A stretch of DNA of 64,000 nt from Coffea arabica (Eukaryota > Streptophyta > Magnoliopsida > Gentianales > Rubiaceae): contig NC_092312.1 of assembly GCF_036785885.1 (NCBI RefSeq), forward strand, positions 26,588,001-26,652,000. Reading direction: 5' to 3'. The notes under the pieces were generated by a model. The model had not been told where the DNA came from. It worked only from the letters and a program-made list of their open reading frames with translations, and ran no database searches. This document shows, piece after piece, positions 1 through 64,000 of the stretch (position 1 is its first letter; each line of letters starts with the position of its first letter). The translations under genes were made by a program, and so were the position numbers.

Positions 1-580
1 GGGCAAGCGGAAATAAAAAAGGAAGACAAACTTGTGATATTTGTCCAAATTAACAGGTCCCAGATCTTCTCATTAGGATTAAATACTAGATCCAAGGGCG
101 GCTTTTCGAATAAAATGTCCCGAATTAAAGCAGAATAAATCTTCAGTGACAGATGTTAAATCATTACATGAAATTAGGAGCTGACTGCTAGGGTTCTAGA
201 GGATTAAATAGCCAAATCAATAGTGGACTGTGTTGGACTAGTATACTTGTAGAGGAAGGATAATCTGAATGCCTTGCTCATACGGTAACAGCAATTATTG
301 CAAAACATATGTAGGTAACTTCTGACAATTGCTTTCGTAGAAATCCCTTAATTACATGTTCACTTTTGATCTTATATGTTTCCTTCTCCCTTGGCACTTG
401 CTTTTGTTTTGTCTTCCTGGTTTCATTGCATCTTTGGTTATTTGCCAGCTTTTCTTGGTCATTGTTTCTTGGAAGGAGTTTATTCACTAGTAGTCATACC
501 ATATATAGGATAAGTTTCCTGCTGGTAAACTGTCTGTGTGCGTTCTTCAGATTCATTACTTACACTGCTACAATTTGCAG
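1..580 (+). other. Probable intron of the RRM gene
   Basis: No exon could be supported here. The stretch ends with a polypyrimidine tract and the acceptor CAATTTGCAG directly before the first recognised exon at 581. It is therefore probably an intron of the gene that follows, whose 5' exons lie outside the window. Short open frames here have no recognisable content. Confidence 0.5.
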
Positions 581-3500
581 GAATACATTATAGTCTTGCT
601 GAAAAATGGAAGGCGCAAAGATGAAGCAAGGAATGAGTTGAATGTTTTCCTAGATGATGCTAGCGATTCATTTGTTTCTTGGTAATGTAATCTACATTGT
701 GTAAGTTATGTTGAGATAATTAAACTCAGTGTTGAGCATGTGAACTTTGAATGTCACCATCTCATATTACTGCTTTTGTGAAGGCTGTGGGATCACTTGG
801 CATCAAACTTAGATCTCTATGCACAAACGCATCAATCTCATTCAGATGGGGCACTGAAGACAAGTCCAATTGCAATTCAGCAGGCTGGTGGAAATGATTC
901 TCGTCTGGTAGAGTCTAAATCTGTAAATTTAAAGTCCAATAAATCCTTTAAGGCCCGCCATACTAGGGAGTGGAAAGGGCAAGCCATAGATGAAGGGGAA
1001 CAACCCCGTTTAAGAAGTTCTGTGGCTGATGGCAATCATGCTGATAAGGATAGTCGTAAGGCTGGCAATGAAAAAATAGAGGTCTCTCCTCAGCCAGCCA
1101 CACGTAGAAAAAGAAATCATCTTGAGGAGCAGCTGCAATCAAAGGTTACTTTTTTTTTCCTAGTTGTATGGATCAGTTACAATTTATAAACTACTTCCAT
1201 TTTTATTTGGGAAAGAGGGCCTTCGCACCTAAATTTTACCAGTGACCGGACTTCATGTAGCATTGGCCTTTTTATTTTATTTAGAATATATATTGTTCTT
1301 GTACCAAAGTGCAGCCGCCTCCTTTTGTTTCCCCTCTTTTCTGTTTTCCTTTTTCCAAAATTTGGTTGTCAGAAAAAGTATTAGTTCTCGATTTTTGATC
1401 AGCACTTCACTTAAAAAGACACTGGTCAATTCAACCTCTGGGTGGTTTGGGTTTGGTTACATTTATTATGTTTACGGTGTTTATGCATACCTGTGTGTGT
1501 ATATATTTATTTATGGAATTTAAATTGTGAAAAATTTGGCATTAAATGGAAATTTCAGAGCATCTTTCCTTGTGCATTTTGTGCTTTTCAATAGTTATAA
1601 ATGAAATTTAGAGTATGGGACTAGTAGGTTTCCTGATGATCTTCGGTGGCTGGACTGGCCACTCTGCTTCTTTTATTATTTTTATTTGATACTAGTATAG
1701 TTATATGTGATGGAATCTAAGATGGTCATTTCTACGCCCATTCTAATTGGTTGCTGAGTACATTCTTTTTTTTTTGCTGAATTTACTTTTTCTGCAGAGG
1801 GAGGTAGTTTCTCAAGCACCAATTGCGGCACCACGAAGATTGCTGCAATTTGCAGTACGGGATGCAGTTGCCACTTCAAGGCCGTCAACAATAACTGCTG
1901 AACCTTCATTAAAGCGGCTTCGTTCTGTGGTGTCCACTACTGCAGAGGACTCTAATCTAGAAGAACATCCACAGAAAATTCGATCAGTTGCTAGAGTACC
2001 GAATGCCATGGCAACAGCTATTAAAGCTATAGCAGAAGCGGCAAAAGATGTTCGGAGAGTTAGATCATCAGGTAACGTGTTTGATAGGCTTGGTCGTCCT
2101 AAGGATGTTTCAGAAACCTTGAATCAATCAGAAGAATTTGGAGAAGATCCTGCTGGGGAAGGACAAGATGGAGCTTATATTAGGGAGGAAGGGAGGCCAA
2201 CATATGATCATACAAATGATTATAGTCGGCCTTACCCGAATGATGTGTCTCTTTTGCAAAGGAACACAAGGATGGTAATTGATCCTGCATCTGATAATGA
2301 AGATTATGATGCAACCATGGATGAACCTCAGACTGGAAATGGTATTGGGGTCTCAAGAATGGTCCCGCATAGTGCAGCTAACAATGCTGATGAAATAGTC
2401 ATTGTACCATCGAAGAATCAGGATCAGTTTGGGAAGATTTCTGATACTTCTCATAAGATAGTGAGTTCATCCATAAATTTGAATGCTTGGAAATCACCTC
2501 AACATCAGGGGTTGAGGGGAACTTTAAATGTAGATAATCAGAAGTCTGTACAGGTGAATGAAGCATTAACTTCTGTGCCTGCTGGGAGGCTGACGAAGGA
2601 GAACAGTAATTCTGTTGCAGTTGCGAATGGAAATGTAAGATATCCGTTTGAAATTTTTTGTATCTACTACTATTGGTTTTCAACTTATGCCCTTACTATT
2701 TTAATTATTGCCTAAATTTTATATTCTGATCAGGCACAACTAGAAGTGGACGCTCCGAAAGAATCTCAAAAGACACATTCATCTGCTCTTGGTGAGCTTC
2801 AGTTTCTGGCTTAAATCTTACTGGCTCTATTTGTCTTCTTGGGTTCTTGATACTATATTATCAACTAACCTGAAAGATTTGTTTTTTCCCCCTTTACTTT
2901 TGGTGGTTTTAATTTATCTCATGTGAAATTTTCCAATTTGGTCCTGTTCTTTCCTTGTAAATGCCTTACCTTGGAAACTACTGGTGTCTGCTCAGGGTCA
3001 TATCCCATTGGTCGACCAACAGAAGATGCAGACTCTCGTACGATATTTGTTAACAATGTATAAACCTCTATCCTTGTTTTAATCATATGCTGACCCAGCA
3101 ATCGTTTTCTGGCTAACTTAGCTTTTATCTATTAGGTTCATTTTGCTGCCACCAAGGATAGCCTTTCTCGACACTTTAACAAATTTGGGGAAGTACTAAA
3201 AGTCATCATCTTAACTGATGCGGCAACAGGGCAACCAAAAGGGTGAGCTGTTGTTTCATTTCAAGTGCTGTATTCTTTCTTAGGTTAAACATTTATCATA
3301 TTCGAATCACTTTAGCTAAACATGTTGTCAAAGCAGGTCAGCTTATATTGAGTTCATGAGAAAGGAGGCTGCAGAAAATGCTTTATCTCTCGACGGCACG
3401 TCATTTATGTCAAGGATTCTTCGGGTATGTTTCTAAATTGAAAATGTCAGTACTTTTTCTGAAGTTGCCACATATATATACACACACACATATATATATA

Positions 3501-4359
3501 TTTTGTAAGGCTTGTCTATGTAGTGATATTTTGGGTGTGTGGTTCATCTGAGTAAGATTTTTTTATCTTAAATGGTTTCTCTCTTTACTCCTGGATTAAT
3601 CGGTTTCATACTGCAAAAGGAAATATTTCCACATTTGGTATTGAGGTAAAATGTCACTCCAAAATTTGGTATTCCCCACTAAAAAAGAAAAAAGAAAAGA
3701 AAAATGCATTTTGCAAGCTGTGAATAGTGGAGCACGAGATTATTTGTTCCTCTTATATGTCTGCCTCATTGATGTGAAAGAATGGAAGGAGAGAAGGAAG
3801 GTAATGAGAATAAAATTGATTGAATTGTATCTCCTATGGTGCTGGAAGATGAAAATAACTTTACATGAAACTTTTCTTCTTTATATCTTTCTACTTACAA
3901 GAATGAAAGCTCCAGATGTCAAATGACAATTTAAACTGAGCTCTCCTGGATTATGACTTTGTGAAGACTCGGTCACAATGCAGTTAGTATAGCTGGAATA
4001 CATCTTACTCTTGTTGATGCATTTTTAATTATTGATTTTGTATGCAGGTCATACGAAAAAATTCTGCTCAGCAGGAAGCTTTTCCTATCCCAACTTGGCC
4101 TCGTATTGCCCGTGGATCGCCGTATGCTGTTTCTAGATTTGGCAGGGCTCCTTTCTCAAGAGGCATTGGGGGTGCATACCGATCCCGCCTCCTAACTAAA
4201 CCTGGTCCAAGGAGTTTCCAGTGGAAGCGGGAAACTCAGCCCACTCAGACGGAGATACTCAATCCAGGATCTAGTAACACTGCTCCATCTTCCATTTCTC
4301 GGAGTCTCACATATGTTAGACCTGAGCCTAAGACGAATGAAAGTTCAAGTGCGGCTTAG
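581..4359 (+). CDS. RRM protein with PABPN1-like RNA-binding domain, 3' part
   Basis: Eight exons, all with GT-AG borders: 581-681, 784-1144, 1798-2634, 2734-2791, 2996-3057, 3136-3242, 3337-3424 and 4048-4359. They join in one frame to give the last 641 residues, with TAG at 4357-4359; the start codon lies upstream of the window. Exons 5 to 7 and the start of exon 8 encode one RRM, with RNP2 IFVNNV and RNP1 KGSAYIEF. Its order and wording (DADSRTIFVNNV, ATGQPKGSAYIEF) resemble nuclear poly(A)-binding protein PABPN1. The N-terminal visible part (EYIIVLLKNGRRKDEA, then SFVSWLWDHLASNLDLY) looks like a compact helical domain of PWI/NAB2 type, as in nuclear poly(A)-RNA proteins. The long third exon is acidic, serine-rich and probably disordered. 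The C-terminus is Arg/Gly-rich, a common RNA-binding tail. A nuclear role in mRNA or poly(A) metabolism is inferred. The family is clear, the exact orthologue is not. Confidence 0.85.
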
Positions 4360-5924
4360 TTGGTCAGATTAATGTTGGTCCTTGGTAACCTGGGGAATTT
4401 CAAGCCACGGAGAGGACATCGCCAGCTAAATGTGGGATGCATCTAAGGTTTTGGGGAATTAGGCTTCAACAGGTTACGCGATTCAATTATTTGCATTTCC
4501 TTCTTTGGTTGTTTTGTAGAGCGATTCAGAAGGTTGAGTGGTATACATTGGTGGCTGCAATATTATGTGAATAGGCAATATGCTTAGGTTGTTCATTGGT
4601 TCAACATTGCTTTACCATTTCCAAAAAGATTTTAACCAAGGAAAAAGTGGGGGGCCAAAAGAAAAAAAAAAAAAGAAAAGGGAAGATGATAAAAAAAAAA
4701 GGGCAAGGAAAAGTCTGCAATATGCTTTAGTACTATTACTTAGTTAAATAATATCTGCCATTTTAAGTTTAGCACATTTTCTTTCCACTTTTCTTGAATA
4801 TTTTGGACGCTTTTGGAAATGTTCGGCCTTGTGTTTTGTTGATTTGGTATTTTAATACGATTATCCCATTCAGGCAAATGAAATACGGGTCAAATGTGTT
4901 TTGTTGGTATTATTTAGTCAAATGAAATACGGGTTTACATTCGATGTATGGTAGAGTACTCGTTTTTAACCGTTATGGGTGATAGACTGACTAGTCGTTA
5001 GATGAGTTTTGCCTCATTTGATATGGCAGGCCAGTGTCCCCCAAAATCCTCTTCCGGAGTCCCCTCGTCCCATCATAAATGGCTCCTGCGTGAGTTTTCC
5101 CTTTTATGAAAGCACCGTTAAACTGCAGAGTTATGAAATAATTTATCTTCTTTTCTGTTAAAAGCGTAAAAACCCTTCTATTCCTTGGTTTATTTCTGCC
5201 ATCATGGTGCAGCCAGGCAGCCACCTCCAATTGGGCCTATTCGTCTCTTTGGAGATAGTATTAAACCCCTATTCGTCTCTTTGTGTCGCTCGTGGACTTT
5301 ATTAATCTTGCCAAAAAAGAAAAAGAAAAGAGAAAAAAAACACTGCCTGCTTAGAAAATTGAAAAAACAAAAACTACCCTAAGAATTCTTATTTAACTCG
5401 GGATTATTTCCAATGGTACTGATTTGATTTCGACTAAGAACATTTGAGCGGCAACAAAGCAATGCTGCCGTCCAAGCTATAAGTGATGAGGAACTGCTTG
5501 ATTTGCCAAGAACGGACAAACGTACCAACCTCACCCTATGAGAGTCTTGAAACTATTAAGGAGGATAGAGAACCAATACCATGCTCCCCAGCTCAAAGTT
5601 GTAAAATATATCAGTCACTAGACTAGCTACGAGGAGTGACGTTTAGGGGTTAGAAAGGGTTGCCGATCCACTCTTATAAGGGTTTTTGGGAAGGACAAGC
5701 AGGAATGCACCACAGCATCTCTAATTGTGAACAAGGCTAATGGATATTTCAAGTAATTGGCCATCAAGAGAACTTTAAAGTTCTACTTGAATATAAGTCA
5801 ATAGATTAAATCCCTTAACTTGTATTTTAATATCCAGGCTTTCCTGAAAATGTTTTGCCAGAAGGTCTGTTTGCACCGGTGGTGATTCATCAGATTCACC
5901 TTGATCTCTTTAGGTTCCCTCCTT
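4360..5924. other. 3' flank and intergenic sequence
   Basis: It begins with the 3' UTR of the RRM gene. Purine-rich poly(A)-like runs occur near 4655-4700 and 5310-5340. A short phrase (AAATGAAATACGGGT) occurs twice near 4876 and 4920. No gene, tRNA or bounded element could be supported. Confidence 0.5.
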
Positions 5925-7163
5925 TTAGCATAGAGTAAGAATAGTTATAGTATAGAATTTACAAAAAAAAATAATGGATATTGTCTTTTTGGCTAGGTAC
6001 TGCAAAGGCTTTTGAGGTTGCCACTCTTTTTTTTTTGGCTCGAAGGCTATCTTTTTGTCAGGTCTGCATGCCAAAGAAAAGTTTCGGATGCCATACTCAG
6101 TCCCAGTCTGATCACCCCATGCCATTCCAAACCAAGCTGCAGTATCTAAACCCGAGAAGACAGTCTTGAAAGTTTGAGGTTTATCTTCCATAGCTTGAAG
6201 AAGTTAAAAGTGCATAGAGTTTTCTCTAATACTTATGTTCTATAGATCAAAGAGGACAAGGAATTCCAGAGATCATGTTTGGTCCATCTGCAATTAGAAG
6301 AAAAGTACCGTGCACAACTCTCATGGGCGTGTAGAATGCATGATCATACCATGATCTACTGACCAGACCCGCAAGAACATTTCCACAAGAGTCATAATGG
6401 ATGTGCAATTCTAACATTTTTAGCACCATGTTAAGCTGATTTCAAAAAGCAACAAAAAGTTCAGAATCAAGCTAATCAATTCACAGACAGAGAGGTTAAA
6501 CTTTTTGCGGGTATCTCTTATCAAGGCATATTAGGCACCTCAAGTCCTCAACCAAAACGATATGCCTCAGCTTATGCCTAGCTATCTGGAACTCCAGTAC
6601 CATGCAATAATACCAGAGTTTTAATTGAACTCATAGACCAAACCGAGGAAGAAAATTCAACTAAGATGTTAGGATGTTGGAATTTGTATGAACAGAACTC
6701 TGCAAGCATCATTAGACACAAAATACAATGAGAATCCTTTGTAAATGTGAACCAGTAATACCAATGGTAAGTACACAACAACTATCAACACTGTCAAGGA
6801 ATTCTATCTTAAGATGATCCCATAACTCTCAAATTTGAATTCTACCAACAATATCAAGGATTTAGCCCTGGGATTTGAGGGATGGAATCTAAGGCCTGTC
6901 TCACATATGACAACCTAGGATATGGAGAACTTTTCTCGTACTAAAAGCCCATACCCAGAAGTTTCCCCCTTCCTATCACAACAACAACAAATTTTAGCAA
7001 CAAGTTCACCTGACAAACTTGCAGTCGAACTGGCCATATGAATAAATTTAGTCACCATTTCTACAACTAAAAGCATTCAAAGTTACAAAATTTGGAGATC
7101 CATATTGAAAAAAACCCGTCATTTGTAATACATTCGAGATTTCTGAATTTTTTCATACACATT
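5925..7163. other. Intergenic or 3' UTR of the leftward gene
   Basis: AT-rich sequence downstream of the stop of the minus-strand gene at 7164. It contains open frames of 60-88 codons on the minus strand (5925-6191, 6247-6429), but none has a recognisable family motif. Part is presumably 3' UTR. No element boundaries were seen. Confidence 0.4.
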
Positions 7164-8060
7164 TCATCTAGCCAGAGCAACATAAACCAACCCGACGGAT
7201 GCACCAGCAATACACAGATAGGAAACACCCCGAACCCGAATAAAAAGCAAGTTCAATTGCTTAGCAACCTGAAGAGTAAGGGTCAGAATCTGCAGTCTAC
7301 CTTGTTCCTCCATTTTCTTAAAAAAATACATAGGCTTCAAAGCTCTCCTCAGCATAAATGCCAATGAAAAAGGAAGCCCGAATGCCAAAATACTCTGCAC
7401 TGACACTTCAACAACAGGGGAAGCCGTAGTAACATACGAAATCCAAGCTCCTAAACCAAGATGAATCAGGCCTAGGCCAGCCAACGCTTTGCTTAAACTA
7501 TACACAGTCTTCATCATCGTTTCAAGGACTTCGCGAGTCTCATTGGCCAGTGCCGAAACATCACGTTCAACAGTGGGTCCGTCAATTTCTTGGTGCTTGA
7601 ATGCAGGGTTCTGGCTCGGGTACTCACTTTGGCTTTCTGGCTTTCCAGCCTTTTCTTGATCTGATGATGATGATGATGAAGCATTGGAAGTTGAAAAAAA
7701 TCTGGGATTTTCTTGTGGGGTTAGTTGAGATTTGATCAATATATTGCTAAAAAATGGTTGATTTTGCATCTGAAAAGCAGGGGTTAATCTTGTTGGGGTT
7801 TTGATAAGACTGGTTGGATTGTAATGGAGTGGAAATCGTGACTCCAATGAGGTGGGATTAGACGGTTTGAGACAAGGGTTTGCCAAATTTTGATTTGGGA
7901 ATTGTGGGAAAATGGCCTGACTGGGGTTTTGGGCGAAGGCTGATGAATAGGAGTTTAAGTGGTGAGTTTTTGGAGGGCAAAACCAGGAATAAGTTGAGAA
8001 GAGAGGGGTCCTGAGAAGTTGTTTGGAGAAAGCTAGTCTGCGAGAGATTGTACAGGCCAT
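7164..8060 (-). CDS. Organelle-targeted plant membrane protein, function unknown
   Basis: A single-exon frame of 298 residues ending in TGA at 7164-7166. The N-terminus from the chosen Met ([19 protein letters not shown]) is rich in Arg, Ser and hydroxylated residues with no early acidic residue, which is typical of a mitochondrial transit peptide. A low-complexity Pro/Ser/Asn region follows to about residue 165, then a polyserine run. The C-terminal 120 residues hold the conserved-looking part: a helix ([18 protein letters not shown]) and about three hydrophobic segments ([50 protein letters not shown]). The frame stays open upstream for over 80 codons and has an in-frame ATG near 8252, but that stretch includes a translated GGTGGA repeat and looks like 5' UTR. 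I do not recognise the family. An inner-membrane protein of mitochondria is an inference. Confidence 0.75.
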
Positions 8061-8106
8061 GGTGATGGTGGCGGTGGTGGAGGTGGAGGTGGAGGTGGAG
8101 GTGGAG
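8061..8106. repeat. GGTGGA-type microsatellite in 5' leader
   Basis: A run of GGT, GGC and GGA triplets lies directly upstream of the start codon of the minus-strand gene. On the sense strand it reads as a CT/CA-rich leader. In frame it would encode a Ser-Thr run, which argues that it is leader rather than coding. Confidence 0.8.
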
Positions 8107-8380
8107 CCGTGGAGGAGGTAGTGGTGGACTAGGAGAGAGATGGAGGGAGACCGGAAGGGCTGCGTTATAAAGGACACATAAGCAGGAGGCAGCATTGACC
8201 ATTGAATGAAAACTCCGGCATCCGCTGCGGTATTAGGCTTGGAAATTGGCATTCTGTGGATGGATGCGGTTTTAGAGTTTGGTGTAAGACGGTAGACAAG
8301 CCCACTGCAGTCTGGGTGATCATTTGAGCCCAACTATGATGTAGTACAATTTTTTGAATTAATCTTCTAGACATTCACGG

Positions 8381-8388
8381 TATATATA
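8381..8388 (-). promoter_or_regulatory. Candidate TATA box of the 7164-8060 gene
   Basis: TATATATA lies about 320 bases upstream of the chosen start codon. Placement fits a leader of roughly 290 bases. The motif is common in AT-rich DNA, so this is weak. Confidence 0.35.
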
Positions 8389-8506
8389 CACTTTCATTTC
8401 ATATCATATTCATTATATAAAATTTAAATTTAAATTTCAAATTTTACATAGATATTATGAATTTAACTGTAATAGTATATGTAACATTAACTTATATATA
8501 TTTTTG
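8389..8506. other. AT-rich spacer
   Basis: Short AT-rich stretch between the candidate promoter and the foldback element. Nothing further seen. Confidence 0.4.
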
Positions 8507-9515
8507 GGGATAATTTCAGAAACCTCCCTTGAGTTGAGGTTTTTGACAATTTCACCCAACTCCTCTCAAGTTTAAAAAATTACACTTACCTTCCTTGATA
8601 TAGTAAAATACCTATAATATCCTTTACTTGGTAGACAATTTTAAATTTAAAATAATAAATTTACAAGATCCAAAAAAAATCTATTTTTCCATCTCTTGTC
8701 TATTTTCCCTCCTCTCTTTTCTAGTTAATATAAACTCTTTTTTATCATCTTCAATTTTGTGGATATTAGCAAATTAAAATTACAAAATCAATAGAGGGAG
8801 TAGATTATGTGTCAAACTAGAAGGAAATTAAGAGACTCGTAGTAATAGAGAAATAAAAAATGAAATTGATGATTGAAATAGGAAGAAGAACTAAAGATGT
8901 GAAATTTATCATATTTTGTTTATTGACAAGAAAAACTTATATAAAATGTCAATAATTACATTAGAATTTCTTTCATTGGATTAGAAATTTATTATTATTA
9001 TTTTATTGTGAAGGTAGAATTTATTCTCTACTTTTGAGATATTAATATTTTTAAGGATATAGGAAGATTGTAATGGTAGCTCTAAGTCAGATTAACTTGT
9101 ATTGAAAAGGTATTTGAGTATTGATATTTAATTTTGGGGTATAAAATTGGTTGTCAATAGAGGTTGTTTGTGTGTTTTTTTTTTAATATATTTTGTATGG
9201 CAAGTATTGATATTGTCTATGCAATTTGGGATCTTTTGATGGTTATTTGGTTTTAGAATTTATGTTTGAATAGTTGCTAGAAATTAAACTTGTTGATTTG
9301 TGCAGCGTACGTAAGAAAATGATTGAGTATACTATATTTTTCTTTCTTAGTTTTGTACAAAAGAGCAATTTAGGGTTTTTATGAGAAAATATTTCTTGTT
9401 AGACCTATATTGTTATTAAATAGTAAAAGTAGGGAAGGTATATGTAATTTTTAAAACATGAAGGGAGCTCTTTGTAATTGTTAAAAACCTCAGGGGAAGC
9501 TTGTCAAATTATCCC
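8507..9515. mobile_element. Foldback MITE with long terminal inverted repeats (MULE-like)
   Basis: The two ends are inverted copies over about 100 bases. The left begins GGGATAATTTCAGAAACCTC. The right, read in reverse complement, begins GGGATAATTTGACAAGCTTC. Both continue with a matching GAGGTTTTTGACAATT-type block and a TTACATATACCTTCC-type block. The 9-bp flanks ATATTTTTG and TAGTTTTTG agree at only six positions, so the target duplication is degenerate. The AT-rich interior has no coding frame. Assignment to MULEs rests on the long TIRs and 9-bp spacing. Confidence 0.7.
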
Positions 9516-10061
9516 TAGTTTTTGTAGAAGTCATTGATAGATGTGTATATACTACCCTGACAATAAAATAAGGTAAACTTTCCCTCCTTCTAAACTTATT
9601 ATTATGTTTTTTAAAATGTTTGAAAAATAATTATATCAGACTGTAACTCCATTTACATTGATATTAGCTTTCTCATTTCACATTTTCTTTTGTAGGGTTT
9701 AGTAAAAAAAAAAATCACAATTTATGTTTCAAAGGGTTGAGATATTGAGCCTCACAATTTATGCTCACATCACAAAAATGTTAGTTGTGATTATTCTAAA
9801 AGATTTTCGCAATAATCTTCCATATAAGCACACTCTTAGCAAAGATCATGGTTTGATCTTCTTTAAATATCAAGATTTTTGAAGTTAGACAGTGGCCTTG
9901 CCGATATGTTGGGATAATCTACCTGTTTTTTGAATAATTTATTAGACAGTAGCATTTAATAAAGTAAATGTAATAATACATTCTTACCCAGGACCCCCAA
10001 AAAGCAACATATATACCTCAAAATAATTCTAAAAGCTGATTGTTTGATTTAAAAAAAAAAA
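9516..10061. other. AT-rich spacer between two foldback elements
   Basis: No gene or bounded repeat seen. The right part contains poly(A) runs that obscure the target site of the next element. Confidence 0.4.
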
Positions 10062-11350
10062 GGAAAAATCATTCAAAACTTTCCTCATATTTTGCAAAAT
10101 GTCTTTTTTCATCCCTCACTTTTATAAGTCTAATTTTACATTCTCTACAAATTCATATCAATCAAATTTGGTCCTTACCTAGGTTTTCGACTAGTTTTTT
10201 GTCGAAATTTACCATGTACCTTGCATGTGATCATTTTTAAGGGCAAAATTATCAAATCAAATTTTACATAATCCGATTCATAATCTCTCACATTTTACAA
10301 ATGAATTTTTTCGTCTTTCACATTTCAGAAAATAAAAATTTTCTCCTTTCACATTTTACAAAATGAATTTTTATCCTTCATTGATCATGTATATGAATAA
10401 TTTTTTTAGAACCCATGTATATATCTATTTGATTTCACCTAAACAATATGAATAACATGTATACAACTATAAATAGCTTGTTCAGACGAAATCAAATAGA
10501 TATATACAAGAGTTTAAAAAAATTGTTAGTTTTTCACTCAGTTCATTTCCTTTTACTCGAAAATAGAAAACAAATAAGACATTTAATCTTAAACATTGTC
10601 GAGTGTTTATATCGAATTGAATTTGGATAGAAAAAATAAATAAAGGAAAAGTATGAAAAAAAGTAAGTGATTGGTACTTTCAAATTTTAAGACAATCACA
10701 AGGCAAGTAATTCAATTGTTGGTCTTAAAAGTGGTAAGTAAAAACTTTAGATTTAAACTGCAATTTGTTAGTATGACTCTATAATTCAATTTAGAACCCA
10801 TTAATTAGATGACCTTATTTTACAACTTAACAAATGAATTATTACCAAAAGAGAAAATGTCAAAAATATTGAACAGGTTCACATGGTGAAATCAAATATA
10901 TATATATGGGTTTAAAATAAAATTATTTGTTTTGAACCAATGTATATATCTATTGAATAGCATACAACTAAAATTAGCCTGTTTAGTTGAAATCAAAAAA
11001 AGATATATTATATGTTATTCGTATTGTTCAAGTGAAATCAAATAGATATATACATGGGTTTAAAAAAAATATTCATACACATAGCTAACAAGGAACAAAA
11101 AAATTCATTTTGTGAAATGTAAGGGACTATAGATCGGATTATGTAAAATTTAATTTGACAATTTTGCCCTTAAAAAATGATCACGTGCAAGGCACATGGT
11201 GGATTCTGATAAAAAACTAGTCAGAAATTTAGATAGGGAATAATATTTGACCAATGTGAAATTATAAGAGACGTAAAATTACATTTTTAAAAGTGAGGGA
11301 CGAAAAAAGTTATTTTGCAAAATGTAAAGGACGTTTTGCACGATTTTTCC
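10062..11350. mobile_element. 1.29 kb foldback element, TIRs of about 300 bp
   Basis: The left end GGAAAAATCATTCAAAACTT matches the reverse complement of the right end, GGAAAAATCGTGCAAAACGT. The similarity runs inward through TTTTGCAAAAT, a CTTTTAAAAGTGAGGGACG-type block and GGGCAAAATT. Inside, a second inverted motif (AATCAAATAGATATATAC) is repeated several times in both orientations around 10480, 10890 and 11030. Both flanks are homopolymer A, so the target duplication cannot be judged. There are no coding frames; it is a non-autonomous element. Confidence 0.75.
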
Positions 11351-11751
11351 AAAAAAAAAAAAAAAAAAGAAGCACTTAAACAAGTCAAACTTGAATTTCT
11401 ACCTAAAAACCCCTGAAATATTCACTTGTTTGCAAGCAAGGGATCATGGTGAATCAAAGTATGCCAAATGATGATTTCAAACAAACGAGAAATGCAAAGC
11501 TCGGCAGAGGGTTGGCTCAACTTGCATTTGCTTTGATTGATAAGGTTCAGATTCAACCATGCTTTGGTTCAAGTACTTCGATCAATTTGGATAGTTATTG
11601 TCAGCATTAAGTTTCAAATAATTGGATACAAATGGTATGTTAATAAACTGTAATTTAAAGGGTTACCAAAATGGCCAATTACATAATTAATTGAGCAAAG
11701 CAACCTATTGTTTAAAAAAGTATTACTACAAGTCCCGTGAAGCAATATACA

Positions 11752-11752
11752 T

Positions 11753-11783
<31 letters not shown>
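11752..11783. repeat. (TA)n(TG)n microsatellite
   Basis: An alternating TA run passes directly into a TG run. It is embedded in intergenic DNA between 11351 and 12189, where I see no other feature. Confidence 0.9.
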
Positions 11784-12189
11784 TTATATTGAGCCAATTC
11801 CTAAGCTCAATTTTCGTGTAGGCCACCAACAAAAAAAAAAAAAAAAAGCTTGATACTAGCTAGGACTTAATTAGCTATACACTTTAAATGATACTGGAGT
11901 ACATGCAACATTACCTCAACAGATTCGTGGTATCTTGGGGGGAAAAAAATTTCAAGTACACTACAATTTGAGGAGGGATTAATCAATTAGACAAAGAAAA
12001 TAACCAAATTCTTCATTCTTATTGATACATTAATGTGGACATAAAAATATATCATAGGGAAAATCCTAATGACAAACATAAACAAAAAACATAGTTTCTC
12101 TTCAAATGAACATAGGTAACGTAGCTACGCTTAAGACATTGGTGCTGACATGGTACAAACACGAGCTCTTGCTACTAATTAAAGAAAGC

Positions 12190-12405
12190 TCAGTACACAA
12201 GAACACCAATAGCATATACAATTATAGAGAAGCCAAAAGCAACATTAGAATAGGATGGCATTGGAAAGCCAAAACCAGCAGCCATTGATGGCGAAGGGGC
12301 AATGCTGCTTTCTTCATCCAAGGTACCATAGGCAGTAGCACTCGGTGCATAAACCACTAATGCCAACACAAGGGCTGCTGCTGCTGCATGGTAACAAGCC
12401 TTCAT
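12190..12405 (-). CDS. Arabinogalactan-peptide-like small secreted protein
   Basis: A 71-residue frame ending in TGA. It begins with a signal peptide (MKACYHAAAAALVLALVVYA, cleavage likely after SATA). The mature part is very short and includes the SIAPSPSM stretch, whose Ala-Pro and Ser-Pro are arabinogalactan hydroxylation sites. It ends in a hydrophobic tail (VAFGFSIIVYAIGVLVY) that fits a GPI-anchor signal. That layout is the AG-peptide design; the product would be a GPI-anchored glycopeptide at the plasma membrane or wall. The frame extends 17 codons upstream, but the first codon there is TTG, so the ATG at 12403-12405 is the start. A TATAAAT motif sits about 115 bases upstream. It is not close to the AGP23-type pair elsewhere in the window. 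Confidence 0.7.
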   Translation of the reverse strand: MKACYHAAAAALVLALVVYAPSATAYGTLDEESSIAPSPSMAAGFGFPMPSYSNVAFGFSIIVYAIGVLVY

Positions 12406-12517
12406 GGAAGCCACCGAGATGATATGGCGAAATTCTCTGCTAATTATATCTTCCAAGAAGTGAAGACAAGGACACGCAACAGTAGTACTTGAGGCTAAAG
12501 GGTACAGAATCTAATGA

Positions 12518-12524
12518 ATTTATA
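12518..12524 (-). promoter_or_regulatory. TATA box of the AG-peptide gene
   Basis: TATAAAT on the minus strand, about 115 bases upstream of the start codon at 12405. This predicts a leader of about 80-90 bases. Confidence 0.5.
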
Positions 12525-12986
12525 GTCGAAACACAATGTTGGAATGTAATGGTATTTGATGACAGCTGGGAATGATGATTGATATGCATGTATGCCATTT
12601 GGTATCAAAGCTTGGTGCTTATACACGTTGCCTAAAGCCAAAAAGTGAGTGCTAGCTTTTTTTAGTAGCAATTATGATTTATGAGTATGACAACAAAAGA
12701 CTGAAATGAGGAAAGTGATCCTGGTTCAGGCGACTCGTGATTTTCATAAGTTTATCTTGGTGCAGAGGAACAGCTCAAAGCTGTGAACGTTTGCAGATTT
12801 ACAGAAGTGTGGGGGACAAATGTACCAGTGTTCATACACATAAACACTTGATTGCCATGTAGAATTCAACTACATTCACATTCCATATTAGACTAGATAT
12901 TTCTTTATCTAATGGTCCAGTTTTTGGGTTTGAGAGGTTTAGATATTCTATTTTGAGAAATGTAATTCATGATTGGAATGGAACCA

Positions 12987-13418
12987 AGAAATTTAAAGTT
13001 AAAGGGGTAAAGTTTAACAAATCTAAACTTAAGCAGTATATAACATAAAATATTTAAAATTATTGTGAGGACAAAAATTTTAAATTTCTAAAAAACATCT
13101 TAAAAAATTTTCAATTTTTTACAAGAGAAAATTTTAAATTTCTAAAACTCTCAGGGACAAAATTTTAAATTTGGTATCCCCTAGGTCCGTCCTTGATTGG
13201 TAGCTAGGTCATGTCTAAGAAATTTAGGTTAAAGTGGTAAAGTTTAACAAATCTAAACTTAAGTAAATAAAATAAAATATTTTAAAATTATTGTGTTTTT
13301 AAATTTCTGAAAAACATCTTTAAAAAATTTTTAAATTTTTTTATAAGAGAAAAATTTAGTTTTCTAAAAATTGCAGGGACAAAATTTTAAATTTGTGTCC
13401 CATAGGTTCGCCCTTGTC
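12987..13418. repeat. Diverged direct repeat, about 230 bp period
   Basis: Two copies, 12987-13197 and 13218-13418, share GGTAAAGTTTAACAAATCTA, then AAAATTATTGTG, AAAAACATCTT and ACAAAATTTTAAATTTG, and end in a GGTYCGYCCTTG phrase. Probably a fragment of an old repeat family duplicated in tandem. No ends were recognised. Confidence 0.7.
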
Positions 13419-13620
13419 AAATTTAAGAATGATAATAGATCGAGTGCATTATTAAGTTATAAGCATTCACTCTATCAGCACCAATTCATGCGAAGAAATA
13501 ACAGGATAGCCTGGCATCTAGAATATTGTAAATATGTGTATTTTAGTGTTATGGAGGTTTGTAATATCATATACATTTAATATTCACCATACATGTATCT
13601 AAAGTCTACAGTGTATTCAT

Positions 13621-13821
13621 GGCCTTGTTTGTCGAGTTTTTTTGTCAAGTTTGTTTGCTACAAGTTTTTTAAAAACTTTACCTACAGTAATCTTAAAAAA
13701 CTTCTCAAAATTTTTAAACTATATACTTCAAAATATTCAAAATTTTTTTGAAAAACTTCTACAGTAAGTTACAGTGAAATTTTAGACAAACACCTAAAAA
13801 ACTCACTTGTCAAACGGGGCC
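13621..13821. mobile_element. Short MITE with GGCC..GTTTG inverted ends
   Basis: The left end GGCCTTGTTTGTCGAGTTTT and the reverse complement of the right end, GGCCCCGTTTGACAAGTGAG, form about 20 bp of imperfect TIR. The interior (CTACAGTAA repeats) is typical of small plant MITEs. The flanks give no clear 3- or 8-bp target duplication, so the superfamily is left open. Confidence 0.6.
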
Positions 13822-14317
13822 ATACATGCATGTATAAACTAAATCCACTCGACTACATCTCCATTCCATATCATATTAATCAACAATGTTTGAATCTCAT
13901 TATCTTAGATTTCATATTTTTCCTTATTGGATGATGAGAGCACATACCAAGGACTGGAAATGTAATGAAATCAATAACCACCGACGAAAGGGAATGAATT
14001 CGTCTCAACCTGTGGAGAGAGCATGCATGAAGCACCCTTACTTGCTCGAGTCTCCTAAACAATGTTTAAAAAATTTGACGGAAATACAATACAGTATCAA
14101 CAATACACAATACACTATATAGATTGAATTCAAATAGGTAAACATTTGACAAAGAAGAAAAGTACGGTTGAAATTTATTATGAACTTCGCATGATGGGGT
14201 GGTGTGTTATTACAACTACAAATTGTCATCATAATACAAGCTTTTCATCTTAAATTAAACACTTTGTAAAGTATGCCTTAGAACCCTAATTTCCATTTAA
14301 ACTCGACAAAACAACTT

Positions 14318-14577
14318 TTTCTCATTCCTTAAAACCCTAATCTCTATTTAAACCTGACAAAATAGTAGAAATCGAAAAGAGTAGAGAAGCGTATCACTTC
14401 CTTCTTTCTCCCACATTTCTCCCTAGTATTTAAACCTGACAAAATAGTGTGTTTCTCATTCCTTAGAACCCTCCATTTAAACCTGACAAAATAGCAGGAA
14501 TCGAAAGAGTAGAGAAGAATATCACTTCCTTCTTTTTCCCACAACTCACTTGGTATCTAAACCTAACAAAATAGTGT
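14318..14577. repeat. Tandem repeat, about 130 bp x 2
   Basis: Two units share TTCTCATTCCTTARAACCCT, TTTAAACCTGACAAAATAG, a GAAATCGAAAAGAGTAGAGA-type block and ATCACTTCCTTCTTTYTCCC. A partial third unit precedes them from about 14250. No coding content. Confidence 0.75.
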
Positions 14578-14739
14578 GAAACTAGCATCTATACCTTTTT
14601 TTTTTTTTTTTTTCCTGATACCTCTTCTAGCATCTATAAAACTTAGACAAATTGAGGAAACAATAACTCTAATTTTTAAATGACATAACAACTGATACAG
14701 TTGAAACTAAATTTACTTTCAATTTGCTATCGTACTTGT

Positions 14740-14874
14740 CAAATGTTTTGGGTGATGTACTATACTCATTAATTCAAATGTTTTGGGTGATGTACTATAC
14801 TCATTAATTCAAATGTTTTGGGTGATTTACTAATTAATTCAAATGTTTTGGGTGATTTACTATACTCATTAATA
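14740..14874. repeat. 35 bp tandem repeat, four units
   Basis: The unit CAAATGTTTTGGGTGATGTA continues as CTATACTCATTAATT. Four copies are present, the third shortened. A minisatellite in intergenic DNA. Confidence 0.9.
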
Positions 14875-15056
14875 CATAACTGTATAATGTGCTCAATAGA
14901 TTTGTTTTGTTTTTCTTATCTAGAGAAATATGCAACATTGCTTGGTTGATCTGAAATGATATGTTTAATGAGAATACCACTTTTCCCTCCTCCCTCTATC
15001 ACTCCATATTTTGTTGAAAAATCAAACAACTCTAACATGGAATCCCACACTTTGAC

Positions 15057-18000
15057 TGTAGACACCAAATTTTTCTCAATTTCAAGTCTACTATTTTTAT
15101 TTTTATTTTTCATTTATAAATTGCCTAAGTAATCATTTTAATTTTGTTTTGTAGGGTAATGTAAAAAGAAAGAAAAGGAAAAGGAAAAATGGAAATAGTA
15201 AAAATTTTTCATTTGTTTCTAACCCAATAAAAAGGCCAAACAAAAACCCATCAAAATCCAAATGAAGCCCAAGTTAAGACCCAGCAAAAGTCTGAGCCCA
15301 ATTAAAAACCTATCCAAAATCCAAATGAAGCCCAAGTAAAAGCTTTTAAAAACCTGAGAAAAAAAGAAAATAAGAAAAGGCCCGATTGGCCCAATTCATT
15401 TCTTCCAAAAAAAAAAAAAAACCACATTCTTCATGCACGTTTGCCATTCTTTCTTCATGTCACAAACGAGAAACCAGTACAAAGGAGCTACGACAGTCTT
15501 AGTTTCTTGGCAAGCATTTTTTTCCTTTCTTTTTATTCTTTCTCCTCAAGCTTGGTTAGTACATATACAGCTCATCATCTCCCAAATTCTATCCAAAAAT
15601 ATTCATAAAAAAGGGACATCTCATAATTTCTAGAAAATTCATCATACCTATCATTTCTAGAATTTAGGGTTTTTGGTTTCATATAAATAGGAAACAAGGG
15701 AGCTTTTAGGGTTAGAGGAGAGAGAAAAGAACAAGTTAGAAAGTAGCAGCACAAGATCTGGGGTAGGGAGAGAGAAAAAAGCAAGAAAAACAAAGAATTT
15801 TTTCTGCAAAAGCTGGGAAGAGGCTGGTCGACCAGCCCTGTTTAAATTCGTTTTTCTCCTTCGCTACAGATGTGTTTAGGGTGATTCTCTTTTTTTTTTT
15901 TTGGCATTTTCTAGAGACATAGAGGAACAACTTTTATGTTGAAGCCTTTCACCGATAATCACTAAAACCCTTCAAATCGAAGCTCGAAATCACCCTCCAG
16001 AAAAATTTTCTGCAAAACGGGGAAGAGGCTGATGAACCAGTTCATCACCATTTTTCTACTTCATTTGAGGTCTTTTCGAACGAGATTTCTTTTTCTGCAC
16101 TTTCTAGGTTCATAGTAGAGTGATTTCTGTGTTGAGAGTTTTTAGGGAAAACGGTTCTAAAGCCTTCAAACCAGAGCTCGAAGTCACCCTTCTCATAGTT
16201 CTTGACATCAATATCAGCCACCCTCCTCATAGTTCTTGACACATTTTCCTGGGATTTTTCCATGCTCAATCTGATTCCATAAGCATCAGAGCTAACTTTT
16301 GTTCATTCTTCTCTTTTGATTCAAGCTTGGATCCGCATCTAAATCCATTAAATAGGAGCTCTAAGGTCTTGCCTTTTGACTAGGGTTTGATAATCCATAT
16401 TATTCCTTTGTTGCGCTTGTTTCATGACTATACTTACTTGGTAAAGTTAGTGGTTCGATGAATCTCGTTTGAGCTCGGGAAATGCCAAGATTAGAAAGTT
16501 GGCTTCTAGAATTATGAATTGGAGATGTTTCTTTTTTTTTTTTTGCAACTTATAAGGCTAAACTCATGTTTTTGGGTTTTTGAATCTTTGAAAGAAATTT
16601 ATTTTTCTCATTTTACTCATGAACTTGGGAAGAGATAGGTTGCATGGTTGTTTTGTAGAATTTGTGATTTTTGTTAGAATAAAATAGATAAATAGGTTAA
16701 AAAGCTGTGAATTTTAACACTGGGGCTAGTGATGTATTTTGGTTGGGTTCGTGACATGGGTTTTAGAGCTCAAGTTCAATATTTTTATTAAGTTTGAAAC
16801 TTGCATTGGACTGGGCTTCTCTTTTCAAAAAAACAGCTTTGCTTATTTTTCTTGGGCCAAAATGACATCAGAAAAAAATTCTACAATTTGACCTCTAATT
16901 TTTGAGTAATTTTATTGTAACCCTAAACTTTTAAATTTCTTTCATTCAGGCCCTTAATTTAATTGTATTTTGATCCCTAACTTAATCTTTATTCAACTTT
17001 GACCCCTAATCTTCTTAAGAATTGTAATTTGAACTCAAAGCTTTCTATTTTTTTGCAATTTAGTCCCTAATAGTTTTTTGATTTCTCAATTACAATTGTT
17101 TCTCTTCTTTAATTGCTAATTATGCTTCATTTAAATGCATTTAATTTGTAAATTCTAGATGTTTTATGTTTATTTATATATATATTTGCAATAATAAGGG
17201 GAATTTAGTATGTGTTCACATTCTCTTTAAAGGGTTGTCAATTAAGTTAGTACATTGACCTGTTTGTTGATTTGAAAAAGTAGACAACTCTCATTCTCCT
17301 TACTTAGCCCCTACTTTAAAGGGGAGGTAACCCTATTATCGTTTAAATTTTTTTATGTGCTCCTATGTATTTATATATTTTATGTATTTTTCTTTTACTT
17401 ATTTATTTTAAACTTTTATTCATTTTATATTTGTTTAATTTAAGTCTTTTGATTATTTGGAGGGTATTTAAATGCCCAAATTGTAATAAATAGGTTATCT
17501 CCTCTTGTGCAAGAAATGTAATTAGATAGGCAATATAATAGATAGGTCTTTTTTTTTGTAAGAAATGTAATTAGCTAGATAAATATAATAGATAGATTAG
17601 ATAGGATTATCATCTTATATTTTCCTTTTTAGATTGTAGTTAGGGTTCCCAACGTAATAGTTAGGTTTTGCATGCTTGTATGTTTGTGCATTTATGTGTT
17701 TATGTGTTGTTTGTTTGTTTTTGTTTTTTAGGATTTTGCATCTAGATATTATGCCTATGTACTATGTGATCTACGTGCTCTATGTGTTTATTTGCTTTAA
17801 TTATACTCTATATGCTTTATTTATTTATTGATAATGAGTGCATGACGTCACCATACTAGTCTAATACTAGTTGTGGCTTTGCTCCCTGATTTTTCACTAG
17901 TCCAATACTAGTGAGGACTTGTAGAAATGTGCTAGTTCAATGCTAGACTCTTATATAATTTACATGCTAGATTCATACTTTGTGTAACATATATTGCATT

Positions 18001-18881
18001 TCATGTTTTTTTTTTATTTTAGGTTATTTCCATTTGCATGATATGTCCTCTTATTTCTTTATCGCTATGTGCGCAAATCATATCGTTTAAACTTGTATTT
18101 CATTTAAATAATTAAAAAAATAGGTTAGTCTATTTGGTTGTTTAGGTTAGAAGAGTCACCCTTCAAATATGAAAAATGAGCGAGTATGATTTTTTAACTT
18201 TAGTACGCTATTAAAAGGAAAATTGTGTCACAAATTTTAGTTTTCTATACCCATTATGTTGGATTCCTTTCTTCTAGATCATGTATATTTATCTATATAT
18301 CATAATTTTCTTTTTTGAGTCTCATCTTTTACATATTCATGACTTCTTCAAGGGATCATTTTTACGGTTCACAATTAATGTGATTGGTACCAATTAATTT
18401 TTGAAAAGATATTTCATCCCTTCCCATATCCCTTAGGTCTAGGTTTGCATCCATATAGAAGCATCCAAATGTGATAAATTTAGATATTAAATTAGGAAAA
18501 TTTTTGACTAAATCTCGTATCTAGCCTTGGTTAGGTTGAAAAATTGCCTTAAATTTGGATCAATCAAATCTTTGCCTTATCTGTCTTCAACCGTGACTCC
18601 CGAAGTCTTTTACCTTATTTTCAAAAACCTAAAATCGTCTAAAAGGGTTTTATTTGTTTTCATTTAATATATATATTTATATATTTTGAGTGATTTGGTA
18701 CACCTAAACTCGATACCAAATGGCGGCTTTCTTTTTCCAAAAATCCTTTTTAAACTAATATTTTGGGTCCAAACTATCGCATTCTCTAAATCCCATTTTA
18801 GGCCTTTTTTATTTATTTTCTAAAATAAAAAAACTCATTTTTAAACACCTTTTCATTTATTTCAAAAAATGGGGCGCGACA
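15057..18881 (+). mobile_element. Giant solo LTR, 3.8 kb
   Basis: Begins TGTAGACACCAAATTTTTCT and ends GGGGCGCGACA, the 5'-TG..CA-3' form of an LTR, flanked by an exact 5-bp duplication TTGAC (15052-15056 and 18882-18886). There is no gag or pol inside, so the internal domain is gone and one LTR remains. A TATA motif (ATATAAATA near 15681) with a leader-like region follows, as in LTR promoters. The 3' end (GGTACACCTAAACTCGATAC, then AAATGGCGGC) is a phrase I associate with long gypsy LTRs. The insertion splits a 60-bp tandem repeat, and joining the flanks restores a sequence like the intact copy near 19393-19440. Confidence 0.85.
15681..15688 (+). promoter_or_regulatory. Putative LTR TATA box
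   Basis: ATATAAAT about 625 bases into the solo LTR, followed by purine-rich leader-like sequence. This would be the U3/R transition if the promoter is as usual. Confidence 0.4.
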
Positions 18882-19660
18882 TTGACACTTTGTTGAAGAA
18901 GTAAGGGACTCTCCTAAATAATCTGCCACTATTTTCATCAAACAACATGGAAAGAGCCATCCCCACACTTTTGACACTTTGTTGAATAAGTAATTGACTC
19001 TCCTAAATAATCTGCGACTATCCTAAATAATCTAAGATAATGAAACACTAAGGGTGCGTTTGATAAAACTGAAATCTAAAATCTGAATCTATTAAGTTAT
19101 TGAATTGTTAAATATTAAATCTAATACATTTGAGTGTATGTCACATTCAGTGATAAATGAATAGCTTATTACTTATTTTTGGGAGCATGTTCTATCTAGA
19201 AAATTCAATGCTACTTAATTAATTCAAATATTCAATTTTTTATTATCAAACGTATCTCAACACGTTACTGTATAAATCTATTAAGTTTAAATGTTGAATG
19301 GAATTATCAAACATGGCCTAAGACACTTTGTTGAAAAAGTAAGGGACTCCCTAAATAATCTAGGATAATGGGACACTAAGACACTTACTCTAACATGGAA
19401 AGAGCCATCCCACACTTTGATACTTTGTTGAAAAAGTAAGGGATTCTCCTAAATAATCTGCCACTATCCTAAATAATTTAGGATAATGGGACATCAAGAC
19501 ATTTTGTTGAAAAAGTAAGGGATTAGGGGATAATGGGACACTAAGACACTTTGTTGAAAAGGTTAGGGATTCTCCTAAATAATCTAGGATAATGGAACAC
19601 TAAGACACTTTGTTGAAAAAGAATGAGACTCTCCTAAATAATGCAGGATAATGGGAGACA
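18882..19660. repeat. Degenerate 60 bp tandem repeat array
   Basis: Repeated phrases ACACTTTGTTGAAAAAGTAA, GGGACTCTCCTAAATAATCT and GGATAATGGGACACTAAG recur roughly six times. Higher-order units include AACATGGAAAGAGCCATCCC. The array is interrupted by a MITE at 19052-19318, and its left part was split off by the solo LTR (the remnant before 15057 reads AACATGGAATCCCACACTTT). Confidence 0.8.
19052..19318. mobile_element. Tourist-like MITE (PIF/Harbinger type)
   Basis: Ends GGGTGCGTTTGATAAAACTG and, in reverse complement of the right end, GGCCATGTTTGATAATTCCA. The flanking 3-bp duplication is TAA (19049-19051 and 19319-19321). Removing the element restores CACTAAGACACTTTG, exactly the phrase in neighbouring tandem units. 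The 3-bp TWA-type target supports PIF/Harbinger. Confidence 0.85.
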
Positions 19661-20063
19661 GTTTAAACGTTATTGAATGATTAACATATGTGCACATATA
19701 ATCATTTTTGCTGGCATACACGCACATTTGAAAAAAAAGAGTACGAATCAAAAATTTGTTATGAACTTTGCACTTTCGCCAGCTATTGTTATTCCTGCTA
19801 CCGGAGATTACAATCATTATAGAATTTCATCCTAAATCTACACTTGCAAAAAATCCTATTTGCACAAAAAAAATCATGTGCACAAAGTAAGATATAATCC
19901 CATGTGCACAAAATAAGACATACATACAATGGGAATAAATAGGATTTTGACGTCAAATCGCAAAACTTGTCGAAAACCATCAAATTATATTTTCTAAAAA
20001 ATAAAAAGTAAAATATACGGTGCTAAGAATATGATGGTTTGAATTTCAAACAAGAACATCTTC
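19661..20063. other. AT-rich spacer
   Basis: No gene or bounded element seen between the tandem array and the next solo LTR. Confidence 0.4.
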
Positions 20064-20068
20064 AAACA

Positions 20069-21586
20069 TGACAGGTGCCGAACCTGTGCAATAATAAATA
20101 CCTACTCGAGAAAAATACAGATTTTGTATATAGAGGTGAGTAGGGTCGAATCCACAGGGACTGGGGATAATTCGTTTCTTCTAGAGTCCAAAGTATGGGG
20201 GGTTTTTGGATTAAATACTAACTAAATAAATTAAATGCAGAAAATAATTAATTAAGAGGAATAATTAAGGGAAAACTCTAACCAAGGGTACACTTCAGAA
20301 ATGGTTCAGGCAACTGATCATCGATTCACAAATAATTCCAACTTTTATTAATAGATTGGTTCTAGTTGTCTCGCACGCGCTAAACAACCAACCCTTCCTT
20401 AATTTATCGATAGCCAAGGTACGACCGTTAGCTAATTCTCTAACCCAAAAACAACCCTAGGTACGACCGTAGGATTTAATTTCTAGATTGCATTAATAAT
20501 TAGAAAGGCCCAATCCTAACTAACAAACACGCTACGAGGGTTTGTTTAGATTAGATTATATGTTCCCCTGACATAAACCCAATTACGCCAGTTGCTACTG
20601 GGATAGAGATAACGAACAATTACGGATTCAATTATCCCTATTTAGCAAAATAGCTTATATGGACAATTAATTATTGCGCATTAATCAATCATACACAAGA
20701 GCTATAACAGTTAAAAGCAGGAAACATATGAATACCAATAAATGGAGGAAACAATTAAAATAAATTAGATCTCACAGTAGTTGTTGAACCAAATCTTCAG
20801 TTGTTCCCTTGGCCAGAATTAAGAAGCTAGTTCTCCATTAATGGAGAACCAGCCGTGCGAAAATAAAACAATCCCAGCTTTTCTAATGTTTTCTCCCTTC
20901 CCAAAAGTCGGCTGCGGAGAGAAAGTCAAAAGGAAAAAAAAGGCGTCTGACAGGGAGAAAGAAAACTAAGAGCTAATTGCCCCAAACGTGAATCTGGCTT
21001 TTCCTTTTTATATTCTCCAAGTAGCGCCGCCAGCAGAGAAGTAAAAACGTCTGGGAGTTAGGCTTTGTCTAAGGGTCCTGATCCCATGCATCTGGTTCAC
21101 ATGGACCCAACTTCTTAACTGGCCCTGCTGCTACCAATCCTGCGAGTCCGTCTTTTTCTCTTCTTTGCTTTGTTTTCTCCCAAATTAGCCAAAGCCCCAA
21201 ATACAAAGGTCCACCACCGTGGCTTTCTCCTTAGTTTCCTAATGGAAAAATACTACCAAATAGAACTAGTTTCCTAAATAGCAAAATAAACCACAAAAGA
21301 AAGTATTTCAAGTTTCCTAATTCAACAATAAGACTAGTAATTAGAATTCAAGTCTTCCAAATCTTCCTCTAAAGCTGCTCAGAGTTTGAATCGAACTTGG
21401 AAATCGATCCCGAACGTGCCACCATCAAATTAATTGGAAGATTGCCCCTTTTTGTCACGTTTTGCTCTTTTTCCTACAATTTAGCACCATTAACCAAATA
21501 TAAGTAGAATCCATCAATTAACACAATATTTGGCTGAAATCAAGGGAAGAATAATTATAGATTTAGCGACAAATAATGACCTATCA
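20069..21586 (-). mobile_element. Solo LTR, 1.5 kb, minus orientation
   Basis: In its own orientation it starts TGATAGGTCATTATTTGTCG and ends GGTTCGGCACCTGTCA, with inverted TGAYAGGT ends. It is flanked by an exact 5-bp duplication AAACA (20064-20068 and 21587-21591). Near its 3' end is CCCTGTGGATTCGACCCTAC, a phrase frequent near the ends of plant LTRs. No coding frame; interpreted as a solo LTR left by LTR-LTR recombination. The start TGATARGT resembles the two other solo LTRs in the window, but the body differs. Confidence 0.85.
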
Positions 21587-21648
21587 AAACAATGAAAGCG
21601 TGAGATGATCATCCTCCAACACTGAAAGAGTGGCATGATAAGAATTTA

Positions 21649-22106
21649 GGGCAAATTACATTTTATCCCCCTGTGGTTTAGTTTTTTCTACATAACCCAC
21701 CTATAGTTTCCAAAATTATACATAATCTCCTCATGATTTGGATTTTAAAGTCTCAAAGTGTCATAACGGAACTTTTAAAAATATCGAAATTACCCTTATA
21801 AATACATGACACACTAATCTCGTATGATTTTATGTTTCACTATATAACTCCCTTATAGTTTAATATTTTACCATATAACTCCCTTATTATTTCCAAAATA
21901 TACACATAACTCCCTTTGGTTAATAAATAATTTTCAAATTTACAAAAGGGTATTTTTGACATTTTAGGTGATTCCGTTATGAATGATCATTCTATCACTC
22001 TGACACTTTAATCCAAACCATGAGGGAGTTATGTATAGCTTTTGAAATCATGGGAGGGTTATGTAAAAAAACACTAAATCACGGGAAGGTAAAGTGTAAT
22101 TTGCCC
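21649..22106. mobile_element. MULE-type foldback MITE, 458 bp
   Basis: The left end GGGCAAATTACATTTTATCC matches the reverse complement of the right end, GGGCAAATTACACTTTACCT. The inverted similarity continues through ACATAACYCNCCTATAGTTT-type motifs. The flanking 9-bp sequences AAGAATTTA and AAGAATTTG agree at eight of nine positions. No coding frame. Confidence 0.85.
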
Positions 22107-22115
22107 AAGAATTTG

Positions 22116-22539
22116 TTTTCCTAGACATCTTTTTAAGAGAAAAATGACAAACTTGTATATCCAGAAAGTTACCTTTTGTAATCTATCCACTAAAACAGTC
22201 GAAATAATTCATGAAAGCCCATCTCGTATCTTGTACTCAAATAAGAAGTTATGTTGAATTTGTTGAAGCATTTCCAAATGAAAATTCATCTAATTAAAAA
22301 CGTTACCAAACAAATCGTCACATCAATTAAAAAATGACAAATGACATCATTGAAACCTATAATCATGAACGATTAAGGTTGAGGTTCGAGGAACAATTAA
22401 TAAAGATGAAAAAAAGCTAAAATGGTTCATGTAACCAAAAATAGAAAATTTACTAGGAAATAGTTCCTTTATTCCATTGAGTCAAATGAATCGATTACAA
22501 AAAACCAACAACAATGGTTTATAAAACAATATCATATTT
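22116..22539. other. Intergenic spacer left of duplication unit 1
   Basis: AT-rich sequence with no gene or bounded element. It ends at the TGATTG microhomology (22540-22545) that starts the duplicated unit. Confidence 0.5.
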
Positions 22540-22657
22540 TGATTGTTTGTATCGATATCCAGACATCATGCCCTAACACACCTTTATTACATTCCTCCCC
22601 ACTTCTCCATTTCTCAATATCTCCTTCACCCCTGAAACTAATTGTTTAGCAATTAAT

Positions 22658-22843
22658 TTAGTGCATGTAGTAGGCAAAGAAGGACACGAGGGAGGCACCG
22701 ACAACGGTTCCAACAGCGGGCAATGCAGCATAGGCACTGTTGGCTGCTGCTGGTGCAGGTGCGGGAGCCTGGCTCTCAGCCAAGACTGCGCTCATGGAGG
22801 CAGCGGCCACAAGGACTGCACAAGCGATCTTCTTCATCTCCAT
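22658..22843 (-). CDS. AGP23-like arabinogalactan peptide, copy 1
   Basis: A complete 61-residue frame beginning [20 protein letters not shown], the characteristic start of the AGP23/AGP40 group of AG-peptides. The signal peptide ends near VLA-ES. The mature peptide holds [10 protein letters not shown], with three Ala-Pro sites for hydroxyproline arabinogalactan, then [20 protein letters not shown], a GPI-anchor signal. The product would be a very small GPI-anchored proteoglycan. Family members are often pollen-expressed, though nothing here shows that. A TATAAAT motif lies 162 bases upstream of the ATG. The encoded protein is identical to that at 43891-44076. A Helitron-like insertion sits about 1.06 kb upstream of the start codon in this copy only. 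Confidence 0.9.
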
Positions 22844-23004
22844 TTTTTTTGGGCTTTTTTAAGGCAGTTGAAGGGCAAGAACCTCAAAGAATTTTGAGAA
22901 TAGTTACCCAACCTTGCCCCTTTCGGTTGAAAATAGACCTGTGCTTCTGATGCTCTTGATGCAGGATGCTCTTGCTTGGCTTTCTTCCTTCGTTAATGGA
23001 AGCC

Positions 23005-23011
23005 ATTTATA
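23005..23011 (-). promoter_or_regulatory. TATA box of AGP copy 1
   Basis: CTATAAATGG on the minus strand, about 160 bases upstream of the ATG. It is conserved in copy 2. Confidence 0.6.
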
Positions 23012-23297
23012 GGTGTGGTTTTGGACTTTGTTGGAATAAATGTGTGGTGATTTGCTGGTAAAGTAGTTGTTTCCATGAGGACAGGAGATGTTTAAGCTAC
23101 TCCCTTGAATGGTTCTTTATATAAGTGGTTTAAAAACAAGTAGGAGAAGTAGGAGGTTGTTTAGGGTATTTGTTGTTGCACCTAAACTAATTATGCTCTA
23201 TATGTACTTTTGGTATGGGATTGTTTAATATCTATAGCCTTTAATAAAAGGGAAAACCTTATTATAAACGATATATGATTTATAGGATGAATATAAA

Positions 23298-23440
23298 CTA
23301 AAAGATTATCCACTTCTTAATTACTTGTGTCTATCACATAGAGATATTTTGTTTCAAAACTAAGGATAAATTTACACTAAAAGATGATCCACTTTTTAAT
23401 TATTTGTGTCTATCACATAGAGATATCCCGTTTCAAAATT
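23298..23440. repeat. 73 bp direct repeat in AGP upstream region
   Basis: CTAAAAGATKATCCACTTYT and TGTCTATCACATAGAGATAT occur twice, about 73 bases apart. The same arrangement is in unit 2 near 44530-44680, so it predates the segmental duplication. Confidence 0.7.
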
Positions 23441-23912
23441 ACTTTTCTGTAGGTGAATTGTTTTAAAAAATAGTTAAGAAACGCAAGGCATAGGTGAAAA
23501 AAGGGTATATATTTTATGTGAGTCTAGGAGACTAGGGCATTAGAGACAAGGGATGGGATGACAATATGCTTACCTTGATGTTTTGATTTTTACTCAGCCA
23601 AGCATTTTTTTAAACAATTTTTTATTTGTAAATATGATATGCGCATCTAGATTTGACCAATTAGTGATGTCCTTTCCAATTCGTGATCTTCTAAGATGGT
23701 AAAGATCCAAAACAAAACAGAATTCCAATGTGAGTAGGGATTTAAAAATTTTTTTTTGACAGATTATCTTAAGTACTAATATTTGTCCTTTCATTTATTT
23801 ATAGGCTTCGTGCTTCCAACTTTGCATCAGCACCTCTCGTACGGTAATTTATACGTGATGACTTGTGTACGACACCACAATTTTTGAAGCTTAATGTTAT
23901 ACTAGGAGGTAT

Positions 23913-23931
23913 CACCGCGCGATGCGCGGTG
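23913..23931 (-). other. Helitron 3'-terminal hairpin
   Basis: Stem CACCGCGC / GCGCGGTG with a 3-base loop, seven bases from CTAG. GC-rich in an AT-rich surround. In Helitrons such a hairpin marks the transposition stop. Confidence 0.8.
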
Positions 23932-23997
23932 TGAGATTATATAAGTTATTTGCCTAATCATGCGGTGTGAGATTATATAAGTTATTTGCCCAATTAT
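23926..23997. repeat. 36 bp tandem duplication next to the Helitron hairpin
   Basis: GCGGTGTGAGATTATATAAG, continuing as TTATTTGCC.AAT.AT, is present twice in a row, the first copy sharing one arm of the terminal hairpin. The second copy has TGCGGTG without the full stem, so it may be a decayed second terminus. Confidence 0.85.
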
Positions 23998-26143
23998 GTC
24001 TACTAAGTTTGTATTATTTCTAAAAAAAAGAAAAATATATTATTATGGGAATCATACGAGTTAAAAGGGTGTCAATGTATAAATGCAATTTTGTGTAATA
24101 TATTAAATTAAAAAATAGTTTTGCATTAAATATTTATGGAGTTGATAGCTATGTCGCATATACACAAGCAATATCAATCCTCAATTGGTATGCGACTTGC
24201 ATTTATACGAGTGTTATAATGTACTTTGTCACCAGGGCCTTTGTATGTGCCAAAATCAACTATGAATTTAACTTTCGTATGTTATAACCAAAGCTTCACA
24301 TTTTATTATGAAAATTAAGGATGATGCTATCTAATAGTTGACAAATTTTTGAAACCAAACACTTGATAATTTGAGAAACACGTGATTCAGATTAAAATGA
24401 CAGAACTCCAATAAAAAAACAAATATGACAAAGGACTTATCAAACAAGTAAAGAGGCCAATCAATTGTTAAGCCATTGTTGCTACTCTTACTTATAGTAA
24501 AATTACTTTTCCTTTAATTGTACCTTTATCCACACAATCCTGAAAAAATTCAATTTCTTATATTTATTGGTGACAGGTTCTGGGGTCATGTTCTAAACTT
24601 AACCTTCACAAAATCCTACTTGACTAAATAAATAAAAAATATTATGAACTCGTAAACAGAAGCAAAAGTGCCAAGACAAAATGTACCAAAAATTGGGCAT
24701 AGTGAATTACATAATTGTGAATAGCTGCCCCATAAAACTAAGAATTCTAACAAGTATCTTAGTCTTAATTGCCTATGGCTCTTAGACATTCAGAAGTCTT
24801 TAAAAGAGCAGCTATGAAAACGGACAGAGAATGACTGACTAATAAGATCAAAAGTAGACTAATTATTAGCAGGAAAATTTCCCAACATCCAATAAGTCTT
24901 ATAGCAGCTGTTGCAAAATAGGCAGGTTCTGTAGAATTTCCACACTGTTCAACTCTCTAACTCTCTACTTTTGCTATAACTTCAGGCATAGAGAAAAAGA
25001 AAATGAGCTGAAGACCACAACATAAATAGAATAAAGACAATTTCAATTTACTAAACATTACTTGTGTCCTATAGATCAATGCTTGATCGTGCTAAGAAGT
25101 TTGAATTATTTTCTCATGCAATAAATTCAAGAAGTTCAGGAGGATAAGAACATCTTTTGCAGAAAAACAGAAGAGCCGATGAAAAAAAAGAGAGCAAAAA
25201 AGTAGGCATTTAAATCACTTTTGTAGAAAAATAAAAGAGGCAAAAAAAAGAGAGAGAGAAAAGAACAGCCTTTGCTTTGAGTTGATTGAAGCTCAAAAAC
25301 CACAACCAAAAGGTTCCAAATAAATTGAGTTACTTAGCTTTCAAAGGAATATTCAATATCAAAGGTTCCAATAGGTTCAAGAAAATGCAGCCAATAGTTT
25401 CAAAAAAAATTGAGTTATTTAGCTTCCAAATGAATCATCAATATCAAAACAATATAAAACCAATTCTCTTTTGTGAACAACGAAATCTATTTTCCAAATA
25501 AGAGTAATCAATAACTTTATAAAAAAGAAAGAAAAAAATAACATTACAATGAACCCGCCATGGTTTTTACTTTTTACCTTTAACTATTAAAAAGTCATAC
25601 AGAGTAAGAGAAGGAAATCAAAAGATAAAAGGAAGACAAAAAGCAAAAGATATCCAAGCTACATGTCTCTTCTTGTCCTTAAGCAAGCAAGACACCGAGC
25701 TTACGTACCTTAGAATCTTAAAGCACTCTAGTCGCTATTGCAAAAAGAGTGCCTAAGTGCGCATTCAGCCATAGCAATCCCAAGCTAAGAGAGATATCAG
25801 AATAAAGGATATTAAGATCTACTTAATGCACATAACTAAATTTGGAAGTGTTTGAAATACATCATCCACATAACTAAATTTAAGAAGAAACTACATTAAA
25901 TTACATAGCCATAACTAAGAAAATACTTAATGCACATAACTAAATTTAAGAAGAAGAAAATTACATTAAATTTTCAAAGATTGAAATATTTCAAAACAAA
26001 TTTGGTTTCCATCATTTTATAGCAATGACAAACAAGACAAATCAAAAGTCTTCAACTTCATGATAAATTCTTTCAATAATAATTAAAAGATATCTTTAGG
26101 AAGGCCCAAAAAAAGGAAAAATTTATAAAGACAGCCATATAAC
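23998..26143. other. AT-rich interior of the Helitron-like element
   Basis: Low-complexity AT-rich DNA with A-rich runs near 25190-25260. No exon with convincing splice sites and protein similarity was recognised. It may hold intron sequence from captured genes. Confidence 0.4.
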
Positions 26144-26199
26144 CTGATATGATGCAGATATTACAATATAAGCACCAGCTTCAAGGTAATCGAGGGGTA
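26144..26199 (-). pseudogene. Homocysteine S-methyltransferase exon fragment
   Basis: The minus strand encodes PLDYLEAGAYIVISASYQ followed by a GT donor. This matches the HMT family phrase around the conserved LDYLEAGA and TASYQ, part of the (beta/alpha)8 barrel that uses S-methylmethionine or AdoMet to methylate homocysteine. Only this fragment is present. Its upstream side is cut by the retrotransposon LTR end at 26200, and no following exon was found. It is a captured, non-functional fragment. Confidence 0.7.
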
Positions 26200-28938
26200 T
26201 GTGACAGCCCCACCTTCCCCTAAGGCGAACCAAAGAGGTTAGCGGATTGCCTGCCCAACTCTCGCCAGGACTAACGGTGCAGGCAAACACGATCTAAAAT
26301 GTTTCGGGAAAATAAAACGCGCTCACACAAGCCGAAATCGCAAAATAGCCAAACACAAATCAAATCGTCCGTGAATAGTGGGTGCCATGTCATATAACTC
26401 GAAAAAACATTTCCAAACCAAATAGGACACATAAACAGGGTTAAACAGTGTTAAACACATACGTTTGTAAATTTACAAAACAAAAGGGAGATAATTAAAT
26501 CAAAATACATTTAGGGTTTTGCCCAAAAGGAGCTATTCAAAATACATTCACATAAGCTCAACTTAGCAACTAACATTCATAGCCTTCCCAAAAGTATTCA
26601 AATTCCTGTAAGGAAAACAAAAGAAATAGAGTGAGCTTACGCCCAGTGAGATACTACCACTCAGGCAACGAAGTTCATATAAGTAGAGAGCATTTCATTC
26701 CAATTCACTTAATAAAAGTAAGCCAAGAGTACACATCAATAGAATGGGTAAAAGTATACAGACGGCTCTCAAGAGCCCCTTTCCTCGCTTGTATATTTGA
26801 TCGGACTTCATTGACCCTCCGTCAATGTTTACCAGGTAACCAACCGTAGGCCCCACTTTACTTCCATTCCTTCCACCCAACATACCCCTACCGGGCCCGA
26901 ACTCCATACAGTATAAATTTGGTAATACTCGAGTATACCGGAACTAAGAGTCTCATACTCAATGATTCCTTATAACAGTCCCCATGGCTCGTCAATTTTC
27001 ACGACCAAGCCCTTGCCGGCTCGATTCAATTGACCACCAATAGGGTTAAGCTCAGTGATAACAGTAAGGCCGTTGGATACTCGTCCATACGACACCAATT
27101 CAAGTATTTGCATGTATCATTCAATTTAACGGTAAACAGTCATATATAATACAAAAGGGGTGAGAGCGATCAAATACATCCTTACTTTAATCAGTTTCAA
27201 CAGTGCAAATAAGCATTCAAGGCATCAAGTTCAAATATAACAAAGCCACACAGTAACAAGCAAGTGAGTAGTACACTCACCAAGCACGCAAGTGAAATTT
27301 CATAAACCTCCGCCCAAAAAGCGTCTTTAATCACCGTCACGCCCTAAAATGTTCAAACAAGCACAATAAGACTCGATTACAAGTCATAAACCAATTCCAC
27401 ATACGACCAAAAATAAGACTCCATTAGAACGTATAAGTACTAAAGTAAGCTAGGGAAAGTCCAGAAATGAAAGTTAAGTTCTAAACCCTAAAAATAGTTT
27501 TGACATCGTTTAGCGGTTTTGGCACCACTAGCACTACGATTATCGGATGGATGTCCAATATACACAGTTTCGAAGTTAAAAGAAAGGGCTACAATGTTGA
27601 AGAAGGCCACTCAGTCCAGTTTGTAGTGCAACTAGGTCAAAAGTTCAATGTACCACACTAGAACCGCAAAAACAGGTTAGCGAACCGTATTCTGGTTAAA
27701 TAACCATAATTCAGGCTACCGAAGTCCAATTCAACTGATTCCAAAGCCATCCGAAAGCTAAGATATCAGGCTATATTTCTTAAGAAGACATCAGCAACCA
27801 AATCAGTAGCATTCCCAATCAAATTAACCAATTACCAAGGCTGATTACCAGGTTCGGACAGAAACAGGGCAGCAGGGGTATTTCAGTCTTTTCATAGGTT
27901 ACGTTGCTCCGATTGGCCTGAAATTTTGCAGGCAACTATAAAATACCATCCTATACAACTTTCATGTTTTAACCCAAGACTAATTCGGCCTCTAACTAGG
28001 AGGAACAGTACCGGGCAGAATGAGGTTAATTGAAACCCTAACTTCCGAAATTTCCTTTCAATGTGAAAATTTTCCGCAAATAGCCACAACTTACACCCTC
28101 TAGCTTCATTTTAAATCATTTCCAACCATCATCCAAGGCCACACCATAATAATCATATGAAAACAGAAAAATCATGATTAAATAGAAAAATGCACCAAAT
28201 TCTACCAAAAGTCATGAAACAACACCTAAATCCATCAATTCATCTCACATAAATCAATAATTAAGCATTATTGAGAAGAAAGAAAGGTCCCTTAGTTACT
28301 CACCTTAACAACCCAAGAAAAAGAGCAACTTGGCACCTTAATCCTCCAAACCACTTCCCTAATCACCTTACAACCACTCACTTAAGGGTTTTTATGGTGC
28401 AAATACAAGATTAAACGGTTGGAATTGAAGATTGAACAAGATTGGAGACTAGAAAATTGAGAGCTTTTCCTTTCTTTTTCCTTGAAGAGGGCCGGCCACA
28501 ATAGCTTGAAATGAAGAGGATTTTTGACCAATTTTTGGTTTATTTAGTAAAATGGTAAAAGGGTGAATAGTGGTCAAAAAGTAAGATTTAATCTCTAAGT
28601 GACACTTGTCACTTTCATTAAATGCATGGCTATCTCTTATTCCTCTCACACCCATCCACTTGGTAACCTCTAATTATCTCATAACACCCGATAAATTAAA
28701 CCCAATATCCAAAACTTAACCTAACGAGCCGAATTTTTTCGAACTTTTCGCACTAGCCGATATAACCTAACGGGCCGAACGTCCGGTATACGCTCTTAAT
28801 TTCTCAAAAACTAACCGATACTAGAAAAATCATCTAAAAACTATATTTACTCATAAAAATTATCCAGAAAATTTTTCTAATAAAGAAAATGCAGAAAAAC
28901 ATGCCATTAAATAGAATAAAACCTAGAAAATGAGAAAA
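26200..28938 (-). repeat. 3' LTR of the chromovirus
   Basis: The terminal 1306 bp (26200-27505) repeat at 33733-35038. On the minus strand the LTR ends GGGGCTGTCACA. The remainder to about 28938 has no second copy in the window and directly follows the truncated pol frame. The exact U3 start is uncertain. Confidence 0.7.
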
Positions 28939-31761
28939 TTACGTCTGAGGGTGATAGGTCGTGCTCAAGCGGAGTTTCGTCCCCAGAGTTTCTTGAAATT
29001 TCTGCCAAAACCTAGATACAAACCGGGGATCTCTATCGGAGACGATACTCACAGGAACACCATGTAACTTCACAATCTCGTCCATGTACATCTGAGCTAA
29101 CTTGTCCATGGAATACTTCATTTTTACCGGTAAGAAATGGGCCGACTTGGTTAATCGATCGACGATCACCCAAACGGTATCGTGTCCTCGTTGCGTTCGC
29201 GGCAAACCTGAAACGAAGTCCATGGTGATGTTTTCCCACTTCCACTTGGGTATCTCCAGGGGCTGTAACAAGCCCGATGGTTTTTGATGTTTCGCGTTAA
29301 CCTGTTGGCAAACGAGATATTTTTGCACGTACAGAGCAATTTTCTTTTTCATATTATCCCACCAATAGACTCCTTTTAGGTCCTGATACATCTTGCTACT
29401 ACCCGGATGGATTGTATATTTGGATCGATGAGCCTCCTCTAAGATCTCTGTTTTCAACGCTTCATCTTTCGGCACCACTATTCGGTTCCGGTATTTTAAA
29501 ATACATTCGGGATTGAAGTTGAAGTCAGTAGATTCTCCCTTTTCCACCTTCTCCCCCCATTTTCGCACCATCGGATCCCCCTTTTGAGCTTCTTTAATCC
29601 GCTCCAATAGGGTAGAGGTTACCCTAATATTATCGAAAACCACATTATGACTCCCAAAACAGGGTTTCCACTCGCAGACGGATTCCAACAAATCCCACTC
29701 TTTAATCATCAACCCTGCTGCCTGAGCCTTGCGACTTAGGGCATCGGCCACTACGTTCGCCTTTCCCGAATGGTAGTTAATGGTGCAGTTGTAATCCTCT
29801 AAAAATTCTATCCACCGTCGCTGCCTCATATTCAGTTCCTTTTGGGAGAAAAGGTACCTAAGGCTCTTGTGGTCCGAGTAAACCTCAAAGGTCACCCCAT
29901 ATAGGTAGTGTCTCCACTTTTTCAGCGCGAAAACAATGGCGGCTAGCTCTAGATCGTGCGTCGGGTAATTCTGATCGTGGAGTTTCAACTTCTTAGAGGC
30001 AAAAGAGATCACATTACGGTTCTGCATTAAAACGCATCCCAGACCTTCTCGCAACACATCAGTATACACTGTAAATCCGTCTACTCCGTTAGGCAAGACT
30101 AGAACTGGAGCCATGGTCAATCTTTTCTTTAACTCTTGAAAACTTGTCTCACATTGAGCATTCCATACGAACTGACCATGTTTCTTTGTCAGGTCAGTTA
30201 AAGGACCTGCTAATTTGGAGAAGTCTTTTATGAAACGTTGGTAATACCCAGCCAGCTCTAGAAAACTGCGGATCTCTGTGGGGTTTTCTGGTCTCTTCCA
30301 ATTGGTCACAGCCTCTACTTTCGCCGGGTCAACCGAGATGCCTTCTTGGGAGATTACGTGCCCTAGAAAGGAAATTTTCTCCAACCAGAACTCGTACTTG
30401 CTGAACTTAGCGTACAATTGATGTTCCCTCATGGTTTGCAGGACGGTTCTCAAGTGCTGCTCGTGCTCCTCACGCATCTTGGAATAGACCAGAATGTCGT
30501 CGATGAAGACCACGAAAAATCGATCCAAGTAGGGCTTGAAAACCCTATGCATTAAGTCCATGAAGGCGGTAGGAGCATTAGTTAGTCCGAAGGGCATAAC
30601 CGCGAACTCATAATGCCCGTATCTCGAATTGAAAGCGGTTTTCGGGATATCCTCCTTCCTGATTAACAACTGGTAATACCCCTTGCGGAGGTCCAATTTC
30701 GAGAAGACCACCGCTCCTTGTAGCTGGTCGAACAACTCGTCAATATGGGGCAGTGGGTACTTATTCTTAACCGCGACGTTGTTCAGGCCCCGATAATCAA
30801 TACACATCCTCAAACTACCGTCTTTTTTCTTCACAAATAGGACAGGAGCTCCCCAAGGAGACACACTCTCGTGAATGAACCCCCGCTCCAGAAGGTCTTG
30901 TAATTGCAATTTTAGCTCCTTGAGCTCCGCAGGGGCTATTCGGTATGGGATTTTTGAGATATGTGAGGTTCCCGGTAGCAGGTCAATTTTAAATTCTATA
31001 TCTCTCTCCGGAGGCAAGGATACTAACTCATTGGGAAACACATCCGGGTATTTCCTCACTATGGGTACGTCCTTTACCTTCAACTTATCCGTGGGGGTGT
31101 TGATTAAAAAGGCTAAAAATTCTCGCGCCCCTCGATTTAATAGTTTCCTAACCCGAATGCCCGAGATTAGGGAAGATGAGGCTAACCTTCCTCTTATATC
31201 TAACCTTAGGGTCGCCTTCCCCAGAATGCGAAACTCCACCACCTTCGTTTTGCAGTCTAGTTGGGTATTATACCTAGCTAGTTAGTCTATGCCCAGAATC
31301 ACATCATACCCCTTGATGGACAGGCTAATTAAGTCCCCTAACAACCTCCTCTCTCCTACCCAAACCTCACAATCCCTATAAACCAGACTAGTAACCAAAC
31401 GATGATCCCCCGTAGGTGTACTAACTTCTAGGTCGTAAGGTAAACTAGCAGGTTTTATGTCAATGCCACACATAAAATCAGGATTAACAAAGGAATGGGT
31501 GACACCAGGATCTACTAAAACTTTGGCAAAGCGGTGAAATACAGGGATCGTACCTTTTATGACCTCAGAGGAATTTGGGACCTGCTGGGGCTCTAACGAG
31601 TACACGCGAGCCGCGACCTTAGGTTTCGCCCCATCTCCCTTAGCTGGTTCCACATTGGTCTTTGGCGCTGGTTGGCCCCCCTTTCCGTCTTGCTTTAGGA
31701 CTGGGCAGGTGGCAAGCCGGTGGTCTGCACTTCCGCAGCGCAGACATTTCCCTTCTTTCTT
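28939..31761 (-). pseudogene. Gypsy protease-reverse transcriptase-RNase H-integrase, broken
   Basis: One frame, continuous with gag, broken by an in-frame TAA at 31282-31284. A second CCHC knuckle (CLRCGSADHRLATC) comes first. The protease active site, usually DSG, reads DPG. Reverse transcriptase is intact around [10 protein letters not shown], with [20 protein letters not shown] upstream. RNase H follows ([15 protein letters not shown] to the DHKSLRYL region). The integrase HHCC finger has lost its first Cys (YLVC). The core shows the first two catalytic Asp ([20 protein letters not shown]), but the frame stops right after YHPQT, before the third acidic residue. The C-terminal domain and chromodomain are therefore absent. 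The element is not autonomous. Confidence 0.9.
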
Positions 31762-32772
31762 TCAACAATTGTCCTCGGAGTGGTTTGGCTTTCTGCAGTA
31801 CCCACAAGGCCCACGGGACGCCGAACCTGAACCCTTCTGGAAGTTTTCGCCTTGGCCTCTCCCGACTGGGCCACCCCTGGACTGAGCCCCTTTGCCGAAC
31901 CCCGTCTGTCGTCCACCTCCAGCTTCTCGTCCGAACTTGGAGGGGGTACTCTTCTTCCCCTGTCCTGAACTGCTCCCAGGAAAATCTCGCTTTTTTGCCT
32001 GGAAGTTCCGGACTTGCAACCTAGCACTCTCTACCTGTTGGGCCTTTTCCACGGCCTCGCTAAAAGCATTAATTTGAGCCACTGCGAGGTCCTTCTGGAT
32101 TTCGACATTCAAGCCCTGGATAAAACGCCTGATCCGCCGTTGCTCGGTCATAATCAGCTCAGGAGCAAACTTAGATATGCGGGTGAACTGGCTCTCGTAC
32201 TCCGCTACCGACTGGGCCCCTTGATGAAATCGGATAAACTCATTTTCCTTCCTCTCCTGAACTAGAGGAGGGAAGAATTTTGCGTTGAATTCTCTCATAA
32301 AATTTACCCAAGTCCTGGGTGTTTGTTGCCGTTCCCATTTTTGCCGAATAACGTTCCACCAGGAACGGGCCTCCCCTTTCAGCTGGAAGACGGCAAAAGT
32401 TACCTGCCGTTCTTCGGTATAGTGCAGGACAGCGAAAATGTCTACCATTTTCTCGAACCACCTTTCGACGACATCCGGGTCGGGCCCCCCAATGAATTTC
32501 GGTGGGGCGAACTTCTGAAATCTCTCAACTGCCCTGTCGTCGCTTTCGACGTGGTTACCAGGGTTCTCAGGATTAAGGTTCGGGTTTTGGCCCTGTTGCT
32601 GCACCACTTGTGCTAGCAGATTGGTCATTTGCTGCATAGCGGCAGCTATTTGCGCGTTGGGATCAACCCTCGGTTCAGGATTAGGTCCAGATGAGATTTC
32701 CCCAGTACCTCGGTCAGACGTAGGTTGCCTACTCCCACGCCCATGTCCCCGTCCACTACGTGTGCCTTCCAT
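31762..32772 (-). CDS. Gypsy gag polyprotein
   Basis: A 336-residue frame starting MEGTRSGRGHGRGSRQ, with an Arg/Gly-rich N-terminus. The retrotransposon gag domain runs from about residue 90 to 220 (ERWFEKMVDIFAVL, EARSWWNVIRQKW, EFNAKFFPP). A first CCHC knuckle (CGYCRKPNHSEDNC) lies at the end. The frame closes with TGA at 31762-31764, where related proteins usually have Trp, so this is a nonsense change that separates gag from pol. The group specificity is that of Tekay/Del chromoviruses, by recollection of the gag wording. Confidence 0.85.
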   Translation of the reverse strand: MEGTRSGRGHGRGSRQPTSDRGTGEISSGPNPEPRVDPNAQIAAAMQQMTNLLAQVVQQQGQNPNLNPENPGNHVESDDRAVERFQKFAPPKFIGGPDPDVVERWFEKMVDIFAVLHYTEERQVTFAVFQLKGEARSWWNVIRQKWERQQTPRTWVNFMREFNAKFFPPLVQERKENEFIRFHQGAQSVAEYESQFTRISKFAPELIMTEQRRIRRFIQGLNVEIQKDLAVAQINAFSEAVEKAQQVESARLQVRNFQAKKRDFPGSSSGQGKKSTPSKFGREAGGGRQTGFGKGAQSRGGPVGRGQGENFQKGSGSASRGPCGYCRKPNHSEDNC

Positions 32773-33094
32773 GAAATCTATTTGATCTAGGCAAACGTAC
32801 TAGAACAATAAAATAACAATGCATGTAAGTAAAATCCCAAAAGCTGTTACAATAACATATATATACATTCCAAACGAAATCAAACAACGCACATATCAAC
32901 AACCAGTCAAGTCAAGTACAGTCAAGTCAAGTACAAATATAGACAATCCATAAGGGAATGGCCTCATCAAAATAATAACACATAGCTAATCCAACGTACA
33001 AAACGGCTAGCTAAGGCTCTTTTCCAGGTCTATCCATCCCTATCCGTCCTATATACAATAATCAAAACCTCCACAAGATCTCCAAGAGTACGAC

Positions 33095-33562
33095 CTAGTC
33101 CGTCGTCGGGCTAGTGGACCCACCCGATAGGGTGGATTCACCTCCTGCCCCGACCCCTGTGCACGACGCCTCGTCGCTCTCCTCCTCGAGCGCGTCGTCG
33201 CAGAGGTTCAGGATCGACTCGGCTCGAATCTTAACTTTCCGAGCTCGCTTAGTCTCATGCTCACGTGCCTCCCTAAGTTGAGCGCAAATGTCGTCCACTC
33301 TATCTTCATATTCGATCACATCGTACTCTAAATTCTTAATTCGCTTGGCTTGTTTCTCGTTGGCCGCCCTTAACTGATTCATCTCGGCCTCGAGCCTAGT
33401 ATTATCTTTCGCCAACTCCTTCCGTTTCTCTGCCACGGCCAACACTAAGGGGTTAGGGTAGGCGTAGGTGTGGCGACACTCGCAACGACGAAGGCGACTC
33501 GCCGGACTCCAATGCACAACGGCCCCTCTTAGCCGGATCTGGTACTTAATCACCGGAAGCAC
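33095..33562 (-). CDS. Extra ORF upstream of gag, coiled-coil
   Basis: A 155-residue open frame in the untranslated leader between the PBS and gag. The middle is a strong coiled coil (VAEKRKELAKDNTRLEAEMN, then QLRAANEKQAKRIKNLEY). The C-terminus is acidic then Ser/Thr/Gly-rich. Standard Tekay elements have gag as the first frame, so this is additional. The codon pattern and heptads suggest it is or was translated. Its function is unknown; a nucleocapsid or RNA-related accessory is speculation. Confidence 0.6.
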   Translation of the reverse strand: MLPVIKYQIRLRGAVVHWSPASRLRRCECRHTYAYPNPLVLAVAEKRKELAKDNTRLEAEMNQLRAANEKQAKRIKNLEYDVIEYEDRVDDICAQLREAREHETKRARKVKIRAESILNLCDDALEEESDEASCTGVGAGGESTLSGGSTSPTTD

Positions 33563-33717
33563 CCCATGCGGTCACTCCCCAGCAGGGCTACCACTAGGCC
33601 CACTATGTCCGTCCATCCTACACCAAAGAGTAAATAAACGTAAATAACCTTAAGGGACATAATCAAAATAATCCTCAAATCGAACAGTTCTAATACATCC
33701 AAGCCAATTCAAACCTA

Positions 33718-33730
33718 GGCTCTGATACCA
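33718..33730 (-). promoter_or_regulatory. Primer-binding site for initiator tRNA-Met
   Basis: On the minus strand TGGTATCAGAGC follows the LTR end (CTGTCACA) after two bases. It is complementary to the 3' end of plant initiator tRNA-Met and is the usual primer site of chromoviruses. It fixes both the orientation and the LTR's 3' border. Confidence 0.9.
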
Positions 33731-33732
33731 CC

Positions 33733-35038
33733 TGTGACAGCCCCACCTTCCCCTAAGGCGAACCAAAGAGGTTAGCGGACTGCCTGCCCAACTCTCGCCA
33801 GGACTAACGGTGCAGGCAAACACGATCTAAAATGTTTCGGGAAAATAAAACGCGCTCACACAAGCCGAAATCGCAAAATAGCCAAACACAAATCAAATCG
33901 TCCGTGAATAGTGGGTGCCATGTCATATAACTCGAAAAAACATTTCCAAACCAAATAGGACACATAAACAGGGTTAAACAGTGTTAAACACATACGTTTG
34001 TAAATTTACAAAACAAAAGGGAGATAATTAAATCAAAATACATTTAGGGTTTTGCCCAAAAGGAGCTATTCAAAATACATTCACATAAGCTCAACTTAGC
34101 AACTAACATTCATAGCCTTCCCAAAAGTATTCAAATTCCTGTAAGGAAAACAAAAGAAATAGAGTGAGCTTACGCCCAGTGAGATACTACCACTCAGGCA
34201 ACGAAGTTCATATAAGTAGAGAGCATTTCATTCCAATTCACTTAATAAAAGTAAGCCAAGAGTCCACATCAATAGAATGGGTAAAAGTATACAGACGGCT
34301 CTCAAGAGCCCCTTTCCTCGCTTGTATATTTGATCGGACTTCATTGACCCTCCGTCAATGTTTACCAGGTAACCAACCGTAGGCCCCACTTTACTTCTAT
34401 TCCTTCCACCCAACATACCCCTACCGGGCCCGAACTCCATACAGTATAAATTTGGTAATACTCGAGTATACCGGAACCAAGAGTCTCATACTCAATGATT
34501 CCTTATAACAGTCCCCATGGCTCGTCAATTTTCACGACCAAGCCCTTGCCGGCTCGATTCAATTGACCACCAATAGGGTTAAGCTCAGTGATAACAGTAA
34601 GGCCGTTGGATACTCGTCCATACGACACCAATTCAAGTATTTGCATGTATCATTCAATTTCACGGTAAACAGTCATATATAATACAAAAGGGGTGAGAGC
34701 GATCAAGTACACCCTCACTTTAATCAGTTTCAACAGTGCAAATAAGCATTCAAGGCATCAAGTTCAGATATAACAAAGCCACACAGTAACAAGCAAGTGA
34801 GTAGTACACTCACCAAGCACGCAAGTGAAATTTCATAAACCTCCGCCCAAAAAGCGTCTTTAATCACCGTCACGCTCTAAAATGTTCAAACAAGCACAAT
34901 AAGACTCGATTACAAGTCATAAACCAATTCCACATACGACCAAAAATAAGACTCCATTAGAACGTATAAGTACTAAAGTAAGCTAGGGAAAGTCCAGAAA
35001 TGAAAGTTAAGTTCTAAACCCTAAAAATAGTTTTGACA
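33733..35038 (-). repeat. 5' LTR of the chromovirus, apparently truncated
   Basis: 1306 bp matching 26200-27505 with about ten substitutions. Similarity stops at 35038, where a PDI-like exon begins within five bases. The block happens to start TGTCAAAACT on the minus strand, mimicking a TG terminus. Confidence 0.8.
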
Positions 35039-35042
35039 TTAC

Positions 35043-35354
35043 CTTCTCCACTGTTCACAAACTTAGCAAGGCATCTGCAGATCGTGCACCTTCATACCTG
35101 AAAATAAAAATAAATTCATGAGGAATACAATTGTATGAACTCAAGGCATGGAAATTATATTTACATAGAGTCAACATCAGGATAGATATCATTTCAACAT
35201 AGCAAGTAAAAAACACAAAGACCCTTTGAAAACTTCAATATTTCACATATACTCACTTTTTGGGCTCCAAAGAACCTTTTGGAAGCCATTGGACGGTCGG
35301 GTAACCAGAAACACCATATTTGCTGCAAAGGCTCTTATGCTCATTGTAGTCCAC
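35043..35354 (-). pseudogene. Protein disulfide isomerase-like 2 fragment (two exons)
   Basis: The minus-strand exon 35257-35354 encodes [20 protein letters not shown], then [13 protein letters not shown], with good AG and GTGAGT borders. The exon 35043-35097 continues with KYEGARSADAL. Together they match the end of the first thioredoxin domain of plant PDIL2 (ERp38-type), including the cis-Pro segment GYPT. After ADAL the reading frame is shifted by one base; the expected FVNS appears in the next frame. The CGHC active-site exon and the second domain are missing. It is a captured, inactive fragment cut by the chromovirus LTR. Confidence 0.8.
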
Positions 35355-36135
35355 CTACAACAGATATAATTTGATAAAAGTTCAGAACCTAAACTTATTT
35401 TTGTTACAATTCACAGCTAAAACATTGATTAATCTTTTAAGTATTGAAATTAAATGAGATGCAAAATAGAAGATTCACAACAGCTAAGAGAGTTAAACTG
35501 ATGTTGATGCCAACAAGCAACCAAGTAGCAATGGATCTCAGGTTCCATTTTCTCAAGATTTTAGTGATGGAATAAAATAGAGCATATCCAGTTTGCAAGG
35601 ATGAAAAGAAAAATGTAAGCACTTTTTTAACGTGAAATAACCATATAGGTTGTCTGAGAGAGTTTTGCCATAGCATCTTGCTCTATATTAATGAAACTTC
35701 CAAGGATGACAACTCCTAAAGTGATCAGAAAAAATAAAAAGATAGATGATTCATAAAATGGCAAAACCCTTAATAATGTACAACTCCAAAATTCATTAAA
35801 ACAAACCACCACAATAGCATGGCAAAAGCCATGAATATTGCATCATATCTGAGCTCTCTACAGCAATGCAATAGTAACATTTCCAGAAGTTACAAGCTTT
35901 AGAGTAAAAATGAGACTTTAGCTAAACTACTTAATAACCCATGGGAAATGTTCTAATTGATATAGCAACACTATGAACCTAGAGAAAAAATGAGATTTTT
36001 CCACCATATTTGAAAGGGTCAATGGATCATAAAAGAGCTGAAGAGCTAACCTTTCCGATCAAAATAGATAACCCATAGCAAACATTAGTATCCGAGAAAT
36101 AAAACAAACAACCAGAAGAAGACCTTTTTGAATAC
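35355..36135. other. Intron-like spacer inside the Helitron
   Basis: AT-rich sequence between captured exons. No exon recognised. Confidence 0.4.
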
Positions 36136-36273
36136 CTGTACAGGTGCCAGCTTAGGTGGAAGCATTAAGCCAGTATCATCCCCATGAGTCATGATAATAC
36201 CTCCAACAAATCGCGTACAAATAGCCCATGATGTCTGCCACACATGTTGCCACTGTCCATTTTCATCCGTAAA
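36136..36273 (-). pseudogene. Prolyl-tRNA synthetase exon fragment
   Basis: One 46-codon exon with AG and GT borders. It encodes [20 protein letters not shown] followed by [20 protein letters not shown] and KLAPVQ. This is the class II synthetase segment of eukaryote-type ProRS that includes motif 3 (GDDxGLxLPP) of the ATP-binding site. It is open and well preserved, but no neighbouring ProRS exon was found within the element, so it is a captured piece. Confidence 0.8.
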
Positions 36274-37355
36274 CTAAACAAGCAGACAGACTATTTAGGG
36301 AATTGCACATTTCATATTTCAAATACCAAAGTTGAAGAAATGATTCTAACCAGATTCCTATATGAAGAAATGAAAACTAAAAACCAAAGTTGAAAGTAGA
36401 AGACTGTCATTCAGAAGGATTGACGTGTTTCCTTTGACATTGAAATTTTATCAATCACTTCAGATGAAGATTGAACAAGTAAACCATTGAGATTCAATTG
36501 GTAAATTGACCTAAAATAACACTGGATAACCAGGGCAAGAAAGGAATATACCCTGACTTAGTTTAAATGCTGCATTTTCTAGAATCACGTAACAGCAACT
36601 ATATCAGTGTATACTTTTGACTTTTTTCTTTCAGTTTCGCTATAAAAAAAAGCCTTAACCATCTTCTGACTTCTCCCTTAGTGGTGTTGGCAAAGAGGTA
36701 GCAAGAAGAAATATGTTAGTCTTCTAATGAATTTAGACAACATGGATGGATTTGTTCTGCGCACAACATTCATATAGTGCACAATGGCATTTGAAGAATT
36801 AAAATGGAGATTCCGCACAGGAACAAGATTGTTTTGCAGTTTTGCTCTCCAATTCTGCATCAAACACTACTTCCGAAATGGAGTTGTTTTATGCATCTGA
36901 TGCTAAAGGTTAAGCTATTCCAATAGTCCAATGAACTTTATGAAATTAAGAATCTCAAACCTGATAGTTCCTTTAAATGGAAGCCATACTATCTACTCAA
37001 CATCTATGATCTTTCATTAGAAACAATTATTTTGATTAGTAAAGATTTCTTTTTGACGATAAACCCTTGGAGTTGTATAACAACAGTTAATTTTTTAAAT
37101 AACATACCATTTAGTTCATGCAAAAATCTGCTCTTTGTCAACAATTGGATGTCATAACAACACTAGCATTACCAGAACTTATTTATCACAAAATAGAAAT
37201 AACAAGTCAAGACTGCAAAGAACCAATATTTTCAATTAGAACAAGAGGAAAGAAAAAACTACATAAAATATACTGAAAAATTATATTGAGAAAGTCAAAC
37301 CGCTAATAGAAGATCAAGAAACAGCAATAAAGAAATGACAAACATAAAAACCTAC
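36274..37355. other. Intron-like spacer inside the Helitron
   Basis: AT-rich, no recognised exon. Possibly intron sequence carried along with the captured exons. Confidence 0.35.
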
Positions 37356-37610
37356 GTTTTGAACAGAGCATAAAAAATGCTCTGAGCTCTGACCTTCAGC
37401 TGTAACACTAATCCCAAATCTTTCAGCCTCCATCTCAGCTTGCCTAAAAAATGCTACTTATAAAATCAACCGCAATAATCACAAAATAGTCCAAATCCAC
37501 AACTTGGTCAGAAATTTTTTAAAAAAATTAATTCGAAATACCTGATAGCAGAATCTTCTGTGGCTTGAAAATTATTAAGATCAATAAAACATTTCTTCAG
37601 ATCAAGAGGT
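37356..37610 (-). pseudogene. Two captured exons of an unidentified gene
   Basis: Minus-strand exons 37542-37610 and 37356-37443 join in phase across a GT-AG intron. They encode LDLKKCFIDLNNFQATEDSA, then IRQAEMEAERFGISVTAEG. The frame, the compatible splice phase and the charged helical content suggest a real coding origin. I do not recognise the gene. Confidence 0.45.
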
Positions 37611-38750
37611 CTTCACCTTGACCCAAAAAATTAAACTCTCTTATGTGATTGGCTTTCAATACCCTAATATTCCTCTTTGGCCCTGACCCTAAATTTATTC
37701 CTTCTTGTATTCTTCAAATCCAAAGCTAAAGAATTTCAAAACCCACAAGGAAAATTACCAATTCATAATAAATACTGTAAATGCATGTGAAAATACTGAA
37801 AAGAAAAAATGAAACTGTTTAAGGGAAAATCTTGAAAAACAGAAGGAGAAGGATATGAAGAACAAGTATGTTGGATGAGCAGTCAAAGTTCAAGACTTGG
37901 ATGAATGGTCTTGATGGAGAGTATGCATCCTACTGCGAAATCTTCATTACTGTTATAAGCTTCCATGGATTTAGGTTTTTCTTCTTTTTGGCTTGTATTT
38001 CACCTGATTTGAGTTTTTTGTAATGGACCATCAGTTTCTGAAGAGAAGAGACAGAAGAGAGGAAAAAAATGGGGGGAGAGAATGTGCGGAAGCTCAAAAG
38101 ATAAGACTAAAGCCATCGACCAAAAGAAAAATCGTGTGGTTTCGAAAAGGGCAAAGAGCAAAAAAAAAAAGGAAAAGAAAATAAAGGACAAAAAAGATAG
38201 ACCACAATCGATGCTCTGCAAAGGTACAACCACTCCCCTCAGCTCACCTGCTCTCTGACAACAGAGGAAGAAGGAAGAAACGAAGGGGAATAGAAGAGAA
38301 GAATTGAAGATGAAGTGAAGGCGACCAAACTCGCCACCAATCTCCCAGTGAGGACGTCTGGAACTGAAATGGGTAGACTTGGTGGAGCAGTTGCTCGTTT
38401 CAATAGAACTGCAGAGGCTGAACTCCTGGCTAAGCAGACTGGATGTGACAAAACATTACATTACCAACACACCCCTCAAAGAACAAAAGAACTCACAAAT
38501 ACAACAAAAGGTCGGGATGTAAATAGCTGCAGACCAAAGGGCTAAAACCATAATATCAACAAACCTCCCAGCCCAACAAAGAGAAGAAGACAAGACATTA
38601 CGATTTACGAAACAACCGCGTGACTGTTTGACCAGGAACCGGGCCACCACATCAACAAACGGAAGGAAAGGCTAAGGGAAAAAAGTTAGCACCAATCACG
38701 TCGTTCCACATCATCAAGAAGCCAATGCCCTCTTGCCATGCGGAGGACGA
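37611..38750. other. 5' part of the Helitron-like element
   Basis: From about 38220 the composition becomes purine-rich and less AT-rich, with open frames of 64-76 codons on both strands (38239-38451, 38315-38545). None has a recognised motif. This may be a captured promoter or first exon. Confidence 0.35.
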
Positions 38751-38782
38751 CCACGTCCGACGTGGATACCGGGCGTCCGCCC
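38751..38782. repeat. Paired GC-rich palindromes near the Helitron 5' end
   Basis: CCACGTCCGACGTGG (38751-38765) and GGGCGTCCGCCC (38771-38782) lie 17-48 bases from the left (5') terminus of the minus-strand element. They are unusual in this AT-rich region and could form two adjacent hairpins. Confidence 0.7.
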
Positions 38783-39695
38783 TTAGTCTATATGTTTAAT
38801 AAAGAGAGAGCAATTGAAACCTTAATTAAAAAATATAGTGCAATTATCCAATAAATATTATAGAAGGTATTCATACTCTATTTTGCACGAAAATGTGCTA
38901 ATACATACACGGGAAATCGTGTACACTTTAGGATGTAATTTATTATATTTTTTTGTCATAAAAAGCTAAAAATTGTAGCCTTTTTTTTTTTTATTGAATT
39001 AGCCTCAAAAGAAAAGAAGGACTTTGATCTTCTATACTGATATCAGAAAACATTAATTACAAAATTTTCCATCAAATATACTTCAAAAATATGGCGCCTC
39101 TCCTGTTTCAGTTTCACGATCAATATATACCTCCCCTTCTGTTTCAATAAATATCTCCCCTTCTGTTTCAACATAATTTAATGATCAATTATATACCTTA
39201 CCTTCTGTTTCAATTTCATGATCAATATATGCCTCCCTCTATCTAGAATGATTTGGATGGATTTTAAATTCTTTATTAAATTCTTCAATTCAAATAACTA
39301 GAATGATTTGGGTGAATAATAGATTTTTAAAGAATTTGAGTTAGGGTTCACGCCGGTAGAGGTGTGCAAAGTCGAAAAATTTCGATTTACCGACCAATTT
39401 CGAATTAAATTCAGAATTTTGAATTCGATAATTTTGAATGGAATTCATTAATTCTGATTTCAAATTGGTCGAAATCGGGACGAATTCGAAAATATAATTT
39501 CGATTTCATTTTATAATATTCATATATATAATATAATATTTTTTAACAATAAAGTACTACTAATCGGAATAAAAAAAGAATAGATAAGGCTCGCAAAGGT
39601 TACTTAAAGTCCAATTGAAGGAAGACGGCTCGGGCAATTCTAGAATCAACTCCGCAGTCTTCAGAATCCGGAGATTTCATTCGAGCCAAAATCAG

Positions 39696-40151
39696 ATGGC
39701 TTCTTCCCTGATAGCCTCTCAGACCTTAATCCTCCGAAAACCAACCGTTATTTCTCCGAACAACCTCACCGCTGCCTATCCTCTGCGGCTTTCCTTCTCC
39801 CTAGCAAACCCTAAAAGGCCAGCAATACTTACCGCTTCCTCGTCGACCCTCCTCAATAACTCATATGCCAAAAGCTCTGGTTACTAGAACCCCGCTCTAT
39901 CTTTGCTCACCAGTTCAGCTCGGACGGTGACTACACTGTTGGCTCTAGCTCTAACGGCCTCCAAGGGTTCTCAATTTGGGCCTGCAATTGAAGGGCTTTC
40001 ATGGCCTACCGGAGCCTTTAGTCCGCTCCGCCGACCCGGTTTTTTCGACGCAATTGGGGATGCAGCCACTGGAACTTTGAACACCGTTCACCGTGGTTGC
40101 AGCCGGGATGGCAAAATGGCTAGATATATACAGCGGGGTTTTGATGGTTAG
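39696..40151 (+). pseudogene. Captured gene fragment with plastid-transit-like N-terminus
   Basis: The ATG at 39696 starts MASSLIASQTLILRKPTVIS, a Ser/Thr/Arg-rich, acid-poor N-terminus of chloroplast transit type, running to SSGY. A TAG at 39885-39887 interrupts, and the same frame then continues for about 88 codons (LLTSSARTVTTLLALALTAS, GPAIEGLSWPTGAFSPL, FFDAIGDAATGTLNT). The codon use and higher GC content differ sharply from the AT-rich element around it, so it was captured from a host gene. I do not recognise the parent. The in-frame stop suggests it is not functional. Confidence 0.6.
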
Positions 40152-40242
40152 GGTTTTGCTGAGCTGGTTCCCCAATATACCTTGGGAAAACAGGCTTTTG
40201 AATTCGGTGAATTCGAAATTCACCGAAATTCGGAATCGAATT

Positions 40243-42148
40243 TGATAAGTGACTAATTTACGTAATAATTGAATAACATTTTATGTTATTTTTAGTCACT
40301 TTGGTTATATGATTGGAAGAAAATGAATAATTTTGGCTATAATTGGGGAAAAATGTCTTAAGTGATTTAATGAGATTTTTATCACTTTTTACTTGCATTT
40401 TGTGCATTTTTGATAGCTTTGACACATTTTAGTATTTCGGCTATAACTTGAGTTACAGTGATCGGATTGAGATGATTCTTAAACCAATTTGAAGATAAGA
40501 AATAGATCTGCAACTTTGTTAAAGACATCAAAATCCAGTTTGAAGGTTTTCCAGGTCAAAAATCCAAAAGTAGCCAATTTCTATTGGTCAAAACTGAAAC
40601 AGGGCAGTGAGCAGTCAAGGGTATTTTAGTCATTTCTCAGCCTACACAAATCCAAATGAGGTGATTCTTCATGCATTGAAAAGTTAAACTCAAAGAATTA
40701 CAAGTTTTATGTTTTGGTCAAGAGTTAAATCAGTTTCTATCATCAAGAAAAGTTTAGTTGAAGTTGAAGCAAAATTGGAGCAGAGATGGAAATTGAACAG
40801 AAATTGCACAAAAAGGTCACTATATCTATCCGGCCGGAACTTGGACCGATTTATGGCCAGATTTATGGCCGGATTGTGGTTAGAAAAGGCTGCTCTTTAT
40901 GCGGACAACTTGATTTCACCTCCAATAAAGTCACATGTAATGCTAGACATGTGGCAAACACTTTGCAGCTGTAAAAGGGAGGTGTAAACCTCATTCCTTG
41001 ACCATCTTTTACCTTTATATAGCCAAAAACTTGCAAGATTCAGGAAGATCATACGGGAGAAAGTTTGGAGTCTGCAGAAATGTAGCTCTTCCATTTTCTG
41101 AGTGTTAGATTAGTTTAGTATAGAGTAGTAGTTCATCCATCTTGTTTATTAGCTAGAGGAAGAGGAGGTTGGAGGATGAAAATGGCAAGGAGATGAACTC
41201 ATGTGATAAGGGTTACATTTCTTTCCAACTCTTTATCTTTTTTACTTAATTCCAAGTTTGGTTAATATACAAGTTTGGATTTTATGTTATTTATGTGTTT
41301 CTAAAGTTATGCCTTGGGTTTGGTTGAACTTCCTATGATTGTTAGTGTTTATTATTTGGCTATTTGATTGCTATGATTTGAGCAAGTTATTTAGCACTTT
41401 AGCTCTTTAAAATCATGATTAATCTGGTACCATTGATTGTGATTATCTAAGGTGTTGTTTCTGCAATGAAAATTGAGATTTAACACTAGTTCAAGAAATG
41501 CTAAACATAGGGAGTACACTCACGAGAGTAGAGGTACACCTATGTAGTTTTAGTGATTCATTTCATGTAATTTCACAGAAGAAATGAACTTGTAGCTAAT
41601 TTTATAACCATGAGAATAGGTTTGGATTGGTTATGAGTATAATTTATTCACTATGAAAGTAGGATTCATATGCATAAGGAAATTACACCATAGCTAACCA
41701 AGATAGTAGTTTCCAATGATCCAAAAATAGCACTTGCATAAGTAGTTAGGGATATAGCTAATTTTATAACCATGAGAATAGGTTTGGATTGGTTATGAGT
41801 ATAATTTATTCACTATGAAAGTAGGATTCATATGCATAAGGAAATTACACCATAGCTAACCAAGATAGTAGTTTCCAATGATCCAAAAATAGCACTTGCA
41901 TAAGTAGTTAGGGATACCATAATCTAAGGAGCTTTCATTTGTTATTTTGCATAAGTTCAGTAGGATTCATTTCTTATAATTCATTGATAGTCTAAATAAT
42001 AGAGAAGTTTTAGTAGTGCTGGTAATTGTTCAATCTTCATCGTGGGATCGACCCGATATATACCCTAAACTACTAATTTGACTTGTATACTTGCAGTCAA
42101 ATGGGTGTAAATCGGATTTTAACTTGCACATATATCAAAACCCCGTCA
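40243..42148 (+). mobile_element. Solo LTR, 1.9 kb, nested in the hAT
   Basis: Starts TGATAAGTGACTAATTTACG, ends AAAACCCCGTCA, flanked by the exact 5-bp duplication GAATT (40238-40242 and 42149-42153). It belongs to the same family as 56910-58834: both contain TATTTCGGCTATA followed by TGATCGGAT, a GTTAATATACAAGTTT phrase and a TAATCT-type end. No coding frame. An exact 162-bp tandem duplication lies inside. Confidence 0.9.
41593..41916. repeat. Exact 162 bp tandem duplication inside the solo LTR
   Basis: 41593-41754 and 41755-41916 read identically by eye. The related LTR at 56910-58834 has one copy, so the duplication is private to this insertion and recent. Confidence 0.9.
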
Positions 42149-42583
42149 GAATTCGAAATCGGAACTGGCCATTTCGAATTTGAAATCGGTCAGAAAAATC
42201 CATGTCAAATTTTCGAGAAATTCCGATTTCAAACTTCCGATTTACCGATTTCGAATTCGATGCACACTCCTACACGCCGGAGTAAAATTAAGGAGAATCA
42301 GGAAAGCATGGCTTTACTGATAGAGAACAAAATTAGAACTTGAGTATTAATTATTTAATTACACAAAAGCCTGTGACTAGAGTTAATTATTAGTTTGGAA
42401 GAAGATAATAATGGGTGAGTATGTATTCTCAATTACCTTACCAATCTCAGGATGTATTGAATAAAAAGAATATTGCATATACTAGCTGTTGAGTTGACAA
42501 TATTGCCCAACAACAACTTGAAACCCACTTGATTGTGTGTTAATTTTTCTTTCTGACCTAGTGATCAACAATGAACTAAGGAA

Positions 42584-42752
42584 TCCTACCAACCCGGTTC
42601 GAAGAATCTTTCTTGGGACATTTGCCCATCGCATAGGGTTTGCCTAGTGCATCTTATCCCTCCGTGTGATTGACGGGCTGTTGTACGGGACAGGGTTTAC
42701 CTAGTGTACACTCTCAAATAGTGACTATGGGTTCCTTGTCAACAAAAAAAAA
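42584..42752 (+). mobile_element. SINE, copy in unit 1
   Basis: A short element beginning near a tRNA-like B box (GGTTCGAA) and ending in a poly(A) run, flanked by a 13-14 bp duplication ATGAACTAAGGAA / ATGAACTTAAGGAA. The body includes GGTTTGCCTAGTGCATCTTA and a second GGGTTTACCTAGTGTACACT phrase. No A box is evident, so the head is probably truncated. The copy at 45976 shares the same target site, so insertion predates the segmental duplication. Confidence 0.7.
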
Positions 42753-43264
42753 ATGAACTTAAGGAAATAGAAAAACTTGTTAAGTCGTTTTCTCATTATT
42801 TTCTGTCATGATTGCAATGGAGGAAGAATGGTGGACCTTGTAATAAATAAAACAAAAATTCGATTTTACTACACAAAAGTTTTAGGGAAACTTCCTCAAA
42901 ACAATTTTATAAAAAAAAAAATGAAAACTACCCTTCAACCCAAAAAAAAAAAAAAAAAAACCCTTCATGCATAATTAGTAACTCTCAAGATTTTGGAGAT
43001 TTCCCCATATTGGCGAAAATGGTAAAAGAAAAATAGAAAGTAGTAGTAGCCTTGCTCTTGTTAAAGGGGGATTTTCATTACATTTTTTTTTTCACGCAAT
43101 ACAGGATTGTAAGTCCAATGTCTATATCCAATGGCTTGTCATAACTACGCTCAATTTCGAGCATCCCCAATGCTTGTATATCTTGATTACTTCATACAAT
43201 TTGTCACCTTCAATGAGCTTTTATTTTTATTTTTTATTTTTAATGAGTATCAAAACATACACGG

Positions 43265-43474
43265 GTGGCTTTGGCATCAGGAGGAAAGCATTATACAGAT
43301 ATAGTCAGGGAAGCTCAGCTGAACGCTGATCTTCCTATTGTAATATGTGTGGACGCCAAGGGATTGCCATTGGAACCTGATAATTTGCACCTCACCACCC
43401 CTGCCCAAGGCAGCCTAGGAGACATGCTTTCTGATGCTTTTCTTTCCAACTTGGTTGGCCGACTCACTAGCTGA
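43265..43474 (+). pseudogene. Carbohydrate esterase (SGNH, At4g34215-like) C-terminal fragment, unit 1
   Basis: An open stretch encodes ALASGGKHYTDIVREAQLNA, CVDAKGLPLEPDNLHLTTPA and SDAFLSNLVGRLTS. This matches the last exon of plant sialate-O-acetylesterase-like carbohydrate esterases. The Asp and His of the catalytic triad (VDAKGLPLEPDNLHL) are present, but the exons with the GQSNM nucleophile are absent. No splice acceptor precedes it. It is an isolated, untranslatable exon, duplicated in unit 2. Confidence 0.8.
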
Positions 43475-43890
43475 GCTAAAGAATCATTTTCATGAAATAG
43501 ACACATGAACAAATGGATAAATAAACTTAAGTGGAAGTTCTTAAAATTAACTTCTGTAGAACGGTTTCAATTGTTTATATTGAATTTGTCTTGTTTGAGT
43601 TTTTCGTTGATGTACCTTTTTAAGATGTAAAAATGGTGCACATTTCAGTCCCCCAAATTCTTATACGATAAATAGTCCTTGGAAGAACTGTTGCTTCATC
43701 TCCTTGTTTCACTATTCAAAGCAATGTCAAATCCTACCAAAATGTTCTAATTAGATTAGGGTATATCATTAGCTGATTGTTTGTATCGATATCCAGATAT
43801 CATGCCCTAACACACCTTTATTACATTCCTACCCACTTCTCCATTTCTCAATATCTCCTTCGCCCCTGAAACTAATTGTTTACAATTAAT

Positions 43891-44076
43891 TTAGTGCATG
43901 TAGTAGGCAAAGAAGGACACGAGGGAGGCACCGACAACGGTTCCAACGGCGGGCAATGCAGCATAGGCACTGTTGGCTGCTGCTGGTGCAGGTGCGGGTG
44001 CCTGGCTCTCAGCCAAGACTGCGCTCATAGAGGCAGCGGCCACAAGGACTGCACAAGCGATCTTCTTCATCTCCAT
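43891..44076 (-). CDS. AGP23-like arabinogalactan peptide, copy 2
   Basis: Encodes the same 61 residues as 22658-22843; the few nucleotide changes in the coding region are silent (for example GCGGGAGCC to GCGGGTGCC). It has a signal peptide, an APAPAP glycomodule and a GPI-anchor signal. The TATA box and about 1 kb of upstream sequence are also shared. Here the upstream neighbour is the compact B' block instead of the Helitron-like insertion. Both copies therefore look intact and potentially expressed, with different distal upstream DNA. Confidence 0.9.
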
Positions 44077-44237
44077 TTTTTTTGGGTTTTTTTAAGGCAG
44101 TTGAAGGGCAAGAACCTCAAAGAATTTTGAGAATGGTTACCCAACCTTGCCCCTTTCGGTTGAAAATATGCCTGTGCTTCTGATGCTCTTGATGCAGGAT
44201 GCTCTTGCTTGGCTTTCTTCCTTCGTTAATGGAAACC

Positions 44238-44244
44238 ATTTATA
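44238..44244 (-). promoter_or_regulatory. TATA box of AGP copy 2
   Basis: TATAAAT on the minus strand, at the same distance from the ATG as in copy 1. Confidence 0.6.
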
Positions 44245-45130
44245 GGTGTGGTTTTGGACTTTGTTGGAATAAATGTGTGGTGATTTGCTGGTAAAGTAGT
44301 TGTTTCCATGAGGACAGGAGATGTTTAAGCTACTCCCTTGAATGGTTCTTTATATAAGTGGTTTAAAAACAAGTAGGAGAAGTAGGAGGTTGTTTAGGGT
44401 ATTTGTTGTTGCACCTAAACTAATTATGCTCTATATGTACTTTTGGTATGAGATTGTTTAATATCTATAGCCTTTAATAAAAGGGAAAACCTTATTATAA
44501 ACGATATATGATTTATAGGATGAATATAAACTAAAAGATTATCCACTTCTTAATTACTTGTGTCTATCACATAGAGATATTTTGTTTCAAAACTAAGGAT
44601 AAATTTACACTAAAAGATGATCCACTTTTTAATTATTTGTGTCTATCACATAGAGATATCCCGTTTCAAAATTACTTTTCTGTAGGTGAATTGTTTTAAA
44701 AAATAGTTAAGAAACGCAAGGCATAGGTGAAAAAAGGGTATATATTTTACGTGAGTCTAGGAGACTAGGGCATTAGAGACAAGGGATGGGATGACAATAT
44801 GCTTACCTTGATGTTTTGATTTTTACTCAGCCAAGCCTTTTTTTAAACAATTTTTTATTTGTAAATATGATATGCGCATCTAGATTTGACCAATTAGTGA
44901 TGTCCTTTCCAATTCGTGATCTTCTAAGATGGTAAAGATCCAAAACAAAACAGAATTCCAATGTGAGTAGGGATTTAAAAAAAAAAATTTTGACAGATTA
45001 TCTTAAGTACTAATATTTGTCCTTTCATTTATTTATAGGCTTCGTGCTTCCAACTTTGCATCAGCACCTCTCGCACGGTAATTTATACGTGATGACTTGT
45101 CTATGACACCACAAAATTTTTGAAGCTTAA

Positions 45131-45144
45131 TGTTATATAAAGAG
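45131..45144. other. Empty site of the Helitron-like insertion
   Basis: TGTTATA|TAAAGAG. The left half equals the sequence ending at 23901 and the right half that starting at 38800. Target dinucleotide A|T. Confidence 0.85.
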
Positions 45145-45663
45145 AGAGCAATTGAAACCTTAATTAAAAAATATAGTGCAATTATCCAATAAATATTATA
45201 GAAGGTATTCATACTCTGTTTTGCACGAAAATGTGCTAATACATACACGGGAAATCGTGTACACTTTAGGATGTAATTTATTATATTTTTTTGTCATAAA
45301 AAGCTAAAAATTGTAGCCTTTTTTTTTTTTTATTGAATTAGCCTCAAAAGAAAAGAAGGACTTTGATCTTCTATACTGATATCAGAAAACATTAAATACA
45401 AAATTTTCCATCAAATATACTTCAAAAATATGGTGCCTCTCCTGTTTCAGTTTCATGATCAATATATACCTCCCCTTCTGTTTCAACATAATTTAATGAT
45501 CAATTATATACCTTACCTTCTGTTTCAATTTCATGATCAATATATGCCTCCCTCTATCTAGAATGATTTGGATGGATTTTAAATTCTTTATTAAATTCTT
45601 CAATCCAAATAACTAGAATGATTTGGGTGAATAATAGTTTTTTAAAGAATTTGAGTTAGGGTT

Positions 45664-45671
45664 CACGCGGG
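45664..45671. other. Empty site of the hAT insertion
   Basis: CACGCGGG, one substitution from the CACGCCGG duplicated around the hAT element of unit 1, in the same flanking context (AGGGTT before, AGTAAAATT after). Confidence 0.85.
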
Positions 45672-45975
45672 AGTAAAATTAAGGAGAATCAGGAAAGCAT
45701 GGCTTTACCTATAGAGAACAAAATTAGAACTTGAGTATTAATTGTTTAATTACACAAAAGCCTGTGACTAGAGTTAATTATTAGTTTGAAAGAAGATAAT
45801 AATGGGGGAGTATGTATTGTCAATTACCTCACCAATCTCAGGATGTATTGAATAAAAAGAATATTGCATATACTAGCAGTTGAGTTGACAATATTGCCCA
45901 ACAACAACCTTGAAACCCACTTGATTGTGTGTTAATTTTTCTTTCTGACGTAGTGATCAACAATGAACTAAGGAA

Positions 45976-46147
45976 TCCTACCAACCTGGGTTCGAACTTC
46001 CCTTGGGACATTTGCCCGTCGCACAGGATTTGCCTAGTGCATCTTATCCCTCCATATGGTTGACGGGCTATTACACGGGACGGGGTTTACCTAGTTTGCA
46101 CTCTCGAATAGTGACTGTGGGTGCCCTTGTCAAAAAAAAAAAAAAAA
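45976..46147 (+). mobile_element. SINE, copy in unit 2
   Basis: Duplicate of 42584-42752 with a clearer B box (GGGTTCGAAC) and a longer poly(A) tail. The same flanking ATGAACT..AAGGAA duplication is present. Confidence 0.7.
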
Positions 46148-46654
46148 TGAACTTAAGGAAATAGAAGAACTTGTTAAGTCGTTTTCTCATTATTTTCTGT
46201 CATGTTTGCAATGGAGGAAGAATGGTGGACCTTGTAATAAATAAAACAAAAATTCGATTTTACTACACAAAAGTTTTAGGGAAACTTCCTCAAAACAATT
46301 TTATAAAAAAAAAATGAAAACTACCCATCAACCCCCAAAAAAAAAAGGACCCTTCATGCATAATTAGTAACTCTCAAGATTTTGGAGATTTCCCCATATT
46401 GGCGAAAATGGAAAAAGAAAAATAGAAAGTAGTAGTAGCCTTGCTCTTGTTAAAGGGGGATTTTCATTACATTTTTTTTTTTCACGCAATACAGGATTGT
46501 AAGTCCAATGTCTATATCCAATGGCTTGTCATAACAACGCTCAATTTCGAGCATCCCCAATGCTTGTATATCTTGATTACTTCATACAATTTGTCACCTT
46601 CAATGAGCTTTTATTTTTATTTTTTATTTTTAATGAGTATCAAAACATACACGG

Positions 46655-46864
46655 GTGGCTTTGGCATCAGGAGGAAAGCATTATACAGATATAGTCAGGG
46701 AAGCTCAGCTGAACGCTGATCTTCCTATTGTAATATGTGTGGACGCCAAGGGATTGCCATTGGAACCTGATAATTTGCACCTCACCACCCCTGCCCAAGG
46801 CAGCCTGGGAGACATGCTTTCTGATGCTTTTCTTTCCAACTTGGTTGGCCGACTCACTAGCTGA
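46655..46864 (+). pseudogene. Carbohydrate esterase C-terminal fragment, unit 2
   Basis: Protein identical to the fragment at 43265-43474, including the DAKGLPLEPDNLHL motif. It lacks upstream exons in the same way, so it was already a fragment before the duplication. Confidence 0.8.
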
Positions 46865-47169
46865 GCTAAAGAATCATTTTCATGAAATAGACACATGAAC
46901 AAATGGATAAATAAACTTTAGTGGAAGTTCTTAAAATTAACTTCTGTAGAACGGTTCCAATTGTTTATATTGAATTTGTCTTGTTTGAGTTTTTCGTTGA
47001 TGTACCCTTTTAAGATGTAAAAATGGTGCACATTTCAGTCCCCCAAATTCTTATACGATAAATAGTCCTTGGAAGAACTGTTGCTTCATCTCCTTGTTTC
47101 ACTATTCAAAGCAATGTCAAATCCTACCATAATGTTCTAATTAGATTAGGGTATATCATTAGTTGATTG

Positions 47170-48119
47170 CGCACATCTTTTTCTTGTGTTGCGCTTAGAT
47201 CGTGCATTTTCTGAGTATGAATGGAGTTGGATTTCATGTTTCATGTTTAGTTCAAGTTTAACATGAGACTAAAATATTGAAGCAGTAAGTTAAAGTAAAA
47301 CAGTTGATGTCAAAATATTAGTGCTGTTGCTTACTTTTTATTTTATTTTTGATAAGATTACAATTAACTTATAATATTGGGAGTAATAAAAATAAACTAT
47401 TGTAAAACTAACTCACAAGTAGTGAAAATTACAAACAAATAACACTGCAAAATAAACCATAAATAGTAAGAAAAAAAATTCACATATAGTTAGACTTGAA
47501 CCTAAGCTTTCATAACTTACCATTAATTTGTGATCTTTTCTTGCTTATTCATATCAACTAAGCAAACATTTGTGAGTCCTCTTTTTTCACTAATTTGTAA
47601 ATTGGGCCTTAGGATCGTAGGAAAAGTGGATTACATTCGATACAACAAATATGTTAGGCTATAATTCTTGAGGTAGTTGACTTATGATTAAAATACCTCA
47701 AGATAAGACGTGCTAAGAGATGATGACTTTGATAGTGCCCTAACACAATTGGTTGTTTTCAAGGTGCATAAAAAATCCCTTGTCAAAGGCATATAAAAAT
47801 TACGGGTTAATTTCCATACTTGAAATGACATTACAGAATGTATGATATGTATCACATGCTACATATAAACCCATGAAATTAGTTGAAGACAGAAGCTTTC
47901 AAACTGATATATCTAAGCATATATTCTTCGTCCATTTTTTGGATAATCATTTGTTTGCCAAAAATGGAGTGAAATGATAATATGTTTGGACGGAGTAGAA
48001 TAACATTGTCTTGGACTCAAGTTTCAACAGCTTCACTGCTCAATGATGATTTATTGATATTTAAATGTGCGGTTGAAGCGGATAAGCATATTCTTTTGAC
48101 AAAGTCTCCAAAAAAAAAA
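47170..48119. other. Intergenic AT-rich spacer
   Basis: No gene or element boundary recognised. The right end is an A-rich run near 48110. Confidence 0.4.
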
Positions 48120-48174
48120 AAAGAGAATTCTTTCCCGATTTGTAAATAAACCAAGTTGAGAAAGTCTTCTCATT

Positions 48175-48486
48175 GCTCCATGGGAGATTCGAAGGGAAGT
48201 CAGACAGATTTGGAAGTTCTTGGAAGATCCTGCTCATTTATCACACTGTTATCGAGAGGCTAACACAGTTGCTGATGTTTTATCCAATGTCGGAACATCT
48301 CACCCATACCAACAAGTCAAGATTTATGACAGCTTCAGTATGTTCCCAAGGGAAGCTCGTGGGCCAATTTTTCTAGACAAGTTGGGTTTGCCCTCAGTTC
48401 GGAAATTTAGACGTCTGTAAGAAAATATTGTGTATATCTCTTCCATTAATAAAATAAAAAAGTCCTGATTCAAAAAAAAAAAAAAA
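48175..48486 (+). mobile_element. 5'-truncated LINE: RNase H tail and poly(A)
   Basis: The frame from 48175 encodes APWEIRREVRQIWKFLEDPA, then HLSHCYREANTVADVLSNVG and FPREARGPIFLDKLGLPSVR, ending TAA at 48418. The HCYREAN.VAD phrase is the end of the RNase H domain found at the C-terminus of plant L1-type LINEs. A short 3' UTR with AATAAA and a poly(A) run (48472-48486) follows. The left border and target duplication are unclear. Only this 3' remnant is present. Confidence 0.7.
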
Positions 48487-48899
48487 CAACATATATGGTC
48501 TAGAACGTACAAATATTTCTATGAGATGAATCGCATGGTATGCATAAAATAGAAGAATGGACATGCCTGCCTTGCTAATTTGGTTTAAGCTAGGTCCATA
48601 AGTATCGAGCAATAAATAATCAATGTTCAAACTTCCCTAGTCAGAATCCAATGAGCGCAGTTCTTCTACCAAGCACAAATTCACGTTGAAAAAATTATCG
48701 TTCCTAATTTTTTTGGTTTTCACCAATACGATCATGAATATTGCAAATTCTCAAACGAAAAAGATATTTCATCTAAACGGTCAAAGCAACATGTCTGGCC
48801 AAGGTGGTGTTGTGAAGAACAAATTGGGATGGTGTTATACCCACAGAATGCAGATGGTGTTATACTCACATCTAAGCAGGGAGTCGACTTTCTTTTGAT

Positions 48900-48996
48900 C
48901 CGATCAAATAATACGGATCGGATATCTTATTTTTCAAATTAGATCAAATCAGGTATGTCAAATTTTCGAGTTATCAGGTATTTTTACCCACCTCTA
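48900..48996. mobile_element. Right end of a hAT-like element inside the esterase pseudogene
   Basis: The sequence inserted between esterase blocks ends TACCCACCTCTA, which in reverse complement reads TAGAGGTGGGTA, a hAT-type terminus. No matching left end or 8-bp duplication was found, so the element is probably truncated. Confidence 0.35.
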
Positions 48997-49251
48997 ATTG
49001 GACTTGTTCCTAGTGCAATATCTGGGACCAAAATTATCAATTGGCAGAAAGGCTCTGTGGCGTATAATCAATTGGTAGCAAGAGCTGAGGCTGCTGGAAA
49101 GAGAGGTGGGGTGATTGATACTCTTGTTTGGTACCAGGGTGATAGTGATACAGTGGCCAAAGCTGGTGCAGATGCATGCGAAGGGAGGGTTCAGCAGTTC
49201 ATATCAGACCTCGGGCCGATTTCAACTTACCATACCTTGTCTTCAACCTGA

Positions 49252-50094
49252 TTTTTCTTTTTTCAACTTAGTTTTTAGTAATTGAAACGGTACATAATAG
49301 TAGCCACTTTAACAATCAGGGAAGAAATAATTGTATCTTATTAGTCACATTTTGGGTGTGGGACTATCAATAAGACTTTATGAACTGGGTTTTGAAGTTC
49401 GAGCTCACATTAGGAGGGCTATACTCAGGTCGCATATATAGTGGGGTTTCAGCCTATTTTGGGCTTGGTCTAAATTTAGAATTAATACATAATTATATGT
49501 CCTACTATTATTATTATTACTACTACTATATGTAAATTACAAACTCTCTACAATATAATACACATATTATAAAACTATTATATATATGAAATTATCTAGA
49601 CCAGACTTTAATCGGGTTTAGCCTAATGAGTCTAGACTCTGCTCATAATTAAATTACGTCTTATATTTGGGTCGAACTCAAGCCAACACACCCTAGTCCT
49701 ATTTAAGTTTGGAAAATGCATTTTATTTAATTGTTGAGAACTTAGTCTCTTATTTTTCAGGGTTGACGAATTAAGTATCACAATTTTTAGATTGAAATAT
49801 AAACTTAACCCCTATCTTTTAATTAAACAATTGAATCCAGAACATCCAACAAAAATTTGCCTTGGTTATGATGAATTTGATCCACCCAAATGCTAGAATA
49901 GAAGGGTGCTAAATATTATCCTTATTTGGAGGGGCCAAATTACATGTGTTTCAAGAAATTACCTGTACATTATTTTTGGAAAAGCCTAAATCTCAAAATT
50001 TCAAACGTTAAAGAATTTCAATGTGATCGTGATGAATCACGCAATGCTTCTATTGAACATTGTCAATCAATAATCTGAATTTTGTTTGTTTGTA
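49252..50094. other. AT-rich insertion or intron within the esterase pseudogene
   Basis: Non-coding. Contains a stretch with inverted GGTTTAGCCTAATGAGTCTA-like wording near 49610 that may be old repeat DNA. Borders unclear. Confidence 0.35.
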
Positions 50095-50300
50095 TTTGTT
50101 TCACGGGCGGGTTTGGCTCAGGAATTGGAAATTTTACAGAGGAAGTAAGGCAAGTACAGCTTAGAAACGGAGTTCCTAATTCGAGAGTTGTTGATGCCAA
50201 GGGTTTTCCTTTGCAGAATGATACAGTATACCTGTCTACTAGTGCCCAAGTCGCCCTTGGACAGAATCTTGCCGCTTTCCCATTTCAGGTCAGTTATTGA

Positions 50301-50734
50301 TGAATGACGAGAACATTGCTAGTGTGATCAATGTAAAGAGCATTTATCCTAGGTCCAGAAAAAATCCTAAAACATTCAAAACATTGTTGGGCACATTTGT
50401 CCTTCAGTTCTTTTTACGCATATCTCAATATGATATACATTTTTTCCACTAAAATGCTTGAATTTCCAACTTAAAAAGTGTAGCATTACCCCAAAAAAAA
50501 AATTTAGCATTATCCATGGAACCATAATCAATGGGCATTTATTGTCATTTTTATGGAACTTTTGGACGGAAAACTCAAAATAAACTTTTCAAATATTTTT
50601 CAAGGTTTAAGTGTATGCGTATGGTAAACTCAGGAAGGCAACGTGTTATTGAGATCTAGTTTCCCAAGGAGTGTAATCAACCCAAAGAAAAAAAGAAAAA
50701 AAGAGTTTTAGACTTATAGGAGTGCAAAGTGTAA

Positions 50735-50800
<66 letters not shown>

Positions 50801-51008
50801 GAAGCTATTAATTTAATTAGACATTTTCTCTTCCTTATGTGGCACCTCTCTCGTTGATCAGCATTTACAGGTTATTTACGGATCATTTGGAGATTGGGTT
50901 AAACCGATTTTTTGTTACTCATTGATAAATTTGATTTCTAATCAGATTGGTCTTTTAACTTGAAACTTTAAGTCCAATACACCGGTGGTTTATCTTTCAT
51001 ACGTACAA
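50301..51008. other. Intergenic spacer with microsatellite
   Basis: No gene seen. Contains the (TC)n(TA)n run described separately. Confidence 0.4.
50735..50797. repeat. (TC)n(TA)n microsatellite
   Basis: About 13 TC units pass directly into about 18 TA units. Confidence 0.95.
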
Positions 51009-51017
51009 TTATATATA

Positions 51018-52052
51018 GGGATATTATCACTTTATCCACTTAAGCTATATCACTACTATCAATTTATCCCTAATGTTATCTTTTAGTCATTTCACCCAAA
51101 GGTAATTCAACTTAGTATGTTAATAAATATTTGACAAAAATACCTTTTTATTTTATAGCATTACTATATTGTTATTATCACTTTATCCCTTTAAATTATA
51201 GTGATATAATCGTTTTACTCTCTTCTAAATATTTTACGCTAACTTTAATCTAAAAAGTATGTTAAAAAATGTTTAAATGTATTTACCTTTTTTATATATA
51301 ATTAAAAATAAAAAAGTTGGGATAATTATTCTTCCTTTTTTCACTCTAAGATTCCAAAAATATAAAAATAAAAGGGTTTTCTCAAATTTCTTTTTTCACT
51401 CTTATTAATACTTGAAAAAGAAAAGGAGATAGGACAGAAGGAGATAGAAAATTAGATTTTACAAAAAAAGAAAATAAGAAAAAAGCTAATATTATCATAT
51501 TATTTTAATGTCCTCGGCATTAGAATTGGAATTGGATAATAAACAGAAAAGTAAAGTAATTTTAAAATAATAAAAATATTGAATTCTTTCTTGTTTGTAT
51601 TAAAAAAGAATTGAGCTCTCTCTCTCTCTCTCTCTCCCTCCCTTATTTTTCTATTTTTTTTCAATGTTAATAAGATTGCCAAGAAGAAAGAGATTAATAT
51701 TTTGACTTTCTTTTTCTTCATACTAAAAAGGAGAGGAGCATTCTAAATTTTTTATTATTTTTATTATACAAAAAAGAGAGTACTATTTTTTAAAGTTTTT
51801 TAACTTATTAAGTTGGTTTAATGGTGGGATAAATTGTCTAAAAAATAACTCTATGGGGTAAATTGATAATAAGATTATAGTTTATGGGGATAAAGTGATA
51901 ATAATTTTAAAGGTTAAATATGTCTTATCACTTGAATTAATAAATTTCATTAAGTTTAGCCCGTTAGTCTTGGGATTAAAATGACTAAAACATAACGTTA
52001 AGAGGGAAATTGATAGTGACGTTAAACGTTAAGGATAAAGTGATAATAACCC
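51018..52052. mobile_element. MULE-type foldback MITE, 1.0 kb
   Basis: The left end GGGATATTATCACTTTATCC and the reverse complement of the right end, GGGTTATTATCACTTTATCC, are inverted copies. The similarity continues through CACTACTATCAATTTATCCC and TTTTAGTCATTT. The flanking 9-bp sequences TTATATATA (51009-51017) and TTATACATA (52053-52061) agree at eight of nine. The interior is AT-rich with a (TC)n run near 51616 and no gene. Confidence 0.85.
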
Positions 52053-52677
52053 TTATACATAATTTGTATTTGAATTCACTTCTACTATGGGATATCTTAT
52101 CTCCTGATTTTAAGAAATGTTAAAGTTCACATTATTTAGCATATAAAAACAATTTTTAAATGGATTCCCCATTATCCATGCATACAGATAAAGGTGAATA
52201 GACATGTCAATGTGTTGGGTCTTATCCAGATCCAATATATTTGGATAGAGTTTGGATTTAATTTTTCAAATCCAAACCCTACCACTACAACAAAAATGGC
52301 CTTTCCTGCCATGCCTATAAGGATACTTGCTGGTTTGTGTTATTATAGCACTCCTATCATGATACTTATTATCAACTCAATAATATATACTTTAATTTTT
52401 TTATTTTATCAGATATAAAAATAATAATGTGCCTTCAGAGTTCAGACTACCTAATATGACACTTGAGAAGATGTGAGATGTACAAAAAAAAAAAAGACAC
52501 CAAACGGCATCGTTTGATTTTGGCGAAGATTCATTTGCTGTAAAATACTCAAAATTTTCATTTTTCCGGCCAAAACACTTACTCAAAATTTTCATTTTTT
52601 TGGCTCCACCATTTCCAGCCCCCTCCCCCCTCTCTCTATCTCTTTATTGTCAGATTCTGATGTAGTTGGTGGGAAAA

Positions 52678-52953
52678 ATGAGTAGCAGCCAGGTAGCAAT
52701 TTCGTTCCTGACCAACATAGTGACGGTTTCCTTTGAAAGTGTAGATGTTGAAGGGGATCCACTACTAGTCGCTGAACTTAAGGCCAATAAAGCCTTCGTC
52801 TTGTTAATGGGAGAAAACAATGAGTTGGTGAAATCAACTGTATCCAGAGAAGAAGCGAAACGCAGAGAAATCAAGAAAGGATTCTTTGGGAGTCTTGAGA
52901 AGATGGCAAGCCAATTAATCTTACTTGTGGTAATTGAACTTTCTCCTTTCTAG
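52678..52953 (+). CDS. First exon-like frame within the CACTA element, unknown
   Basis: The ATG at 52678 begins MSSSQVAISFLTNIVTVSFE and continues with a charged helical stretch (SREEAKRREIKKGFFGSLEK). It has a CT-rich leader just upstream. It may splice onward to the exon at 53762, but no donor could be fixed with confidence. I do not recognise the domain; it could be a captured host exon or an element-specific protein. Confidence 0.4.
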   Translation: MSSSQVAISFLTNIVTVSFESVDVEGDPLLVAELKANKAFVLLMGENNELVKSTVSREEAKRREIKKGFFGSLEKMASQLILLVVIELSPF

Positions 52954-53761
52954 ATTCCTGTCTCGTGTTTGTGTGTCCCTCAAATTATGCCGGTACCATT
53001 TCATCTATTTGATCGATACAAACTGGATTTGGTTTCAATTCTTTTGTGTTTGCTTAATTGCTTTTAGCTAATGATGTGTGGTGGGTATACGGTGGACTGT
53101 AGGAGTTTTGTGCATTAGTGCTTGATTCAGCAGACAATCTTTACCAGAGTGCTTTTCGTGAGATGAAAATTCTGGTACTAGATTCATGTGACTATTTTGT
53201 TATGGATTTGTTGTCTATAACCTGTTCGATAAATGTCAAATAGATGAATAGGAAGGATTAGGCATTCATTTTCTGTCTATCCTAATTTGCTTCATACTTG
53301 TGTACAGAATTTGGCACAGAAACTGATATTACAAGATAAGATGTGAATCTACTTGAAAAGAAAAGTGAAGCGAGAAGTGGAAGATAAGTGTGTGACTTTA
53401 AATAGGATCGGTGCAGTTTTGAAGTGCATATCTCACAAGGTTTCTGTCAGGTCAGATGGGTTCTGACAGTTTGGCTACAGATACTAGTCTGATTGTAAGA
53501 GTTCTACAAATCTATAGCTACTCTGCTATTCACTTTTAGCTTGTAAGTTTTCATCCAGCAAATGTGACAGGAAACATTGATGTCTCTTTCTTTATTCTTA
53601 TCTTTTTATGCATGAGAGACAACAAATGTTTTATTACCTCGAGAAATGTCATGGGGGAATATGGCTGTTACTTAAAAAAGTTTTCCGGTTAATGCATTTA
53701 GTCCAGCTAAATGCAGTACTATCAATTTGTAATAATCTTTAAGTTTGATTTGTAATTTTAG

Positions 53762-54070
53762 AAAATAAGCAAGCGAAACAAGGAGGCTCGAAAGAAGAAG
53801 AACATGAACCACACAACCGGGAAGAAACCATTTGCTGTGCTTCGAAGCAAAATGGTACTAATATATTTGTGCTATGACTTTCAAAATTTTATGTTAAACA
53901 ATCACTTGTATATGATGGACTAAACAAAATTATATAACTATTTCTAGACAAAGGAGTTGGGGTGCTCTACTACAAGAGTTGAAATGTTTGATAAATTTTA
54001 TAGCCATGCTGATGGGACTCCATCGAGTAGTGTGGTCGTTGAGAATTTGATAAGTGAACTAAGAGCATTT
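53762..54070 (+). pseudogene. Plant transposase (Ptta/En/Spm family) C-terminal fragment
   Basis: Two exons, 53762-53854 and 53948-54070, with AG and GT borders and compatible phase. They encode KRNKEARKKKNMNHTTGKKP then FAVLRSKM, followed by GCSTTRVEMFDKFYSHADGT. The pattern HTTGxKxFAxLR followed by TRVEMF..xHxDG is the signature of the conserved C-terminal domain of the Ptta/En/Spm family, found in CACTA-associated proteins. The DDE domain is absent. Confidence 0.65.
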
Positions 54071-54238
54071 GTATGTTACTTAAGTCATGCCGAAACTAAT
54101 AATAACTACATTTTGCTTTTCTTTTAAAGTAAAATGAAAGAAAAACAAGCTAAACTTCCACCAGAAACTGACGACTCAGTTGGCCAAAATGACATATTTG
54201 CTTAAGTCATTGGACAAGACAAACCTGGCCACGTCCGG

Positions 54239-55033
54239 TTGCAAAAGATGACCCCAAAAGAGAAATCTGCGGAGTCCAAACTCATTACTACAAGGGAGAA
54301 GAGACCTGCTAGATTGACAATGGATATGCTTTGTGGACAAGCTCTTAAAAGCCTGGAACATACAGATTCCTTAAAGTTGCAGCAGGGCAATGAAGATAAC
54401 CATAAGTTGGAGGATTGGTCCCAGAGCAATTCACTTTGTGTTCCTGCTCCTGCAAAAGAGGAGAGGAAAAAAGTAAATAGCTCTGAAAAATTAGATTTGC
54501 ATTTATTTCTTATTCTTCTGCGCCTGATTATGGGATTGTATCTTGCAGGATTCCCTGGAGTTGGAGGATGACATAAGCTTAAGATGTGCATCTGAACCTT
54601 TGCGTGAAGGGAGAGAAAATCAAGAAACATCTGCTACAAATAAAAGTTCATCTTCTACTGAAAACTGGCACCAGAGAGCGCTAGAGCTTTGCCTGAAATA
54701 AGGACATCTCCAGAACTTATATCTGGTAAAAGAAGTGACTTGGAAATTGGCAATGCTATGGATGTTGGTAAAGAAAAAACTGGTGTCACCATACCTAATT
54801 CAATTGCATCTGGAACAATTTCTCAGCTAGTTACACCTTCATCACCCTTGGGATCAGAGAACCCAAAGCAAGGAATTCAGGAAGTTAAAACATTCAAGAG
54901 TTCTTCCTCGTTAGTTATTGAAATTTTGGGCCCAAAAGCATTCCCTTGGACCAAGCAATGCAAAAAGCAGAAATTCCCTTGGACAACTCTTACTGCAAGT
55001 TCTTATAGACTTAGTGCTGATTCTCTCATTTAG
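54239..55033 (+). CDS. Unidentified exon-like frames in CACTA 3' half
   Basis: Frames at 54239-54475, around 54550-54710, and 54689-55033 are Ser/Glu/Lys-rich (REKRPARLTMDMLCGQALKS, SPELISGKRSDLEIGNAMDV). A GT-AG intron between 54473 and 54548 is plausible, and the reading changes frame near 54690. No family recognised. These could be the disordered tail of a TNP-like protein or a captured gene. Confidence 0.35.
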
Positions 55034-56501
55034 TTTCTTTTGTTTATTAGATGGCAATGCTTTTCATGTTAGTTTGCAATTCTTTTGAACCCTTTTACTT
55101 GGTTACTTTTGTTGTTGAAGGATATTTGAGCATTGACTTTTGTTTTTAAATTACTACATGCATTCTGTTCTTTGGGATAATTTTACAAGTCCTTTGGGTA
55201 TTTGATTGACGGAATATACAGCAGGAAGCACAACTAGGTTTCTTCTTTATAAAAAAAAGAAAAAAGAAAAAACACTCCTAGCAGTTAAAAGTGTCAGCAT
55301 AGCTCAACAGCATCGACAATATCCTGACACTTTCGATTGTCAAGAAAAAAGATTTTTGTTGGCAGATGGGATGCTATAATAGCATAGTTTTCCTGACATA
55401 TTTGAATGCTACGAGCCTATCCCCACATTGGAAGGGACAACACTCGTTCAAGGTGTGAGGAAAGGTAAAGTGTCAATTAAAATTATCTATCTGACACCTT
55501 TAAATGCCGTTAAAGGTCATTTTTGTTGTAGTGTACCTAGATCCAGACCCTGTGAAAGAGTCGTGGGTCTAGATAGGGTCTGGTTTTCTGAAATCCATAT
55601 CCAAATCTAGATCCATACCAGATCTTACCCAAACCCTTATATATTTAATTAAATAATATATATTTAGTAAATTTATAAAATAATAAAATATTTTATGGCT
55701 ATTGGATCGAATACAGTCAGATTTTATGGTATCAGAATCTGTATTTAGTATATTAGTAGTTGGGTGATTGATAAGATTTGTGTCAAATTGCTTCTAGATA
55801 TGGTTGAAATATTCGTGACTACTGATGATTGGATTGAATTAAAAAAATGAAGTTTTTGTAAATTTTCTTATTTTATTATTTATTTGTCATCGATCCTTAG
55901 TCAAATGACTTTTATCTCATTTATTATTTTAATGCTGGATTGCGAGACATCTACCAACATTGAGGTTTAAATAAGAAAAAGAGGTAAAAAATTATATTTT
56001 TTTAATAAGACTAAATATTTATATATGTTATGATTGTTTTTTTTTAAAAAAAAAAACTAATTCTAGTTGTCATTGTAATTGGTACAAACTTTTTCAAGAA
56101 AAAAAGAAAAGGTTAAGGCAAACAAATGAAATATTGGATATGGATGCAGTTGAATCTTTGAAAATATATAGAAGTAGTTAATAATAATTCTTTCTTTGAA
56201 TTCACAATATTGCATTCAACTTGTTGAATGTTAATTTTATTATTTGAAAATAAAAATTGGATGGTATTTATATTATTTACGAACTCTATATATTTTAAAT
56301 ATATTTTTACTTTAGTATGTTCAAAAAATACTCATGGATATCCATTGGATACCCAGATCTATAAAGGTTTGGATATGGACTTATTTTTTTCAGACCTAAA
56401 AGGGTTTGAATCTGGGTCCGAGTCTAACTAAATTAAATGATTTTGGATCTGATCAAAGGAATCCAATTAAGACCTTATCCATTGACATGCTTAAAGGTGA
56501 A

Positions 56502-56904
56502 GATGCATAGTCAGTATAAATAACAAAAAAATAGGATTGTTGATTCGTAACTAATCATCTCTCTTTGTCAAACACAAATGACATAATTACGTCCGCAATA
56601 TTGTCAATCAAACCATATATGCAGACACAAGATTGGAAAGTTTTTGTTTTCTCATCGTCAGGTACACAAGTTTTTCTCCTTCTTTTTGTAGGCAGTAACT
56701 TCCTTTTGGATGGGTAAATATTAGGTTTCTTTAGTCCTCTTCCTCTTTTAATGTGTTCCTACTAGCAACATTGTTGTGAAGATGAATAACAACGTTGTTG
56801 TCTATAGACTCTATACTCAAGAGAGAAAATTCTAAAACTATTATGAAAAAAAAAAGTTTTCTATTTGAGGGGTTGTTTGTGTTGGGGTTTCTAAGAATAG
56901 GTAG
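56502..56904. other. Spacer between hAT and solo LTR
   Basis: No feature recognised. Confidence 0.4.
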
Positions 56905-56909
56905 TTCGC

Positions 56910-58834
56910 TGATAAGTGGATATTTTACGTATTTTTAGTATGTTTTATTAGTTAGTTTTGGTGTGTTTTATCTAGTTTTATAGTTAATTAACTAGGGTTT
57001 TGGTCAAGATATCTATATTGCGGTTTAATTGGCAAAAATTGCATTTATATAGATTTTAACGGAAAGAACTTCATGTTTTTGTAGGTTTAAGGACTCAATC
57101 ATCAGTTGGAGTGAATTCAGAAGAAAATTGGATGATAATTGATGAATTGAAGTGGTTTAAAGAAGGCATGAAGTACAAAACATTCAATTGAGGGAATTCA
57201 AGTAAAGACAGTTTCGACATATCTTGGTATTTCGGCTATATCTCGAGATACAATGATCGGATCGAGGTGATCTTGGTATCATTTTGAAACTAAGAGATAT
57301 ATCTACATTTGGTATGAGATATCAAAGTCCAATTCAGTCATTTTCTTGGTCAAAAAGTCGAAACACAGAAACTTATCTGGATGGTCGAAAGTTGAAGCCC
57401 AGAATTGACCAGTCTATGGTATTTCGACCATATCTCTGTCCAACGATCTCCAAATTAGATGCTTCTTGAAGCATTGAAACGGTAATTCAAAGGGCTATAA
57501 TTTTTGTGTTTTGCATAACAGCCAGTTCGGTGGCTATCATAGAGAAAATTGCAGTTGAAATGAGGTTAAAAGTGAAAACGCGTATGGCAGCCGAATTTCT
57601 GCAATTTGCTCAGCCATTTTTCTCATCTTCACACTACTTTCCAGCTAGAGTTGGAGAGAAAACGTAGGCTACACATATTTTTGATGCACAAAGGAAGAAA
57701 AATAGCTTATTGTCAAGTCAAAAATATACGATGGAATCAAGAGGCTGGAACTTTGTTTTGTTGACTTGGTTAACACCAGATTTAGAGAATCAAAGGGGAG
57801 AAGAAAAATACGGTAGGTGAAGGGAAGATATCAGAATTTTAGGATAAAAACTGAGGCTAGTCATATTCTCTGGGGCTAGCAATTTTTGCAGGAGCTTGGA
57901 GAGTGCAAGAATTACCACAAAAATGTAGTTCTTCCATTTCCTTAGTGTAGGATAGTTTAGCTAGTTAGTTCATCCTTCTTGTATATTAGCTAGATTAGGA
58001 TGAAGATAGAGATGAAGAAGGAGGAGTTGAAACTCAAGTGACATGGGTTATCTCTTCTTCGACTCTTTATCTTTTGTATTAGATTCTTAAGTATGGTTAA
58101 TATACAAGTTTTAGATTTTATGTTTATTATGTATTTCTAAAGTTAATGCCTAGAGTATGGATGAACTTTCTATATTTTGTTAGTGATGTTTATTTGGTTA
58201 TTTAGTGATATTATTTTGAACAAGTTATTTATCACTTTTGATATTCTAATCATAATTAACTGGCCATTAATTGTGATTATCTAAGGTGTTAAATTTGCAA
58301 TGAGAATTGAAATTTAACACTAATTCAAGGAAGTGATAAACATAGGGAGTTCACTCACGAAAGTAAAGGTGCACCTATGTGGTTTAAGTGACTTGTTTCA
58401 TGTAATTTCATAGAAGAAATGAACTTGTAGTTAATTTCATAACCACGAGAGTAGGTATGGCTTAATTACAAGTATAGTTGATTAACTACGAGAGTAGGTT
58501 TCACATACATTAGGAAATTACGTCACAACTAGTCAAGATAATAGCATTCACTTAACTGGTAATTTCACTTGCAAGAGTAGTAAGGAATTCCGTATCTCTA
58601 GGAGTTTTCTAGTGTTAATTTTCATTACTTTTATATTTATGGTTGTCTAGATAATAAAGGAGTTCGAAAATCACCAGTAATTGCAATCTTCCCTATGTGA
58701 TTGACCCTTAATACCCTATACTCGCTCACGATTCGTATACTTGCGATAGATCGCGTGTGGGGTATTTAGGAGTTTATAAATGTAAAACTTGATTGTGAAT
58801 GAGTTAATTGTATATGTATACCCCGCGCACGTCA
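56910..58834 (+). mobile_element. Solo LTR, 1.9 kb, same family as 40243-42148
   Basis: Starts TGATAAGTGGATATTTTACG and ends CCCCGCGCACGTCA, flanked by the exact 5-bp duplication TTCGC (56905-56909 and 58835-58839). It shares with the nested solo LTR the TATTTCGGCTATATC and TGATCGGATCGAGGTGAT phrases and the ordered downstream blocks, with moderate divergence and small indels. No coding frame. Confidence 0.9.
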
Positions 58835-59136
58835 TTCGCATTTGCCGAATGCGATTTATTATTGAATTTCTAATTTTGCAAAAATCTAAAAAAAAAACAA
58901 TTGCTTCAGAGACCTCGCATTTAACATATGCGAGATTTGAAACCTTTTGATTTTTTAATATTAATAAATTCAAGCTCATCATTTTTTTTTTATAAATTCA
59001 AGCAAATTGTTTTTGTTTTTCTGTTGAGTGTGGGTTTTGCTTTTTATTTTATAAAATTATGGAGAATGAATTTTTAGGTTATCATCCATTAATCTTGAAT
59101 TTCACGTACTGAGTACTAATATGACCTAATCCCATA

Positions 59137-59261
59137 ATCGGATTCGTGCGTGTTGTAAATCCCTTTTAAATTCAACCACTTCCCATGCTATCTAAGTATG
59201 CCTAGATAGACAATAACTTGCTTAACAATAGGGATTTACTTAGATAGCATGGGAATCCGAT
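59137..59261. repeat. Nested inverted repeat with a 19 bp perfect stem
   Basis: TTCCCATGCTATCTAAGTA (59180-59198) and its exact reverse complement TACTTAGATAGCATGGGAA (59237-59255) enclose 38 bases. An outer pair, ATCGGATTC (59137-59145) and GAATCCGAT (59253-59261), adds a second arm, and TAAATCCC / GGGATTTA offers an alternative pairing. It is a strong foldback with no gene around it. Confidence 0.8.
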
Positions 59262-59479
59262 TTAGGAGCTCACAATCATTTTTGTTTTCGAATTGACATT
59301 CATCATAGAGGAATAAATCCTTTTTTGTTTTTAATTATAGATTTGTGAAAAAAATCTATAATTTGAACATAAAAAGTTGTACGACAATACTACAAAATTT
59401 AATTATTCAAAATAGAATATAGTCCTTGTAGATAAAATAATCAATCAAGACTAAGCCCGAACCAAATTAGCCTTGATTG

Positions 59480-59835
59480 GAGTGCTAATCGCGACTTAGC
59501 AAGGAAAGTGAAGAAAACACGACTTAGCAATGCAAGTGGAGAAAATGCAACTTAGCAAAAGTTGCGTTTTGATAAGTCACGTTTTCTTCAAGTTCCTTGC
59601 AGAAATGAAAATGCGACTTCGCATTTAGCACTAACTTTAAAAAATATATTTTTTTTACAGCTCACATTTAGCAAAATGGCTTCCACACAAGTTCCTTTCA
59701 AAGTTCCACTCTTTTGAGCAAATACCAAATTTGTGAGGTCTGGTTTTCTTTTTCTTTTTTTTTTTGGGACTTTGCGGGTCTAAATATTCAGAGTGACTTC
59801 GCATTCAGGAGTTCGCATTTGTTGAATGCGAAGAT
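59480..59835. repeat. Cluster of GCGACTTAGCAA / TTCGCATTT words
   Basis: CGACTTAGCAA, CAACTTAGCAA, GCGACTTCGCATT and TTCGCATTTGTTGAATGCGA occur several times in both orientations. The same GCATTTGCCGAATGCG palindrome lies at 58837-58855, just right of the solo LTR. This suggests one older repeat split by that insertion. Confidence 0.5.
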
Positions 59836-60762
59836 CCCTTGGACAGAATTCCATACTAAAAATGCCCCCTTTGTAGAAATTTTTTGAAATTCATCATAAA
59901 TTTTGAATTTTCTCTTACTCAAGACAGGCGGCTGCTGTAGTCCTATTTTCCCTCCTCCTGTTCGCTCTTCACCGTCGACATTTTTTTGAAGGTGGGTTTC
60001 CTCTTGACGCCTCTTCTCCACTCTCTTCTTCCCCATCTCCGGCCTACCACCGTCTACAGCTAGCCCAGGGGTCTCACCCTCGTTTATCTTTTTTTGTCCT
60101 AATCAAAACCCTAGAGTGGGGCAGAGGGTGAGAAAAAACAGTAAAAAACTTTTTTGTCCTAGTCAAAACCCTCGTTTATTTCCCACCCTCGTTGTTCTTT
60201 TTACTGTTTTTGATCTTTTTTAGGCTTACGTATCAATACTTGTTTGGATTAATTTTGGGTCAATTTCTGTTTACGTGTCAATTCCCCTAAATTGTACACT
60301 TTTTTTTTTTTGCGTGAGGATCAGTGATAAGAACACTTAGAGCATAGGAAATAAGAAAACTGGATTGTTCTCTCTCCCTCCATCCCTTTGATGCATAGCA
60401 ATTTTCCCATCCCTCTGCGTTGCTGCGATAACCTACACCCTCTCAAATCTTAGCCATCATCATATGTGTTAATCCTTCTAACCTTACTTCTCATTGCTTT
60501 TTTTTTTTTAATTCAAGCAAATTGTTAATAACTAACAGAAATCTTATGCTGTTTTTTTTAGGTTTGATTAACAGTCGAGCAACACCAACATTCAAGTAAG
60601 ATTTTCCATTCGTATTGGTGTTTCCATTTGGTTAGTTGGTAATTCTGCAAGTTTTTAATACACAGACAAGGGCTGGTATTCTAAAGAATGTGCAGACAAT
60701 ATGCATTCATAGATGCATTATAGAAGAAATTATGGTTTCTGAATAAGCTGTGATTTTTTTTT
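59836..60762. other. Possible 5' UTR region, no clear exon
   Basis: CT-rich sequence near 59940-60230 resembles a plant leader, with a repeated TTTTTTGTCCTARTCAAAAC phrase. No supported coding exon before 60763. Confidence 0.35.
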
Positions 60763-60957
60763 TTGTTGGTCGTAAAAGCTAAAAATGCTGGGATGTCTGT
60801 TGTTATGGTTCCTAATCCTAGGTTGGACAACTTATATCATGAAATTGCTGATCAGGTTCTGAGTTCCCTACTGGATTTCAACCCCAAAGATTGGGGGCTG
60901 CCTCCATTTAAAAACTTAAGGAAGCCAATATACTTTCTTTTCAAAGTGGATTCTTAA
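60763..60957 (+). pseudogene. HAD phosphatase last-exon fragment (glycerol-3-phosphatase/GS1-like)
   Basis: Encodes AKNAGMSVVMVPNPRLDNLY, then HEIADQVLSSLLDFNPKDWG and LPPF. This is the C-terminal exon of plant HAD-like (DL)-glycerol-3-phosphatase/GS1 proteins, whose usual wording is AAGMSVVMVPDPRLD..ADQVLSSLLDFKPEEWGLP. The catalytic DxDG and the other HAD motifs lie in earlier exons, and none was found in the 0.9 kb upstream. It ends with an unusual tail and TAA at 60957. Either a gene remnant or the last exon of a gene whose other exons I missed. Confidence 0.6.
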
Positions 60958-61976
60958 GATTTCAACACTATTGGCCGTGCAACCAAACTGTGAACGCGCA
61001 AACAGATCACTTTATTGCGCGTAAAAGGATTCACAGACTTCAAGTTGAGTAATGATTGACTATCATAGAAAAGAGAAGTTTTTGGTTATTGGTATCACTT
61101 CTAATTGCTATAGGAATGTTTTTATGTTTGTGATGATCATATCATGAGAATTAACTTTTAAAAAAAATTAGGCATTCAGAACCTCTAATCTTGTAAGCCG
61201 GCCACCTGCAGTTGTGTTTTATGTGTTTATAGCTATTCTGATTTTAAATTAGTTGTTTTCTCATGTTGGTTGCATGTCCTCAGTTAGAACTCAAATTTAG
61301 ATAAATGAAAGAAAAGCTTGGAACTGATCCTTTATCACGAGTGATAAGCTAATGCTCTCACAGTGGATAGAAAGAAACTTAATTGTTGAAAATTATTGCA
61401 TTAGAATATGCAATGCAGATTTTTTTTCCATTTTGGAGTACCTCTTGGTTGTGCTAGCATTTATATACTTCTCATGGCTGTTTAATATAACAAAATAGTT
61501 CAACATGGTTGTACTTCTCACAACAACCGGTTGAATGGAGGTGTTTGCGTGATTGCTATATTATCTTTGTTTGATTTCTTTTGGCATATGCAGTCATGTT
61601 TCTTTGTTAGAATTAATGCATGTTCTTTTATGAATATGTGACTAGTTTATTGTGAAATTACTTTTGATAGATTGAGAATGTTTCATGTGTTATATCCATT
61701 GATGGAAAGAAAAAGAAAAAGAAAATGAATTAGTGGGCCCAAGTTGAGATTTTCATATTGCGTTGACAGGAAAATAAAAAAAAGAAACTAACTTTTTGGG
61801 ACAAGAATTTGTTTCCGGGATCTTTTTTATCCTGGGATATTTTGATACCGAACTGTACCTAGTGTGGTACAATATAATGGTTGGAGTTTTTCATTTTGGT
61901 AAGAGACATGTATGAATGCCGCCATTCTTGCTGCCGACTAGCACCATATTTGACTTGTTGAGTTGGATATATGCAG
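60958..61976. other. Intergenic region upstream of the kinase-like gene
   Basis: AT-rich. The acceptor-like TATATGCAG just before 61977 suggests an intron in the 5' UTR. No exon seen. Confidence 0.4.
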
Positions 61977-63590
61977 ATGACAGAGATGGCAGAGGCTGGG
62001 AAATCTGACCTTTTGGAACTCACAAATGAACAGTTGAATCACTATACAGCCGGATTTAGCGAAGAAAATTTTTTGGGTCAAACAATGTTTGGTATGTTAT
62101 TTCGAGGCAAGATCATCAATGTCCCAGAGGTAGGACAGACAAAGGAGGTGATTGTGAAGATATGGAAGAACCAAAAAAGTTTGTACATCGATGGAATTGA
62201 TAAGTGCTCCAGATTGAAGGTTTGTTTCCTGATATCCTGTTGTTGTCCATTTAGTCTTTGCAGCCCTTTTTTTTCGAGCTTCCTCTGCATTTCCCATTTT
62301 TCTGTAATTGGAAAAATTCATTTTTTGGATGTAGGACGAAGTACGTGTCTTGCAGCAGCCAAGAATGAGGAGTCATCCCAATTTGGTGAATTTGATAGGG
62401 TATAGTGACCAGGAAGAGCCTCTGGGAGTTGTTTACGACCTGAATCCGCGGGATATACTGCAAAATCTGCTGGTTCAAGGTACTTACTGATCCAGTGTTA
62501 GAGATGATTTGCTGGTTCCGTTAACTTAAATTCCCTCCCATAGAAATTGGCATCTCTTTCATACAAAATGTATATGAGCTAGTGTTCCAAATTTATTTTT
62601 TCTGACTTGTTTCTTTAGCTTCCAAAACGTCTTAACTGTTGTTGAGGTAGAAGAAGTAAACTGTTTGGGATTGCAGCTGCCCTCCCCCCATCTTAATGAC
62701 TTTGTTATTCCAGATGACTTCGGTTGGCTACAAAGAATTAAGGTTGCTCTAGGATTTGCTCGCTTGCTAGAGTTTTTGACCGACAATGGTGCAGAATATT
62801 TGGTTCGTAAGATTGATGCGACCCAAGTAATGATTGATCAGGTTCTTATTTGTGTGTCTGTTGTGCAATATTTGTTGTGCTTTCACATTTTTTATGCATG
62901 TTTCTCAAACTTTCACCGTTATCGTTCATCATTTGGTGTTAGGACTATAACCCCCTGCTATTTGAATTTGTACCACTGAGTGATGGTGTTGTGAGTGATA
63001 TGTCTAGTTTGTGGAAAAGGAGGCTAAGGGGAGCTGTTCTTAGACAATCGTCTAATGCTGGTACGCAAACCCTGTTCTGAGGATTGTTTCTGACGAATTG
63101 ACTAGTTAAATACGTTATCTTCATTTTGGTTACAAGTCTCATCTCGTCCTGCTGCCGAATGCTTGCCAATTCAATCCACTGAAATAAAATGTTTCTTGTC
63201 TTCCTTTCCGAAATTCCCTGGAATTGCTTGACAGGTTCAGAGACGTGTCTAGATTGTGATGTCTATGGATATGGTGTTATACTTGTGAGTTTAATAGCCA
63301 AAAGAGTTGCAGACAAGGAAAGGCCAGGCGAGACTTCAGTGGATCTCTGGGCTCGGGAAGCTTATATGCCAAAGAAGTCATTCCTCACTAGAAAGCCACA
63401 AGGTTCACTTGTTAATGCAACCTTTGAGAATGATCCTAATTTTGATAAGCGGGACGGACCAAAAATTACAGATCTAGCAATGCGCTGTATTCAATGGGAC
63501 AAACCGCCAAACATGAAGGAAGTTGTTCAGCGTTTGGAGGGTTTACACGTTGCGAAAGATCATAGTGAGGCGCTTGCTTTTAACAGTTGA
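61977..63590 (+). CDS. Receptor-like kinase-related protein, probable pseudokinase
   Basis: Five exons with GT-AG borders: 61977-62219, 62335-62479, 62677-62841, 62943-63060 and 63235-63590. The layout follows a plant RLK/RLCK domain: LTNEQLNHYTAGFSEENFLG (ANLG start), VIVKIWK with the beta-3 Lys, HPNLVNLIGYS, then a C-lobe with DVYGYGVILVSLIAKR and AMRCIQWDKPPNMKEVVQRL. The catalytic loop normally HRDLKxxN reads YLVRKIDATQVMID, and the DFG site reads FEFV. Catalytic Asp and metal-binding Asp are therefore both gone, pointing to a non-catalytic scaffold or regulator. Exon lengths sum to 3n+1: joining exon 2 to exon 3 shifts the frame unless the C6 run at about 62683-62689 is one base shorter. 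That could be a sequence error or a real frameshift. Confidence 0.65.
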
Positions 63591-64000
63591 ATTTCTGAAT
63601 GATTGGGTTAAAGCTATAGCAAAGATTCAGGTTCTTGATCAGATGAACTTTAATCTCTTACCAAATGTTATCAAAATGTGATTACTTTTTATACACCATC
63701 AATGTAAATTTTTTTTTATATACATATACAAGTAGGTTTAGATGAATATCACATCATTTACTGTTCAAATTTTAATCTTCTAAAAGCCTTTTGAGTATCT
63801 AAAGTAGCTCACTTCTTCACTAGACTAATTGCATGCTTTGTGTGAGCACCGAGTCAGTTAAACTCTTTAAAGTCATCCTTCAACAAGCTATTACTCGAAT
63901 TGGCTCCACTTTTTTTTTTTGTTAAGCATATAGAAAAATCACTTAAATTTGCTCTATTTCCGATTTCAATATTCGAAAATGAAGTTTAAATTACTAGATA
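63591..64000. other. 3' flank of the kinase-like gene
   Basis: AT-rich 3' UTR and intergenic DNA. No further feature seen. Confidence 0.4.

Follow-up and report, generated by a model that had tools for sequence, protein, structure and literature searches.

A block of 14,898 bp interrupts one of two similar host units in a 64,000-nucleotide stretch of Coffea arabica DNA (contig NC_092312.1; hereafter the window, with positions counted from its first base). A preliminary description took the whole block to be a single non-autonomous Helitron that had gathered exons from unrelated genes, and the question is whether one element can account for it. We conclude that the block is very probably a Helitron-type element of the non-autonomous kind, about 6.06 kb long without its insert, which is one member of a multi-copy TT-ended family and was later hit by a Ty3-type retrotransposon.

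Insertion boundaries and the nested retrotransposon

Host unit 1 (22529-23901 plus 38800-39356) aligns with unit 2 (43763-45671) across TGTTATA/TAAAGAG, where the slash marks the insertion point, with differences at 33 of 1,905 aligned sites and no target duplication. By searching the genome with 22529-23901 we found seven matches: units 1 and 2, three further full-length units, all on contig C4, and a pair of 69-bp partial matches, which we left out of the host-unit count. The three C4 units read TGTTATATAAAGAG at the insertion site, so all four other full-length units are empty at the identical base, and the exact empty site first described from unit 2 is confirmed. None of nine reading frames in the flanks matched a Pfam family at 0.001. 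Scans for Rfam families and tRNAs were empty, and the 3' end of the element had no match among viral contigs. The insertion and the retrotransposon inside it, all on the minus strand, are as follows:

23902..38799: whole insertion, putative Helitron-type element plus nested LTR retrotransposon (exact empty sites in unit 2 and the three C4 units)
26200..35039: nested Ty3-type LTR retrotransposon without target duplication (LTRs and Pfam), replacing about 480 bp of the sister copies
33733..35039: 5' LTR
31762..32799: gag frame (Pfam Retrotrans_gag, 6.9e-23)
31282..31761: protease frame (Pfam RVP_2, 7.1e-21)
28939..31281: reverse transcriptase (RT), RNase H and integrase frame (Pfam RVT_1, 2.7e-34; RT_RNaseH; Integrase_H2C2)
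26200..27506: 3' LTR

The LTRs and pol reading frames rule out a single 14.9-kb Helitron, since the retrotransposon makes up 8,840 of the 14,898 bp (approximately 60%); the part of the original proposal that stands is a Helitron with gene fragments. The retrotransposon has the two LTRs, gag, protease, RT, RNase H and integrase of a Ty3-type element and lacks the 4-6 bp target duplication. Its LTRs are 99.2% identical (10 differences in 1,307 bp), a divergence of 0.0077 that is lower than the 0.0175 between the host units; according to the excerpted account in PMC7251063, gene conversion can lower LTR divergence. A sister copy at C19 has no LTR retrotransposon and carries 479 bp of native DNA at this place. 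We considered whether the first LTR bases might be PDI (protein disulfide isomerase) coding sequence and dropped the idea, as C19 continues with GGTAATGTTATTGG, unlike the LTR. Alternatively, the retrotransposon could have arisen by recombination of two similar elements, the first inside the PDI piece and the second close to the HMT piece described below, with the DNA between them removed. The lack of a target duplication and the loss here of the 479 bp seen at C19 both fit this, and the same excerpt counts 'intact elements without TSDs' among the products of unequal recombination, but two insertions in the same orientation about 480 bp apart would be required, and a single insertion with deletion of target DNA is equally simple. 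We regard recombination as quite possible, though short of probable.

Ends, gene fragments and related copies

The Helitron part contains the following features, again on the minus strand:

38781..38799: 5' terminus TTAAACATATAGACTAAGG, with non-canonical TT (empty site and family matches)
36340..38036: LSM12-like fragment with frame breaks, reaching from upstream of the start codon to exon 3 (weak Pfam; contiguous homology at C21/C22)
about 37966-37848, 37704-37542 and 37443-37355: candidate LSM12-like exons
36078..36330: prolyl-tRNA synthetase (ProRS) fragment, exon about 36273-36136 (phmmer 9.6e-12; common to C19 and C17)
35040..36069: PDI-like fragment, two exons with a frame break (Pfam Thioredoxin, 1.8e-8; contiguous homology at C2 and C4)
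26029..26199: homocysteine S-methyltransferase (HMT) fragment (Pfam, 0.038; nine similar genomic sites)
23902..26028: 3' body of the Helitron (multi-copy, 94-96% to C19)
23962..23990: pseudo-3' end, copy 1 of a 29-bp subterminal repeat
23926..23954: copy 2 of this repeat
23913..23931: 3' hairpin with an 8-bp stem (end structure and Markov control)
23902..23905: CTAG 3' terminus, followed by host T (end structure and genome matches)

The 3' end reads CACCGCGC-ATC-GCGCGGTG, then 7 bases, CTAG and host T, exactly as first described, and is thus the GC-rich hairpin and CTRR of Helitron1 elements. To gauge chance occurrence we generated 60 Markov windows and counted stems of at least 8 bp and at least 60% GC preceding CTRRT: such a stem occurs once in the real window, at 23902, against a mean of 0.03 per Markov window. 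A genome search with the 3' pattern gave 85 matches (none for the reversed pattern), and T follows CTAG in all 85 and in all 73 distinct flanks; the pattern, CCTCCTAG with a T nine bases further along, is narrow and excludes the end CCACCTAG of a second TT element, at C14.

The cargo consists of fragments from at least four unrelated host genes in one element, as in Pack-Helitrons. Of the exons named at the outset, the ProRS exon and the thioredoxin exon pair of the PDI-like fragment, which we take to be of the PDIL2 type, held up in the phmmer and Pfam searches, though the isolated ProRS exon gave no synthetase domain in Pfam, a genome search did not find its parent gene, and a literature search for Helitrons with prolyl-tRNA synthetase returned nothing. 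The HMT match is weak by itself (profile positions 40-56, no match for the peptide in PDB searches), but at C10 the HMT piece is followed by sequence that matches profile positions 57-90 (0.27). An exon pair left unidentified earlier may tentatively be called LSM12-like: its Pfam matches (LSM12_LSM, 0.0038; AD, 0.032, or 0.07 in a longer query) stand in the expected order and are both under the Pfam cut-off, and a PDB search with the peptide found no LSM12. Splice sites, reported for all of these exons, are present at most of them, but the first LSM12-like exon has no clear donor and the HMT exon (26199-26145) is cut at the LTR edge, on its acceptor side.

Both ends occur together elsewhere, at C19, with the fragments in the same order (LSM12-ProRS-PDI-HMT) and a GAPDH piece as extra cargo. 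The flanks that we read differ between the C19 copy and the block itself, the C3 copy. Most fragment homologues sit on different contigs, but C10 and C12 carry chimeric loci in which PDI and HMT pieces occur together, and these two may therefore have been acquired jointly. Because both ends recur at C19 with this cargo order, and because most homologues are on different contigs, a Helitron-type insertion carrying gene fragments is well supported as the predicted identity of the element.

Within 25 kb, listed 5' and 3' ends paired on the same strand in four cases, on opposite strands in none and in the wrong order in one; under the narrow 3' pattern, four of the 88 listed 5' ends found a partner. 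Of 54 matches we hand-picked 21 as LSM12-type; at eight loci one of these follows a same-strand 5' end within 8 kb, compared with none in either control. The Helitron part has no RepHel in its minus-strand reading frames. Elsewhere, among the 150 of 763 candidates that were scored, RepHel precedes a listed 3' end by approximately 8 kb at three loci and lies 4.4 kb downstream of one TT end, where the open frame is only 410 amino acids long; the controls gave none.

The TT 5' end

A 5'-TC defines canonical Helitrons (Helitron1) and has been regarded as common to all Helitrons. The junction here is A/TTAAACATATAG, and shifting the boundary never yields TC, either in the window copy or in the C14 element, which has its own empty site at C13 with both junctions read. 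Both insertions lie between A and T without target duplication, as in Helitron1. We rejected a true 5' end three bases outward, with TYA inside the element: TTA is host sequence in the window's empty sites, and CTTA at the C13 empty site likewise counts against it.

TT had been presented as an oddity of this copy, and CTAG/TCAACC in L032/L033 suggested a private mutation. Neither idea survives the genome search, in which the 19-bp 5' end has 60 exact matches, 55 with TT and five with TC. With up to one mismatch there are 88 matches, compared to three for the reversed pattern. TT is therefore shared by dozens of family copies. Among 54 distinct TT flanks, T stands at -3 in 51, C or T at -2 in 49, and A at -1 in 46; A is missing from the other eight, including the C19 sister copy. 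The two GC palindromes reported near this end fared differently: the perfect GGGCG-GA-CGCCC is absent from all four other TT copies that we read, but CCACGTCGGACGTGG is present in three of them. By its sequence, this is a multi-copy, non-canonical TT-ended Helitron family, with the 5' end TTAA(A/C)CATATAGACTAAGG and a hairpin plus CTAG at the 3' end.

C-to-T is a common mutation in plants, and the copies might all have moved as TC elements and each changed later; TC forms do exist, in the five exact matches and in 11 of the 28 one-mismatch matches. However, 54 distinct TT flanks versus five with TC demand repeated identical change while the other 17 bases stayed nearly constant, and the split between the form that ends in AAGG, mostly TT, and the one that ends in AAGT, mostly TC (6 TC, 1 TT), looks like inherited subfamilies, so we consider such decay unlikely. 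Copying of a chimeric stretch by DNA repair or segmental duplication, without transposition, is very improbable: repair can copy such DNA without target duplication, and the paired PDI and HMT pieces at C10 and C12 would suit it, but both ends are repeated beside many unrelated flanks, with A/T preferred, and the C14 element keeps to this junction rule while differing in part of its content. We think it likely, instead, that a plant Helitron lineage has a working TT 5' end and a preference for T-pyrimidine-A/T targets, with dozens of copies, some bearing gene pieces, and that 5'-TC is dispensable for mobilization.

Known Helitrons and the history of the locus

Among the papers listed by searches aimed at non-TC ends, no title or abstract opening reports a TT-ended Helitron family. 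The closest systems, as described in excerpts of the papers cited, share much else. Gene-capturing Helitrons of maize (PMC3288121) have the hairpin and CTAG end, A/T insertion, multiple gene fragments in each element, capture in steps and pseudo-3' ends, but begin with TC, whereas TT predominates here. Helraiser/Helibat1 (PMC4778049) has the A/T target, CTAG, a 3' hairpin that acts as stop signal, and head-to-tail junctions, but is a bat element with 5'-TC at the reported junctions. The active Xuan-Feng Helitrons of wheat (PMC13286980) are plant elements with an AT target, CTAG, a hairpin and transposase-less members beside coding ones, but with the canonical TC start. Fusarium FoHeli (PMC5148889) also has non-canonical ends, but is of Helitron2 type, with asymmetric terminal inverted repeats and other 3' ends and target.

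The Helitron-type element entered between host A and T. RepHel from related coding elements presumably nicks the 5' end, and rolling-circle copying would run through the captured DNA and stop at the 3' hairpin. The LSM12-like, ProRS, PDI and HMT pieces, and GAPDH in the sister copy, may have been gathered over several rounds, in whatever order, and exchanged among elements, and the TT copies would have been mobilized as such. The Ty3-type retrotransposon probably landed later, with the PDI piece on one side and the HMT piece on the other, and about 480 bp were lost in the process.

The locus thus offers a clean layered history, from tandem host units through Helitron insertion to retrotransposon nesting, and its sister copies show that elements have shared, extended and lost the gene fragments they captured. 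A TT-ended family would escape annotation that demands TC, and with it the part played by the first bases in 5' cleavage becomes testable.

Insertions in the host unit

The inserted block occupies 14,898 bp (23902–38799) of host unit 1, exactly at the point where the tandem copy, unit 2, reads TGTTATA|TAAAGAG. When aligned without the insert, the two units are 98.3% identical (33 differences in 1,905 sites), and an adjoining repeated segment is more divergent (53 differences in 1,500 sites). In the genome (1.198 Gb in 131 contigs), the window is at C3:26588001–26652000. Searching this genome with the host unit gave seven matches: units 1 and 2, three full-length units on contig C4, and two partial matches of 69 bp that we left out of the empty-site count. 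The site is uninterrupted in 3/3 C4 units and, with unit 2, in all 4 of the other full-length units, so the exact empty site claimed in the preliminary description is upheld. That description took the block to be a single 14.9-kb Helitron, which holds for a Helitron part of 6,058 bp but omitted a nested retrotransposon. The features are:

23902–38799, minus strand, Helitron-type insertion in unit 1
26200–35039, minus strand, LTR retrotransposon with LTRs of 1,307 bp (10 differences between them)
C19:9015000–9024500 (locus L024), sister copy that runs from a 5' end at locus position 397 to CTAG|T at position 7949

The retrotransposon has gag, protease and RT/RNase H/integrase consecutively in one frame with stop codons between them, and no target duplication was found at 26200–35039. 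Pieces of protein disulfide isomerase (PDI) and homocysteine S-methyltransferase (HMT) genes both terminate at its LTR edges. It arrived after the Helitron, because the copies on C19 and C17 have no LTR element at this place. This later arrival was accompanied by the loss of about 480 bp, which may have happened through one insertion with deletion or through recombination between two elements. Between the 5' LTR and gag there is an extra 158-aa reading frame (33095–33571), coiled-coil-like by its letters, with 11 weak Pfam matches and none above the cut-off.

Unit 1 also contains a second insertion of 2,916 bp (39357–42272), missing from unit 2. It is hAT-like: its target duplication is 8 bp long (CACGCCGG), and its short ends are imperfect inverted copies of each other (TAGAGGTGTGCA / TGCACACTCCTA). 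It also includes an exact 162-bp tandem duplication (41593–41916).

Ends of the element family

An element on C14 gives independent proof of the TT boundary: its 5' junction is CTTA|TTAACCATATAG, and the homologous site on C13 reads CTTA|TTGGATC. This element measures about 3,609 bp between its TT start and its CTAG terminus, has the 3' end CACCGCGCAAAGCTTTGCGCGGTG-TTGCCAC-CTAG|TTGG (other flank C14:13564032–13564332), and is inserted between A and T with no duplication. No boundary shift yields TC at the empty-site junctions of the window or of C14.

We searched the genome with a 19-bp 5'-end pattern (base 2 C or T, base 5 A or C) and found 60 exact matches (55 TT, 5 TC) and 28 with one mismatch (16 TT, 11 TC, 1 AT), versus 3 for the reversed pattern as control. 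With ten flanking bases added and one mismatch permitted anywhere, the search gave 66 rows, in which 59 distinct combinations of flank and end occur (54 with TT, 5 with TC). The TT reported in the preliminary description is genuine in the window but is not a private oddity. Among the 54 distinct TT flanks, the host base at −1 is A in 46, T in 7 (the C19 sister is such an exception) and G in 1; base −2 is C or T in 49/54, and base −3 is T in 51/54. A 3'-end pattern requiring CCTCCTAG and T nine bases on, and so covering just a subset of 3' ends, had 85 matches versus 0 in the control, and T follows CTAG in 85/85 (73 distinct flanks).

Some copies are joined head to tail, with CTAG directly followed by TCAACCATATAG (loci L032 at about 1373 and L033 at about 1453, on C3 and C4) or by TTAACCATATAG (C16:1278067), as expected of rolling-circle concatemers or read-through.

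Captured gene pieces and sister copies

The cargo order on the minus strand, 5' to 3', is LSM12-like, prolyl-tRNA synthetase (ProRS), PDI (two exons) and HMT. Of the exons proposed earlier, ProRS (9.6e-12) and PDI (Pfam 1.8e-8) stand, although the ProRS exon alone did not hit the synthetase domain in Pfam; the HMT exon is weak alone (Pfam 0.038, 0 PDB matches), and at C10 its match runs on into the following part of that domain. The pair of exons left unnamed is LSM12-like, with scores below curated cut-offs (LSM12_LSM 0.0038; AD 0.032 or 0.07 by query); a PDB search with this piece, which begins upstream of its start codon, did not find LSM12. The LSM12-like and PDI pieces are pseudogene fragments, as their reading frames are broken, and the retention of introns points to capture as DNA.

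The expected copy with both ends exists: the C19 sister has the 5' end, CTAG|T and an identical piece order, and is 94–98% like the window copy across six main aligned blocks. In place of the LTR element, 479 bp absent from the window copy separate its PDI piece and HMT exon. Its extra cargo is a GAPDH piece (Gp_dh_N 5.3e-16) and one more PDI exon (0.00036), and it lacks the LSM12-side stretch 36340–37008. Each keeps a stretch that the other lacks, so neither copy is derived from the other by deletion alone. The C17 copy (L025) matches the window copy over the part they share and has a terminus without a hairpin.

Homologues were taken from best-scoring candidates, so counts are lower bounds. 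HMT-type matches (84–88%) occur in at least nine places (C5, C6, C8, C10, C11, C12 twice, C19 twice), PDI-type matches spanning most of 35040–36069 in at least six besides the sisters (C2, C3, C4 twice, C7, C16), plus shorter ones, and LSM12-type matches in at least about 20 rows; of those lying outside recognised elements, the longest are on C21 and C22. No ProRS parent was found, the only matches listed being the C19 and C17 sisters. On C10 and C12, PDI and HMT pieces lie in the window copy's order with related DNA between them; at C10 the HMT stretch is longer, and a piece of the CLU family (eIF3_p135 1.1e-5) is present as well. Collinearity at one locus, which the preliminary description set against a single Helitron, is therefore seen for two of the four genes. 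It is a point against wholly separate capture of each gene, and we read these loci as another chimeric element sharing a PDI–HMT unit.

L050 (152) and L052 (near 3995, minus strand) perhaps represent a different Helitron-like family: a hairpin and CTAG 3' end abuts TTATCAACATAAGTAGAT, and a similar stretch is found where the C10 locus with the CLU, PDI and HMT pieces begins.

Linkage, mechanism and classification

Same-strand 5'-to-3' pairs within 25 kb were found for 4 of 88 5' ends (window, C19, C9, C21), versus 0 on the opposite strand and 1 in the wrong order. At 8 loci, a 5' end is followed within 8 kb by one of 21 LSM12-type rows picked from a longer match list (controls 0 and 0). When 30 3'-body rows (picked from 58) were compared with the 88 5' ends at distances up to 40 kb, 6 pairs were co-oriented, 1 had the 3'-body piece upstream, and 8 had it antisense downstream at 10–32 kb (C1, C4 twice, C16 three times, C17, C22); these antisense cases suggest longer relatives. 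Among the best 150 scored of 763 RepHel candidates (control genomes 0), 3 precede a listed 3' end by no more than 15 kb and 1 is downstream of a listed 5' end (C4, 4.4 kb), with 0 in controls for both. A RepHel enzyme would presumably move the TT-ended copies. Three RepHel matches of equal score and frame length, 16.9 kb apart (C8:523936, 540862 and 557788), may be coding elements arrayed in tandem.

Passages of PMC4778049 describe the 5' end as essential and the 3' hairpin as a stop signal whose bypass transduces flanking DNA. The series of pieces across the sisters, and a repeated subterminal 29-bp stretch in the window copy, are consistent with hairpin bypass and stepwise capture. Stepwise capture with pseudo-3' ends is described for maize in parts of PMC3288121, and the LSM12/GAPDH/ProRS/PDI/HMT series fits; capture is common in maize and scarce in Arabidopsis and rice according to portions of PMC2575219. 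Because the 5' end is not TC, we file the block as a Helitron-type variant and not a canonical Helitron. It is already known that plant Helitrons capture genes and that retrotransposons nest; what is uncommon is a multi-copy family that has TT ends and a T-Y-A|T target.
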